Assembly (NCBI GenBank): GCA_027604705.1
Contig: JADHYV010000010.1
Location: forward strand, 124,001-188,000
Length of the DNA: 64,000 nucleotides
Direction of reading: 5' to 3'
From: Allomyces arbusculus
Lineage: Eukaryota > Blastocladiomycota > Blastocladiomycetes > Blastocladiales > Blastocladiaceae
Position 1 is the first letter of the stretch, and each line of letters starts with the position of its first letter. The position numbers and the translations under genes are program-made. Shown piece after piece: positions 1-64,000 of the stretch. The notes beneath the pieces were generated by a model that saw only the letters and a list, made by a program, of their open reading frames with translations, did no database searches and was not told where the DNA came from.

Positions 1-3000
1 GGTCGGAGTGTTGTGCAACGCGTTGACGACCGGCCTCGGCACTGACCGCCAACTGGTCGGGTTCCATTTTGTGCGGTCTGCGCGTCAACCCCCAGCAGCG
101 AGTGTCGCCAACCAGCGAATCAGGCATGAACGCAAGGCGAAATCGATGCTCCTCGATTGCTTAGCCTTCGACCCACAAAGCAGTGTGCACGAGCGCCGGC
201 TTATCCAAAATCGGGTGAAGGTCCCAGTACTGCACCGCTCGCCAGTCGTACTCGCCAAGATTCGGCAGTATCTGACGACGTGGGTCCCTGCCCTGCTCGA
301 CGACGGCGGGCTCCCGTTTTGCAGCACGCCCTCGTCGAGTACTGCCACTGGACCTCCGTTCTCGGCAATTCCGTGCATTTTTACCGATGCCGGTGGTGCA
401 AGCGCCGACGCGGCCGAGCACCGGTCGGTACGATGGGCCACAATGACGGACGACGTGCTGAGCGCCGCTCGCTTTCTCTGCCCGGGACTTGACGGCGAGA
501 TTGCGATCATGCCCGACGCCGACTCAGGCGTGCTCGATTCGACGGCAAGCTTGCTCGTCCCGCTGCCGCCCCCGCTGCTGCCGCCGGTTCTCTCCGACTT
601 GACCACGGTCGACGGCAACGTGTGCATTGCGTTGTTTGTCGCCACGCACATGAATCGGCTCTTGTGTCCGGACCATCCGATCTTCCGCGAGTGCTACACG
701 CTGCCCCTGACCGACGACACAGTTGCTAAGTTGACCAAGGTCTTGATGCACGCTCTGACCACTGGCGCCGGCCTCGGCCGCGTCCTGCGCACGTTCCAGG
801 GTCTGAAGCCGAACACGTCTGATCCGGACAGTACCGTCATAGTCCAAACCCTCTCCAAGCGCGTTTCGGCGCGAAATGCCCTGGTCGATTGCATTGTGGT
901 GCACGAGGCCACACCCATTGACAGGAGTGCTCGCTTGCGTATTTCAAGCGACGATGTGCGTGCCTCGCCCGCAATTGCCGAACAGACTCGACGCTACTTG
1001 ACCGAGTGGCTGCCGGCCTTGCTCGAGTCCGGTGGTCTGCCGTTCTCCGTGCCCGGCAGCAATGCATTTGGAACCATTTTCCCTGTCTTTGACCGCGTCT
1101 CCGACGATGGTGGACAAGTCTCGATCCAGTGGGCGCAGGCGACGGCCGAGCGATCAGACGCTGTCCGGCTGTTGAATTTGAAATATGACGAGGAAACGAA
1201 GCACGCGCAGCTGCCCGTACTGTCGACGCTGTCGACGCCCGAGTTGCCGGCCGTTCTCCAAGACTTGCGCCCGATTGACGGCAATCTCTGCACCGCGCTC
1301 TTCGTGGCCGTGACCTGCGACGCGCGCATGCACCCGGACCGCGCCATCTACCAACAATCCTACCCGCTACCGATGTCCGCCGACGTGGCCGCGACCGTGA
1401 CAGAGGCGCTGCTCGGCACGCTGACCGCTGGCGCCGGAATGAAGCGCACGATTCGTGCGTTCCCGATGCGGCGCACCGGGCAGGATCTGGATTCGCTGCG
1501 CGCGACGGCCGAGATCCCGCAATCCTCCAAGATTGTGCGACTGCTGCTCGCGCAACTCGCACGACCCGCACTTCGTACCTACAAGCTTGCAGAGGTCCCG
1601 AACCCGCACCGCAGCCCCACCGTCGCCGACCATATTCGCCGGTACCTCGTTGAGTGGACCCCAGCACTCATCACCGCGGGCGGCCTCCCGTTCCGTGCCA
1701 AGGCGGGCAAGACCTCCATCGAGTCCTCTATATGCGCTGTCCCTTGCGTCTTTGATACGGCTGTCGACGAGGCGTCGGGTGATCGCGTGCTCAAGTGGGC
1801 CGTCGAGGCGCCGCACAAACTCGCGGCCGCGCGGTACTTGTACCCGGAATTTGACAAGGAGCTGGAAAAGTATGCCGTGGCCGACCTCGACGGCGGCGAC
1901 ACGCCCGACGACGACAAGTTAGGGTTGACGACAGTCAACTGCAACGTGTGCATTGCCCTGTTTGTCGCCGCCGCATTCGACGACCAGGGCCAGAACCCGG
2001 GTGCACGGCCAATAGACTACGACGAGTTCCCGGTTCCACTCGATGCCGCACACGTCGCGTCGCTCGCCGACCGTTTGGTGAAGCTGCTCGGCACGCGCTT
2101 GAACTCCCGAATCACGGCGTTTGCAAAAACCGCGGCCGCTGCGCCCGTGCTCGCTGTCCGTGGCATGCTCCAGAAACGGCGCACGGTGCGCGAGGTCTTG
2201 AACGAGCTCGTCGAACACATGGCCGGATCCGCCGCGGTGAGCAAGGCGCCGCACGCGCACGCGGCCGTGCGCGACCGGATCAAGCAGTACCTGACGTCCT
2301 GGGTCCCGGGTTTGGCCGAGAGAGACGGCGCGACGGGGTTCCCGATCCCGGCCGGTGTCGTGGACGTCGATGCGATCCCGAGCGTGCTCGAGGTGGTATT
2401 CAAGGGCGACGGGCAGCGCGTGATGCGCTGGACCGATTTGGCCGCGCTCGACTGCGCCGTGGTTGCGGCATTTTGCCATGAATTGGCCTCGGGCGACGAC
2501 GACCACGGAGACCACGACGACGTTCATGAGGACGACGCCAGTCCGGCACCGCGCAACGCTGCCAGGACCCCGGCTCAGCACGCTGTCGACGAGCACGCTG
2601 GTTCGACATCGCGCTGCGCCGCCAGGACCCCTGTCCGGCACCCGCCGGCAACCTCGGCCCCGGCCGACGACCGGCTCCTCGCGGCGCCGTGGACGCTTGC
2701 CAATTTCGCGATGCTTGCGTGGTCGGCCATTTCCGACGATTTGCGCAGCGACCCGGACCGCGTGATTTACCGCACGTCGTTCAGCGCGACGACCGACGAA
2801 GACGATGCCGACCATCATGACCTTGTCGTGCACCTCATCCAGTGCTGCACGTCCCCGGCGGCGAAACTCGTCCTGCAGGCGCCACCGCCTAGCGCCGCGC
2901 ACACGGACCTCGTGCCCATGACCGTGCCTGACGCGCAGAACCTCGCGACCAATCCGGCTCACAAACAAGGGCGCTTGAAGCAAGTCGCGCTCGACAAGTT

Positions 3001-5105
3001 GGTTGGCGCATACCTGCGCGCGACTTTTGACGCGGTCCGGTGTGGGCAGGCGTGGACGACGCCTGCGGGCCAGGTCGTGCCGTGTGTGCTCGCGCGGGAC
3101 CCGGACGCGCCCGACGCGAAGATGGTGTGGAATCCACAGCTCACGGCGGTGGAGGCGCCAGTATCGTTTTGGGCGCCGGACGGCGCCGAGCCGAAGGGGC
3201 ACGCGCAGGTCCGGCAGATGGGCAAGGTGATGAAGAGCGCGCGCACGCCGATACCGGCAGCGGCGGTAGGACGGACCACGTCCACGCCGACACCGACCAC
3301 AGTAAGCCGCAACGCGGCTCGCCGTCGCGATTCGGGTCCCATTCGCGGTCCAAACACTCGGCGCGATGCAGTGAGACTATTACCGAACCAAGTGGCCGTG
3401 CCAGTTCGATTGGTGCGAGCGACTCCTTCCGTCTCTGCACGCATCTTTGATCTCGACTGACCTTCATTGACTTTTTTCCGGCACCATTTAGGACGCGCTC
3501 ATGGCCGCCAATATTCCGGAAGTCCCACAAGCCCTCGCCAACCAGTGCCACGTGCAGCTCTGCGCGCTCATCGACCGGCTCACCTCGCACATGCTCGCCA
3601 CACTCCACCTGCCCGCCAACTCTTACAACACGGCCGCGATCCTGGCCGCGTGGGAGACGCACGTCAAGGTCGCCGCCGACATCGAGTCGCTGGTCCTCGT
3701 GCACGACTCGACCATCAACCACCTGGCCCAGTTCCTCGCCGCGTCCCTCGCGTCGCAACTCGCGACCGAGTTCGCCACGCACATCGGCGGCGCGCCTTCC
3801 GCTCGCGACGCCTTGTCCATTTGCCACGAGGTGTACGACGTGCAGCAAAGCGTCAAAGAACTCGCCGGAGATCCCGGAACGGAGCTCGTCTACCTGTCGG
3901 ATCTCTACGATAACACGGCGCCGTGGGCGCAGGCCATGCACGCGGCGCTCGATGCCATGTGGGAAATGTTCCGCACGGTGAACGTGCACCGCGCCCCAGG
4001 AATGGCAGTGGATCTCGTGCGCGACGCGGTGCTCGACATGGTCGTAGTCTGTGCGACGCTTGCGCGGGTCGGAGTGCGCGTCGAGTTTCCGCCAGTGGGG
4101 AGCGCGGTGAATGCCGCGCGGATGGTGACAGTCGGACCGCCGATGTTTACGGTCGCTGCCAGCGACGACGACATGGACGAGGATCGCGTTGAAGACGGTA
4201 TCGCACCGCATCCGCCGCTGTTTGTCGTTGCGGCGGTCGCGCCGTGGCTCATCCGCACCGACGACGGCACACACGTCGTGCCGCACCGCGCCGAGGTCTT
4301 GTGCGGGCAGTCATCACGCACCGACCATGCCCAGCGCCACAGAGCGAGTGCCGCGCCCATGGGCGACTCGGCCGCATGGACCACGCCCGACGTGCCCGCT
4401 GTCGTGCTCGTGGAATGGACTGCGACCATTGGCTCGCGCGCAGCGAGGACCGACTCGCCAACACCGGCGCGGCACCGTTTGACACCCGTCGATCAGGCCA
4501 GCAGCACGCCGACGGCGCGGCTGCCCACGAAACGCGCGGCGAGTGCGCACGAGTGCATGGATTGCGGGTCGATCACGGAGAAGGGGCTCAAGGTGGATGA
4601 GGAGACGGGCCGCGCGCAGTGCCACCGGTGCCGGCAGCAAGAGCGGCGTGCGCAGGAGAAGCACGAGGGCGCCACGGGCCCGGAGGACGTTGAGATGGCT
4701 GAGACCACGACGTCGTCGCCGCTCCCGTCCCCGGTGCCGATGGTGACGTGCGCCACGTGCAGGACGACGTCGTCGATGTGGTGGAAGAGCGCGCCGCACG
4801 GCGGGCTCTTGTGTACCGCGTGCGCGACGGGGCGGAAGACGGCCGCACCAGGCACGGGAGCGGGAGCGGGGCATGGTGCGCGCGCGCGCAACGCCGGACA
4901 TGTACGTGAAGTGGTCGGGTTGGACGAGGATACAAAGTCGGACGGTGGAGAGGATGAAGATGATACCGGGGAGGATCCGGACGGCCCGTGCGGCGAGCTG
5001 CTCGACGGGGGAGAAGAGGACGATGATAGCGACGGCGAGTACGTCGAGTCGAATGCGCGGGCACCAAAGCGGCGGCGCTTGTCCGGCGCGCCGCGGTCGC
5101 GGTAG
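1..5105 (+). CDS. Giant repeat/GATA-finger protein, first tandem copy (5' end outside window)
   Basis: I do not recognise the family. One open frame runs from the window edge to about 3300-3460 and encodes at least four copies of a repeat with two hallmarks: a block like RRYLTEWLPALLESGGLPF (near 260, 988, 1630, 2278) and a block like VDGNVCIALFVA followed by HPDR.IY (near 608, 1273, 1936, 2697). The first residues are the tail of another unit, so the gene starts upstream. A strong acceptor (CTGAC branch, TTTAG at 3487-3491) opens a second exon, 3492-5105, with a helical domain (YLSDLYDNTAPWAQAMHAAL near 3890) and two GATA-type fingers at 4554-4631 (CX2C-X18-CX2C) and 4749-4823 (CX2C-X17-CX2C), then an acidic tail. 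The donor is unresolved; in-phase GTs lie at 3302 and 3371. Joining the halves is inferred from the second copy. The alternative is a separate gene starting at the ATG at 3501. Probably a nuclear DNA-binding protein. Confidence 0.6.
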
Positions 5106-5406
5106 GGAGGGGATAGGCGCGCTCGGCCTGGTGTGGTAGCAGGTGAGGTGGAACGGTTGGCCCGTCCAAAGCTGATAATTTCAAAACACGTTGGGAGCAT
5201 ATTCTACGCTTTCGTGGTGAAGGAAAGACAAGGACACTCCGCGCCAGAGCCGAAGAGCAGGAAAAACAGACGAAACGGAGTGTGACGCGCACGCACGAGG
5301 ATGTGACTCGATCAGACCAGGATCGTCCCTTCGGCCGGCCAGCGGCTCGCGATCAACTCGGCTGTCACCACCACCACGACGCCGACCACAGCACGCCGCG
5401 GCCACC

Positions 5407-8400
5407 ATGGCGTGGGACCCGCCACCTGGCGCAATGCCGCCGCCGCACCACCGCGACCCGTCCCGCAATTCGCTCTCTTCGCGGCGCCCCTCGCCGCCGC
5501 CACCACCGCCCTCGTCTTCGTCACACCGCCGCCGCGACACCCGGTCCCGCTCGCGCAATCGCTCATTCTCGCGGTCTCTGTCCCGGTCAATTTCTTGGTC
5601 TCGCTCACGGTCGCCGCCCGCGGTTGGCGCGAGGAACGCAGCCGCTCGCGCTCGCCCTCCCGCCCTCACTCTCGTACGGTCAACACGAACAGCCCGACGC
5701 CATCGTCGCGGGGCCGCTACGCCGTGGACCGCCTGCCGCGCATTCCACGCCATGGAGATGACCACGACGACCGGTCGGAGCGCAGCCGCACGGACCGAGA
5801 CCGCAAGGACCGGTCGGACCGGCCAGGCAGTGACCGTGACCGTGATCGCGACCGTGACCGTGATCGCGACCGTGACCGCGCAGACCGAAGCCGGGCCGAC
5901 CGCGATCGCAAGGACCATCGCACCGGCCGCACCGACCGCACCGACCGTAAGGACCGCACCGACCGCACCGACCGCAAGGACCGCACTGATCGCGACCGCA
6001 CTAATCGCGACCGCACTGATCGCGACCGCACCGACCGGCCGGATTGGGACCGGGACCGGGACCGCGACTACCGCATTAATTACGAGTACGACCGTGAGCG
6101 TGGTGATTCCCGCATCAAGCGCGAGGACGACCGTGGTGATCGCGACGACCGCGGCGACCGCATCAAACGGGAGCGTGATCGTGACCGTGGCGGTCGTACT
6201 GATCGAGACCGCACCACCGACCGGGACCGCACGGAGAGCCGCCGTCGGCCCGCCGGCGAAAGCGATTCGTGCTACCGCGACCGCCGCCTGGAACCGGAAC
6301 CGACAAATTTTTACGACTACGACCACAACAACGGCGGCAGCAGCTCCCACTCGACACTGCGCTGGTCGGCGCGCTCGAATGCGCGCAGCCGCCCGCATCA
6401 TTCTCCATCGCCACCGCCGCCACCATCACCACCACCACCACTACCGCCACCGCTCGCATCGCGACGGCCAGATCGCACGCCGCGGTCGTCGTCACGGTCG
6501 CCGTTCCCGCCTGCTCGTGATCGCGTGTCGCGCCCGCGCTCGCCTAGGCTGCGGATGGAAACAGCACGTCAGTACCACGATGATGAGGACGACGACGGCA
6601 CGGTCATGTCCAGTTGGTGGTTGTGTCCTATTCAATGTGAGCTGACCCATGAAGTGCACGTAGAGGACGGCCCGCACCCGCCAATTTCGCGGCATGCGGT
6701 CCGTGGTCGCAGGCGCCCACCGCCATTACTCGACCTGGCGACGCGCCACGCATCACCGCCGCCGTCACCTCTGTCTCTCGTACCACCAATGCCCCTTCCT
6801 GTCGCCCCGCCGCCAACGTGGATTGCCCCACCACCAACACGTGGCGCCGCGCCGCCAAAACGGGCCGCCCCGCCGCCAAAACGGGCCGCCCCGCCACCAA
6901 CACGGGCTACCCTGCCGGCTCGTGACCAACCGCCACAACGACGCATCCTGCCTGCTGCCACCCGGCGCCCGCAGTCGCCATCGCAGTCTCCGCCAGCATC
7001 TCCACCGCCGCGGAGTGACCTGTCGCTCAGCGACGTGCCCTTCCTCGACCGCAACATGCTGATTGCCCTGGTCGTGGCCGTCTTTTGTGACCAAGTGACC
7101 CACCCAGAACGCGACATCTACCGGAAATTGTTCACGTTCCCGTTGCGCTCGCGTGACGTGGACGACATCCAAAAGCACATTGAGCGCGTCTTGGGCGCGG
7201 CGCTCAACCGCGACGTGCGTGGGTACAGTGTCAAGCCGCAGAATCCGACAACAGAATCCGACAAGAGACCGCCATACGACGAGTCGCCGCCCAAGTCTGC
7301 GCGCCCGTTGCGCAACCTGCTCGGCGAACTGGTGATCGACGAATCGATCAAGGGCGGCTCGGCGCGGTACAATGCGACCAAGCTCGCGCGCGAGAAGCCG
7401 CACTTGAACGGGATCTTGCGTCAACGGATGCACCAATACTTGACGCGCCGGCCCGACGTGCTCACGCAGCCGCACGGATTCACGTTCCAGCTGCCGCTCA
7501 ACCCGACCGTCGAGTACCTGGCCGACAATATCCCATGCATTTTCATGCGCGACACGAAAATCGACGAGGTTAATCACCGCACGCGCCATGTCCTGCGGTG
7601 GGTTGATTTACGCGCCGACGCCAGTGCAGCCGTGCACTTTCTTTACCCAAACGTTGGCGACGAGCTCCAGAATGTCCCGGCGCCACGGCGACGGCCGGCG
7701 GGCCGCGCGCCGCCCGACCCGGTCGCGTGGCCGACAGATCTCGACGCGGCGATGGATGGGCCCGCGGGCGCCGACGTGAATGACCCGATGGACGTGCTCT
7801 CCAAACTCTCGTCAGTCGACGGCAACATCTGCATCATCCTGTTCGTCGCCGCTTACTGCAACCAGGCGCGGTACTCGGACCGCCCGCTCTACCGCACAAC
7901 CTACGCGTTCCCGCTGTCGGAAGACGACGTGACGGCCTTGACCGAGACCCTCTCGGACCTGATTGCCGCGGGCGTCGGTTTGAGCCGACAGCCGCGGTCG
8001 TTCCGGATCCCGCGGCGCGAGACCTCGTTTTATTCGCAGTTTGCGACCGACACCGCGCCATCGGTCGAGCGGTTCACGCGCACGTCGCTCAGCGACTGCC
8101 GGATCGCCGCGCAGCCGCCAGATACCGAGTACGACGAGGCCAAGCGTGTGCGGCCCACCGCGCAAAGTGACTTGCATCGTGACGAGTTTGTACTGGCCTC
8201 GATTCGCACCTACTTGACCGACTGGCTCCCACACTTGATGGCGTTTGACGGCCTGCCGATCGGGTCCAAAGGGAAACGCAACAAGTGTCCGATCCCGACG
8301 ATCCCGTGCCTGTTTGAGGAAGTGGCTGCCGACGGTACCGCCGCCGGAGACGGGCGGAAACGCGTGCAGTGGGCCAAGCCCAGCGACAAGCGCACCAAGG

Positions 8401-11400
8401 CTGCCGAGTTCCTCTACCCGAAAATCCACGACGAGCTGGCGAGTCTCGATCCGGACTCGGGGGCCGCAGGCGCAGCCAGAGACGACGGCGAGTTTGATAT
8501 CGCGCGCATGACCGCGCGCGAGGGCAACCTGGCGATCGCCGTGTTCACGGCCATCTACGTCGACCGCGTGCAGCATCCGGACCGCAGTATCTACCAGCGA
8601 TCGTTCCCGACGCCGCTCAGCGACGCGCACCTGATAGAGCTTGTCGACCACCTGGCCTTTGTCCTCGGGCTTGGCCGCGGCGTGAACCGGCGCATTATGG
8701 CGTTCCCCGGCGGCAAGGGCAAGGGCACGGTCCCGCTCGTCGCCGAGTTCAATGACCGCGCGTCGTTCCGTAACGTGCGCCGGTGCTTGGTCGAGTTGTA
8801 CGATATGCGGCCCAACCCAAGGCACGGGATCGCGTCGCTCACCCCGCAGCAGCACCCGGTCGTGCAGCGGCTACTCAGAGAGTACTTGACATCCTGGTGC
8901 AGGGCGGCGACCGAGACGCGCGGGTTCCCCTTGCGGAAGCGGTTCTTGTCGACCGATGTGATTCCGACCGTGTTCGCGGTCGACGGGGATGAGGAGGGAG
9001 AAGAGGGCGAGGAAGGGGGTGCCACGGGCGTGCTTCGCTGGGCTGACCTCAACCCGCACTCTGCAGTGCTGTTCTACACGAAGCTCCAGGACGAGCTCGA
9101 GGATGTGAAACCCGCAGTCGGCGAGGACGATGGCGACGAGGAAGCAGATGAGGTGGTGGATGAATTGGACGACGACAACGGCGACAACGACGAGTCCGAA
9201 TCGGACCTCGACGAGGCGCCCACGCCGCCGCGACTGCGCCGGAAATTGCGGTCGGCGCGAACGGTCGGAAGGAAGGATGTCTGTGCAGGCGGGCACGACG
9301 ACGGCGAGTCGGATTTGGACGAGGCGCCGACGCCCGCGCGGGCGAAACGCACGCGGCGCGCTACGGCGACACACGAGGTAGTTGAGCTGCTCGAGCTCGA
9401 CCCAGAGCCGATGCCCGTCCCAGATTATGACCACATGCTCGAGGACGGGATTGAGCCGCCCGCGTTGCCGGTACGTGAGGGCGGGAGCGGGGTTTTTTTT
9501 GGCAGGACTTGGCTCGACGTGTCTGACTGCTGGCTGGAATTGTATAGGATTACCGCGCTGAGGGGGAGTACTGCGGTGACGATCACGACCACCGCGCTGA
9601 ACGCGATCACCGTGCTGAACGAAATCACCGTGCCGACAATCACCGCCGTGACGAGCGCAACCAACGAGCCGAACAGGATCACCGTGCCGAACACGACCAA
9701 CGCGCCGAGGAAACCCGGGCGCGTCAACGCCCGTCAAGGCGCGGTGCTGAGCGGTGCGACTTGTCCGACAACGGGGAGGACATGAGGCGCGCTGAGCCGG
9801 ATGTAAGCATGAAACAGCAACGGTTTCCTGCACTTGATCATTGAACTGACGCCCGTGTTGCAGGAGCTCGACGTGGACGACCGCCGAACCCGTCGCCGTC
9901 GGTCGCGACACCTTTCCGAGTTTGACGAAAAAGTGGAATGTCGAGCCAGCTCGGTACACCAACGCTCATCTTGCATTTTCGTGATCGAGTCACATTCGCC
10001 AACATTCGCGTCGGGCGTCCAACCGTTTTAGGTGCCACGGCTCGTGACCAAGGCCAACATCACCGTCCAAATCACCACTGAGTCTCTGGTGCAGCAGCAC
10101 CAGCATCGCCTCCTCGACCTGGTCCAGCGCCTGGCCGGCCTCTTCGAGACGCACCTGCTCAACCTGCCGGCCAACGGCAAGCGCCGCACCAAGTGGCGCG
10201 CCGCGTGGGAGTTGCACCTCAAGGACTCGATTCGCGCGCAGGGCCACGCCGACGACGCCGACGCGCTGGCCCTGGACCCGAAAACCAACCTCCGCGACCT
10301 CGGGCAGTACTTGACCTCGTTTCTGGCCGCAAATCTCACGTCTGAGTTTTACGCCCGCGCCGGCACGATCACCGACGAGTCGGCCACGGCCATGTGCCAC
10401 GCGGTGCGCGACGTCGCGCAAGTTTTGGCGTCCATGGCCGCGCGCCCGCCGCGTGACGGCGTCATATACCTGTCGGATTTGTACGACAATTCTGCGCCGT
10501 GGGCGCAGGCCATGCACGCGGCGCTCGATGCGACCTGGGACCTGTGCCGCGCGTTCGGCATGCACCGCGCGCCGACGACTACGATCGATTTTGTGCGCGG
10601 CGCCGTGCTGGATGTCGTCGCGAGTCTTGCCATGCTCGCGCGCGCAGGACTGCGCGCCGTGTTCCCGCCCTTGGGCACCGAGTTTGATGCCGCGACTATG
10701 GACTTGCCGCGCGTCGTTGCGGCGGCAGCCGAGGATACTGACGTGGTCCTGCGAGTGCGGCGCGTCGTGTGTGCCCTGGCGCCGTCGATCACGCGCATCG
10801 AGGATGGACACGTGGTGGTGTCGGGAGCGGAACACGCCGAGGTCTGGTGCTGGCGCTCGACGGCGGGCATGGGCGAGGGCGGCGACGAGTGGGCCGCGAA
10901 CGTTGCCGAGTCGGACGGGTGGGGGATTCCCGCGGCGGATATGGATTTGGTCGCCGGATCCGACTGGGAGATGGATGAGGGCCTCATGGCGGTTGGTGAC
11001 GACCACGATGACGCAGGGAACGAGTGGGAGGGCGGCGAGGATGCGCGCATGGACGTGGATGGGGAAGACTTGGATGCGCGCGGCGCACCAATTCCGTTGT
11101 CGTCGGGGTCAGGGTCGAAAGGTAAGACGGCGGGGTGGAAGAGCTGGGTGTGATTGGGTGAGAGCCGAATGAGACTGACTTCAATGTGGCGCGATGTAGA
11201 ACTCACGCCGCGTCGGGTACGCCGGGGTGCACACGACTATGACGACGACGAAAGGGAGGGAACTGAGGAGGAAAAGGAGCGCGAACGCACCGCCCCTGTA
11301 CGTGTTGAACCCTGGCTGTTCCTCGAAGAATTGCGACGGCGGCTGACCTTTTCCCGTACACTCTGTTAGGACACCCCATCACGCCGCCGCTACCGGTCTC

Positions 11401-13250
11401 TCTCGAGCTCCAGCAGCGTTTCCCACCCTGGGTCCGACTCCGACTCGGCCTCGGACTTTGAAGTCTCGCGCAAGCAGTCACGTGTCCGGTCGCGCGGTAC
11501 GTCGTCATCGGCGCCGCACGCGCGCAGTGACAGCGGTACGAGCAGTCGCGACGCGGTCAAGCGATGCAATTTTTGCAGCTCGACCACGGCCAAGCCCTGG
11601 CGCAACACGAAGAAATGGGGGCTTTTGTGCAACGCATGCCGACAGCGTAAATGGCGTCAGGACCATCGCGCCAAGCAATTACGCGAGAGCAGCAGCGGCA
11701 CCACCATCCGGGCCCGGTCGGACGCGCGCGTGCGGCGCACCGAGCACGATCCCAACGGCAGCGACGGCGACGAGCCATACAAGTCGTGCACGCGGTGCCA
11801 CGCGACCACGACCAGCCGGTGGTACAACACGGCGCAGTGGGGGCTCCTCTGCCAGGCGTGCCGGTCGAAGATCGACCGCGAGTCCGGGAAGCGGCCGCCG
11901 CGCGCGCAGTCGTCTCGCCGGGCTAGCGACAGTGACGACGACTATTCCGCATGGCAGCCGCCCGCGGCCAAGCGGCGCCGTGTGCAGGCGCGGCCGCCGC
12001 CACCGTCGCATCCGGCGTCGGCCGACGGCGACCATGTGTGCGCACAGTGTGGGACCACGGAAGCGTCGCAGTGGCGAGATGACCGGCCGTATGCCAACTT
12101 GAACGCACGCCAAATTTGCAAGATGTGCTGGCACAAGCGACAGAGGCGGCAGAAGGAGGAGCGCGACGAGGAAACCGAGTCAGAGGCGGGCGCCGAGTCG
12201 GCATCGGCCAGCGAGGCGGCACCGCCCGCGCCCACGCGGCCTCGCGTGCGTGGTAATGGGTCCTGCCCGCCGCCACCGAAACGGTCGTGGCCGGACCGCG
12301 AGTGTGCCGAGTGTGGCGTCTCGAACTCGCGCGAGTGGCATCGCGACGGGGCGAGGCGACAGGTGTGCAACGAGTGCTGGCTGCAGCTGTGCGAGGCGCG
12401 GAACGATGCACTGCCGCCGCCGTCGTCGTCGCCGCCCGTGCTGCCGCAGCGGCAGGAACGGTGGCAGGAAGAGCGGCATCGGTCCCCGTCGTCGCCGTTG
12501 AGCGATGCGCCCGATTCCCCACCGCCGGCTGCCGCACGCCGTGCGACACGCTCGCCGCCGCCACCGCCGCCAGCGCCGCCAAGGCTCAAGGGCGGCCATT
12601 GCATGGTGTGCAACACGACAGGAACCAAGTCGTGGCAACGCGACCCGTCAAACCGACTCGTTTGCGAGAGATGCTGGAGGCGGCTACAGCAGCAACCGCA
12701 GCAGCCGCAGGACGCGCCATCAGCAAGCCCTGCTCCGGCTCGCGCGGCCGCAGCCCGATCGCGGACACCGTCGGCGCCCGACATGTCCCGTCTCACGCCA
12801 GCAACGCTGGCATCGCTGGCATCGCCGCCGCTGGCCATCAAGGCGACGCCAGCCACGCCGCGCAGGGAGACCGAGAAGCGGTGTGTCGAGTGCAACACGA
12901 CCGTGTCGTCGGGGTGGAGGCGCAACAGCAATGGCCAGCGCTTGTGCAATGCGTGCGGGCACCGCTTGCAGCGCCGGCTCCAAAACCAGGAACGTCTCGC
13001 GAGTGTGGTCCCGGCTCTGACACCGTTGCGAGCGCGGGGCCCGCCAGTCGAGCCGCCAAGCGCCGTTGATCCCGCAATCCCACCGGCCGCGGCCACCGCC
13101 GTGCCCGACGCGGCATTGGTCGCGCAACTGTTTGGCGGCGACAAGGACGAGCCGAGGAACACCGATGCCGATACGAACAAGGTCCCGCTCCTGTCTACGC
13201 CGCTCTCAAGCGTGCCGTCGCCCCCTGAACCGTCGACGATCGGTGGATGA
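5407..13250 (+). CDS. Giant repeat/GATA-finger protein, second tandem copy
   Basis: Seven exons fit in phase: 5407-5573, 5642-9470, 9548-9802, 9864-9953, 10032-11121, 11200-11297 and 11370-13250, giving about 2469 residues. The start ATG at 5407 has a gccaccATGG context. Order: RS-rich N-terminus; RD-dipeptide tract (residues about 98-255); proline-rich linker; three repeat units like those of the upstream gene (GN..I..F.A blocks near 7045, 7817, 8519); acidic segment; a DHRAE-repeat exon; the helical domain with YLSDLYDNSAPWAQAMHAAL (near 10470); and six GATA-type fingers. The helical-domain exon has no ATG near its start and opens directly after a TTTTAG acceptor, which is the main reason to join it to the upstream exons. 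The first intron is least certain (donor 5574 or 5586). The role is inferred: nuclear, chromatin- or RNA-associated. No family match is known to me. Confidence 0.65.
5778..6245 (+). repeat. Arg-Asp dipeptide coding tract
   Basis: Imperfect short repeats of GACCGN/GATCGC codons encode alternating D-R, D-R-T and D-R-K units inside the second giant gene. RD/RS tracts of this type are typical of nuclear RNA-processing proteins such as U1-70K. The tract is absent from the visible part of the first copy, whose N-terminus lies outside the window. Confidence 0.8.
9548..9802 (+). repeat. Exon of DHRAE-type charged repeats
   Basis: This exon lies between a TATAG acceptor (CTGAC branch 20-25 nt upstream) and a GTAAGC donor. 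In the spliced frame it encodes successive units of the form DHRAER, NHRAD and DQRAE. Read without splicing the same DNA gives a Thr/Ile/Val-rich sequence that looks unlike the rest of the protein, so the splice frame is the better reading. Confidence 0.65.
11565..12956 (+). other. Array of six GATA-type zinc fingers
   Basis: Fingers lie at 11565-11639, 11787-11861, 12039-12128, 12303-12377, 12600-12674 and 12882-12956. Five have the canonical CX2C-X17-CX2C spacing; the third has X22 between the cysteine pairs. Typical GATA features are present: a TT or S after the first pair, W in the loop, and LCNAC- or VCNEC-type second pairs. Linkers are Pro/Ser/Arg-rich. Known fungal GATA factors usually have one or two fingers. 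Confidence 0.85.
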
Positions 13251-13846
13251 CCGCCACGGACACCGACCGCGTCCGCTCCGCACTCGCCCTCGCCGTGGTT
13301 CAACCCGCCGCGCGACGGCGTGCGTGTCACCATCACGACCAGCGAGCCAGTCACGCCAAGGACGGTTGTCGTGGAGGCAGCATCGCCGCGGTCGGCAGGG
13401 CCGCGGACGCGCGTGCACCGTGCACTGCCCGGTGGTGGCGGCGGCGGGGGACAGGCGCGTGGTGGGCGGCCGGGGGCGCCGCCGGCGCCTTCGCCGCGCG
13501 CGGGAGAGATGGGGTCGCGGTGATGTGCGAGGTGTTTGTGACTTGTTGATGAGGAGGTCGGTAGCTCTTTGAGAGCGACGTGAAGCTGGATGTGGATGGG
13601 CAAATGGATTGGATTTTAAGTTGGGAGCTGTTCGTGTTGTTCGTGTTGGACAGGCTGTTTGTATCGTTCGTGTCGTTCGTTTCTGCTCGCGTTGAAGCAC
13701 CATCAGAGTGGAATCAAAGCCTGCAACGTCGACCTCACATCGCAGTGCGCGCGCGCATCAAGAACAATCCACAAGTCAAGTCGCCATGAACCGGATTGAT
13801 CATTACTCGACATCAAGCAATCGACAAGCACAGCGTCCACGAGCCG

Positions 13847-13869
13847 AAAAAAAAAAAAAAAAAAAAAAA
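13847..13869 (+). repeat. A23 homopolymer
   Basis: An uninterrupted run of 23 A between 13847 and 13869. There are no target-site duplications or element body beside it that would mark a retroposed tail. On the minus strand it is a T23 run downstream of the homeobox gene. Confidence 0.95.
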
Positions 13870-14162
13870 GGTTATGACACCGAGCCGCAGCTGACACGGC
13901 GCACTCGCGCATCTCGCCAAAAGTCGCAGTTCGATCAACAATCCCGCGAGCGAAGAGCAAGAAGAGCGCGCGCACAACCGCGAGTCCACGGCATCGGGTT
14001 TTTGCGCATGACCGTCGCGGCAACGAACGCGGCACACCACCACAAGGACCAGCGCTAGTGGGGGCGCGCACACACGACGAGCAACAGACGAGGGCATGGG
14101 CGGGGAAGGGGGTGCGCAACTATGCGCACACGCTGCACGACAGGCAGCACAGACCACAAAAA

Positions 14163-14210
14163 GGGCGGGGGAGAGAGAGAGGAGGGGAGGGGAGGGGAGG
14201 GGAGGGGGGG
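14163..14210 (+). repeat. GGGGA tandem repeat, potential G-quadruplex
   Basis: A purine-only tract with a GA run followed by about five GGGGA units and a terminal G7. It has more than four runs of at least four G with one-base loops, so the plus strand could form a G-quadruplex. It lies about 410 nt past the homeobox stop codon. Confidence 0.85.
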
Positions 14211-14621
14211 ATTAGCGGCGCGTCGACACCGACACCGCGAACGTTGGGAGCACGCGCCTGCAGGTCACCAAGTCGCCGCCGAACCAGCAGTCGACGACCA
14301 GGGGTGCGTGCGCGCGCGGGGGGAACCGACGCACGAGCGAGGCGGGGTGGGAGCGTGCCAGGAATCACAACACAACGTCAGACGGCAAGCAAAACGGGAT
14401 CAAAAATGGTTGGGCGGCGGGGAAAGCGCAAAGGGAACGGCAAAGGGAACGGAACAGAGGGAAGGGCAAAAGCGTCTCAGTAGTGTGTATGAAGGGGAGG
14501 GAGCACGGCCAACAAAAGGAACAGCAACAAAAACAGGAAATGCAAAAACGCCCCATGCGAGAGACAGGAACCGAACGAAAGCCGAAGCCGAACCGTGTTA
14601 GGTACCAACCAGCGAGCGAGC

Positions 14622-16279
14622 TCACTGCATCCACGAGTACGCGCGCTGCCGCGGGACCGTCGTGGTCGAGTACTGCTGCGACTGCGACTGCGACTGCGTC
14701 GTCATCGGCATCCAGTGCGCGTTCTCGTGCGCCGCCGCGTTGGCCGACGCCGGATACGTGTTGAGCAGCGCCTCGAACGCGACATAATCGAGCTGGAACT
14801 CGGGCGCGGGCGCGGCGGGCGGCGGTGCCGGTGCGACGAGCGGTGCGGGAGCGTGCCACGCGTGATCGAGCGGCGACGTCGGCGTCATGGGCAGAACCGT
14901 CGGGAGGCCGAGCGGTGCGGCCGGCGGGACCGGCAGCGGAATGCGGCTCGCGGCCACAGGCGCCGACGCGCGGCGTGCGAGCAGTGGCGCGAGGGCCGGG
15001 AGCGTTGGCGTCGGCACGGGCGTGGGCGGCGCGGTGGTCGCGGCCGGACGCAGCTCGACGAGTGCCGGGGTCGCGGCCTTGGGCGACGCCGACGCGGTCG
15101 ACTTGACGCGCGGCAGCGCGACCTTGGTGATGGCAGCCGACTCGAGATCGCCTGACGCACCCGAAGCCTTGGCCTTGGCCGCCTTCTTCTTGAGCTTGAT
15201 GCGGTGGTACTGCCGCTGGTTCTGGAGCGCGGAGAGCAAGTACACGGTCAGCAAAAGCACTGCGAAAGAGAAACCGACCTGAGTCGCGCAAAAAACGCGA
15301 TACTTACCTGGAACCAAATCTGCACCGTGCGCACCGGGATGCCGAGCTCGCCCGCGAGCTGCTCCTTGGTCGCGCGGTCCGGGAAGTAGGTGACGGCGTA
15401 GACGCGCTTCAAAATCGCCGTTTGCTCGCGAGTGAGCCGCGACCGCGGCTTCTCGCTCGTCGCTACCGCTGCCGCTGATGCTGTAGCGGCCGTCGACGTC
15501 GTATCGTCGTCAGACGTCGCGGCCAAATGACGCGTCGCGTTCGACGACGCGGGCGAGGGACGCGGCGAGGGCAATGGCGACGGCGGGGCGGCAGGCACAT
15601 GCTCCTTCTTGACGACGACAGGCGCCACCTTGTTGGCGGGCGCTGCTGCGGCCGCGGTCGCTTGCTCGGGCTTGACGTACTGGTCGGCAAACGGCATGAA
15701 CGGGTGGTGCAGGACCAACGGCGCGTTACTCGGCGGCGCCATGAACGGCAGTCGCGCGGCGGCATCGAGCGCGTCGGTTGCGGTCGCAGAGCGGCCCGTC
15801 GGCGCCGTCTCGGCAAAGGGCGTGGGCAAAAACGAGGTCATCCACGACGCGGCGGCCACGTCGGCCGTCGTCGGCGCCGCCAGCAGCGTCGACGGGGTGG
15901 TCGTCGTGGTCGTCGTGATCGTCGTGGTGACGGACGGGCGAGGTGCCGGCACGGCGGGGCCGTGCGCGTGCACGTGAGCGTGAGCGGCGGCAGCAGCGTG
16001 ACCATTCGGGACCGACCAGCAGTCCATCATGGCCGTACTTGCCGCTACTCCTGCTGCTGCGGGCGCGGATGCCGGCACCATCGACCCAAAGGGACCCTCC
16101 GGACCCGCCGGGTGTGGCAGGGAAGAGCAAGAAGAAGGAAACAAGGGCGGCAGGGCAAGATCAAATGAGGAAGATGGGGTGAGCGGCATTGCGTTGAGGT
16201 TGGCGTCGGTGAGCGACGCGTCAAAGAGGTCGAGTGGGCAGAGCGGCAGCGCCATGGCGGGCGGCAGCAGGGCGTCCAT
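14622..16279 (-). CDS. Homeodomain transcription factor
   Basis: Two exons on the minus strand, 16279-15308 and 15221-14622, with an 86-nt intron (GTAAGT donor, CAG acceptor, CTGAC branch), give about 523 residues. The ATG at 16279 lies in a ttgccATGG context. The homeodomain starts near residue 275 (KPRSRLTREQTAILKRVY) and ends in recognition helix VQIWFQ/NQRQYHRI, the intron falling between Q50 and N51. W48, F49, N51 and R53 are kept; position 52 is Q instead of the usual R. There is no three-residue TALE insertion. The N-terminal half is rich in Ser/Thr/Ala/Pro with a His-Ala tract; the C-terminus is Pro/Ala-rich and ends with Ser-Gln repeats. It is a sequence-specific DNA-binding nuclear regulator; targets cannot be told from sequence. 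Confidence 0.9.
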
Positions 16280-18150
16280 GGCAAGCGATGCGAGAGCGCG
16301 CGGTGAAGACGTGCAGCGCAAGGCAGGATTGAAAGACGGAGAGGAGATGAACGCAAACTGGGTCCTCGGCGAGCAGTGGCGGAGCGCGTACAGAGGCACT
16401 TCAAGCAGGCGAGCCAGCACCTGTGAAGCGTCAGACGGCCGGCGCACACGACAAGGAAAGGCCCGAGTGGCACAAGGAGGAGCGGAAAGGGGAGCGCAAG
16501 GTCGACCGCGAAGGCAGGCCAGAGCAAGAGCGAGCGAGAGGAACACAAAGGAGGAGACAGGGGCGGGGGATGGAAGAGCGTCAAAATGGAGAGAATGCCA
16601 CACGATCCGACGAGTCCGGTCCGGGTGCACGACGACGACACCAACGATGAGCCCAATCAAGCTGCGGGGCCCGCGCAAGAGCAAGGATGCAATGAAATCG
16701 GTTGAGGGGAGAGAGAGCAAGACCACGGCCGCGGGGGTGCGGCGGGTATAAGTATCGTCGTGGGGCGGGGGGCGGCCGGTCGCACGCCAGCAAAGTCTTT
16801 GACCGGGCCGTGCGTGCCATCGTTTGACGAAGCGGTGTTTGGTGGCGGCGCAAGACGGGCCCATGCAGCGCCCGCCGCCGCGCGAGTGGAAAACCGAGCC
16901 TGGCGACAACAGTGCAGGCACGGTGGCGTCGATGTCGACGTTGGCTGTCCGTGCGCGTGTCTCGCGCATCGTCCGAGACGTGCGCGCGCGTTTTGGCGCC
17001 GTTTCAAAAAGTAACAACAATTTACGACGCAGGGCCTTGCGTTCTCTTGCATTCGAGCGGCAGCGGCGCACGGTTGGTTCTTTTTTGGAATTTTCACTGC
17101 ATTTACCATCGAAAAACAATTCGGCCGGAAATGTGCAGCGTGGCGGGGCGGGCGGACCAGCAAACGCCATCTTTTCATCGCAGGCTTGTCCAGGCTGGTG
17201 GCGCGCACGACGCGTCCCATCGCGCCCGCGCCGAACACCTCAAGTCAAGAATGCCTCCAACGTGGTTGCGACTGCAACCGTTCTGGTTCCTCACGCCCGG
17301 TTGCAACCAAATCGCGAATGGGGACGACGGAGGACGACGAGATATGAATGATCGAGCCGCCCCGAAGACCGACCGATGCTCAACTGGGAGCGTGCTGTTG
17401 CGTCGCAGCCGCGACCAGCGTGCCAGCGCCGGGCGGCGGCGGTATTATTATTTTTGGGGCAGCCGCCGTCCACAGCGAGCAGCAGCATGCGGGCGCGTTG
17501 GATTGCCGCAAGTTGCAGCTTTGGTGGGTCGCGTCAGCACGGCATCGTGATATGCGACCGCTGCCGCGATCGTGATAAAAAAATTCACAGAAAGGGGGCG
17601 CTGTGTCAGGCGCACCCGTGCAGAAATTCGACGGGATGGGCAATAACAAAACAGAATTCATTGGGCCGTATTCAGCCGGAGCCGCTCCTGCAGCCGTCGA
17701 ACCATACGCGCCCCGTCGCCCGTGTCGCACCGAGTGCCGCGGCAGCCAAAGTGATGGTGGATGTGTGACCGCTGGTTTCTGTGTGGGGAAGGGTGCAGTG
17801 GTGGCGGTTGGACAGCGGACGCGTTGTGATCAGGACGGTGATCAGTGATCACCCTCTGCACTGAATCCGGGCAACCCATTTGGCATTTCGCAACCGCAGA
17901 CAAGTAACACTCCTCTACGGAATAAGGCGCCCAATGAGATTGGCATAGGACAATGTATTCAAAACGTCAAAGGAAGCAAGCAAGCCCAAGACTGCTGCCA
18001 CGTTCGTGCCAACACGGTGCCGATTCACGGCAGGTCACCCCGCCCTCCTCTCTGCACCGACCCAAAACCAACAAAAACGCGATATGTACATGCTTTTCGC
18101 CCATCCCTCTCCCTTCCCTCCTCGGCGCCCAGGAGCGCCCCCACATACCC
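16280..18150. other. Intergenic: upstream of homeobox gene, downstream of cyclin gene
   Basis: About 1.9 kb without a recognised gene. Open frames in 16.3-17.2 kb on both strands are Arg/Ser-rich and have no conserved motif; they look like GC-bias shadows. The part next to 16279 should contain the homeobox promoter; I see no canonical TATAAA on the minus strand. Confidence 0.5.
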
Positions 18151-20620
18151 TCACCCCACAAACACGGATGACGCGACTGCCGCCGCCACCGCGACCGCGG
18201 CCCTCTCGGCCATCCCGACGTCACCCACTGCATCCACATTGACTCCGTCCGCACTCAGTGCCGACCGTGCGGGCGTCGGGAGCACTCCACCCCTCTCGTT
18301 CCCCGCAGGCGTCGCCGGCGCGGCCTGCTGCGCGCGCGGCTGCGGGACGAGCTCCTGCATCGGCGGAACCGCCGGGTCCGTGAGCGGCACGCCGAGGACG
18401 CCCAAATGCCGGCGGAGCGCGTTCCCGAGGTTGACCCTCGGCCGGCGCGCAGCCACATCCAGTGCGGCGACGACCGGCTCAATCACGCGGCGCGCATGCC
18501 CGACAACCGCATCGAGCGCGGCCCAGGGCACGGGCCAACCCGCGCGCTGCATGGCGAGAACGATCGTGGCGGTGGCAAGTTTCGACGGGCGGAAGACGTG
18601 CAGCGAGTAGTCGGTGACGGCAACCGCGGCCAAGTGGCGCACGATGACGGCAGTGCGCAGTTGCGGAAGGTCCGTTGCGGGGATCGGGTGTGTGGGCGGA
18701 CTGGTTTCAAGGTCAATGTCGATATCGAGTCCGGCGGCGCGGGCCAGGTTGGGCAGGAACGAGGCGATCGTGACGCCGCGCAGACGGAAGGCGAGCGCGT
18801 TGAGAAGGTGGGCTTCCATGTCGCGCAACTGCGGCTCCTTGTAGACGCCATTGAGCAGGTGGGCAAAGTCGGCCATCGACGGGGGAGCAATGTCCTCGTA
18901 TTTCCTGTGCAACACAACGCGGGGGGGTAAGGATACTGTTTACGACTGACAAAAGAAAGAGAAAATGGATGACGTACGAGGCCACGAGCAACGACACGAT
19001 GCACACCATCTCCAAATCCGGCACCGACGCGTCGCAGCGCACCGACAGGTACCGGTCGAGGTAATACACGGCAAGAAACACGGCGTCCATGGAAATCGCC
19101 AAGTCGTGCCCGACAGCGTGCATGTAATCGACCAAATTATCGCGCATGACGGGCACAAGCTGCGGGTGCCGCGTCATGAAGTCCGGGCACACCGGGTACT
19201 GCTCCTCGAGACTCGTGAGCAACCCGCTAATCCCGCACACGTACGGCACTAGCTGCTGGTCGCCCTCGGGCAACAGGCTGTGGTGAATCGACCCAGAGAG
19301 CGGCGCCATGGTCGAGAGCCACCCGGACAGCGCCATGGCCGTCGTGTTGGTCGCGACCGAGGCACTCCCGGGCGTCATACTGGTGATGGGCGTGGCCGAC
19401 GCATGGCTGCGCAATTGCGGCGCCACGACCGCCGCGGTGGCCGCCGACCATGTCTGCGGGACGTGGTGCTGCTGATGCTGATGCTGTTGGAGCTGAAGCT
19501 GCAGATGCTGCTGCGGATGCTGGTGCTGCTGGTGCTGCTGCTGGTACTGCGTCCCCCGCGCGGGCCCCAAACTCGACGGGATCCGGGACCCGACCGTAGC
19601 CCCGCGCAACGCCGTGGCCGCGCCCGCGTCCTTGCCGTTCTTGGAGACCGAGCTATAGGCCGAATCCGGGTACTGAAAGCTGTTGCGCGCGCTGTGCGCG
19701 ACCCCATGCTGGTGCTGGTGTGCGGCCCACTCCTGCACGCGCTGCACGTCCTTCCAGTAGGCCGCTTCGCCCGACGACGACTCAACTGCCGCATTGACCG
19801 ACTCAAACTCGGATACCGACCCGAGCGTCGTGCAGCTGGGCGCATCGAGGCCCATGATCTCCGCGGCCTTCCGCGCGGCGGCGTGGTCAGCATGCACATC
19901 CAAATCCGTCCCAAGCGAGCACGCCGACGGCGACAGCGAGACCGACGCGGCCGTCGACGACATATCGTCGACGAGCGCCGAATCCGCGGCAAACAGGAGC
20001 GACGCGGCGCCGTCTTGCGCGAGCATGTTGGTATTTGGCGCGCGGCGCGACCGGCGCATCGTCGTCGTGGCGCCATGGCCGACGGCCGACAATGCCGACG
20101 CGAGCGCCGACATGTTGATTCCGGAATCCTTGCGCAGCGGTTCGGGGCGCTTGTCGGCCTTGGTTGGCGCCGCATCAAACATGTGCCGGAACGGCGCGGC
20201 CAACGGCGACGACGCGTTGGCGCGCGGCGAAGGCGGAACGTCGCGCGCGTGCAGCTTTTTGCGCGTGGTCGCGGTGCCCTTGCCGCCGCGCGTCGTCGGG
20301 TACGGCGCGGTCCCAGTGGACGAGGACGACTCGGAAGACGTTGCGGTCGACCGGATGGACGTGCTGCGCGCGGTCTTGCTCCAGGTGCGCGCCGTGACGG
20401 TGCGCGAGAGCTTGGAGGTCGCGGCGGGCGGCGGCGCCGTCAATGGCGCAGACGCGGGCGCGGCGGTACTGGCCGGCGCGAGGTCCGGGGTCGCGACGGC
20501 CGAGCGCACGCCGGTGGCCGCGGTTAAGGCCGGACTCGCGGCGCCGCCATGGCTCGAGTGCGGTGTGTGGTTGCTGTTGCTCGACCCCGGCCGGAAGAAC
20601 TTGGAAATCTTGATGAACAT
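18151..20620 (-). CDS. Cyclin (mitotic A/B-like cyclin fold)
   Basis: Two exons on the minus strand, 20620-18978 and 18904-18151, with a 73-nt intron that splits the serine codon of the LVAS/KYED cyclin motif, give about 798 residues. The cyclin box begins near residue 480 with MRDNLVDYMHAVGHDL, then DAVFLAVYYLDRYLS, LLVASKYEDIAPP and MEAHLLNALAFRLRG, matching helices 1-5 of the cyclin N-lobe. A second lobe follows (residues about 615-720). The N-terminal 470 residues are Ser/Thr/Ala-rich with a Gln/His tract (near 19480-19550) and no obvious D-box that I would trust. It probably activates a cyclin-dependent kinase in the cell cycle. The N-terminal extension is longer than in typical B cyclins. 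Confidence 0.88.
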
Positions 20621-22728
20621 GGCTGGTTGTGCAAGCTGGGATTGGTCGGTCGTTGGTTGGGTGGTTGGTTTGGTTGGTGATCAGCGCGGTGAAGCGACGC
20701 GGTCACGCGAGCCGTGCAGCAGCTCCACTTGCACTTGCCAACAGCGCAATCGAGATTCGCGACTTCGCGATCGCGAGCAAAGGGCGGGCGTAAGCGGGCC
20801 GTCAACACGACCAAGTGCAATGCGTGCGGTAATGGTGCGAGCCTGCACAGATCGGGTCCTGCACGGGCGGGGGGAGAGAAGGTGATTGTCAGTGTCAATC
20901 CCATGCCGCAACCGATCCACACTCACTGGCCCCGCGTACTGTCACGTCGCCGCCCACCGAGACGGAGGTCGTCGTCAAGAGAGACGCGTGAGCATGTGCG
21001 TGCGTACCTGCAGCAATGCGCAGCACGAGGCTCGTGTCGGGGTCGTGCGCGTCGTAGGTCGCACAAGGCCGCCGCAAAGGAGGCCCCAGGTGGCCGGGAA
21101 GTGCGCCAGCGGAGCGCGTGGTTGCTGTCGTGGTTGAGCTGGTGTCAGCAGCGTCGGCGCGCGGTTGGAGAAGGCGACGACGACGACGACGAGGACGACG
21201 TGCGGTAGGCACGGCGAGTCGAGCGGGCGGTAGAGAGAAGAGACACGGCCAGCGACGTGTGTTTTGCACCTATGCGATGCAGCTCGTCGTGGTCGGAACG
21301 TGCGCGAGCGAACAAGCGAGCGAGCAAGGACGCCGAGTCCACAACACGATCGACGGGAGCGCGCGCAGCGCGTCACGGCCAGGGCGGCAAACCCCGCACG
21401 ACTGCGGTGAACGAGCGCGGCGGCGACTGCACGCCCGCGTGTCAACGACGAGCGCGCGGTGCGAGCAAGAGGAGCAACCACGGCGCCGCGAGCAGGCGGG
21501 CCGGGAAATGTACCTACATGCCACCAACGAGAATTTGGAGTCAGATCATTGCCGTTCGCCATTCATTCATTCACGGCACGCCCGCCGCCCACTCGTAAGG
21601 GCAAGTGACCGTGAGCGTGGACGCGGCAGTCGGCCAACGGCATCGCCGTCGCATCGTGCTGCGGTCGAGTCAACCCCGCCGCCGGCCACGCACGCCATGA
21701 GAGCGGCCAGCAGGCCGCCCACGCCCTAATCGTGGGCGTTCGACGACGAATTTCATCCACGACCACGATCACCACTCATGCCCTCAATCAGCAATACACT
21801 CGAATACCAACGAGAGAAAACACGTACAACTAAGCGAGATGCGCGCAGATGCGACGGCCGTGGCACGTATCGCGACACCCAGATCCAATTAAAAGTGGAG
21901 CAATAAGTGGCGCTGGGTGCAGTTGCTTGACAGCAACAAGCAAGAAGACCCGGTCGCGGAGAGGCGACCCAATTCACGGAGCGGCGGGCGTTGTAGCGCG
22001 GAGCGGAGAGGTATTTAGGTCGCGGCGGCAGCTGGCGCGCGTGGGTGCGAGGATGAAGCGTGCGTGCGGTGATGCGAGCTCGCCGTGCGCTTCGGATGCG
22101 CGCCGAGTCGTTGTCCAACCACACGGGTGGAAAGACGCGACGGCAGACGACTTGCTTGGCCGAGACCCGGCCGAGCGACCGTGGGACGCGGGGCATTGGC
22201 CGCAATCGAACCGCTTCGTAGGGGCACCCACGCGCAAGGCAGAAGGACACCTGCCACCACGTCGTCGTGACAGACAGACCAGGCCGCGCGCTGTGTTTGC
22301 ACCCGGAGGAGACGTGCGGACGCGCGCGCATGCGCGAAGAAGCAGGCCGGGCGTGGCTCGTTGATCCACGGGCGCGGGACTACGGCGAGAGGAACACGAA
22401 CGCGGATGGCGCCGCGAGCGAGCGCGCCGTGCGACCGCGCGCCCACCGGTGTGGTTGAGCGCGAAACGAAAGGCGGATTGACGGGAAAGTGCTCCGCCGT
22501 TGGTGCTGGCGAACCGTGCTCGCGGAAGGAACGGCAGGGCCGGAGCGTGGGTGCGTTGCGTCGTGGGAACCAGCGGTCAAACGACTCGACGTTGCGTTGC
22601 GCTCGTCCCCTTGTTCTGCTCGCTGCTCGCCACTTGTCGTTTCCTGTCGCGTGCGCGCCTCGACGTCGCCGTCGCGACGAGTAAAAGATGCCGGAACAGC
22701 GGCTTGGAGAGATCAGCAGCAGCAGCAG

Positions 22729-22759
<31 letters not shown>

Positions 22760-23190
22760 CGCGTCAGAGGCCCACCTGGTTTCTCGCGGAACCGAGCAAG
22801 ACCAGCAAGACCTCCCTCCCCGCGTCGTGGCACGTTCGAGACCATGGACGGAGTTGGGGTGGCCGTCATGGATCGCTCGGTCGTTGGAAGAGATGCGGCC
22901 GGTGAGCGCAGGAGCGAGAGAGGGACAGGAGGAGCAGCGCGAAAAACCTAACCTGCCAGCAGCCACTTGACTCAATTCTCTGAGGTGACCAAGTCACTGC
23001 ACCGCAATGTGCCTGCCGTCTCCACGACCAGGTCATCTTGTCGAGTAACGCTGCAGCGCTCCACCCCCTGCACGGTGTCGCCTCCGACTCTCGGCATTCG
23101 CCCGTCCTGGCTTCATCCAGCCCGTGTTCCTCGACTGGCCGCTCCGCAAGCAGAGAGCTTCAGCTGGTCCTCAAGTCCAACCCGTCAACC
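20621..23190. other. Intergenic between divergent cyclin and MED19 genes
   Basis: About 2.6 kb that should contain both promoters. No conserved protein motif was found on either strand; open frames are Arg/Ala/Ser-rich. A CAG/AGC repeat lies at 22714-22756. Confidence 0.5.
22714..22756 (+). repeat. CAG/AGC trinucleotide repeat
   Basis: About 14 CAG units with a single GGA interruption. It is not in any gene I accept; it may lie in a 5' leader of the downstream MED19 gene. Confidence 0.9.
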
Positions 23191-24313
23191 ATGGCCATAA
23201 CCAGCCCGTCCGGGGCAACCACACCTTCAGCGCCTGCCGCCGGCACCGAATCCGGGCCACCCCCCGGCCCCGCGCCAGCGCCATTATCTGTCTTACAACC
23301 AGACCCGTCGGTCCCGCCATTACCGCCACTCGCGGCCCCACTCTACCATGCCGCGGCCGTGCCTGGTACACGCCTCGTCACCGCCCTTTCCGATCCGCAC
23401 GACCCCGGCCACTGACTTGCGGGTGGTGCTCCAGACCGTGCCGCCTTCCACGGCAGCGACGACATGCTCTCGGCCTACCACCTCGCGCCCATGTACGACC
23501 TGTACTTCCGGCCCTACATGGTGCCCGAGGGCGCCCCACTCGCGGCGACGCGCGTGCGTAAAATCGACCCGACGTGCGATACCGTGCTCGATGCATTGTT
23601 CAAAGGTTTCGTCCCCCTCCCCCCCACCACCTCTTTTCCCCCGCACTTTCAGCGTTCGTGACCCTTGTCCCTCTCCATAGCGACCGTCCCACCACCCTCC
23701 ACGGCGCTCGGCGCACACCGCGTCCTCGGCCCGCTCCTCGCACCCGACTATGCGCGCGCGCGCGGCGCGACCTACGCGCCACCACCCACGGAAGTGCCCG
23801 CGGGCGCGCCGGACCCGTGGGAGCGGTTGCCGTCGGTGCAGGCGCCCGACCGGGATTGGTTTATGGCGGCGATCAGGGACTTAAGGCCGGGCGAGTTGCA
23901 GAACGTACGTGTGCGCACGACTGGCGCTGTCGGGAGAGGAGTCAACGACTGACGGCGACGCTGTAGGTGGACTTGAAGTCGGTCGGAATCGATCCAGAGA
24001 AACCGCACCCTGCGGTGCGCGACGTCGGGAGGAACGGGCCGCAGCAACCGGCCCCGGTCCCGGTGCGGCCTGGCGCGGCTGCGGTGGTCGTGCCGAGCAA
24101 GCGCGCGAGTCCGGCTCCGGTATGTTCTTATCCAGTCGAATGCGAAGCGCAAGAGCTGACGCCTGTCGATTCGATCAACTGTAGAGCGCACCGGGACCCA
24201 GTGGGATGTACCCGAGCGCCGGCCCAGCACCGTCGTCATCATATCCAGCGGGCGCGGCCAGCGGGCAACCACGACCGGGCAAGAAGGCGCGAACGTCGGG
24301 GTATTACGGGTAG
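23191..24313 (+). CDS. MED19: Mediator subunit 19
   Basis: Five exons, 23191-23365, 23435-23605, 23681-23904, 23967-24119 and 24185-24313, all in phase, give 283 residues. Across the first junction the spliced protein reads LYHAAAVPDRAAFHGSDDML followed by SAYHL, which aligns without gaps to the MED19 signature LYLMRELPGSTELTGSTNLI plus THYNL as I recall it from the human protein. A later DWFMAAIRDLRPGELQN block matches MED19's MLAGFRLHTGPLPEQ. The N-terminus is Pro/Ala-rich, and a short C-terminal basic KKAR precedes the stop, much reduced against the Lys-rich animal tail. In Mediator, MED19 sits in the head-middle region and links regulators to RNA polymerase II. The ATG at 23191 has an accATGG context. 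Introns are 62-75 nt with CTGAC branches. Confidence 0.72.
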
Positions 24314-24698
24314 CGCTGGGCGAATGGCGCGGTGATAATGGCGAGCTGCCACGAAATACATGCATGCGTGCCATGCATGCGTGCAGGCTCATCAAATGAC
24401 CGGTCAGCTGTGCGGGAGGAGTGCAGCGCCATGCATCGCAATCGTTGTCGACGATGGTGAACGCGGAGGAGAGCACCAAGGCAAACGGTTTGACTTGGTC
24501 CCACATGACCACTTCAAACTGATCGCCCTTGGCAAAAAACGTCCGCAAGAGCATCAAAATCAAAAAGCCCTATCCCAACTTGCCCGTTGACCCGCGACTG
24601 CACTGCAACTTGGCAACTTGGCGCAGACCGCACTCCGCCCGAATCTGGACCAGTTCGCAAGCAATCAACCCACCCCAATCCGCCGCCGCCGCCCGACA
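24314..24698. other. Intergenic between MED19 and CCDC12
   Basis: 385 nt with no gene. A short direct repeat of catgcatgcgtg type lies near 24358-24385. Confidence 0.5.
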
Positions 24699-25531
24699 AT
24701 GGCCCCAGCAACATCCCCACGCGAATCCACGTCGCTCCTGCTGCAAGCCGCCCTGGCCCGGCGCAAGAAACTGGCCGAGCTCAAGACGCAAATTCTCGGC
24801 GACCCCATCAAGTACCCGGTCCCGAAAATCGACGATGACGACGGCAATGACCATGGTGACGACTCGATGGACGTGGACGAGAACGAGGACCGGTCGAACG
24901 AAGGCGATATCGCGCGCGAGGAACGTGCGCGCGTTGAAGCCTACCAGCAACTCGCGACCGTCACGACCGTCGAGGAATTGGCGGCGGCGCTGTTGCAGCG
25001 TGCGGCGGCAGAGGCCGAGGCGGCGCGGGGGAGGGCCGGGGAGGTGGCGGTATGTGCAGATGTGTGGGTTTGGTGGGTGGAAGTGGATGGTAGAGGTCTC
25101 ACGCATGCGTGTGTCGTTTGTGTGTAGGATGCGTCGGAGCTCGCGCCGAAAAAGGCGAATGCCGACTTGAAGCGCGACCTGGAGCGGCGCACGGCGCGGC
25201 TTGAGCGTAAGACCATGGCGGCGATTGACGAGCTGATTCGTACGTCTCCATTTTTTCGGCCATGGCGCTGTCTCAGTCCTGACCGTTCGATTTACTGTGA
25301 ACCATAGGCCGACGCGTTCTCGGCGCCGCAGGAGTAGGAGCGCCCACCCCGAACCAGTCTGGTGGGACATTGGTCGTGGACTTGGCCGACGCCGTCGACT
25401 CGCTGTACGCGCGCGTGCGGCAAGGGTACGCGTCGGCGGTCCGTGGCGACGACAGCGACGACGAAGAAGACCGCGACGGGCCGGCACGACCTCCACGAGG
25501 GGCCGGCGCGTCAGCGTGGGAGGACGAATAG
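24699..25531 (+). CDS. CCDC12: CCDC12 / Cwf18-type spliceosome component
   Basis: Three exons, 24699-25049, 25128-25239 and 25308-25531, give 228 residues. The protein has the two parts of the Cwf18 family: an N-terminal basic helix ALARRKKLAELKTQI (human CCDC12: EALRRKERLKALREK) and a C-terminal block ELAPKKANADLKRDLERR then TMAAIDELIRRRVLG (human: NLAPRKPDWDLKRDVAKK, then TQRAIAELIRERLKG). Between them is an acidic stretch (residues about 48-72) and an Ala/Glu helix. After the conserved block the protein continues with about 60 acidic/Gly-rich residues to EDE. The family associates with the Prp19/Cdc5L side of the activated spliceosome. The second intron (68 nt) has the CTGACC branch. Confidence 0.8.
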
Positions 25532-26703
25532 CAACATTTGTTTACGTTCTGGTATTTGCGACGTGCACACGTGGTTGTGCAGTCAGCGCACGGCCGTCTC
25601 CCAGCCGAGCCGGAGACACGAACACGGACGGACCCGCGCATCGCGCGTGTGTGGTCGCCCGGTCAGTTGATAGTGCTGCACGACAGATCAAATGGCGCCC
25701 ACACAGTCGGCATCGCGCTCATGTCAAGAACGTGCCGTGGAAGCCGTGTGCGCCGGCCAAACCGCAAGCAGCCGAGAGTGGGGGAGGGCCTGATATCTGT
25801 GTGAGCGGATGTACTTTCCACATGTTCCTGTTCGTGGAATATTTGTTGTGAGGGAGCACGGCGACGGGGTCAAGCGGGGCCCATCACGAGGTCCTGGCGA
25901 GAGGGACAAGGTGGTGTGCAAGCCGCGACGCGGTCTCGTGGCTGTTGGTCATTACCAGGTCTTGCGCGCCGGTGCGATCGCACCTCGGCGTGTGCGCCTG
26001 CCTGCTTGCCAGCCCGAGACGCACCAGGTCCCTGTCGTCGGCCACAACAAGCGAGAAGCGCGCGCACCAGGCGGTCAGATGGCGTGACGAAGACATGCAG
26101 TCATCCATCGTCTCATTCAAGCATGATTTCGCCATCTCCATCGGGAGGGGCCGTCGCGGCCCGTCACTGCCTGTTCGCGCTTCTTCTCGCACCCTCGTGT
26201 CCAAACCGGCCCAGCGAAAATCGCATGCGACCGCATTGCGACTCGCGACCCTGCAAGACCTGCAGCATTTTGCAATTGGAACCGAGTCACGCATAAAATC
26301 GCCGCCGAACCGACTATAAAGTCAGCGCTCCCCCACGGCCCACCATGCTCGGCCTCCCCCAGCAGCAGCAGCAGCCATCGTCGCGCCCGACCTGCCCTTC
26401 TTCATCGACGCCGCGGCCCGCCCATGCCCATCGCCGCCAACCCGCCTGCCTCGACCCCGAGTGCCGATTCCTCTCCGTCGCCAACGACGCCGACGTGACC
26501 GCGTCCTGCTCTGCGCGCGCCGATTGATTCCAGCAACCACCATCAACCGCATCGACGCCAATCTGCCTTTGAATCCGGCCGCCGCCGCTCTGCGCGCCCC
26601 GAACTCAACGATCCCTGCGACTGCGCCAGTTCTGGACGCGACGTTCCACCGCATTTCTTCCCACCAACCAAGTCCCACAACACCAAGTACCCATTACGTT
26701 CCA
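25532..26703. other. Intergenic / leader of the next gene
   Basis: No recognised gene. A TATA-like element lies at 26315, and an ATG at 26345 starts a 60-codon reading frame with a Gln run that could be an upstream exon or leader ORF of the following gene; I could not find a phase-correct splice to join it. Confidence 0.45.
26315..26320 (+). promoter_or_regulatory. TATA-like box
   Basis: The sequence gactataaagtc contains TATAAA 30 nt before the ATG at 26345. A second AT-rich match, gcataaaatc, lies at 26291. If used, transcription would begin near 26345, leaving a leader of about 350 nt before the main reading frame at 26704. Confidence 0.4.
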
Positions 26704-27804
26704 ATGCCCTCGCTGCCCTCGGCCGCACCGTCCTCCTCGACCGTGCGCGGATGGCTCTCGGCGGCCATGGCCGTGACGGGCGCCGCGACTTCGGCCGCGA
26801 CGCAACCCGCCCGCTCATGGGCATCGCGCGCGTGGCTTCCGCCCTGGACCGCCGCGGGCGCACCGACCTCGCCACCGGCCGTCAATTCCGCAGCAAGTTC
26901 CGACCTGGACGATGCCATGAGCGACGTGTCCGACCTCGACGACGCCGACGAGTGGCAAGTGGTCGTGTGCCACATGACCGGCTTGGCGGCCCCGCAGCCC
27001 GTCTCAACCGTGCCGCTGCGCCGGCTCGATGCGGCGCTGCAGACGGTCGCGCACGCGTGCCTGCGCGACGAGTATGAAGAGAACGACGCGGACGACGAGG
27101 ATGACGAGTCGGTCGACTTGTCGGATGATGACGACGATCAGGACGACGAGGACTTGCAACTCGCGCCGCACGTGCGTGCACCGGCTGCAGGCGCGACGAC
27201 GCTGCTCCCGCCAACGTGGCTCGACGCGCCGCCGACGGCCGCGCCGTCCCGGACCACTACGCCCGCGGCTGCCGTTGTCTTGCCACCGTTCCGGCCTTCG
27301 ACGCCCGGCGCTTGTGTCGTCCTCGCACCGTCGCGAACCACGACTCCAGGCGCCCTGCCGCTGTTCCGGTCCACGACACCCGGCGCCCAAGCGCCCCCAC
27401 CTACGCGTCCCGCATCCACGCCGCCCTCCACAACAACTACCACAGTCCAACCAACTCAACCGCCACAGCAACAACAACAACATCAACCTCGCCGCGTCCT
27501 ATCGCTCCTCGTCGCCGTCGCGCTGCTCAACCACCAGATCGACCCGACAACAGGCGAGCCGCGCGCGCGATCGCGGTCGCGGTCGCGGCGCGGGTCCCTG
27601 ATCGACGCGGCCGCGCAAGTCGATGCGGCACGTGCCGCGCGCCGAGCTGCCGCCAAGGTGCCGGTCTCGCGACGCACGCCGCCGCCCCCACCGCCAAGTC
27701 GGCCGCGCGCCAAGTCGGCGACAGCGGCCGCGAGTCGCGGGGTCGTCGGCCGGTTTGATCGGTCGCCGCGCGTCGCACACGCGGGGCCGCGAACACGGCG
27801 GTGA
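26704..27804 (+). CDS. Acidic, Thr-Pro-rich hypothetical protein
   Basis: I do not recognise this gene. A single open frame of 366 residues starts at the first ATG of the frame (26704); the frame is open upstream to 26461 without an ATG, so an upstream exon is possible. Visible parts: Ser/Ala-rich N-terminus; an acidic patch SDLDDAMSDVSDLDDADEW (near 26896-26955); a segment VPLRRLDAALQTVAHACLRD that could be a helix; a second acidic run (near 27070-27160); repeated TTP-G/A-A units (27240-27400); a Gln run; and a basic RSRSRSRR tail. Composition suggests a disordered nuclear protein, but no function can be assigned. Confidence 0.5.
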   Translation: MPSLPSAAPSSSTVRGWLSAAMAVTGAATSAATQPARSWASRAWLPPWTAAGAPTSPPAVNSAASSDLDDAMSDVSDLDDADEWQVVVCHMTGLAAPQPVSTVPLRRLDAALQTVAHACLRDEYEENDADDEDDESVDLSDDDDDQDDEDLQLAPHVRAPAAGATTLLPPTWLDAPPTAAPSRTTTPAAAVVLPPFRPSTPGACVVLAPSRTTTPGALPLFRSTTPGAQAPPPTRPASTPPSTTTTTVQPTQPPQQQQQHQPRRVLSLLVAVALLNHQIDPTTGEPRARSRSRSRRGSLIDAAAQVDAARAARRAAAKVPVSRRTPPPPPPSRPRAKSATAAASRGVVGRFDRSPRVAHAGPRTRR

Positions 27805-28142
27805 GGCGATGGCTCCAGTTGCCGGGGGTGAGTTCCAGTTTCTGTCAGTCGGGCCACGCGTGCGGGGGTGTCGGAATGGAGCTTGGGTTTTCTTTGTTGT
27901 TCGTTTCGCTCACGTGGACGTGAACACGACGCTGCGGCCGCACTCCCTCGTTTTCTTCTCGTTCGGCACGGATGGGTTTTAAACATCGAATAGACATGCA
28001 TCGTGTTTTATTCCGTCTGGTCGTCGTCCATCTCGTTAGAGGACACTGCTCGACGACTGCCAGCCCCTCTGTGCAGGTCGCACCAGCACCAGGGTGCCCA
28101 TGGCCGCGTGTCCGTTGCCATGCACCCGAGGGGCCGACCTTG

Positions 28143-28185
28143 GTGAGACCGCGGTGAGACCAGTGAGACCCTGACCAGTGAGACC
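28143..28185 (+). repeat. Four GTGAGACC octamers
   Basis: Octamers start at 28143, 28154, 28163 and 28178, with 1-7 nt between them. The minus-strand reading is GGTCTCAC. They could be a chance cluster or binding sites. Confidence 0.7.
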
Positions 28186-29636
28186 CGCGCACGAACATGT
28201 CGCACGGCGCACGACCGTGCACGACGACCCGCACAGGTTCAGTTCCACCTGGCCGGCATGGTCCGCATGCGCAGGTGGCGCGAGGCAAGGCTGCAGAGCG
28301 GTCACGCGACCGCGATTCGCCACACACGCGGGTTCAAAACATCTTTTGTCGCCTTTTCTCTGCTGCCCATCGCGTCTCCTTGGCCTCCTCCACAGATTAC
28401 CCGGCACCGGCGAGCAGCGCCGGGTGCGCACCTGCTTGCACGCTCGTACCACCAGCGTCGTACACGGCTCGCACAAGTGGCGCGCGTGAGTATCCCGACT
28501 GACGTACGACCGCCGCCCACCCGTCGGACTAAAAGAGAACCACAGGCCGGGCTAACTGGCGCGCCTCTCGTTTCGGCGACCGCGCCGACACAGGGCCGCT
28601 AGACGAGCGTGATGCCAGTTTGCCACGGGAACTGACTACCGCCGCTTTTCAGGGATGGAGTGGTCGGATCAGGTCGCCACGCGATGCTGCAGGATGGCGC
28701 GTCCAACAACTTGTCTTTGCCGGTCGCCACGGACCTCCTATGTAACAAAGATCGCGACAACCCGCAGCTGGTCTGTGTTGGGGGAACGAAAGGGTACGGG
28801 ACGCATAGTGGCGCAGCGCGTGTCGTATCGCGCCGTATGGAGTGTTGCTCTCCCGCACACGATCGGCAGTGCAGCTGATGTGACTTGTGTGTCCATGCGC
28901 TGTCTAAGACGAGTCCCGTTGAAGATCAGGGCCGCAAAAACCAAAAGCTGCCGACGCGATCCATGACGGACGCGGTGCTGGCCGTTGATCAAGTAGCGAT
29001 CAACAACGTCCCATGGCCGACGCGTTCTCGAGCTTCAATGACCTTTGATTGTCCCCCCGGTTGAGTGCGCGTAGAAGTGCACGCGCGTCTTGGCCTGCGC
29101 ACCTCTCGGCTGAATCCGGCTCGGGTTCGTGGCGAGCGTGGCGTGCGTGGCGATAGAGGAGGAAGATTCAACATTTTGCAATGCTCTCTCCTCTTTGCAG
29201 GACGCTTTGGCAGCAGCGGTGGTGGGGATCAGTCGGGGTTGGGAGTGGAAGGGTGCGGTTCCCTGACAGGAAGCGTTGCTGCTCGAGATTTACGTTACGT
29301 AACGTGAAGCTCGGTCAGTCACGCAAGTTTCGGTTTTGCTGCTCCGCTCCTGCGGTCGCTGGCGTCGCTGGCGTCGGAGCGGCCGGCCCGCGCGCCTTGG
29401 CGGCAATCGCAGCTGCTGTGCGACCTGGTCTTGTCGCACTTGCACCACCGGTCCCGCCCTCATGATCCATGCTGCAAGCTGCCCGTTCGTGGTGCCGGCG
29501 CCTCGCGCGTGCATGCCCTCCTTTGCAAACTTAGCGTCGCTCCTCAAATATGCCTGGTGGCCCTCGCGCAGTGGTGATGACCAAGTCCTCGCCCGACAAG
29601 CGCGCGCGTGGACGATTTCTTTGCTCTCTCTCTCTT

Positions 29637-29662
29637 CTCGCTCGCTCGCTCGCTCGCTCGCT
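29637..29662 (+). repeat. CGCT tetranucleotide repeat
   Basis: About six uninterrupted CGCT units preceded by a CT-rich run, about 270 nt before the RhoGEF start codon, probably in its promoter or leader. Confidence 0.9.
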
Positions 29663-29934
29663 CCGGCCCTTGCTCTTGGTCTCGCTTCTCAGCACACTCC
29701 CGTTCTGCAAGCAACCGACTTGTCGACGCTGCTACGCTCCGCGCTCACGCAAGTTGTGATCCGTTTGCTCCTCGACCAACGACCGTGTACTCGCTGTTCT
29801 CGGCCTGATCAGACCGTGTTCGAGTCCTCGGCCTGCTGCAACCCGTTGCATCTGTGCCGACTTTGTGGCGGCACCACAAGCACCCCACCAACCACCACGC
29901 CAGACGACAGCGAACCACGACCACCGCGACCACC

Positions 29935-32816
29935 ATGTTCGGTGGGTTCGGCCCGACCACGGGCAGCTACGCCTTACCCGGCGGCCAAGATTTTCTCTCG
30001 GTGCACTTAAACGAGCGCAAGCGCCGCGCAGCCCTCGCAGCCGTCGTCGCCGCTGCGCACATGGGCAACACGTCCAGCTCAAACGCGCCGCTGTCATCCA
30101 CCTCGTCCGTCGCCGAAACCACGGCCGACGCGCCTTTACTCTCGCCGCAAGCCAGCATGACGCGGTCCAGCACCGCCGCCGACTCGAGCCGCACGCTCTC
30201 GTCGCTGACGGCACGACAGTCGTCGATGGCGTCGCCGACAACCCCAACCACCCCGACGGCCCCACCACCGCCCCCACCCGTCCCGCCCGTCCAATCGGCC
30301 GACGAGTTTCTGGCGGCGATGCTCGGCGATCTGCACGTGGCCGACGACTCGACGGGGTCGTCGGTCAAGTCACGCAACGACCTCGAAACTATCCCGGAGC
30401 AGGAGGACATGGATGACATTTACGGCTTCTATGCGGAGCAGCCGGAAACGCCCGTCGCGTCGACGCATGACCGGTCAACCAAAATGTCGCGCAATCGACA
30501 AAAGGCAGTGCTCGAGATTGTTTCGACTGAGGCGACCTACGGTGCGCTTGCTTTGCCTGTGTGCTGCGCGTGTTTGAGGGGTGGCACGGTTCTTGGGCTG
30601 CACTCCGTGCCCACATGGTCGCACTGACTGACCTCGCTGACTGACTGACGGCTCGTACGACCTGTGCCCTAGTGGAGATGCTGCAGGTGTTGCTCAACAA
30701 GGTCGTCTACCCGCTGCGCGACGCCGTGCGGCTCACGAAACGGCCGCCCGTCTCGGCCGAGGACGTGCACGCGCTTTTCGGCAACCTCGACGAAATTTGC
30801 ACGTTCCACCAAACATTGCTCACGGGCTTGCAGGAGCGCGTCGCGTTTTGGGACGACGAGCAAAAGATTTCCGATATTTTCTTGACGATCTCCCCGTTCT
30901 TGAAAATGTACAAGGTGCGCGCTCTGCTGCGACGAATCGTGGGTCGTCGATGCTGCAACTGACCTTGAATGAATGTGCTCGCGACAACAGCTCTACCTGC
31001 AAGGGTACCCGCACGCCCTCGAGACGCTCAACCGGTTGCGAACGGGGCCCGTCAGGCAGTACGGCGAGTTCCAGCGGCTCATCCAGGCCGCACATGCGAG
31101 TCCAGAGTTCAAGGGGCTCGATATCACGTCGTTTGTACGCTTTTTCGGCCGTATTTCAGTTTACGTCACCAGGAGAGCGCGAGTAGCTCACACACGCTGC
31201 TTCTCCAGATGATCCTGCCGATCCAGCGCATCCCGCGGTATATTCTGCTGCTCGAGCAGCTCGTGCATTACACGGACGAGCACCACCCCGACTACGAGGG
31301 CCTGTCGCAGTGCGTCAAGGAACTGCGCCGTACCGCCGACCACATCAACGAAGAGCTCAAGCGGTTCGAAGCGCAAAAGCGCGTCGTCGACATTCAGAGC
31401 CGACTTGTTGGGCGGCCATCCAACCTGCCGCCGCTCGTGACGGCCGCACGCCGGTTCATTTCCGAGGGCGACGTTCTGACGCCCATGCTCATGGTCAATG
31501 ACGAGCGTACCATCATTGTCTTCTCTGACCTGGTCGTGATTGCGCGCCGCAACCGCGACGGCTCGCTCGAGTACAAGGACGAGTACGATCTGTGGGCAAG
31601 CACGCTCGACGTGCAGGACCCAGCACCGAATTCGCCAGCACCGCTCTTCACGTTCCAGCTCGCCATGGGCCGCAGGCACTACTCGCTCGGATCGCCCAAC
31701 GTCGACGAGCGCAACAAGTGGGTGCGGCTGATCGGTGGAACCATGGTCACGCTGCGCAACGGCGGCGTGCGCCGAATGACCGACGCGTCAGCCTCGGCCT
31801 CGGCGGCTGCGATTCACGGTGGCGGGTCAGCCATTTCGATTGATCGGTCCGGCAGCGTCTCGGGCGACCGGCGGCCGTCACTCACGTCAAACGGCGGCGG
31901 CACCGGGATGTACCGCGCATCGACCGCGTCCGGGTCGTCGGGCAGTGTGCCACCCGGATCCCCGATGCTCCGACGCGTTTCGCTCACGCAGTACCCGCCA
32001 CCGCTCCCGGGCGCGCCGCCGCTCGGCACCCCGACGGCGTTCCACTCGCCGACCGCCTACGCGCCGCCGTCGCCGCGGTTCATGCCCGCGCCGAGTACCG
32101 CGGGCTACTACACGTCGTACCCGCCGTCGCCGGGGATCACGCCGTCAACGACTCCGCCCGTCGCGATTCCGACAGCGCCGCCGCGGCGGCCGTCATTGGC
32201 CACGGTCCTCTCGGCGGGCGTCGTCTCGCCCACGTCCACGAGCCACCTGGCCGGCGGATCGCCGAGCATCCTCCCCGCCGCCATGTCGCTCCCGACCTCC
32301 CCCACCCCAGGCACTCCACCGCCACCGCCACCACGGCGTGGCTCCGCCGGCTCGGCGCTCCGCTCGCCGCGGCACTCGATGTACGTTCCGCGCGACTACC
32401 TGTCGTCTTACCCGATGCCGCCCGCCGTCCCTGCCGTGCCCGCCGTGTACGGCGGCGGCGCGCACGTGCCAAGGCGCAGCACGTCGGCGGCCAACCTGCA
32501 GCGGTCGCGGTCGGCCGACCATATGGCCCCGCCGCCGACGCCGTCCTGGTACGACGTGTCAGCGGCGGCTGCGGGGTACCCGATGCCGCCGCCGTCCCCG
32601 ACGATGGCGAGTTCCGCCGCCACGTACGATACGGGGTACGACGCGCCGTTCCCTCCGACTCTGGATCCGTCGCATCCGGCGTTTGTTGGGCCCGCGCCCA
32701 AGGGGAAGAAGGGGAGTTCCCGTGGCCGGGGTGGGGGCGGGTCTGAGCACGGGTCGACGACGAGGTCGCAGGGGCAGGGGTCGGCGTTGGATGCGCTCAA
32801 GTCGCATGGGTTCTAG
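29935..32816 (+). CDS. Rho guanine nucleotide exchange factor (DH-PH)
   Basis: Four exons, 29935-30541, 30673-30914, 30991-31134 and 31209-32816, give 866 residues; start context is accaccATG. The DH domain spans roughly residues 190-385: RQKAVLEIVSTEATYVEML (CR1-like), DEQKISDIFLTISPFLKMYK, and the diagnostic ILPIQRIPRYILLLEQLVHY (CR3) right after the third junction. A PH domain follows (about 405-530: FISEGDVLTPMLMV, TIIVFSDLVVIARR, NKWVRLIGGTM). The C-terminal 330 residues are Pro/Ser-rich and disordered, with PPPPPPRRGS-type possible SH3 sites. DH-PH proteins load GTP onto Rho/Rac/Cdc42 at membranes to control actin and polarity. The first intron (131 nt) is longer than most here and contains repeated CTGA. 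Confidence 0.9.
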
Positions 32817-33514
32817 GTCCGAGAGATGGTTTGGTGTGGTTTTTTGTTGCTAGTTGTGGGGGTTTTGGGTTAGTCGCCGCGACGCACTTTGGATCAGTTT
32901 TTGGTGTTCGCCTTTTGGCTCTTGTTGCTGTTTGATGGCGTGCCGTGCCGTTGCTGTTGCCGGCCGTCTCCTCTCTTGTACATAATCGACCGTCTCAAAC
33001 CTGGCGACCGCAGGCGGTACCAACAATGGGGAATAGAGGAAAGTAATGTTGTCGTGACGTTTCTTGAGAATACACTGGACACAGGAAAAGTCGATGTGTG
33101 AGGCCACTGCGTGTTCGGCAGCCTCAAGTCAGCCTTGTATTGCGCGCATAGACAGTCGTTTTCCAGCGCCCACCTTGATTTGCTTCGATTGCCTGGATTG
33201 CTGTTGGAATGACACCAGAGGAGGTTGATACCTTTGCTGACTGAACCAAACGGCTGCAATCCGTTTACCAACAACGAGGGTCGTGATTCACTGAAATTGA
33301 GGCACACCAATTAAATTGCTTCGTCGGTGGGCAAACATGATCATCGCTCAAATGGAGAGGCACCAGTGTGGCCAACTATAACTGCTCGTGAATTAGATTG
33401 AAGGAACAAAAACAAATCCTTGGACCACCCCCATTCTTCGCCGCTCTTCAATAAAACGAGCCGCTCTGCTCGAAGTCAAAGATCGCATCATGCGCATGCA
33501 CCCAAGCCAGGGCC
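32817..33514. other. Intergenic between convergent genes
   Basis: About 700 nt of lower GC content holding the 3' regions of the RhoGEF and membrane-protein genes. No gene seen. Confidence 0.5.
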
Positions 33515-34692
33515 TCAACCGATCATGCGCGACGCCGCAGCAGCCTCCCCCTCCTCGGTCGAAACAGCATGACCGCGCGCCGCGAAACGACGACGGCGCT
33601 GAACAATGGCGACTACGCCAGCCACCGCAACAAAAACGACGGCACCACCCGCCAGCATGGCTGGACCGACCGCCACCGACGCGGCCTGGCGCGGCGTCTC
33701 CGCCGTGGGCTCAGCAGCGGTCGTCGCCCCATCCGCGTCGTTCAGCTTCAGGTGAGGCTTGGCCGGGGCCACCGGCTTTGCGACAGGCGGCCGCGTCTCG
33801 GCGACAGGCGTGTCGGGATGCGCGGGGTGGGCGGGATGTGCTTTGGTGTTGGACGTCGTCGAGTTGGTGGTGGGGAGCGTCGACGTCGAGTTGCTGGCGG
33901 GGAGCGTCGTGTTCGTGCTCGCATCCGTGTCAGGCAGTGTCGTCGAGTTCGTGGTCGTGCCGGGCTGCGTAGTCGAGTTTGTGGTCGTGCCGGGCTGCGT
34001 CGAGTTGACAACGGGAGCGGGAGGCGCCGGGTTCAGCAGCGCGTTACACTATCGCGTCAAGGTCAACGAGTGAGTTTGTTGAAACGGCCGGCTCAAACCT
34101 TCGTGTGGGATCAGTACGGACATCAACGCTGGTCACCTTAAACCACGCCCGGTCGTCGTCGTCCACATCGATCACCGTGAACGTGAACGTCGACTCGCCG
34201 GCGCCAAGGGGAAAGTACCCACGCGAAAATTTGGAATTGGCCAGGGCCTGGTCGGCCTCGTCCGACGAGTCGCCAGTGGAGATGTTGGGCGAACATGACA
34301 CAACGGGCTGCGAAGTGAGCCCTAGACGCGGAAAAAACGGTCAGTTTAAAGCGGCAGCGAGCATGAAACACGCGAGGGTTCACGGCCTCTTCATGTTCGC
34401 CTTTGGAGACGATGCCTGGCAATCAACGAAATTGCTATGTACCCGCGCTCTGTCCATTGATTGTAACGTCAAACCGTACGTCCGAGCAGTGCACATCGAC
34501 GACGACAAGACATCCTTCAGCGTCCAGCGTCGCCGAGTACAGGTCCGTTGTACCGGCAGGGTAGTGGTAATAGAACATGTTCCATTGGTCGAGGGCCGCC
34601 GACGTGGCCGCCGTCAACGCCAGCGTCGAAGCCGTGTGGGCGATCAGGGTAAGAATGAGCAGAAGCCCGAATGTGGGCAACGACAGGGCCAT
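33515..34692 (-). CDS. Secreted/type I membrane protein with Asn-Ser-Thr stalk
   Basis: Three minus-strand exons, 34692-34443, 34321-34137 and 34048-33515, give 322 residues. No family is recognised. N-terminus MALSLPTFGLLLILTLIAHT is a signal peptide. The ectodomain has two cysteines in a VVVDVHCS-type strand and a FTFTVIDVDDDDRAWF strand, suggesting a small beta-rich domain. A stalk of repeated NSTTQPGTTT-type units (potential N- and O-glycosylation) follows, then a single membrane span (AMLAGGAVVFVAVAGVVAIV), a QRRRR stop-transfer and a short cytoplasmic tail. Introns are 121 nt and 88 nt, both with YTGAC branches. It is likely a cell-surface protein. A broken copy of its promoter and first exon lies at 53.2-53.4 kb. 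Confidence 0.75.
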
Positions 34693-34756
34693 GGTTGATG
34701 GGGTGATCGAGTCGTGAGCTTGACGAACTCAGGGGGGGCACCGGAAGTGGGTCCCT

Positions 34757-34764
34757 CCTTTATG
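34757..34764 (-). promoter_or_regulatory. TATA-like element CATAAAGG
   Basis: It lies about 65 nt upstream of the membrane-protein start codon on the minus strand. The broken copy near 53.48 kb carries a matching CTAAAAGG at the same distance from its ATG, and this conservation is the main support. Confidence 0.45.
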
Positions 34765-37700
34765 AAGCAAGAACAAGTCCGATCGAGGATAAATGACGGG
34801 AGCACTTCATTGGCAACGTGCACTTCGATGATGCCCCGGGACCACGAGTCGACCGCGCGCGCGCTCTGTGTTGATGCACGGTCAGCCCAACTCTGCGTTT
34901 GCGGTGGAGCGAGGAACGGTTCACCGGCAAACCGCAAGTCCCCGGCTAGGGGCTGGGGCCTTGATTGCTTGCTGTCTGCGGCAGAGGACAAGGGGATGAT
35001 CTGTGCCGTTCGCCTGCCAAATCCTAGTCCCAGCTCATAGCTTGCGAAATAATTATCATTCCAGCCACGTGGGTGCAGCAGCGGCATGTACGTCGAGCCT
35101 CGAACGTGTTGAGGACCGTTTCAGGCCGTTCCAGGCCGCTCTACACCGCTCAGCTCCTCTCTCAGCGCCGCGAGGCTTGCGCGGGGTCGGCGGCCGCGGT
35201 GCCAGCTCCTTGATCCGCTGATGCCGGTCGCGCGTCCGCCGCGCGCCGCGAGCATGTTTTGAAGCCCTACGTGTGTACACTGCTTAAACGAGTCCAAGCC
35301 GGCGGATTACGACGTGGACGACCTGTGGATCAAGATGGTGAGCGACCAGCGCGGCGAGCTTGCGCAGTGCCCCAAGAAAGTACAGCCGCGTTCGCGCGTT
35401 GCACGACAAATTGATTCGCGACGCGAGGAACGCTACGGAAGACCTGCTGGCGGACGTGATGCGTGATGGCGACCCTTCTTTGTTTTCTGGTTTTGTGGTC
35501 ACAGCGTTGGAAGGTGCATTCGCGCGTGTGGCGGCCATGGTGTGAGCGCGATCCCTTTGAATTTCGCAGGATGCACTGAGGAACAAAACATGTATAGACA
35601 CTTGAGGATCGTAATGCTCAGCGACAATCATGTAATGCACGATATGCTCACTCGATGTCCGTGGTGGCCACCATGTCAAGCGCAAACATGTCAAGAGGTA
35701 TGGACCACCCACCACCTTGTTGAGCACAACAGCAATGGCGCGGCAAAATGCGATCACAAATTGAACAGTGGGCCCGTTCGTAGGGTGGGGAAGAACAGCA
35801 ATGCGATAATGTAGCAGCGACGGCGTGAAGGGGCGCCACTGCCATCAGTCGCGTAAGTCGGGTGGAGAAGAATGCACAAAGGCGTAAGCACCAGAGGGGC
35901 GACCACGACGTGGACGGCTGGCGTGCACGTCGGGTTGACACCACACATCATGCTCAAGATGATGGAGCGAGAGGAATGCGATTGCGCACTGGGCGACAGA
36001 TGTCCACGTCTGGTTGACAGAAACATTCCCATGTCGGGCATGACAGTGCAGATGGCATTCTAGTTCATGACCGCAGCTTGGATCGCAGCTGGCTCACATC
36101 AGGTGGGGAAGTTGGTGGTTTTTTGGGCAAGTACGCGTTTGTGTCTTGTGCGAACTGGTTCAGCCATGTTGCGTGTGCATGTGAGAAGGCCATCAATATG
36201 GTCTAATGCCTTGGTTGCTGCCATGGCAAGTTGTGCTTGGTGTGGACAGAGGCATGATGATATTTGCATCAGCGACGTGGTGTGAGCTTGAACTTCGTAC
36301 TGGCTGATGTTTGGTTGGTAAGCATTGATTGGTTTGGTTGGAAGACATTGATTGGCACCCTTCAGACACTCCAGACTCCTGGCGCTTCCACTTTACCAGA
36401 GCGACAACACGAACGCGCCGACGCGACACAGCGAGAAGGAGGATAGCCATCTCCGCGACGATTGGTATTCCTTGCTATCAATGCGCCAGATTGAGCCACT
36501 GAGTCAGAGTTGGCAGCATTTTGCCTCACCTTGTTGTACTGTCTTGTCCCTTTGCACGCCCTACCACATCACCTCGATGTGACGTGCTCCATTTGTCACG
36601 CCAGATTTTAACCGCGCGCCGGAATAACATTGTGAGCGAGGCACTTAATCTGCCTGGTTATACTGGGATAACCGTGCTGGTTTGGAGACGCACGGGTGAC
36701 CACCTGCATCATTCTGCACAGAGATGAGCAATGTGGGGAATAATTCTCTGAAGATGGCTTTCTCTGATGTGTCTTCGTGATGCCTTAGCAATGCCCCCAG
36801 TTGTGCGGGCTACAAGAGCCTAGTTTCGGCCCTCCCATACCAAATTGCCATGTTTTTTTGTCACAGTGGCCATGCTGACGATTCAAGTTTGATTTGCAGT
36901 CATCTGCAGCTGCAAAAACGCATCACAATGTTGCTGTTCCACAAAGACTGGTCGACGTCATGCATCAACCAGTGAGCGGTTCAGACTCTGAATCGCTCAG
37001 ATCAAAATAAATTGACTTAGACTCGCCTCGGACAACGCTGCTTTCACCATCATTGAATGGTGCTCTTCCACACAGTCATGAGCCAGCCGTGGTGCACATT
37101 GGCCAAGATCACAGGCGGCCGGCTGTTGTGTGGGCGCAAGGTAAGCGATGCCGGAGACAGTGGAGAATGTGGAGAGCCTGCGAACGATGATAAAATCGGG
37201 TTCGCAAACGGTCTCGGTGGCTGACTGTTGAACACAAATTTAGTCATTTCTTAGGTGCGTGGCAAGCCATGCGATTCAAATGTCGGCAGTGCTGCATGCT
37301 TCTGTGCGGTAGAGGGCAGGCGAGGACACGGTCGCGTGATGCGCACGTTGCAACTACACCGCATCGTTGGCCGGCGATGACTTGGGCTGGCGGTCTTTGG
37401 CACGACTTGGCCAGCGCGGCCGTTTGCAACGCTGCCGTCGTCGTCAACGACCCACCGCCCCGTTTCCGCCGTATGTCGCCCCAATTCGCGCTGCAACCTG
37501 CTGCACTATGCTCGCACGATCGGCCTCCTGACCGCACCGGCCATGGCCGACCCCCCCCCTCCCCCCCCCGCTTGACACGCAGACCCCCCGCTCTTGTGCC
37601 GTGTCCCCGGTCCTGGCTCAAGTGTCCAGCGCCCGGTCGACCCTGATTCTTGCCCGTGCCCCGCCGTGCCTCCTACCGACGCAATTTCGGTAGCGCTCCC

Positions 37701-37784
37701 GGCGCCCGCCAGAAGTGATTCTCGCCCGACGAGATTCCAGCAAGAACACCCCAATCTCCCGCCCATTTATCAAGAAAACGTAGT
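34765..37784. other. Gene-poor, lower-GC interval
   Basis: About 3 kb. Apart from the coding-like fragment at 35293-35545 I see no supported gene: open frames are short and composition is close to random. No terminal repeats or transposase-like motifs were found. Confidence 0.5.
35293..35545 (+). pseudogene. Short coding-like fragment, unresolved
   Basis: One frame from 35293 encodes SKPADYDVDDLWIKM and continues to about 35380; a second from 35381 encodes YSRVRALHDKLIRDARNATE and ends at a stop at 35543. The frames can be joined in phase by a 43-nt intron (GTGAGC donor at 35338, AAAG acceptor at 35380) or may be separated by a frameshift. No start codon or upstream exon was found and the family is unknown. 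It may be the 3' remnant of a lost gene. Confidence 0.3.
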
Positions 37785-40700
37785 ATGCCCCCGGCCCCGG
37801 TCCATTATGCCCAATCTGCCGCCGCCGTCTCGTCCTCGACTGCCCCCGCCCGTAACGGGTACTTGTCCTCGGCCGACCCGCCGACCAGGTGCGCTTCTTC
37901 TCGCCCGTCGAACGGTTGCTCAGCCCAGTCACTCACTTGATCGCAAACCTTCTTCTCCAGAACGAATCGGCGCCTCTCAAATGGCTTCCACGCGCATCAG
38001 CACCTGGAGCCTCTGACCGAGGAGCCCGCGACCCCCGGCGTCCATGTCCTGACGGGCGCCGACGACGACGCGGGCGACCTGGCTGCGCTCAACGACGACG
38101 ACATTCATTTCCTCGTCCAGGCGCAGGCAGGCGACCACGGCGAGGACGATGACGACGACGACCAGCATGACGAGTACGGATTCGAAGACGACGACGGCCA
38201 CCCCACTTTCCACCACCACCTGACTGGCGGCAGCAGCCGCGGCTCGAGCGACGACCCGATGGACGTTGACATGGGCCGTCCGGCGTACCACCCCCGCGAC
38301 CATATGGCGTGGCAGCCGCACCACCACCATCACGGCTCGCCGACGTCGAGCGCCGGCAGCCGCGCGCCGTCGCACATCTACGACGATGGCGCCGACCACG
38401 ACGCGACCGACGAGCTCGAGCGCGTGCTGGCCACATTCGACGAAGAGCACGACGACCTTCTGTCGGGCGGCCTACACCTGTCCCCGCACTGGGACCCGGC
38501 CACGGGCACCGCCCCACCACCCAAATCGCCCGCGTTTATCCTGCGGTCGTCGTTCTCGGCGCACACGGCCACACGGCGCATGGACGACGCGGCCAATTCC
38601 CCGCTCTACCGGCACTCGATCAACCGCGGTGCGCCCGTGCCCTCGGCCATGGACACGGTCACGACGCTCGACCCGCACTTGATGCACGGCGACCCGGAAC
38701 TGATGCAGATCTTGGGAGACATGTCGGCGACGACGCCGGAGAAGAATGTGAGTGGCGCCGCTTCGCTGCTGGTTGCGGCGGGGCGCACGCTCGATTCTTC
38801 CGCTGCCGCGGCGCGTCTGCCGCGGCAGGCGTCGCCGGATACATCCCCGGATCCAGCGGACCAGCCGATGTCTCGGTCCGCGTCGGGCGCTGTGCCGGCG
38901 CATCAACAGCAGCAACAGTCGCAGCAGTATTACGGTCCCGACGACGGCGAGCTCGCGGACGCGAGCGACGTGACGGACCTGGCGCCGTTCCTGGCCGCTA
39001 CGCAGGATGACGACCACGACGACCACGACGATCCGATGGACAACGGCAGCGAGCCGTCGGTCGCGTCCGCGAGCTCGCCGTCGCGGTTCACCTTCCGCCA
39101 ACCGCGCCGTCCCGCGGGCGACGCCGTGTCCGTGACTTCGTCGACCTCGCGCCGGTCGCTGCGGTCCGGCGACTTGGACTTGACGACGACCGTCTCGCTG
39201 CACTATCACCAGCAGGCGCTCCTCGACCTGGAGCGCCGGTGGCAGGCCAAGGAAATGCAGTGGCACGCGGAGCGGCACCAGCTCGCCGCGCAGACGGCCA
39301 AGCGCGAGGCGCAATTGCAGGCGCGCATTCGCGAGCTCGAGGCGAACGACGTGAAGCGCCGCGGGCAGGACGAGTTGATGAGCGGGATCAAGGCGAATCT
39401 CGCCAAGGAGCGCGATGCGGAAGTCAAGGAAATCCGACGCGAGTTGCTGCGCGCCAAGGAAATGGAAGTGCAGGAGATGCGCCGCGAAATGGCCGCGCAA
39501 CGCGCCGAGTGGGACCGGCAGGTGCAGGAACTTAAAGAACGCGCGCGGGTTGCGGAGGACGAGGCACGGAACGCTAAGCAGCGTGCGCCGACTCCGGAGT
39601 CGACCCGTGCGCCTGCTGTGTCGACGCGGTCCGTCGAGGCCCAGTGCGACCCGGTCCCGGCGCCGGTGCCGGCGGCTGCGCCGATCGCGGCGGGTGCCGC
39701 GGCCGCGGCGCGCATGGCCGAGTCATCGGCCAAGCGCGCGGTCCTGTCCGTCCTCCCGCACCCGCCAGCGACGCCGCTCGACGACGCAGCGCCGCTCTCG
39801 GCGTGCATTGACGAGCTGCGGCGGCAACTGGCCGACGACCAGACCGATCTCGCTCGCGCGCGGCAGGACCTGGCGAGGATGGACGAGCAGGCGCGGCAGC
39901 TCGCGGACGCGAACGCGCTCCTCGAGCAATTGACGGGCGAGACGCAGGCGCTCATGGCGCGCGTCGATTCCCTGCAGCGTGACAACGACCAGCTGCAAGT
40001 ACGTGTGCGCGAGCAGTCGCTCGCGCTCCAGGCGAGTCCTGCGCAACAACAAGTCACGGACGATGTGCGGCACCGCGAAGCAGTGCTCCTGCACCGGATC
40101 CGCACGCTTGAGCAGCAGCAGCAGATGCCGCCATCGCCGACGCCCTCGGTGCCCGTCGTCGATCCCGCGCGGGTCGCGGAACTCGAGGCGGCCGTGGCGG
40201 CCGCGGACGCGACGCGACTCGCAGATTTGGCGGCGATGCGCGACCAGTTCCATGTGTTGCATGAGCGCGCGCTCGCGCAGCTGCGCACGCCGCTCGAGGC
40301 GGCCGTGCGGGAGCGGGTCGCGATGCAGTCACAGTTGCGCCATTTGCAGGCTGAGCTCGATGCGGCCAAGGCCCTGGCCAAGGACCAGCGCGTCAAGGCG
40401 CGCGCGGCGCTCGAGAAGATGCGCGACCGGTGCCGCGGGACACTGCAGCAGGTCAAGGATGAGGTGGTGGAGAGTAAGCGTAAAGGTACGAACGATCGAA
40501 CTTCTTTTTTTAATTTATTATTTATTGGCCGCTCGCGGTCTGGATGTGTGAAGTAACTGACCTGCCCGCGAGCGTAGCCCAAATCCATATGGAGGAAGAA
40601 TGGAAACGCAGAAAACAGAAAATTGAGGAAGAATGCCGGCAGCGGTACGTATTGCGGCCAAGTGGACCGAGTCAACCCCGCCTTGGTGTTGTCGCTTGCG

Positions 40701-40917
40701 AACGATCCTCACGCTTCACCGCCCGTTGCCCAGTATCACGAAGATGCAGCAGGATTTCCAGCACGAGCTCGAGTTCCGCGACCAGCAGCTGCGGTCGGCC
40801 ATGGCCGCCGTCGACTCGGCCGCGACTTCGCGGTCCGTGTCCCCCACCATGGCGCCGACTACGACCAAGGCGCCCGTTCGGCGTCTCAGTCGGTCGCAGG
40901 CCATGCGGACCGCGTAG
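37785..40917 (+). CDS. Long coiled-coil protein
   Basis: Four exons, 37785-37888, 37961-40485, 40578-40644 and 40734-40917, give 959 residues. The first exon encodes MPPAPVHYAQSAAAVSSS and splices in phase 2. The N-terminal 320 residues are acidic and low-complexity with His and Gln runs; a coiled coil starts near residue 350 (LDLERRWQAKEMQWHAERHQ), is interrupted by a Pro/Ala linker (about 495-545), and resumes through LRRQLADDQTDLARARQDLA to the KARAALEKMRDRCRGTLQQV segment. The 67-nt third exon encodes a charged helix (MEEEWKRRKQKIEEECRQR). The tail has Ser/Arg-rich RRLSRSQ. No family is identified; centrosomal, ciliary or cytoskeletal scaffolds look like this, but so do many others. Confidence 0.75.
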
Positions 40918-41470
40918 ATCTATGCGAATGACACGAGTGAGCGAGCGAGCGGAGCAGTGGGGAGCGACAAGTGGGTACCAGGTCGACTTTTGGTGGACTG
41001 TAGCGGGGACTTATTTTCTCTGGCATTCCTGGGACTTGTGGTTGACGTTTATTTATTCCCGTGGCGCGTTCCCAACAGACTGGCCCGGTTTCTCACCAGT
41101 TCCGGTTCGTCGTCTCTCTTCTCCATTTTCTCGTTCGCGCGATACCAACGTCGATTGCTCTCGGGACGGTGCTGGAATCTTCGGTTTGCCGCTGTATCTT
41201 TTTGCCATGTGCGCGTTTTGGTTGTCTGGTTTGTGTCGAGTTTGCCGAGCCAAGATACGGGGGCGAGTCTGCTCGCGGGCCAGACCTCGTGTATGGTGCG
41301 CGAGATTTTTGACCCTCTTTTCATTGCTCGCCCCTCGCTTTTCTCGGCTCGTATTTCCCGTTTGGAAATCGCTTATCAAGCAAATAACCTACAAAAAAGA
41401 ATGATGGCTTTTTGTTATCATTCTACACATCGATTTCGCTGTACACGTCACCTCCACCACCACACGTCGA
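40918..41470. other. Intergenic between convergent genes
   Basis: 553 nt, T-rich on the plus strand, holding the 3' regions of the coiled-coil gene and HOP2. No gene seen. Confidence 0.5.
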
Positions 41471-42536
41471 TCACGCTCCCACGCGGCGCTTCTTTGCTGC
41501 CGCCGCGCCCTTGCCCACGACTGGCGGTGCGCGCCCTTTACCTTTCCTGCTGTCCACCGCCGGCGGCACGACTTCGGGAATATTCGCGAGCTCCACCCCG
41601 ACCATTTCGTCCGTCTCAATCCCAAGCTCGTCCATGAGGTCGGCGGGCTTAACGGTCTCCAAGTTCTCGGTAATTGCATCCCACATGTCCTTGAACATGC
41701 GCCGGCGTTTCACCCAGGCCTTGCGCATCGTCGCGTGACGTGTCATGGCGGCCGCACGGTCGGCCGCCGTAACGAGCGGTTCGCCGTCCCCCTCGGCGGC
41801 ACGGCGGAGCGCGGTCAGGCGAGACTCGGCCGCGTCGTTGGCGTCAGTCAAAGTTGCGACTTGGGAGGCGAGGTCGGCGGTGGGGAGGGACGCGTTGAGC
41901 GTGGCGAGTTCTGGCGATGGGGAGAGGGGTCAGATGGATCCGGGATGGAGCTGGGTGGGTGGAGAATGCGCACGGACCTTCGGACATGGACGCGATCGCG
42001 GTCTTGAGCTCATCGGCCTTGCCCGACAGGTCCGTGATGTCCTGGCCCATTTGCGCAAGGTCGTCGGGCGACGCTGCATCGTCATCATTCTGGCGAGAAT
42101 TTGCGAGAAGTGAGACCGACGTGTTTCATCCAGTCGCGACACCAACTGACGCACCTGGAGCGGAAAGTAAATCGACGACTTGCCAAAGGTCTTGCAGGTA
42201 ATCTCGCCGCGGTCGGCGAGCGCCGCAAGCGCCTTGGAGACGACTGTCTTGGAAACTGCGTTGCGAAGGCCCGTGGCCACGTCGGCTGCGGGAACAACGG
42301 GCGGTCAGCCGTGTGCTGTGGACGATGCGACACGGCTGGGCGAATGACGTACTCGCGCCAAACGGGCGGTTGTTTCGTGTCAAGTAGTCGAGAACGAGTT
42401 GCTCGGCTTATAGTGGACAGGCAGGGTGCGCGGCGGTCAGGCCGAGTCGTTCGCTCGAGATCGGCTGCTGGCGCGCGTGGGCGCACGTACGGTCGTCGGC
42501 GGCCGAAGAGCTGCCGGATTTGCGCTTGGGCGGCAT
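41471..42536 (-). CDS. HOP2: Meiotic recombination protein HOP2 (PSMC3IP/TBPIP)
   Basis: Five minus-strand exons, 42536-42491, 42406-42353, 42285-42155, 42089-41978 and 41910-41471, give 260 residues, slightly longer than human PSMC3IP (217). The N-terminal winged helix reads VLDYLTRNNRPFGA, TVVSKALAALADRGEI and TFGKSSIYF, matching the human LRYLQEQNRPYS, VVKTLEQLAQQGKI and MYGKQKIYF. A leucine-zipper coiled coil follows (DITDLSGKADELKTAI), then the C-terminal WVKRRRMFKDMWDAITENL and DELGIETDE, matching human WRKRKRMATELSDAI and EEVGIETDE. The C-terminus adds a Lys-rich tail. HOP2 with MND1 stimulates RAD51/DMC1 strand invasion in meiosis. All four introns (65-84 nt) are in phase. Confidence 0.92.
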
Positions 42537-43026
42537 CGTGCAGGCTGGGTCACGCGTGTCTCGTGGTGGTGCTGGGCGGTGGGGTTGGTGGGGTAGCTGG
42601 ATCGCGCCTGGTGCAGTCGTCGTCCTTGTCGTCGTCCTTGTCGACGTCGTCGCCGTCGTCGTCGTCAAGCGGGCGGCTGAAGGCACTTGATCGACGTGCG
42701 CTCGCTCGTGTCAGTCTTCGACAAGCGTGCCGACGACGATGACGATGGAGTCACTGGCGAACCGGCGTGACAAGCACGCGCCTTCACGTGTCATGCGCGA
42801 GACGGCGGGAGACGCGTTCGCGGCGTTCCCAGTGCTCCTTTTCCGTTCGCAAGCGTCGCGCGGCGGCTGACGCCCCGTGCAAACCGAGGAAAGCTCCACA
42901 CTCCGTGCACGACCACCGTGTCTGGAAGAGCTCACTGGCCCTCAGCCGCAGCATCGCGACTGTGCGGCAGACCTGCTGCTGCTGGTCGCTGCCGAGCTCT
43001 CTAGAGCCAAGCCAACTGCCACGAGA
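42537..43026. other. Divergent intergenic region, HOP2 / DUF707
   Basis: 490 nt that should contain both promoters. A GTC-rich simple repeat lies near 42610-42670. No TATAAA is seen. Confidence 0.5.
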
Positions 43027-44610
43027 ATGACCAATACTTCTCCGACCACTCTTTTCGCGCGCACCAAGGGCGCGCTCTCGATTGCCGTCGACGCTCGCGG
43101 CACCTCCATGTCGCTGCCACTCACGTCCACGAGATCGGGATGGACCGCCATGCCGCCGTGGTCGCGTATCCGCTTGCGGCGGCGGACCGTGGTCCGCTTG
43201 GCCCTCGCTGTGCTCGTCCTGATCACGATGGTTGCCGTATCACGACTGGCCGCGCCGTGGTCGGGCTCTGACGACGGTCTCTCGGTCGCTAACGACATGC
43301 GCGAGTCACTCCCATTGAGAAGGCCGGTGAAACGGAGGCGTGCAAGCCGTGCTAAACGCGCAGATCCGACTCGCCGACGTGTCGCCCCAGGACCCGGCGC
43401 GATTCCGTGGGAGGACGTCGACACGGGCCAGCTCGTCGCAGCGGCCTTGGCTCAAGTCAGCGAGGAAATCACGACCGAGGCCGAAACGCGGCGCCCACAA
43501 CTGTCTCCAGCGGTGCCAGCAGCCACGGCACACGCCAGGGCGCCGGGCCTGCTCGCCATTCCCGTAGGATCCAAGTCTCGCGCCAATTTCGCACCGCTGC
43601 TCGCGCAATTCCGCCGCGACGCGTTCGACTGCATTGTGTTTCACTATGAACCCGCCGACACCGACGACACAGCGCAGTGGGCCGCCGACGTGCCGCACTA
43701 CACCGACTGCGTCTCTGTGCGCGTGCCGGGCCAGACCAAGTTCTGGTTCGCGAAACGGTTCCTAACGCCCGACACGCTCGGCACCGCCTACGACTACTTG
43801 TTCCTGTGGGATGATGATGCGGCGCTCCCCACTCCCGACTGGTCGGCGCTCTCCATGGTGCACGTCCTGCAGCGGTACCACATCCACGTCGCGCAACCGG
43901 CGTTGCTCTCGGGCGTGCCCAACAAGCCACAGGCGCACCTCGTCAAGTGGCACGCCCCCACCGGCGACCCCGTCCCATCCCCTGCGCGGTTCACCAACTT
44001 TGTCGAAGTCATGTTTCCAATCTACTCGACTGCGGCCTGGCGCACGTGCGCGTGGTCAGCGCTGCCCTACGACGGCCGCTCCTACTGGGGCACCGACAAC
44101 GCCATGTACCCGCTGTGTGTTTCGCGCGGGTACTGCCGGTTCGCGGTCGTCGACGTCCTGCCGGTTCATCACCGCGACGCGCGCCGGCTCGCACAGGATA
44201 CGGGCACCAATATCCGCGAAATGTTCGAGTACTTGAACCGCGTCTGGCGCGCCGTGTGCCATGCGCCCAAGGACGCGCCTCCGGAAGTCGCGCAGATCTG
44301 TGCGTATTTCACTCGCCGTGGGCCGGGTTCCGGGCCGCTCGCGTTCCGGACCGTGCGGGACGTGGTGCCCGTGCTCGACTCGGTGTCGCTGGCGTGCCCG
44401 GACGCGGCGTATTGGCCGGAAAAGGCGAGTAAGCCGTGGTGGGGGACCGGCCGTGGGCCAGCGAGGGTTGGGGGCGAGGGAGTTGCGCGCGTCAAAGTGG
44501 TAAAGGTGGAGAATGAGGAGATTCAGAATGCGGCGGGACTGGATGGGGAAGAGGACTTGCGTTCGCGGGTGGACGGGCGGCGTGGGGACACGCACAAGGG
44601 GACGACTTGA
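43027..44610 (+). CDS. DUF707-type glycosyltransferase-like type II membrane protein, intronless copy
   Basis: A single exon of 527 residues. A basic N-terminus is followed by a signal anchor (VRLALAVLVLITMVAVSRLA, about residues 56-76), then a Pro/Arg-rich stem and a lumenal domain with the DUF707 landmarks: LLAIPVGSKSR, FDCIVFHYEPAD, VPGQTKFWFAKRFLTP, YDYLFLWDDDAALPT, HIHVAQPALLSG, FTNFVEVMFPIYSTAAW, and YWGTDNAMYPLC. The family (PF05212) resembles GT-A glycosyltransferases; the DDD after FLW would be the metal-binding DXD-like motif. It is likely Golgi-located. The C-terminal 50 residues are charged and not conserved in the second copy. The paralogue at 54.8 kb has an intron after FVE, absent here. 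Confidence 0.82.
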   Translation: MTNTSPTTLFARTKGALSIAVDARGTSMSLPLTSTRSGWTAMPPWSRIRLRRRTVVRLALAVLVLITMVAVSRLAAPWSGSDDGLSVANDMRESLPLRRPVKRRRASRAKRADPTRRRVAPGPGAIPWEDVDTGQLVAAALAQVSEEITTEAETRRPQLSPAVPAATAHARAPGLLAIPVGSKSRANFAPLLAQFRRDAFDCIVFHYEPADTDDTAQWAADVPHYTDCVSVRVPGQTKFWFAKRFLTPDTLGTAYDYLFLWDDDAALPTPDWSALSMVHVLQRYHIHVAQPALLSGVPNKPQAHLVKWHAPTGDPVPSPARFTNFVEVMFPIYSTAAWRTCAWSALPYDGRSYWGTDNAMYPLCVSRGYCRFAVVDVLPVHHRDARRLAQDTGTNIREMFEYLNRVWRAVCHAPKDAPPEVAQICAYFTRRGPGSGPLAFRTVRDVVPVLDSVSLACPDAAYWPEKASKPWWGTGRGPARVGGEGVARVKVVKVENEEIQNAAGLDGEEDLRSRVDGRRGDTHKGTT

Positions 44611-45122
44611 GATGCCTTTAACGGCGTTCAGCCTTGACGAGGACGGGAACAAATGGAACATTCATAGGGAGTTGGAGTTTCCGTTGATGCGGACTGTAAT
44701 TCCACGGCTCCCTCGCCGACGTGTACTTTGCCGACCGCATCAAGGCCTCTTACAGGACGCTGCCGTCACACATCGGCATTACTGCCACAACAGTGACACC
44801 GTTACTGCCACAGCATGAAGCTGACGTACCAATTGTACCTTGCCCTTATTTTCGTTGTGTATTCCACTGCTTTTCGAGGGTTAAAGGAACTTGTTTTGAC
44901 CCACGGGCCATCAGCCCTCATCGGAAATGATAGTCCACATTGATGTCTTTGGATATCGTTTCATGGACAGATCTTTGGTCAGCAGGGTCAGCCCCAACAA
45001 CCCTCATCGATTTTTGCCTGCCAGCATTATGCCTGCATGTCTGGACTGGCAAACATCAATGCATCAAGCATTTTTGCACAATCATCTATCACTGGCACTA
45101 CCCGCAACCTCCAGCAACTAAG
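44611..45122. other. Intergenic, lower GC
   Basis: 512 nt. The F-box frame stays open upstream to about 44940 with an in-frame ATG at 44943, but the sequence there is Trp/Cys/His-rich and unlike the rest, so it is taken as leader. Confidence 0.5.
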
Positions 45123-46998
45123 ATGGAGACGGCTGTCGATGTTCTGGGCGCGCCAGTCGCGCTTATCGACCTTCCCGTCGAGCTTCTTACCAAGACTGTG
45201 CGAGCCCTTCCACGTGCTGCTCGTGTGCAGCTCTCTGCGACTTGCCGATACTTGCACGGCATTGTTACGCCCATTCTCGGAGAGCGTCGTGTGCTCTACT
45301 TTTCCTCGATGCCAGTCTTGATCTGGCAGCTCGCGAGCCTGCCGTGGTCACGGCCCACAGACGCGCCAGCCAATCTGCTTGTGCATGCCTTGACTCAAGT
45401 TGCTTCTGGCGATACCACCGAGTTTCCCATCAACTCAACGCTCCGAGAACTTGTTCTTGTTGCTGACGCGCGCCCGCGCGAGGGCCAGGCCATGTCTGGT
45501 CCCCAAGCTTCCACGCTTCACTTGGACCCACGCACAGCGTCCCCACCCTGGCTCCCGCCGTACGCAGTGTCCTCGCCGAGCACGGACGAAGCCGCTCATC
45601 ATGCCCAGGCTCACGACCTGAAACTCCTCGGCATTGTGGCGACTGCTGTCCTTGCGCGCGCGCCAGGGCTCAAGGCGCTCCGCGCGCTAGCGGTGGAGGA
45701 TGCACCAAATGGGCCAGACGAGCGCATGGATCTGTTCAATCGCACGCGCGTGCCAGTGTGGCGCGCGCTATTTGACGGCCACAAGCTTGGCAACATTATG
45801 ACGAAATTTGACTTCCAGACGGGCCCATTATGGACTCTCGTGGCCGCGGCCAAAGTCATTGAATCGCTGCCTGCGAATGTGGCCCTCTCGCACCTGTCGA
45901 TGTTCAGCACACTCCCGGAGGTGCTGTGCAATTTGAAGCCCATTGGTCCAGTCCTGCTCCCAGGCGTCGACTCCCTAGAGCTCGCTCCGCTTCTTCCAAC
46001 GCCAGGGCCAGCTCTCGGCCGGGATGTGCTGGGCCTGTTCCCGAACTTGCGCCGGCTCTACCTCCACATGCCGGCCATTGCCGTCCCGCACTTTGCAGCG
46101 CTCGCGCAAGTTTCCACGCTCCGTGAGCTCGTCGTGACGGGCGAGATTCGCGCCGGCATCTTTTCCCAGGATGACGAAGAGACGGCCGACGCGCTTGCTG
46201 AACCTGCTGACGCAATTGTAGAACGCACATTGAATCTCTCGACGTTGACTCTCAATGTTTACACCTCGCAGTCGTTGTTTATCGAAAAAGCGTCGATGGT
46301 AGTTGCGTGGTTCCTGCGCCGGGTTTACGCTGCCAAGGCTGTGTCGTTTTCAGGGGCCATGGATATTGCGTTTCCTACCGGTATGGCTCACCTCGGGGTG
46401 GAGGGCCTTACGTTCCAGCGAGTTGTTGTCAAGGTACAGTGGGCTTCTCTCACCGGAATAGGAGCTCGTTCTCGGAATACTGATTGCTTGGCCTGCTGCC
46501 CTTCTCCAGCCCGAAAATATTGCCGAGCACGGCCGCACGCTTCGCTCGCTCACACTGGACCGGTGCCAGCTGACCTCACCGACCGCTGAGTCCCGGCTGG
46601 GCGGCGTTGCGCCGATCCAGCTCAACCATCTGGAGTCGCTCACGCTCCACCAGATCGAGACCATGGACGACCCCTCGACGATGGCGTGGATCCTCGACGC
46701 CACCGCGCTCACGGTCCGGGAAGTGGCGCTCTCGTCGGTGCCCGATTTGTCTATGGAGGCGGCGGCCAAGACGCTCAAATCGATTCGTCACCCGTGTCGG
46801 ATTGTGCTCAAGGATGTGGCGATCCTGCTACGGGACACAGATGTCCCCGACCATCTCACGGTGGTGCGTGCCGTGGACCGGTCGGGGGTGCGCGATGATT
46901 TTGCACCGGTCATGCCGTCGGATGTAGAGGAGGTGGACACAGGGGTGGTTGTTGTTGTTGCGGCAAATGGCGGGGTGGGCTGGCTCGGAGAGCAATGA
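45123..46998 (+). CDS. F-box protein with leucine-rich C-terminal region
   Basis: Two exons, 45123-46433 and 46510-46998, give 599 residues. An F-box lies at residues about 13-52: LIDLPVELLTKTVRALPRAA, then LSATCRYLHGIVTPIL. The rest has a loose leucine-rich pattern (STLRELVLVADAR, LPGVDSLELAPLL, FPNLRRLYLHMPAI, VSTLRELVVTGEI, LRSLTLDRCQLT, LESLTLHQIE), suggesting degenerate LRRs for substrate recognition by an SCF ubiquitin ligase. The 76-nt intron has a CTGAT branch and CTCCAG acceptor. The ATG at 45123 puts the F-box near the N-terminus, as usual. A decayed tandem copy follows at 47.35-48.7 kb and keeps the intron position. Confidence 0.75.
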
Positions 46999-47344
46999 AA
47001 CTGGCGCCGCCCGTCACAATGTATGAAGCATCCCGAGTTACTAGATACAGAGTATTTCTTACTTTGGTCTTGGTACGCCATTGACATTGCAATGGCTCTC
47101 TTATGGTGAGCACGTATGACGGAAAGAGATGGACGAGAAAATGGCCGAGAAAAACACATTCGTCGTTTGATTGTGATGCCGACAGCAGATTTCCTCGATG
47201 TTGGTCACCTTGACGAGCATAACACCGAACACTAGCATTTCGCAACCAAACTTGTCTTGCAGCTTGCCAATCATGAACAACGAGGTCGACTCTTTGCCCT
47301 CGGTCATCCGTGATCAAAGCTTGTGAACACTGCTCCAGTCCAGC
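46999..47344. other. Intergenic between F-box gene and its decayed copy
   Basis: 346 nt, lower GC, no gene. Confidence 0.5.
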
Positions 47345-48720
47345 AGTCTGCTTGTCGAGATACTTGCCATGATGTGCGCCCTGCCACGTGCTGCCCGTGT
47401 CGAGCTTGCCGCAACGTGATGGCTTTTTTATGACATTGCCGGACCAATTCTCGGCGAGCAGCGTGTCCTGTATTGTTCGTCGTTGCCTGACTTGATCTGG
47501 CAGCTCGCTTGCCTGCCGTGGTCGCGGCCCTCAGACGCGCCAGCCAAACTACTTGCGCCCATTTTGGCGCATAGCACTGCCGGGGATATGACCGTGATTC
47601 CATTCAATTCGCCGCTCCGCGAGCTGGTTCTTGTCGCCGACCTTCGCTCGTTCGACGGCCCAGCTATGACTGAACCCATGGCTAACATGCTCGACGTGGA
47701 CCCGCGAGGCGCGACCCCAGCCTGGGCGACCAGCTTACTCTTGTCATTCATTGAAGGGCAGCCCAGATGCTCACCGTGTCATTCTTCAAGACTTGAACCT
47801 CCTCGACACGGTAGCCAAAGCGGTTCTTGCACATCTTGTGTCGCTCAAGACGTTCCGTGCGCTCTCTGTTGGCGACGGGCCCATCAATAATCGGGACCTG
47901 TTCAATAGCTCGCTGTTACCTATGCGGCGCACATTGTATGGCGATTGCTTGCTTGGCAACGTCATTGTGACCGTGGACTTATGTGGAGTATTCTGATCGT
48001 GGTCAAGTTTCGTAACAATCTGCCAATAGTAAATGACCTCTCTCCGAGGCCTTCAAGGTGTTCGTGCCTTCGCAATCGTATATTCCATTCCTCAACACCT
48101 TCGAGCTTGCCCCCATTTCTTCCGACTCCTGCGCCGTCCCTGTGCCAAGAGATTTTGGGCTCATTTCCGTCAGTGCACCGGCTGGACCTACACATGATGG
48201 GGTTCACAGTCTCGGATTTTGCGGCGCTCGCGCAGCTTCCCACGGTCTACCGAGCTCATCCTGACAGGCGAGATTTGGGCGGGCATTTTTCTCGAAGATG
48301 GCGACGCAACCAATGACGCCCTTGCAGAACCGGTGGATGCAGTGGTAGAGCGCACCCTGGAATTCTCGGCATTGACTTTGGACGTGTATACCTCGCAGCC
48401 ATTGTTTATCGAGAAGGCGTCGATGGTTGTCGCGTGATTCCTGCGACGAGTTTGCACCGCCAAGTTTGTGCCGTTGTCGGGGGCAATGGACATAGCGTTT
48501 CCGCTTGGCGCGGCTCACCTTGGAGTGAAGAGTCTCGAGCTCTGCCAAGTCGTTCTCAGGATACGGTGGTCCTCTCATCCAAAGCGGTGGTTGTGTCTGG
48601 TCGGTCTCGGCTTGCTGATCATTTGTAGCTTTCCTGCGTCACCTGTCCAGCCCGAGAATATCGCTGGCACCACGTCAGAGAACGTCAAGATTGCACCAAA
48701 ACCAGGACGACATCCTCCAT
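47345..48720 (+). pseudogene. Decayed tandem copy of the F-box gene
   Basis: Similarity to the intact F-box gene is collinear over about 1.35 kb: CALPRAARVELAAT (from about 47370), VLYCSSLPDLIWQLACLPWS, SPLRELVLVADLRS, then in other frames LLDTVAKAVLAHLVSLKTF, RLDLHMMGFTVSDFAALAQL, VDAVVERTLEFSALTLDVYT and SGAMDIAFPLGAAHLG. The reading frame is broken: a stop lies just after VELAAT, the frame changes near 47745 and again near 48000-48240, and further stops lie at 47994 and 48435. The sequence equivalent to the acceptor and start of exon 2 (ccagcccgagaatat, near 48640) is present, so the duplication was of genomic DNA, not of a processed transcript. Confidence 0.8.
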
Positions 48721-48781
48721 CCTGCCGAGGCTAAACAATACACACTCATCTCTTCTCCGAGACCCAATCATTGCCCGCAAA

Positions 48782-48859
48782 ATGATGCAGCTCATTCACG
48801 AAGACGAAATTGACGAGTTTGAGGACTTCGTCGCTGATATCAGTCCGTTCTCAGCTTGA
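48782..48859 (+). CDS. Small acidic upstream ORF
   Basis: 25 codons beginning MMQLIHEDEIDEFEDFVADI, ending 69 nt before the ATG of the TPR gene. The composition looks coding. It could be a regulatory upstream ORF, or a first exon if a splice exists that I could not fix. Chance occurrence is possible at this length. Confidence 0.3.
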   Translation: MMQLIHEDEIDEFEDFVADISPFSA

Positions 48860-48927
48860 TTCAACCTATTCCTGCCGACTTGTGTTGCACGACGCTCATC
48901 AAGTTGTCTCGACACCTAGCCTCGAAA

Positions 48928-51067
48928 ATGGACAAGATCATGAAGGGGGACCCCGTCTCGGAGCTCGACGTGCTTCCTGCAGATCGTCTTGTGGTCCCTG
49001 CGGCCGGACATGGTCGCTGCGTCGACCCAACCTCCATGATCAAGGTCGCCGAGGCTGCTGTTGCGGAAAGGCAAGAACTTCCATCCGTCACCCAGCCCGC
49101 AGCTCTTCAGGAGAGTGTCAAGGTGTCGACAGGCGGCCTCGTGGGAACCGCATCGCCTCCGAACGGGCGCACTCCCAGCACGGCGCCCAAGTGCAAGAAA
49201 CCTGGCACTCGTTCCCTCGACTACTCGCGGTTCGACAAGATTGAACTCAACGCGGTGGGTACGGAGGCTGCGCACAAGACCATGTCGGCGGCGGCGCCAC
49301 TACATTGCGCCACGCCCACCACACCGGATCCGCTCAAGGCCAAGATCGAGCGCGTTGTCAAGACCATGACCGGCCATTCCGACCGTGGCACCGCCTCCGC
49401 GACGCGCGGCGACTGGTCGACCGCGCGCGATTGCTACCTCGCGGCTGTTGCGACCTACACCAAGGACCCAACGATTCGCGCCAAGGCCGCTGACATGCCG
49501 CTCCGCACGCAAGTGAACCGCGCGCACGCCAATCTCGCACAGGCGCACTTGCAGCTCGGCGAGAGCGAGGCCGCGGCGCTCGCCGCGCAGGCCGTCTTGT
49601 CGCACTCGCCGCCGTGCTGGAAGGCCCACTGGCGGTACACGGTCGCGTACCGGCGGCTCGTGCGCGAGGGGAAGCGGCCCGTGGCCGAGTGGGTGGCAGT
49701 GGTCGAGGCGTTACGCAAGGTCGTGATGGTGCACAAGCCCAAGGAGTTGCCACTCGCGCTCGTGCTCAAGGAAGATGCCGACGGTCGCGCCGAATTTGGG
49801 CTTTTGAAAGTGGGCGGCGGCAAGGATTCGGCACCGCCCGAGAGCTCGAGCGTGAGTGCAGGTTCTAGTGCTGCGGCGGCTGGAACGGCACGCTCGACGG
49901 ATCTTGACAACATGCTTCAAACTGCCAAGGACCTGCTCGTGGCCAAGGATATTTCGGGCGCGCTCGCGTGGCTAGCTTGCACGGCCCTCCCGGCAGTCGA
50001 GCGGCATCCCGAAACGGCGCGCGCACCACTTGATCTGGCCATGTTCCGGCTTGTGACGATGGTTCAGGACGCGCTCGAGACACCGCCAGTGCTCGCCAAG
50101 TCGCCCACATTCTCCGCGTGGCTCCTGCACGTTTGGAAGATGATGGGTGCCGCCGAACCCGTCGTCTCCGGCATCACGAGCCTCGTCCAATCGCCGCTCG
50201 GTCGGGATGCGGCGCTGCTCGCGCGCGAGGACGCGGAACTATGGTTGAAAGCGGCGGCGCATCATGTTCTCGAACTTTCGGCATTTCCCGTGGACGCGCA
50301 CCGATCGGCACTCGTCGACGCCGTGTTTGCGCTCTCGACGGTGTTGAAAGTGACGTGCCCGCCGTGGGACCTGGTCGAGGCCATGATTAATGCGACGTGG
50401 GTCGCGGAGGAGGCCAAGCTCGGGATTATCGCCAACGTTCTCCGCATGCGGCCGGATTCGGCACCGAGCGCAGCGCTCGTGGCATTGACGCGGGTGGTCG
50501 AGCGCGGTGCAGTTCACGCGGTGCTGTGGAGCAAGCTCGGGCGTTTGGGTGGGACCGTGCGCGCGGCGCTCGTCGCGCGTGCACCCAAGGCGATCGTCAC
50601 GGTGCGCTCGATGGCGGCGTGGTCGGCGGTCGTGCAGCTCGCTGTCGACGTGCAGGATCATGACGTGTCGGCCGCAGTTTTGGACGGGCTGTTGGATCGT
50701 GCTGGTGACGCTCTTGACGACGATACGGTGATGGGCAACGCAGCACTGCTCGTTGCACGCAACAGCGTCCCTACGGCGGCTCGTTCCCGTTGGGCACGGT
50801 TGTTGCTGGACGCACTCCGAAAGCGGTACGATGCTGTGCGGCAGCGACGCGGCGATCAAGTCAAGGTGTCGGTGGTCGCTGAGAACGTGGCAATTGCGCT
50901 GGCCAAGTTGTGTCGGGTGGACGGTACGTGTGCGTGTGCGATGCCTTAGTGCGCTGACAGTTATCTAACTAGAGTCCCGCCGAACAGACGATGTGCGCCA
51001 ATGGGTGCGCGAGAACGGTGGCATCGAGCTCATGACGTACTGCGTGCCGCAGGGGGCACGGTCGTAA
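48928..51067 (+). CDS. TPR-containing helical-repeat protein (possibly UNC-45/CNS1-like)
   Basis: Two exons, 48928-50923 and 50973-51067, split by a 49-nt intron (GTACGT donor, CTAG acceptor), give 696 residues. Residues about 150-235 form TPR-like helices: ASATRGDWSTARDCYLAAVA, LRTQVNRAHANLAQAHLQLG, SEAAALAAQAVLS. From about 330 to the end the protein is all-helical with Ala/Leu/Val repeats resembling ARM/HEAT units (LGIIANVLRMRPDSAPSAAL; ENVAIALAKLCRVD; last exon QWVRENGGIELMTYC). A TPR domain followed by ARM-like repeats is the layout of UNC-45-type myosin chaperones, but I see no decisive motif, so this is only a suggestion. The N-terminal 100 residues are low-complexity. Confidence 0.7.
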
Positions 51068-51615
51068 GGAACCAGGTGGGAGAGGAGGATGATGGAGAAG
51101 CGCACTGATGGATCTGGTTTTGCGGTGGAGGACTGAAACGATGGACTCGTTGATTTTGCGATGTGAGCAATGTTCCTCTATTTTTTCACTCTCAATGCGG
51201 TCGTCGTTCAGCAACCATTTTCATTGAGCCTCAGCCGGCAGCACAAACGTCTGGAAGTTTCACAAACAAAGCAACCATCAAATGAAGGCCCTCATTCCCT
51301 TAGGACGTCTTGCAAGCAAGGATTGTGCGATGTTTGGCATGTCAAATGACCGCAGTTTTGACTGCAGGTGTCAAAGTATCAGTCGAGGGCCTTGAGCGCA
51401 TGCAAATCCGGACCCCTGACAAAAAAAAGCCGACCCTTGTGCGATGTCTTGTCTTGAGCAATTTTTTTCCTCCTTGTCTGTCCGGTTGTGCTCTCTTCTC
51501 TCTGAGTCCTGATTGTGGTATGTTTTTGATCATCAATCGTGGCTTAGGGCTCAAGGCCATGTGAAGCGGAACACATCGACGATACAACCAAAATTCAAAT
51601 GGTATTCAGCCATCA
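51068..51615. other. Intergenic, lower GC
   Basis: About 550 nt, no gene seen. Confidence 0.5.
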
Positions 51616-52362
51616 CTAATAATAATCACACCAATCCCACACACGACCGACAATCCCTTGCGACCGAAGCCCAGCCAGCATCGCTTCCAGCGGCCCCTTG
51701 ATTCGCAGCGACACGGCCTCCATGAGAACCACATCAAGTACGAGCACCTGCAGTATGCCAGAAATCGCGTGAAGCTGGCCAATCAGTAAATCGATCATGA
51801 TACCAGCAGATAAATACAACTTCATAACTTGCAGCAATGGAGTGCAAGGCAGCACAGCTACAGGGTTCGTGTTGCAGGGACATAAAATCAAATGCCGGCT
51901 CTTGACCAGTGGGTAGCTCCAACTGGACTTCCAATCGGCGAAGGCTGGGTAGGGTGAACATCAAGGCCAACTTGTTCCACTGCGATTGTTGCACAGCCAT
52001 GCGCAGCGATGTCAAACGCCCAGCGACAGGTTTCAGAGCCGTCGCTATCGAATATGAGGGCATGGTGAGCCCAGGCAACTCCAACTCGGTCGGGTTTGCA
52101 AATTGCGTAGCGATGCCAGCAATGACGGCACGAAAGCGCTCAGGAAAAAAGATGACAAGGTCCCGTGTTGATCAAGAACGAGCGCAGCAGACCGGACAGT
52201 AATCGATGGGAGGAAGAAGCGAGTCCCATTTCGCATCCCAACTTGGTGGACGACCCAAATCGTAGGGCCAAAATGGTCATCAACTGGCTTGTTATCATCA
52301 CTGTTCATTGCTCCAAATGTGAAAAGAAACGTGCGAGCCCGAAAATCGGGATATTTCATCAC
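51616..52362 (-). CDS. Probable leucine-rich coding region, model incomplete
   Basis: The minus strand encodes FPERFRAVIAGIATQFANPT, then LELPGLTMPSYSIATALKP, LTSLRMAV, KLALMFTLPSLRRLEVQLEL (52130-51880), and after a possible 43-46-nt intron LHAISGILQVLVLDVVLMEA to a stop at 51616. Spacing of leucines in L..L.L...P units resembles degenerate LRRs as in F-box proteins. An upstream frame (52362-52150) encodes FGPTIWVVHQVGMRNGTRFF but is in a different phase; I could not find a splice that joins it. It may be a small gene or a decaying F-box/LRR relative. Confidence 0.3.
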
Positions 52363-53159
52363 AGCGTATGGAACAAGCGCTGCAGTTGGGCCATTCGATT
52401 TCGAGCGTTACTGCCTGAGCGGAGGGCGATTGGTACATGCCATCCCGGCAAGATATTGTCGACAATGTGCCTCATTGGCCGAGCCACTTGGGGTTGGTTT
52501 GGTGCGTGAACTTGGCGAGCCGGGTGAGGTATGTCATGTATGGATGGATCAATTGCGTGTGAAGCATCAAGGTCCGCGCATGAAGCATCAAGGCGCGCAC
52601 GCCATGCGCTGTGGATGTTGTTCAATTCAATTATTACATGCATGGAATGCATTGGCCGCTCACGATGCATTCAGGGTGTGCTGGGAGATCGTAAACGCCA
52701 GAAGGTTTTTTCGTCGGTTGCTCTTTTGAGATCTATTTGGGAAGCTGGAGCACTAGTGAATTAATGATTTTGGAACATAAGAGAGACACAAAGATCGTTC
52801 GCATTCCCGGCGCATACACATCATGCGACCATGTACACAGCGAGGAGTCAAAATTATCGACATGAAGCGGTGTATGAATGGAGTCAGAACGACGACGATG
52901 TTGCAGCAGACCCTCGTAAAAAAGGGCAGCCAGGGCGCGAGTTTACTAATGAAATCTATGAATTTGGTTTGAATAAATGAATAAACAAACAACAGCAAAA
53001 TGAGGTTGGAGCGACCATCATGCGAACAGACCAGGTCGCCACCAACCATCCCATATTTCTGCTCAGGCCTGAATTAGGCCATGCCTGCTCAGCACCACCG
53101 ATCGTGTGCGACGCCGCGACCACATCATCCTTGGCCAAGACGGCATGACCGTGCGCTGC
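52363..53159. other. Intergenic, lower GC
   Basis: About 800 nt. An imperfect direct repeat of tgaagcatcaagg lies near 52559 and 52579. No gene recognised. Confidence 0.45.
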
Positions 53160-53416
53160 CACAGCAATGACGCTCAGAGGATTCGCCAATCGAAACGACG
53201 AAACGCTCGCCCAGACAGTGGACGTCGACGACAATAATGCACCCTTTTTCGTCGAGCGTCACCGAGTGGGCTCGATAGCCAATTGGCGTCGCTGTACGTG
53301 AACATGGTCCATTGGTTGAAGGTCATGGCAGTTGCAGCAGTCGCCATCATCGGAGCTGTGTGGGCGAGCCGGGCCAGGACGAGCAAAAGCCCGAACGTGG
53401 GCGACGATGGGATCAT
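53160..53416 (-). pseudogene. Broken first-exon copy of the secreted membrane protein gene
   Basis: From an ATG at 53416 (minus) the frame reads MIPSSPTFGLLLVLARLAHT, aligned to MALSLPTFGLLLILTLIAHT of the gene at 34.7 kb, then NQWTMFTYSD (LDQWNMFYYHY in the intact gene). The homology then continues in another frame, SVTLDEKGCIIVVDVHC against SATLDAEGCLVVVDVHC, so a frameshift lies near 53270. No copy of exons 2 and 3 is seen further down. Upstream, a TATA-like CTAAAAGG and leader sequence are also similar, so promoter plus exon 1 was copied as DNA. Confidence 0.75.
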
Positions 53417-54827
53417 TCTTGGATGGTGAGGGTCAAGCAACGGTTTGACAAGCACCTGCGGGGTGAGAGTGGGGCCCTTTCCTTTTAGAGCGCGAGCACC
53501 CAGCGAAAGCAAGTGCGGCAGAGTCTCCATGGTCGGAAATTGCTCGCCCATGGCGCAGGCTCGCGCGCGCCAGTAACCGGTTCCTGGTGCAAAAACGATC
53601 GGATGGGTTGTGGTTCGTTTGCATCCAGCGATTCAGTAACAAACCTCTCACCGCCATTGTGTTTGATTAGAACAAGGAGGGTGATTCTTGCCCAACCTGC
53701 CAATCCAGGCTCCCAGACAGAGAGCCGCTGCCCTAAGCCTCGCTCAAGCCCTCAGGACAAAGCTTGCCAGAAACCGCGGTCAGAGAAACAGCGACGACCA
53801 ACAAACTGGTGGGGCGCAGACCAAACAGCGACGACTAAGAAAGTGGTAGGGGACAACAATTCTGATTTTGCATTCAGCCAAGCAGCCACGATCGGAAGCA
53901 CGCCATATCGACGAAACTGGAACCAGTTGGCCACGGTCACAACCGTCACAACGGAATCGAACGCGATCGAAGCAATGGAACGATGAGGGACTGCCCTACT
54001 GCATTTAATTGCTGCTAGACCAGGCCGCAATGTTGGTGTTGATATTCAACACGCCATAGTATTGCTCGTGCAGCGGAGCACTTGCTGTTGTTTCTCATTT
54101 ATCGCATCGAGTTGCTGGTCTTCATCGGCTGGTGGCGCATTTGCATTGAATTGCTGGTCGTCATCTGTTGGTGTCGTAATGTTCGTGCTGATTCTCAACC
54201 TCACGCCAGCGAGCCAGCAAAGCAGCAAGTAGCGGTTACCAACTGACCTCCTTGCCACGTCACTGGTGACACAATGGCACGGAGACAAACGGTTGCCCTG
54301 TCTGCAGCCCTCCTTAGAAACTGCGTTACAGCTCGAGAACATTGCTGGGCATCATTTCAAGGTCCGACAAGCGGCGCGCGGTCCGTCGCAGGGTGGGCCT
54401 GAACACGATGCCGCGCTGCGGCTTGCGAGCATGTGCCGGGCGTCGTCGTGCTGGGAACGCAGGGCGAGGGCCAGCGCGCAACTGGGCGAGAGGAAGCACC
54501 AGCGCGAGACATGGCACGTGTGGCCACCACGAGAGCACGCGTAGACTGCCGCTGGCCACTGCTTGTCTCCCGGTCAAGAGCTCGCGCGCTCGCTGCTCGG
54601 CGCTCTCAGACCGGCAACACGACGACGACCAGTACTGCCAGCAGCACCGACCGCTCGCGCACGACACCCGCAATCCAACAAGCCACTCCCTGCAAGCACT
54701 TCCTCTGCTGTCTCCTGGCCGTGTTCTTGGTGTTCAGCGCGACAACGACTCCACCACGCCCACGCACCGCACCGCCACCCGCACTTCCAGACCCGCAAGA
54801 AAGGACCACGGTTGATTGCTGCCCATC
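53417..54827. other. Intergenic, 1.4 kb
   Basis: It contains the relic promoter of the broken copy at its left end and the presumed DUF707 promoter at its right end. No gene is supported; open frames at 54.3-54.8 kb have no motif. Confidence 0.45.
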
Positions 54828-56718
54828 ATGACCCTCTCATCCGCATCGCCGTCCAGTTCCGCGAGCGCCATGCCGCTGCGCGACCGCCAAGTCCACTCTT
54901 CCGTCTTTTACGCGCCGCCCAAGCACGGTCGTGCCGTCGCGAGCATCAAGGATGCCCTGGGGCGACCGACCGTGCGCGTTCTCGTGCGCCACCGCCGCGC
55001 TCTCGCGCTGACCCTGCTCGCGCTCGTCCTGATCGCGTCGGTCATGATGCGGTCGTCGCCAGAGGACCACGGCAAGGCCACTGTCGTTGACGAAGCCGTC
55101 GTGTCGAGGCTTGCAGCTCAAGGAATTGGCCCGAATTCGGGCCGTACTCCCGCGGCGGTGCGTGAAGAGCTGCGGTCGATCCAAGAGGCGACGCGGCACC
55201 GCGTCGCTGGCGTGATTCCGGGGAGTAGACTTGCAGCATCAGGCAAGTTTGGCGCCGCTGCAGTGGCCGATCGCGAGCGAGTTCATAAGCCCGTGGTCGC
55301 GGCTGACGACGGCGTGACGTCAAACAAGAAGGCCGCACGCGCTGGCGCCAGAGATCATGCTCATGCAGGCCACATGGAGGCAATAGTTCACGAACCGGAC
55401 GACGACCATACGGTTGCTCGCGCCCAGCCCCACGGTTCGCCCGTCAAGGCGCCCGCCGTTCCTGAACCTCGCGTTGCCGCTCCCGTGGCCAAGCCCCAGT
55501 CTAAGCGCCCGCGCCCGCGCCGCGCTTCACGGCGTACCAAGCCCGCTGCGCATACGGCTTCGTCGAACACGGCCGAGGACCGCGACACGATCCCGCTCCT
55601 CGCGGCACTCGCGCACGAAAACGGCAACCTGCGCATGCTCGAGGACGGTGCCGCAGTACCTCGCACGCCGCCCGTCCTGCGGCACAGCGGCCTTCTCGCG
55701 ATCCCCGTCGGGTCCAAGTCGCGGGAGGCCGTGTCCCCGCTCCTCGACCTGTTTCGTAAAGAAGGGTTCCACTGTATCCTGTTCCACTACGAGCGCGCTG
55801 ACGTCGACGATACGGCTGTATGGGACGCTGAAGTGCCGCGGTACCGCGATTGTGTCGCCGTGCGTGTGCCCGGGCAGACCAAGTTCTGGTTCGCTAAGCG
55901 GTACTTGACGCCCGCGGCCGTGGCCGCCTACGACTACTTGTTCCTGTGGGACGATGACCTCGCCGTACCGAATGCCGACTGGTCGCCGACCCAGTTCCTC
56001 ACGATCCTGCGCCGGCACCACATTCACGTCGCGCAGCCGGCACTCGCGTCGGGTTTGCGCGATAACCCGCAGCATGATGTGGTCCGGTTCCACGATGACT
56101 TGGTTGCGCGGCGTCCGGGCCGGTTCACCAACTTTGTCGAGGTGCATTTCGGCTTCAGACACAATCTCGCACGGTGCCCTTCCGCTCACATCACCTACTC
56201 CATTCCAGGTCATGTTCCCCGTCTTCTCGCGCGCCGCCTGGTCGAACTGCATCTGGTCGACGATTCCCTACGACGGCCACTCGTTCTGGGGCACCGATAA
56301 CGTGTGGTACCCGCTCTGCGCGAGCGCCGGCTTCTGCCGGTTCGCCGTAATTGACGCGATGCCCGTGCACCACATGGACGCGCGCCGGCTCGTGCAGGAC
56401 GTCTCGGCCAACATTCGCGAGCTGCAAAACTATATCGCGCACGTGCACCAGCTGTGCACGCCCGCGGCCCTCCGTGCGGCTGACGCGCAGGCGCGGACCG
56501 TGTTTCAGGCCATGTGCGCCTACATTTCATCGTTTGAACTCGGGCTCTCGTTTACGAGCTTCCGCACGATTGCCTACCCGCACGACACGCCCGCACAGCA
56601 TTGCCCGGAGTTGCCGGCGTGGAAGGGGGTCAAGAATGCGCCGTGGTGGGGGCACGGCGAGGAGCCGCCATTTGTCGATCCGCAGACGGCGCTCGGCGTG
56701 CGGGATGAGGCGGAGTGA
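54828..56718 (+). CDS. DUF707-type glycosyltransferase-like type II membrane protein, intron-containing copy
   Basis: Two exons, 54828-56141 and 56209-56718, give 607 residues. A signal anchor (ALALTLLALVLIASVMM, about residues 60-76) follows a basic N-terminus; a long charged stem (residues 80-270) precedes the lumenal domain: LLAIPVGSKSREAV, FHCILFHYERADVDD, VPGQTKFWFAKRYLTP, YDYLFLWDDDLAVPN, HIHVAQPALASG, FTNFVE/VMFPVFSRAAW across the intron, and FWGTDNVWYPLC. It is clearly a paralogue of the gene at 43.0 kb, with the lumenal domain highly similar and the stem and C-terminus divergent. The 67-nt intron lies between FVE and VMF. Probably a Golgi enzyme of unknown acceptor. Confidence 0.85.
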
Positions 56719-56934
56719 GTGATTGAGTGGAGAGACTGGTCGTCGAGGAAGAGACTGGCGTCGAACGGATGGATGGGCAGACTGACGGGTGCGATGGACA
56801 CGATCTTGTACCAAACCGGGCATCTCAACCAGAGCACACCTATCGTAGCATCGACAGCAGGGACATTGAATAAATATTTCCTCTTCCACTTGGGTTTATC
56901 CACTTCCAAAACCGCGGCCACGAACGGTGCGTCC

Positions 56935-58264
56935 TCACACGTTGTTTTCGGGGATCCAGAAGCACTACAAATCGACCAACTCGTGAGTATCCAATCGAAG
57001 GCGACAGCGAGCTCGTGAACAAGAAAAGACCACGCACCAACGCCGCCTGCGACGCGCTCACAAACATGTTATACCGGTGGTTGAACGCAACACGCTGCAC
57101 GGGCGTCGGCGCGACATAATCAAGCTGGCACACCAGATTACTGCCCCCACCCGCCTCGGCCGACCCAATCGCATACACCCCAACGGTCCCTCCCTCGGAC
57201 GCATTCGCCGTAATGACATGTTCCGAATCGGGCACCCAGTCGGCCTCGCTGCCAATCCAAACGTCGTTGAAATTGAGCGAGTCGGTTGCACCGCCACCGA
57301 TGCGGGCGTGCGTCTCGTCCGTCTTGAACGCGTCGACAATGTAGTGCACGTCGCCCGCGGTCGTGACGAGGATTCGGTTCCCGTCGGGGGAGAACTTGGC
57401 CGAGGTGATTTGTGGCAGCCGGGGTGGTGGGCCGCGTGGGGTGTACTGGAAGGTCGGGTCAAAGAGCGGTTGCCGCTCGAATGCGCCGGCGTCGAAATGG
57501 CGCATGTCGAAGAGCGAGATACAGGGAAGTTCCGCGGCGTTGCTGGGGTTTTGCGTGACTGCACAGAACGAGCACGCACAGGGTCAGATTGACCCGAAAA
57601 CAAGCGTGAACATGGAGAATTCTCGAACGTACCAACGGCGAGAACCAGCGACTGCTGGTCAATCCCAACGACAGCGCGCTGGCCCGGTGGCAGCGTGATA
57701 CAACCTTGGCACTGGGGGTTGCGCGAGTCCCAGATCCGCACGGTGCCATCGAGCGAGGCCGAAACAAACGTGTCATCGAGCGGCGAGACTTCGAGCGAGG
57801 TCACGGCATGCTTGTGCCCGTGAAAGTAAGAAATGTACCGGTTATCGGTCGTCGACAGGAACCGAATGGTGTCAGCATTGGGCTTCTCGCCCGACTCTTT
57901 GGTCGACGCGTAAAGAACGTGGTTTGGGCCGCGGTGCGTGAACCGCGCGAGGTGCACGCCGTATTTCTTGGAGTGGAGGACCTTGTGCGTTCTGGAGACG
58001 TGGTCATCGCGGGTCAGCTTGGAGCAAACGACAACGCGGCATGGTGACGGACGGGCGGCAAGCGGGGACCTACTTGCCGGCAACGCAATCGTAGAGCCGC
58101 AACGAGTCGTCCTCGGACGCGGTGACGAGGTACTGTCCCGAGTCGTCAAAATGCAGCGACGTGATGCGCTTGCTGTTGTCCTGGAAGACCTTGGCCGGCT
58201 TGAACGATTCGAGCATCGCCGGGTTCAGTCGCGGGACGCCAATTGGTGCTTGTGCGCCGTCCAT
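56935..58264 (-). CDS. WDR82: WD40 protein WDR82/SWD2 (COMPASS and polyadenylation factor)
   Basis: Four minus-strand exons, 58264-58074, 57991-57633, 57558-57038 and 56964-56935, give 366 residues (human WDR82 is 313). Alignment from memory is clear: AKVFQDNSKRI (human AKVFRENSDKI), DDSLRLYDCVAGK (DDSIVLYDCQEGK), LHSKKYGVHLARFTH (LYSKKYGVDLIRYTH), DTIRFLSTTDNRYISYFHGH ([20 protein letters not shown]), SPLDDTFVSASLDGTVRIWD, NPQCQG, and a 10-codon last exon CFWIPENNV (AFWLPTIDD). The second-propeller half has two insertions, THARIGGGATDSLNFNDVW and VYAIGSAEAGGGS. The protein serves Set1/COMPASS histone H3K4 methylation and the cleavage-polyadenylation factor. All junctions are in phase. Confidence 0.93.
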
Positions 58265-58886
58265 CTAAGCAACCAAGTGTAATCGGGGCAGGCCTCGTCA
58301 GCCTCTATTGCTGAAGAATTGCTTTGTTGGACATGGCCGCTTTGGTTCGCTCCTGTCGCTTTCCGCGTGCGACCAAATGACGTCGGGCTCATTTCAATCC
58401 GATTCCAGCGCGGCATTGCGACATGTTGAGTGCAATTGTCACCGACCTCGGGCCATTCAAGTGTTGCAGCGGGACGTGGATGAAGATCTTCAAGCTGGAG
58501 CTGGTCGACTTCGACATGATCATTTCGTTGCGGTAGACTCGTCACGCGATGGAGGGACGAGGCAGTAGACGTTTATATCCACGCCCAAGTAATTCTCACC
58601 TGACCGCGTCGTTTTCTCGTTTCTCCAGTATGGCACGGCTGCCGGCTGCAACTTTGATTCTTGATCGACATCTCCTTCCAGGATCGCCCGACTTGCTGCA
58701 TATAAGCGCTCCGTGCTATCGGAGCCCGTCCAAGTGCTGCGATCCGTCCTGGCTCCTCGTCACGCGAGCCACCGTTCCAACTCGACTCGAACCCGCTCCC
58801 TGCAAATCCAACCATCCACCCACAACGATACCCGGATAGACAATCTGAACGACCGGACACGGTTGTACTAGACCACGACGCTCACG
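58265..58886. other. Divergent intergenic region, WDR82 / CCDC39
   Basis: 622 nt that should hold both promoters. A TATA-like catataagcg lies near 58700, about 185 nt before the CCDC39 ATG. No gene seen. Confidence 0.45.
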
Positions 58887-61800
58887 ATGCTGCGCTTCGA
58901 GGAATACGGGGCGCTCCCGCCATTTGCAAATGAATCCAACAAGAAACTCAACCAGCAGGTCCAACCACGTTTTGAATCGATTCTCGACACAGCAGACCAT
59001 ACCCTAATACGATCTCGTGTCGAGTGTAGGTTCGCGAGAAGGAGGCGCGGCTCGCCGCCGTCACCTCTGAGCTCGACGACCACAATGCGCGTGCCGACGC
59101 GCTGCTCGTGCACATGAAAAATCTTAAGAACCAGCTGAGCCAAGTGCAGGTAGGGGGGGAGGGGTGCTTGCCGTCGTGCCCGTTACCGACGGAATCACGC
59201 AACTCACGCTGTCGGCCTGTTTCTTAGCATCTGGCCGAGGCGCGCAACCGCGAAATCGAGACCGAGGAGCACCTGAAGGCGGTCGCTGACCGCGAAGTCG
59301 GCCGACTCACGAGCGACATGATACGCATGGAAAAGGAGGGCACCGACGTGAACGAGCAGGTGCGTTCCGCCACTTTCCTTATCTTTTCTGTGTGCGGACA
59401 TCTCGCATGCTGACCTCCCCCCCTCCCCCTCCCCTCCTCACGCTGGATCTAGTCGACCTCGGCGCAAAATGCCATCTACCGCGTCTCCGAACAAGTCGCG
59501 AAAATCAAGGCGCAGCTCAAGTCCGAGGAAAAGGAGCTCGACGACTGGCTCAAGGTGCAGCAGGAAAAGGACGAGGACAATTTGATTTTGCTCAAGTATG
59601 CCAAGGAAGACGACCAGCGAGTCAAGGACCTGGCGCTGCATCTCGAAAAGCTCATGAACGAGGTCAACAAGAAGCGCGCGACCCTCAGCCAGGCTGTGAC
59701 CGAGAGTTCCGTCGCACAGCTCGAAATGGAGCGCATGGCCGACGAGTTTCGCCAATTGCACGCCGAGCGACAGGACTTGCTACAGCAGTGGGAGGCCGCG
59801 ATTGGGAACGTGCGCAAGCGCGACCAGCAAATTGGCGCAACGCAGGAACGGTACCAGCAGCTAAAAGTGCGTGCGTGCGCGATGTTTGTTCCGGCTGGGT
59901 GTAATGGGTGGAGGCGATGATTGCTGACGCGAAGGGTTCGTCTCCTGATTGTAGCTCGACGTGCAAGGCAAGCAGCAGGTCATCAACGAGAAGCAGGAGT
60001 TTCTCAACAAGCAGATTGCGATCAAGGATGATACCGAGAGGAGCATTCAGTCGATGGATCGGCTCGTCGCGAAGCTCAAGTACGTTGTCTTCGGCGCGTG
60101 TTCCGAGGTGTCGTGCGAGACTAATTTCGGATTCCTTTTGGGACGTGCGATGCGTAGGGGCGATCAAGTTGAGGCCAGCCAGCTCTTGATTGCGTTCCAG
60201 GACGAGCTCGAGGCGCACCGCACGCACTTGTCGCGGAGTACGCTCGCTCTCTGGCCCTCTGCTACCCACGGCATGTCCAGTTCATTTTTTGACTTCGCCG
60301 ACACGTAGCCTCGAACGACGTCACAGCCAAGCGCGCCGAGGTCAAGGACTTGCAGAACGAGCGCCAGCGCAAGAATGACCAGGTCGTGGCCGAACACCAA
60401 CGCATCCAGAACCTGCAGGCCAAGCTCAAGCATGTTCAGCACATGACGGGTACCAAAGCCGAGCGCGCGGCCGAGCTGCAGGAGTATTTGCGCCAAGACG
60501 AGCAGCACGGCAAGGAACTCGACAAGAAGATCAAGATGCTCAAGGACCAGGGTACGTTCGGGTGCCATTTGCCGGTCGTGAATGAAAGACTTGTCGCGCT
60601 GACGTTCCTGCGTCGTCCCGCTCTAGGCTTCCGATACAACCAGGAGCTCTTCCGGCTGCGGCAAGACGAAAAGACACTGACAGCCGAGATCTCGGGCGCG
60701 CAGGTCGCCGTGCGCAACCTGACGTCCAAGATCACCAAGCTCGACCAAGAGTCGATTGAGCAGCGCACGCTCATCTACAACCAAGAGTACACGCTGCAGC
60801 AGTTGCAGCGCAAGGTCAAGCGTGCGCAGGGCGACCGCACCGACGAGGAAAAGGAAGTGCTCACCAAAAAGATGGCCGAACTGACGGCGAGCCTCGAGCA
60901 GGTCACGGCCAGCCAGCAACTACTCTCGACGCAGCTCAAGCGGTCGCAGGACGACTTGCGGCATGCGAAGCGGCGGCTCGAGGTCCTGACCAAGGAAAAG
61001 GCAGCCGTCTCGGAGCAGATTGACGACCTCAACTTGTACAGCACGTCGGCTGCACACCAGCTCGCTGCCAAGGTGCGCGAAAAGGAGGAGATCATGGTCG
61101 AGGAGTCGATTTTACGGCTTGAGGTCAAGAAGCTGCGCGGGTTCCTGCACGCGCGCGCCGACGAGGTGCTCACGCTCGAGTCGCGGCGTGTGCAGTTGCA
61201 CCTGGCTCTCGAGGAGCGCACGCGCGAGATTGAGCTGCACAAGAGCATGCTCAAGGCGCAGTTGCGCGCGGCCGAGGATGAGCGGTACTCGGCATGCGCC
61301 GAGCTGCGCGACAAGACGGCGCAAGTGGACCGGTTGCGCACGCGGTACGAAGTGCTCATGGCGCAGATTGCCGGGCCCGAGGAAGAGGAGGAGCGGTCGC
61401 AGGCCTATTACATTATCCGCGCCGCGCAGGAGCGCGAGGCACTTCAGCGGCAGGGCGATGCGCTCGACGCCAAGATCCAGAAGGCCGAGCGCGAGATCAA
61501 GGCCATGGAGAACACGCTGCGGCTGCTCAACCACCGCAACGACAACTTCAAGACGCACCTCAACCAGGCGGGCGTGTCACCGCAGGACCTCGAGCACCGC
61601 GCGCATCTGCAGGCGCAGCTCGACGCGGCCGTGGCCAAGTACAAGTTTCGGCAGCAGACGCTCGCGGCGCTGCAGCAAGAACTCATGCAGACTGAGCAAG
61701 TGCTCACGTCGCTGCACGCAGAGGACGTGCAGCAGCAGCAGCAACTGGTCCATCAGCTCGAGGCCCAGGTGTCGGTCCTCAACAAGCAGCTCGACGAGCA

Positions 61801-62668
61801 GCAGGTCAAGAAAAAGCGCGCCGAGCAGGTCGTCTTGAAACTCGCCAAAGAGTTGCGTCGTGCGCGCGGGGTCAGCATCTCGCAGCTCGTCGACGAGGAA
61901 GTGGACATGAAGGCGCGCGAGGTCAAGGACATGACCAACTTTGTCTTGTTCAAGGCCGACGAGGTACTCGACCGGCTCCCACCCGAGTCGGTGTCGGTCG
62001 TGCGCGACCGCCTCCAGCACGTTCTCGACGAGCTCGGCATTCAGCCGCCGTCGCGGCCCATGACTCGCATGTCGAATGTCTCGTCGATGAGCGGACCGGG
62101 TGCTGCTACCGCATCTCGTGGGCCGTCGCGGCTCCATGCCGCAAGCCGCGGACCGCATGTGCCGGGGCTCGCGCCCGTTCCTCCGTCGCCGACATCCGGC
62201 GGGATGGTCGCGGCGGCTGCGGGGACGATGCCCAAGCACCAGGCGGCGACGTTGTCGCTTTCGCTGGACCCTGGTGCCTCCAACAACGTGCCGATGGCAA
62301 GCCCTGGGTTCCGTCGCGCGTCGCCATTGCATTCGCATTCGCATTCGCACACGAGCCATGCACGCTCACCGGCCGCATCCCCATCGGGTGGCCCTTCGCC
62401 GAAAACGAGCCGGTCGGGCACGCCGCTCGTGTTCCGCGATACAATTGCCGGGTCTCGTGCAGGCAGTCGCGGCGCAAGCCCTGCACCGACAAAGAAAGAG
62501 GGCTCAGGAACACCGCCATTGCCACTGTTGCCTCGAGCGAATCCGAGTGGTCGCGTCACGGCCGACCAGGGTCTCGATGGGCGGGCGTCGTCAGTTGGGT
62601 CGCGCGGCCGGCCATCGCGGCCCGTGTCGGCAGCAAGCACAGCATCTCGGCGGTCTTTGAGGAACTGA
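58887..62668 (+). CDS. CCDC39: CCDC39, axonemal 96-nm ruler coiled-coil protein
   Basis: Eight exons, 58887-58958, 59030-59149, 59228-59359, 59453-59866, 59955-60079, 60158-60237, 60309-60551 and 60627-62668, give 1075 residues (human 941). Matches from memory: N-terminus EEYGALPPFANESNKKL (human WEDGFAIPVANEENKLL), RNREIETEEHLKAVADREVG (RERETESEEHFKAIAQRELG), ERTREIELHKSMLKAQLR (ERTEEIKVHKTMLASQIR), EEEERSQAYYIIRAAQERE ([20 protein letters not shown]). The protein is coiled coil up to about residue 870, then a Ser/Pro/Arg-rich tail as in animals but longer. CCDC39 pairs with CCDC40 along doublet microtubules and sets the 96-nm repeat for inner dynein arms and the nexin-dynein regulatory complex. 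All seven introns keep phase. It proves a motile flagellum in the life cycle. Confidence 0.95.
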
Positions 62669-63802
62669 GTGAAGAGACTTGTCAAGTGAGACTGATGCGG
62701 CTCTATGCTCTGTACAGCTACTACAAGGAATTCTGGTCCTTCCGTTTGTAACGTTCTGCTATTCTTTGCAGTTCATGCTCTACCTAACTTCCCCACTGAA
62801 CGGGTCAGCACCCAACCTTCAATCTTCAGCCTCGTTTGGACGCCCCGCATAATTATCATTTCGCTCATTCGTCCTGTCGTTGTATCATGGCGAAGTGGGA
62901 TAAACTATGATTTGCACCCCCTTGTTAACATGAAGAGAACGGAGCATGGGCGTGAGTTTGGGGAACGAGTGGCTAACGCCCACGATCACAAAGTGCAACG
63001 ATAGCTGGGGGGATAAACTTAGCGATGCCCTACTTCAGGGGCGGCTCATCCAGTGCTTCCGTACTTCGCATTTTGCATCTTTTTGTTGAGGATGCCGTGT
63101 TCCGGGTTGCAGAGTCGCTAATATGATGCGATGTGCACAATCTCAGACTGTACCGTGCCAGCCAAGGATAATGCGGCTAGCGCTCATAAGTAACGCTTGT
63201 CAAAACCAGTTATCGTTGACTGTTTCATGAGCCCTCGAGGGGAACACGACGAGGGCGAGGCCTCAAGAAAGGCGGTGACGCCGCAAGGGCTCCAGCAAGA
63301 CGCCATGAGACATTGATTAACTTGACAGCATGAGAATGTTTGGTTCCAGCCGTGTTAACGCCATTTCGGACCGTCTTTTATTGTACCTGGGGCGGGCGCT
63401 GCACCTCGAGCTTGTAAATATGCGTGCAGCCGCATGATGCATGCCATGCTGAACCTTCCTACCTTTCTGGCCGCTCTGATGCGTTGCCAGATCTGGTTTT
63501 GTACAATTGGCACTTGCGGGCGAGCACGTTCCCTCGCGACTGTGCCCGCGTCCAAGGCGACCGATCGAGCTGCGCTCGCGTTTTTGGCGACCGAGTTGGG
63601 GTCTCCGCTGATGGTCGTCATGTGCGGTGTGAGAGTGACGCTGCGACTACGTCGCCAGCGGCGGCGCGCGCTCCTTCGTGGGCCCTCGCGGTCTTCGTGC
63701 CCGCAGTGATCTTGTACACACAAATGCCCGATTTCGTTCTTTGTCCTGCTACGCCCCAAAACCGATCCGAACCAAACCGATACGACACAACAAGACGACG
63801 AT
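62669..63802. other. Intergenic between convergent genes
   Basis: 1.1 kb, lower GC, no gene recognised. It holds 3' regions of CCDC39 and of the gene entering from the right. Confidence 0.5.
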
Positions 63803-64000
63803 CTAGTACAACGACATCGACCCACCTCCACCACTCCCTTGCCCCGGCTGCCCTTGCTGCTGCGGCTGCGACCCCGGAGGCATCGCGGCATATGCGCCAC
63901 CCAACCACGCTGCGTGCTGGTCAAACGCGCCCGGCGCCCACACCGGCGCGCCGCCTGTCGACGCAACCGGCTGCGGCATCTGCATCTGCATCGACATTGG
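63803..64000 (-). CDS. 3' end of a gene continuing beyond the window
   Basis: The minus-strand frame is open from the window edge to a TAG at 63803. It encodes at least 65 residues: MQ-dipeptides, APVWAPGAFDQHAAWLGG, then a Gln/Gly-rich end and GGGGSMSLY. Gln/Gly/Pro-rich C-termini of this kind are common in RNA-binding proteins, but nothing here is diagnostic. Confidence 0.55.
   Translation of the reverse strand, partial: PMSMQMQMPQPVASTGGAPVWAPGAFDQHAAWLGGAYAAMPPGSQPQQQGQPGQGSGGGGSMSLY

Follow-up and report, generated by a model that had tools for sequence, protein, structure and literature searches.

A tandem five-gene array of an unfamiliar repeat unit with GATA-type and GATA-like fingers in Allomyces arbusculus

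The window analysed here, a 64,000-nucleotide stretch of the Allomyces arbusculus contig C10, opens inside a tandem array that we split into five genes, A to E, spanning C10:91.2-137.2 kb. The array runs ~33 kb further upstream than the window start, and of its genes the window holds the last two, D (truncated at the window start) and E (whole), as listed in Table 1. It contains 28 ordinary repeat units, distributed by our own gene division as 1, 9, 9, 6, and 3 over genes A, B, C, D, and E, plus four divergent terminal (T) units. The T unit is present in four of the five genes, as is a helical domain, and GATA-type or GATA-like finger patterns occur in all five. A preliminary description of this DNA had counted at least seven repeat copies, four in a first gene and three in a second, and the YL..W and DGN blocks of the window give the same numbers. 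It had also proposed a tandem duplication of two genes; the duplication is supported, but the array is larger and the gene count is five.

A search of the 25.9 Mb genome placed all unit matches (28/28) within this one cluster, and a second search with unit D5 alone as query gave 27 other matches at E <= 0.01, every one of them in the cluster. The unit profile found 33 domain matches in 917 open frames from the 80 kb examined, and none in the 917 reversed frames or in 20 shuffles per frame.

Table 1. Features of the array within the window (positions counted from the window start).
Feature	Position	Strand	Evidence or remark
Gene D repeat exon	1..3370	+	cut at window start; open frame begins C10:122127, ~1.87 kb upstream
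YL..W block starts, gene D	239, 965, 1613, 2258		
DGN.CIALF block starts, gene D	602, 1271, 1928, 2690		2690 divergent
Unit D3, YL..W half only	239..499	+	profile match 7.8e-24; DGN half starts ~130 nt upstream of window
Unit D4 (DGN and YL..W blocks)	602..1195	+	profile 1.9e-23, 2.2e-23; vs D5 alone 1.9e-27
Unit D5 (fold-predicted unit)	1271..1861	+	profile 9.5e-26, 2.0e-25; AlphaFold2 pLDDT 79.1, pTM 0.81
Unit D6	1928..2488	+	profile 6.8e-21, 3.6e-23; vs D5 alone 5.7e-11
Divergent terminal unit T, gene D (WTLANFAMLAWSAI ... VSFWAPDG)	2681..3184	+	T profile 2.1e-80
Predicted intron, gene D (GTGAGA...TTTAG, phase 0), repeat exon to helical exon	3371..3491	+	splice-consensus scan alone; 3302-3491 equal score
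Helical domain, gene D (~245 aa)	3501..4241	+	4.0e-42 with E copy alone; one open frame with finger patterns behind
GATA-like C..C...C..C pattern 1, gene D (degenerate)	4554..4631	+	pattern only, no Pfam GATA stretch
GATA-like finger 2, gene D	4749..4823	+	Pfam GATA 18.2 bits, under 26.8 cut-off
Possible RS/RD-rich N-terminal part, gene E	5407..6400	+	overlapping low-complexity open frames by eye; start codon and frame uncertain
DGN.CIALF block starts, gene E	7044, 7815, 8514		
YL..W block starts, gene E	7413, 8187, 8853		
Unit E1	7044..7664	+	profile 4.5e-22, 9.2e-21; vs D5 alone 2.1e-12
Unit E2	7815..8435	+	profile 7.2e-24, 1.9e-24; vs D5 alone 1.5e-25
Unit E3	8514..9095	+	profile 1.4e-25, 3.3e-17; vs D5 alone 6.4e-19
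Candidate intron, gene E (GTACGT...TTTTAG, 561 nt, phase 0)	9471..10031	+	splice-consensus scan, without branch-point match
Helical domain, gene E	10047..10787	+	genome search with E copy: C 5.6e-46, B 1.7e-42, D 4.0e-42
Six GATA-type zinc fingers, gene E	11565..12956	+	starts 11565, 11787, 12039, 12303, 12600, 12882; Pfam GATA 8.7e-22, 76.9 bits
Stop codon, last open frame of gene E (array end)	13248..13250	+	

Comparison of the blocks revealed a constant register: in all 28 units the DGN.CIALF block comes first and the YL..W block follows 30-68 residues downstream, while the reverse gap from YL..W to the next DGN is a variable, mostly acidic linker of 23-801 aa (23 gaps measured). The narrow former gap, against the variable latter one, and a compact fold predicted in the DGN-first register support unit boundaries starting at the DGN block; the order described earlier, with YL..W leading and DGN ~110 residues later, was shifted and its boundaries were wrong. 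Units as cut are 173-210 aa long. Alignment A2, used for the library searches, comprises 25 of the 28 units, without A1 and without B7 and C5, which straddle borders of the sequence stretches used, and 24 units share 24-39% identity with its first member. The iterated unit profiles include these copies, and the E-values tabulated from them are not independent. Net charge lies between -5 and +5 in all 28 units, with a net basic middle segment in 23 of them, and of 16 stretches measured between units or behind them, 14 are net negative. The protein layout of each gene is best explained as a string of near-neutral globular units joined by flexible, mostly acidic linkers.

No consistent family for the unit emerged: Pfam, NCBIfam, and PHROGs searches with the 25 aligned units gave single-member matches only (none from PHROGs), a Pfam scan of P0001 and P0003 gave no match to the unit, the best Pfam value for the unit consensus was a non-significant 0.034, and PDB sequences gave 0.14 and 1.1 at best. 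Two matches made by one unit of 25 each, TTI1 TPR (Pfam, 0.0081) and PRK08199 (NCBIfam, 5.2e-5), were treated as chance. A BEN domain, a passing impression of the sequence, did not appear when the 25 units and the consensus were matched to Pfam.

AlphaFold2 produced one usable model of unit D5 out of five from a seven-row alignment (pLDDT 79.1, pTM 0.81). Foldseek found no match to this model at E <= 0.001 among 99 PDB matches (best E 1.8) or among 169 viral matches in BFVD (best E 0.56), and TM-scores were <= 0.26 among the 50 matches listed for each database. The repeat had been called unfamiliar, and so it appears in every library searched (Pfam, NCBIfam, PHROGs, PDB sequences); the Pfam profile search and the fold comparison proposed at that time yielded, respectively, no significant consistent family and one good model in five without a significant Foldseek match. 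The unit could still belong to a known fold family but be so divergent that profiles and Foldseek missed it because of the seven-row alignment. In favour of this reading are the single good model in five, obtained with seven sequences, and the ability of Foldseek to miss distant folds; we nevertheless consider it doubtful, given the Foldseek E-values and TM-scores above and that no Pfam family matches more than one of the 25 units.

With D5 as sole query, no relative of the unit was detected among phages, plasmids, viral contigs, or prokaryote genomes; part of these searches used six short D5 peptide patterns, which bring close relatives only within reach. The orphan, repetitive character of the array and its confinement to one place speak for descent from a virus or from a mobile element since domesticated. 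However, the clustering of all unit matches without dispersal, the lack of a phage, plasmid, or viral-contig relative for the one unit searched, and the absence of a viral fold match make such an origin the least credible of the explanations considered.

Units occur in nine open frames, each 685-1894 codons long. The gene D repeat frame (C10:122127-127457, 1777 codons, GC at third codon positions 0.74) carries six ordinary units and T, the most units in any single open frame. In gene A, one frame (C10:90732-94787, 1352 codons) joins one unit, five finger patterns, and T, which places true GATA fingers in the same open frame as a unit. One frame of gene B (C10:104131-109182, 1684 codons) encodes the helical domain and T along with units B8 and B9 and finger patterns, including a sub-threshold GATA-like finger; genes C and D likewise have their finger patterns in a common frame with the helical domain. 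The earlier placement of units and fingers in the same gene is borne out by the open frames of upstream genes A (true GATA fingers) and B (a GATA-like finger), but in window genes D and E predicted introns lie between them. A splice-consensus scan gave no candidate intron between two frames of gene C, with weak ones only at the next junction, and none in gene E up to 400 nt. The acceptor of the longer gene E candidate in Table 1 sits before the helical domain, a place matching that in gene D. Splicing would presumably join the several open frames of each gene into a single protein. That the B and C products have nine units each is inferred, since the gene models rest on splice guesses.

The domain with the motif YLSDLYDN.APWAQAMHAALDA.W is present once in each of D and E, in agreement with the one copy per gene described before, and the two copies are 43% identical. 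A genome search with the E copy located it in genes B, C, D, and E, and none was found in gene A. A helical-domain fragment with stop codons lies on contig C82. The single match of the helical profile among 917 reversed frames falls in a frame antisense to the domain's own locus and was taken as a mirror artefact. The domain is probably helical, although its AlphaFold2 model was poor (pLDDT 37, two sequences), and Pfam, PDB sequences, and viral contigs gave it no known identity. The T profile combines the T copies of genes A to D and, outside these four, gave only weak matches to ordinary units; gene E has no T unit, and Pfam offered no known identity for T.

GATA zinc fingers bind (A/T)GATA(A/G) DNA, and membership was judged by the curated cut-off of Pfam GATA PF00320 (26.8 bits). 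Fingers of gene E (76.9 bits) and gene A (66.4 bits, five stretches, 1089 of 1352 codons scanned) exceed it. A separate frame behind gene A (23.7 bits), gene B (17.5 bits in the PF00320 scan, with one finger at 25.1 bits in the genome search), and the two weak patterns of gene D (18.2 bits) fall under it, and gene C gave no PF00320 match at E <= 0.1. The GATA fingers reported for the window are thus confirmed for gene E but not for gene D. The spacing C-x2-C-x17-20-C-x2-C is present in the A and D patterns, in five of six E fingers, and in the first pattern of B and of C. The third E finger has a 22-residue loop outside this spacing, and further B and C patterns depart from it by loops of 14 residues or by beginning with C-x-C. 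With their fingers under the cut-off, three of the five genes (B, C, D) may not bind DNA. Literature searches on GATA proteins in early fungi led to PMC10406608 and PMC11878562, in neither of which an account of this architecture was seen.

The ratio dN/dS was 0.22-0.58 in all nine position-matched B/C unit pairs and below 1 in each of the 11 unit pairs tested, and dN was lower than dS in 6/6 helical-domain pairs; the protein sequence is under constraint. Units of B and C pair by position in eight of nine cases, and these two genes are related by duplication. Unit D6 clusters with units 4-9 of both B and C (100/98). The array might be a functionless repeat expansion, passive or in decay, or its blocks might come from unrelated adjacent genes; this would fit the variable linkers, the degenerate fingers of B, C, and D, the single ordinary unit of gene A and its apparent want of a helical domain, the fragment with stops on C82, and the C and E splice junctions without clear candidate introns. 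We regard this as very improbable in the light of the constraint on both unit and helical pairs, the nine long unit-bearing frames, and the composite frames of A and B.

Units adjoining zinc fingers of the DNA-binding type may therefore belong to lineage-specific nuclear proteins; the fingers, together with a basic N-terminus of gene B read by eye, suggest a nuclear location. Our preferred reading, offered tentatively and at somewhat less than even confidence, is that the genes encode large nuclear scaffold or regulatory proteins. In the A and E products, true GATA fingers would anchor the protein on DNA, and the string of units would offer a multivalent platform for docking or self-association, as in a scaffold-type regulator of chromatin or transcription. 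The degenerate fingers of B, C, and D may serve another purpose. Docking, in which units bind protein and not nucleic acid, is favoured over charge-driven DNA binding because the units are near neutral and the linkers mostly net negative. A near-neutral net charge is compatible with DNA binding by one face of the unit.

It is also possible, though rather unlikely, that the unit itself binds DNA or RNA in a sequence-specific way, so that the protein would be a row of modules reading nucleic acid, to which GATA-type fingers, where intact, add further contacts. Iteration with strong divergence, at the 24-39% identity of A2, fits modules reading different sites, and the mostly basic middle segments agree with it; the whole units, however, are all near neutral, and no known nucleic-acid-binding family matched consistently. 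A bolder extension of the docking scaffold, which we hold to be unlikely, is that the unit has a fold absent from solved structures and that as many as nine copies of it per gene make up the functional part of lineage-specific giant nuclear proteins of zoosporic fungi, which would act as modular, DNA-tethered scaffolds whose principle of recognition differs from that of known repeat arrays.

The array proteins resemble GATA-type zinc-finger proteins (PF00320, including fungal GATA factors) in their four-cysteine fingers, some with a CNAC knuckle, those of A and E being over the cut-off, but differ in the degenerate fingers of B, C, and D and in the added N-terminal orphan-domain arrays, T unit, and helical domain. 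We know of none of these three additions in described GATA factors. Clustered multi-zinc-finger families such as KRAB-ZNF clusters consist of tandem genes differing in the number of an iterated module. The present array is similar by analogy, with no membership claimed, in its tandem genes and varying module number, whereas the repeated module here, for which no ligand is known, is of another kind than a zinc finger. Should the array prove genuine at the protein level, a fungal lineage that branched early would be credited with an iterated domain family, with an orphan helical domain as well, and with GATA fingers in an unusual architecture. The small size of the unit makes structure solution feasible, and the five paralogues, with their graded numbers of ordinary units, form a natural series for the effect of unit number.

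The window spans C10:124001-188000. Profiles of the two halves of the repeat unit, b2 (DGN.CIALF...PDR.IY...PLPLS) and b1 (YL..W.PAL...IPC.F...W), started from six copies cut by hand and were refined by iteration over all open frames in the 80 kb examined. At E <= 0.01, b2 gave 32 matches and b1 gave 28. Of the b2 matches, four stem from T, a divergent terminal unit of genes A, B, C, and D; its removal leaves 28 ordinary units in a tandem array of five genes (A, 1; B, 9; C, 9; D, 6; E, 3). The two repeat-bearing genes of the preliminary description, D and E, are confirmed, but a reading of them together with the 60 kb upstream shows that they form the tail of this larger array. As a control, the unit profile matched 33 times in 917 real frames and never in reversed or shuffled ones.

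The gap from b2 to the next b1 was 30–68 aa in all 28 ordinary units, whereas that from b1 to the next b2 ranged from 23 to 801 aa (n = 23, pairs within a single open frame). It follows that b2 leads and b1 comes second in the folded unit and that the stretches between units are linkers; this reverses the order first described, with the YL..W block leading and the DGN block about 110 residues behind. Net charge was negative in 14 of 16 linker stretches (15 inter-unit and one past the third unit of E), zero in one, and +2 in one. Disorder-promoting residues made up 0.58–0.76 of these stretches versus 0.55 of the units, which are near neutral (net charge −5 to +5).

Searches of the genome (25.9 Mb, 197 contigs) with two different single units at E <= 0.01 gave at least 28 and at least 27 matches, and all 28 and all 27 lay inside the A–E cluster. 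The helical domain (~245 aa, YLSDLYDN motif) gave four matches in the cluster; the claim of one such domain per gene copy thus holds for B, C, D, and E, but none was found in A. The sole match outside the cluster, a fragment on another contig (C82) resembling the domain core with an internal stop, is likely either the remnant of an old copy or due to chance. Searches of viral contigs, prokaryote genomes, plasmids, and phages yielded no relatives of D5, the fifth unit of D, and those of viral contigs likewise yielded none for the helical domain.

Within the array, only GATA and DUF7573 exceeded Pfam cut-offs, and the best DUF7573 stretches overlap fingers of A and E. The ordinary units had no consistent family match in the libraries searched, nor did T and the helical domain in those where they were tried; all three are orphans within these libraries, and the repeat was rightly called unfamiliar. 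The AlphaFold2 input was seven rows from the window, six ordinary units plus T, with D5 as query; the best model (pLDDT 79.1, pTM 0.81; remaining four, pLDDT 63.8 to 40.5) predicts an alpha/beta unit with a long first helix across the DGN.CIALF block, a helix-strand stretch, the YL..W helix, four strands, and two helices. Foldseek with this model returned no match at E <= 0.001 among 99 in the PDB (best 1.8) or 169 in BFVD (best 0.56). The helical domain was modeled at pLDDT 37, and its label reflects low-confidence predicted secondary structure. In fungi that have been little studied, orphan domains are no rarity, and unnamed relatives of the unit, T, and helical domain may exist in fungal proteomes; for these reasons, we read the sequences as putative GATA-finger proteins with new modules. 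Alongside this reading we retain the one in which the unit may have a new fold.

The array holds 22 finger patterns (A, 7, counting two on a separate frame downstream; B, 3; C, 4; D, 2; E, 6). Only A and E passed the Pfam GATA cut-off; of the two window genes, the GATA fingers originally noted therefore stand for E. The fingers of B, C, and D are degenerate and fall below it.

Several of these elements share open frames (table below). Helical domain and finger patterns lie on one frame in C (850 codons) and D (537 codons), and a 1777-codon frame of D carries its six ordinary units together with T. In D, 34 nt separate the end of the repeat frame from the start of the helical frame, which a predicted intron would link. 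The acceptor of the best candidate intron in E, which has no branch-point match, falls at most eight codons before common ANI residues, as in D. Between two frames of C no candidate intron turned up at the threshold used, and its next junction gave weak candidates only; hence each of B and C is only inferred to encode one nine-unit protein. The separate frame behind A may be a 3' exon of A or a gene of its own. The start of E may lie within a low-complexity stretch ahead of its units.

Coordinates of features in and around the array and elsewhere in the genome (window positions unless a contig is named)
Feature	Position	Details
Gene A frame	C10:90732-94787	1352 codons; one unit, five finger patterns, T; GATA 66.4 bits, over cut-off (1089 codons scanned)
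Frame 3' of T of gene A	C10:94798-95892 (L012:798-1892)	365 codons; two further GATA-like fingers, 23.7 bits, under cut-off
Gene B frame	C10:104131-109182	1684 codons; two ordinary units, T, helical domain, finger patterns; GATA 17.5 bits, under cut-off
Predicted GT-AG intron, D	3371-3491 or 3302-3491	phase 0
Low-complexity stretch ahead of E units	5407-6642	two overlapping frames, RS-rich and RD-rich
Candidate intron, E	acceptor at 10031	561 nt; phase 0
Homeodomain gene	15251-17239	minus strand; Pfam 4.8e-11
DUF707 frame	42871-44607	2.5e-32
DUF707 frame	55909-56715	8.2e-7
CCDC39 gene	60293-62665	1.4e-77
Helical-domain-like fragment	C82:20733-20852 (L060:1501-1620)	weak E, 1.8e-4
Opsin and guanylate cyclase exons	C7:515350-516887 (L061)	same strand
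Opsin and guanylate cyclase exons	C15:369892-371433 (L062)	same strand

B and C unit pairs are 43–79% identical, so B and C are separate copies rather than a single one that was assembled twice. By the Nei-Gojobori method, dN/dS was 0.22–0.58 in all nine position-matched B/C unit pairs and 0.58 and 0.76 in two more distant pairs, and dN was below dS in 6/6 helical-domain pairs. Across this analysis dS was 0.46–1.08, some values being near saturation. A maximum-likelihood tree of the 28 units paired B and C by position in eight of nine cases (seven starred; B5/C5, 94/85), with B4/C4 unresolved and D1 on a long branch. The units probably multiplied first, and the resulting nine-unit gene was then copied as a whole.

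The layout combines unit beads on mostly acidic linkers with T, a helical domain, and zinc fingers at one end. In A and E, true GATA fingers would tether the protein to DNA. The units, being near neutral, would dock proteins or self-associate rather than bind DNA by charge. We are highly confident of the anatomy; the full mechanism, a DNA-tethered docking platform, is tentative and in our judgment falls somewhat short of an even chance.

At two other loci, guanylate cyclase exons come within 1.6 kb after opsin exons, an arrangement that, as far as exons can indicate, resembles rhodopsin-guanylyl cyclase fusions. Such a fusion has been reported in Blastocladiomycota (PMC4046227), and rhodopsin-guanylyl cyclase proteins are also reported for chytrids. 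One cyclase exon is about 82% identical (64/78, counted by eye) to its best PDB chain, 6sir. A gene for the ciliary protein CCDC39 also lies in the window and suggests an organism with motile cilia. On these features the organism is probably a blastocladiomycete fungus. The homeodomain gene adjoins the array end on the opposite strand, and the two open frames with DUF707 matches are perhaps two members of that family.
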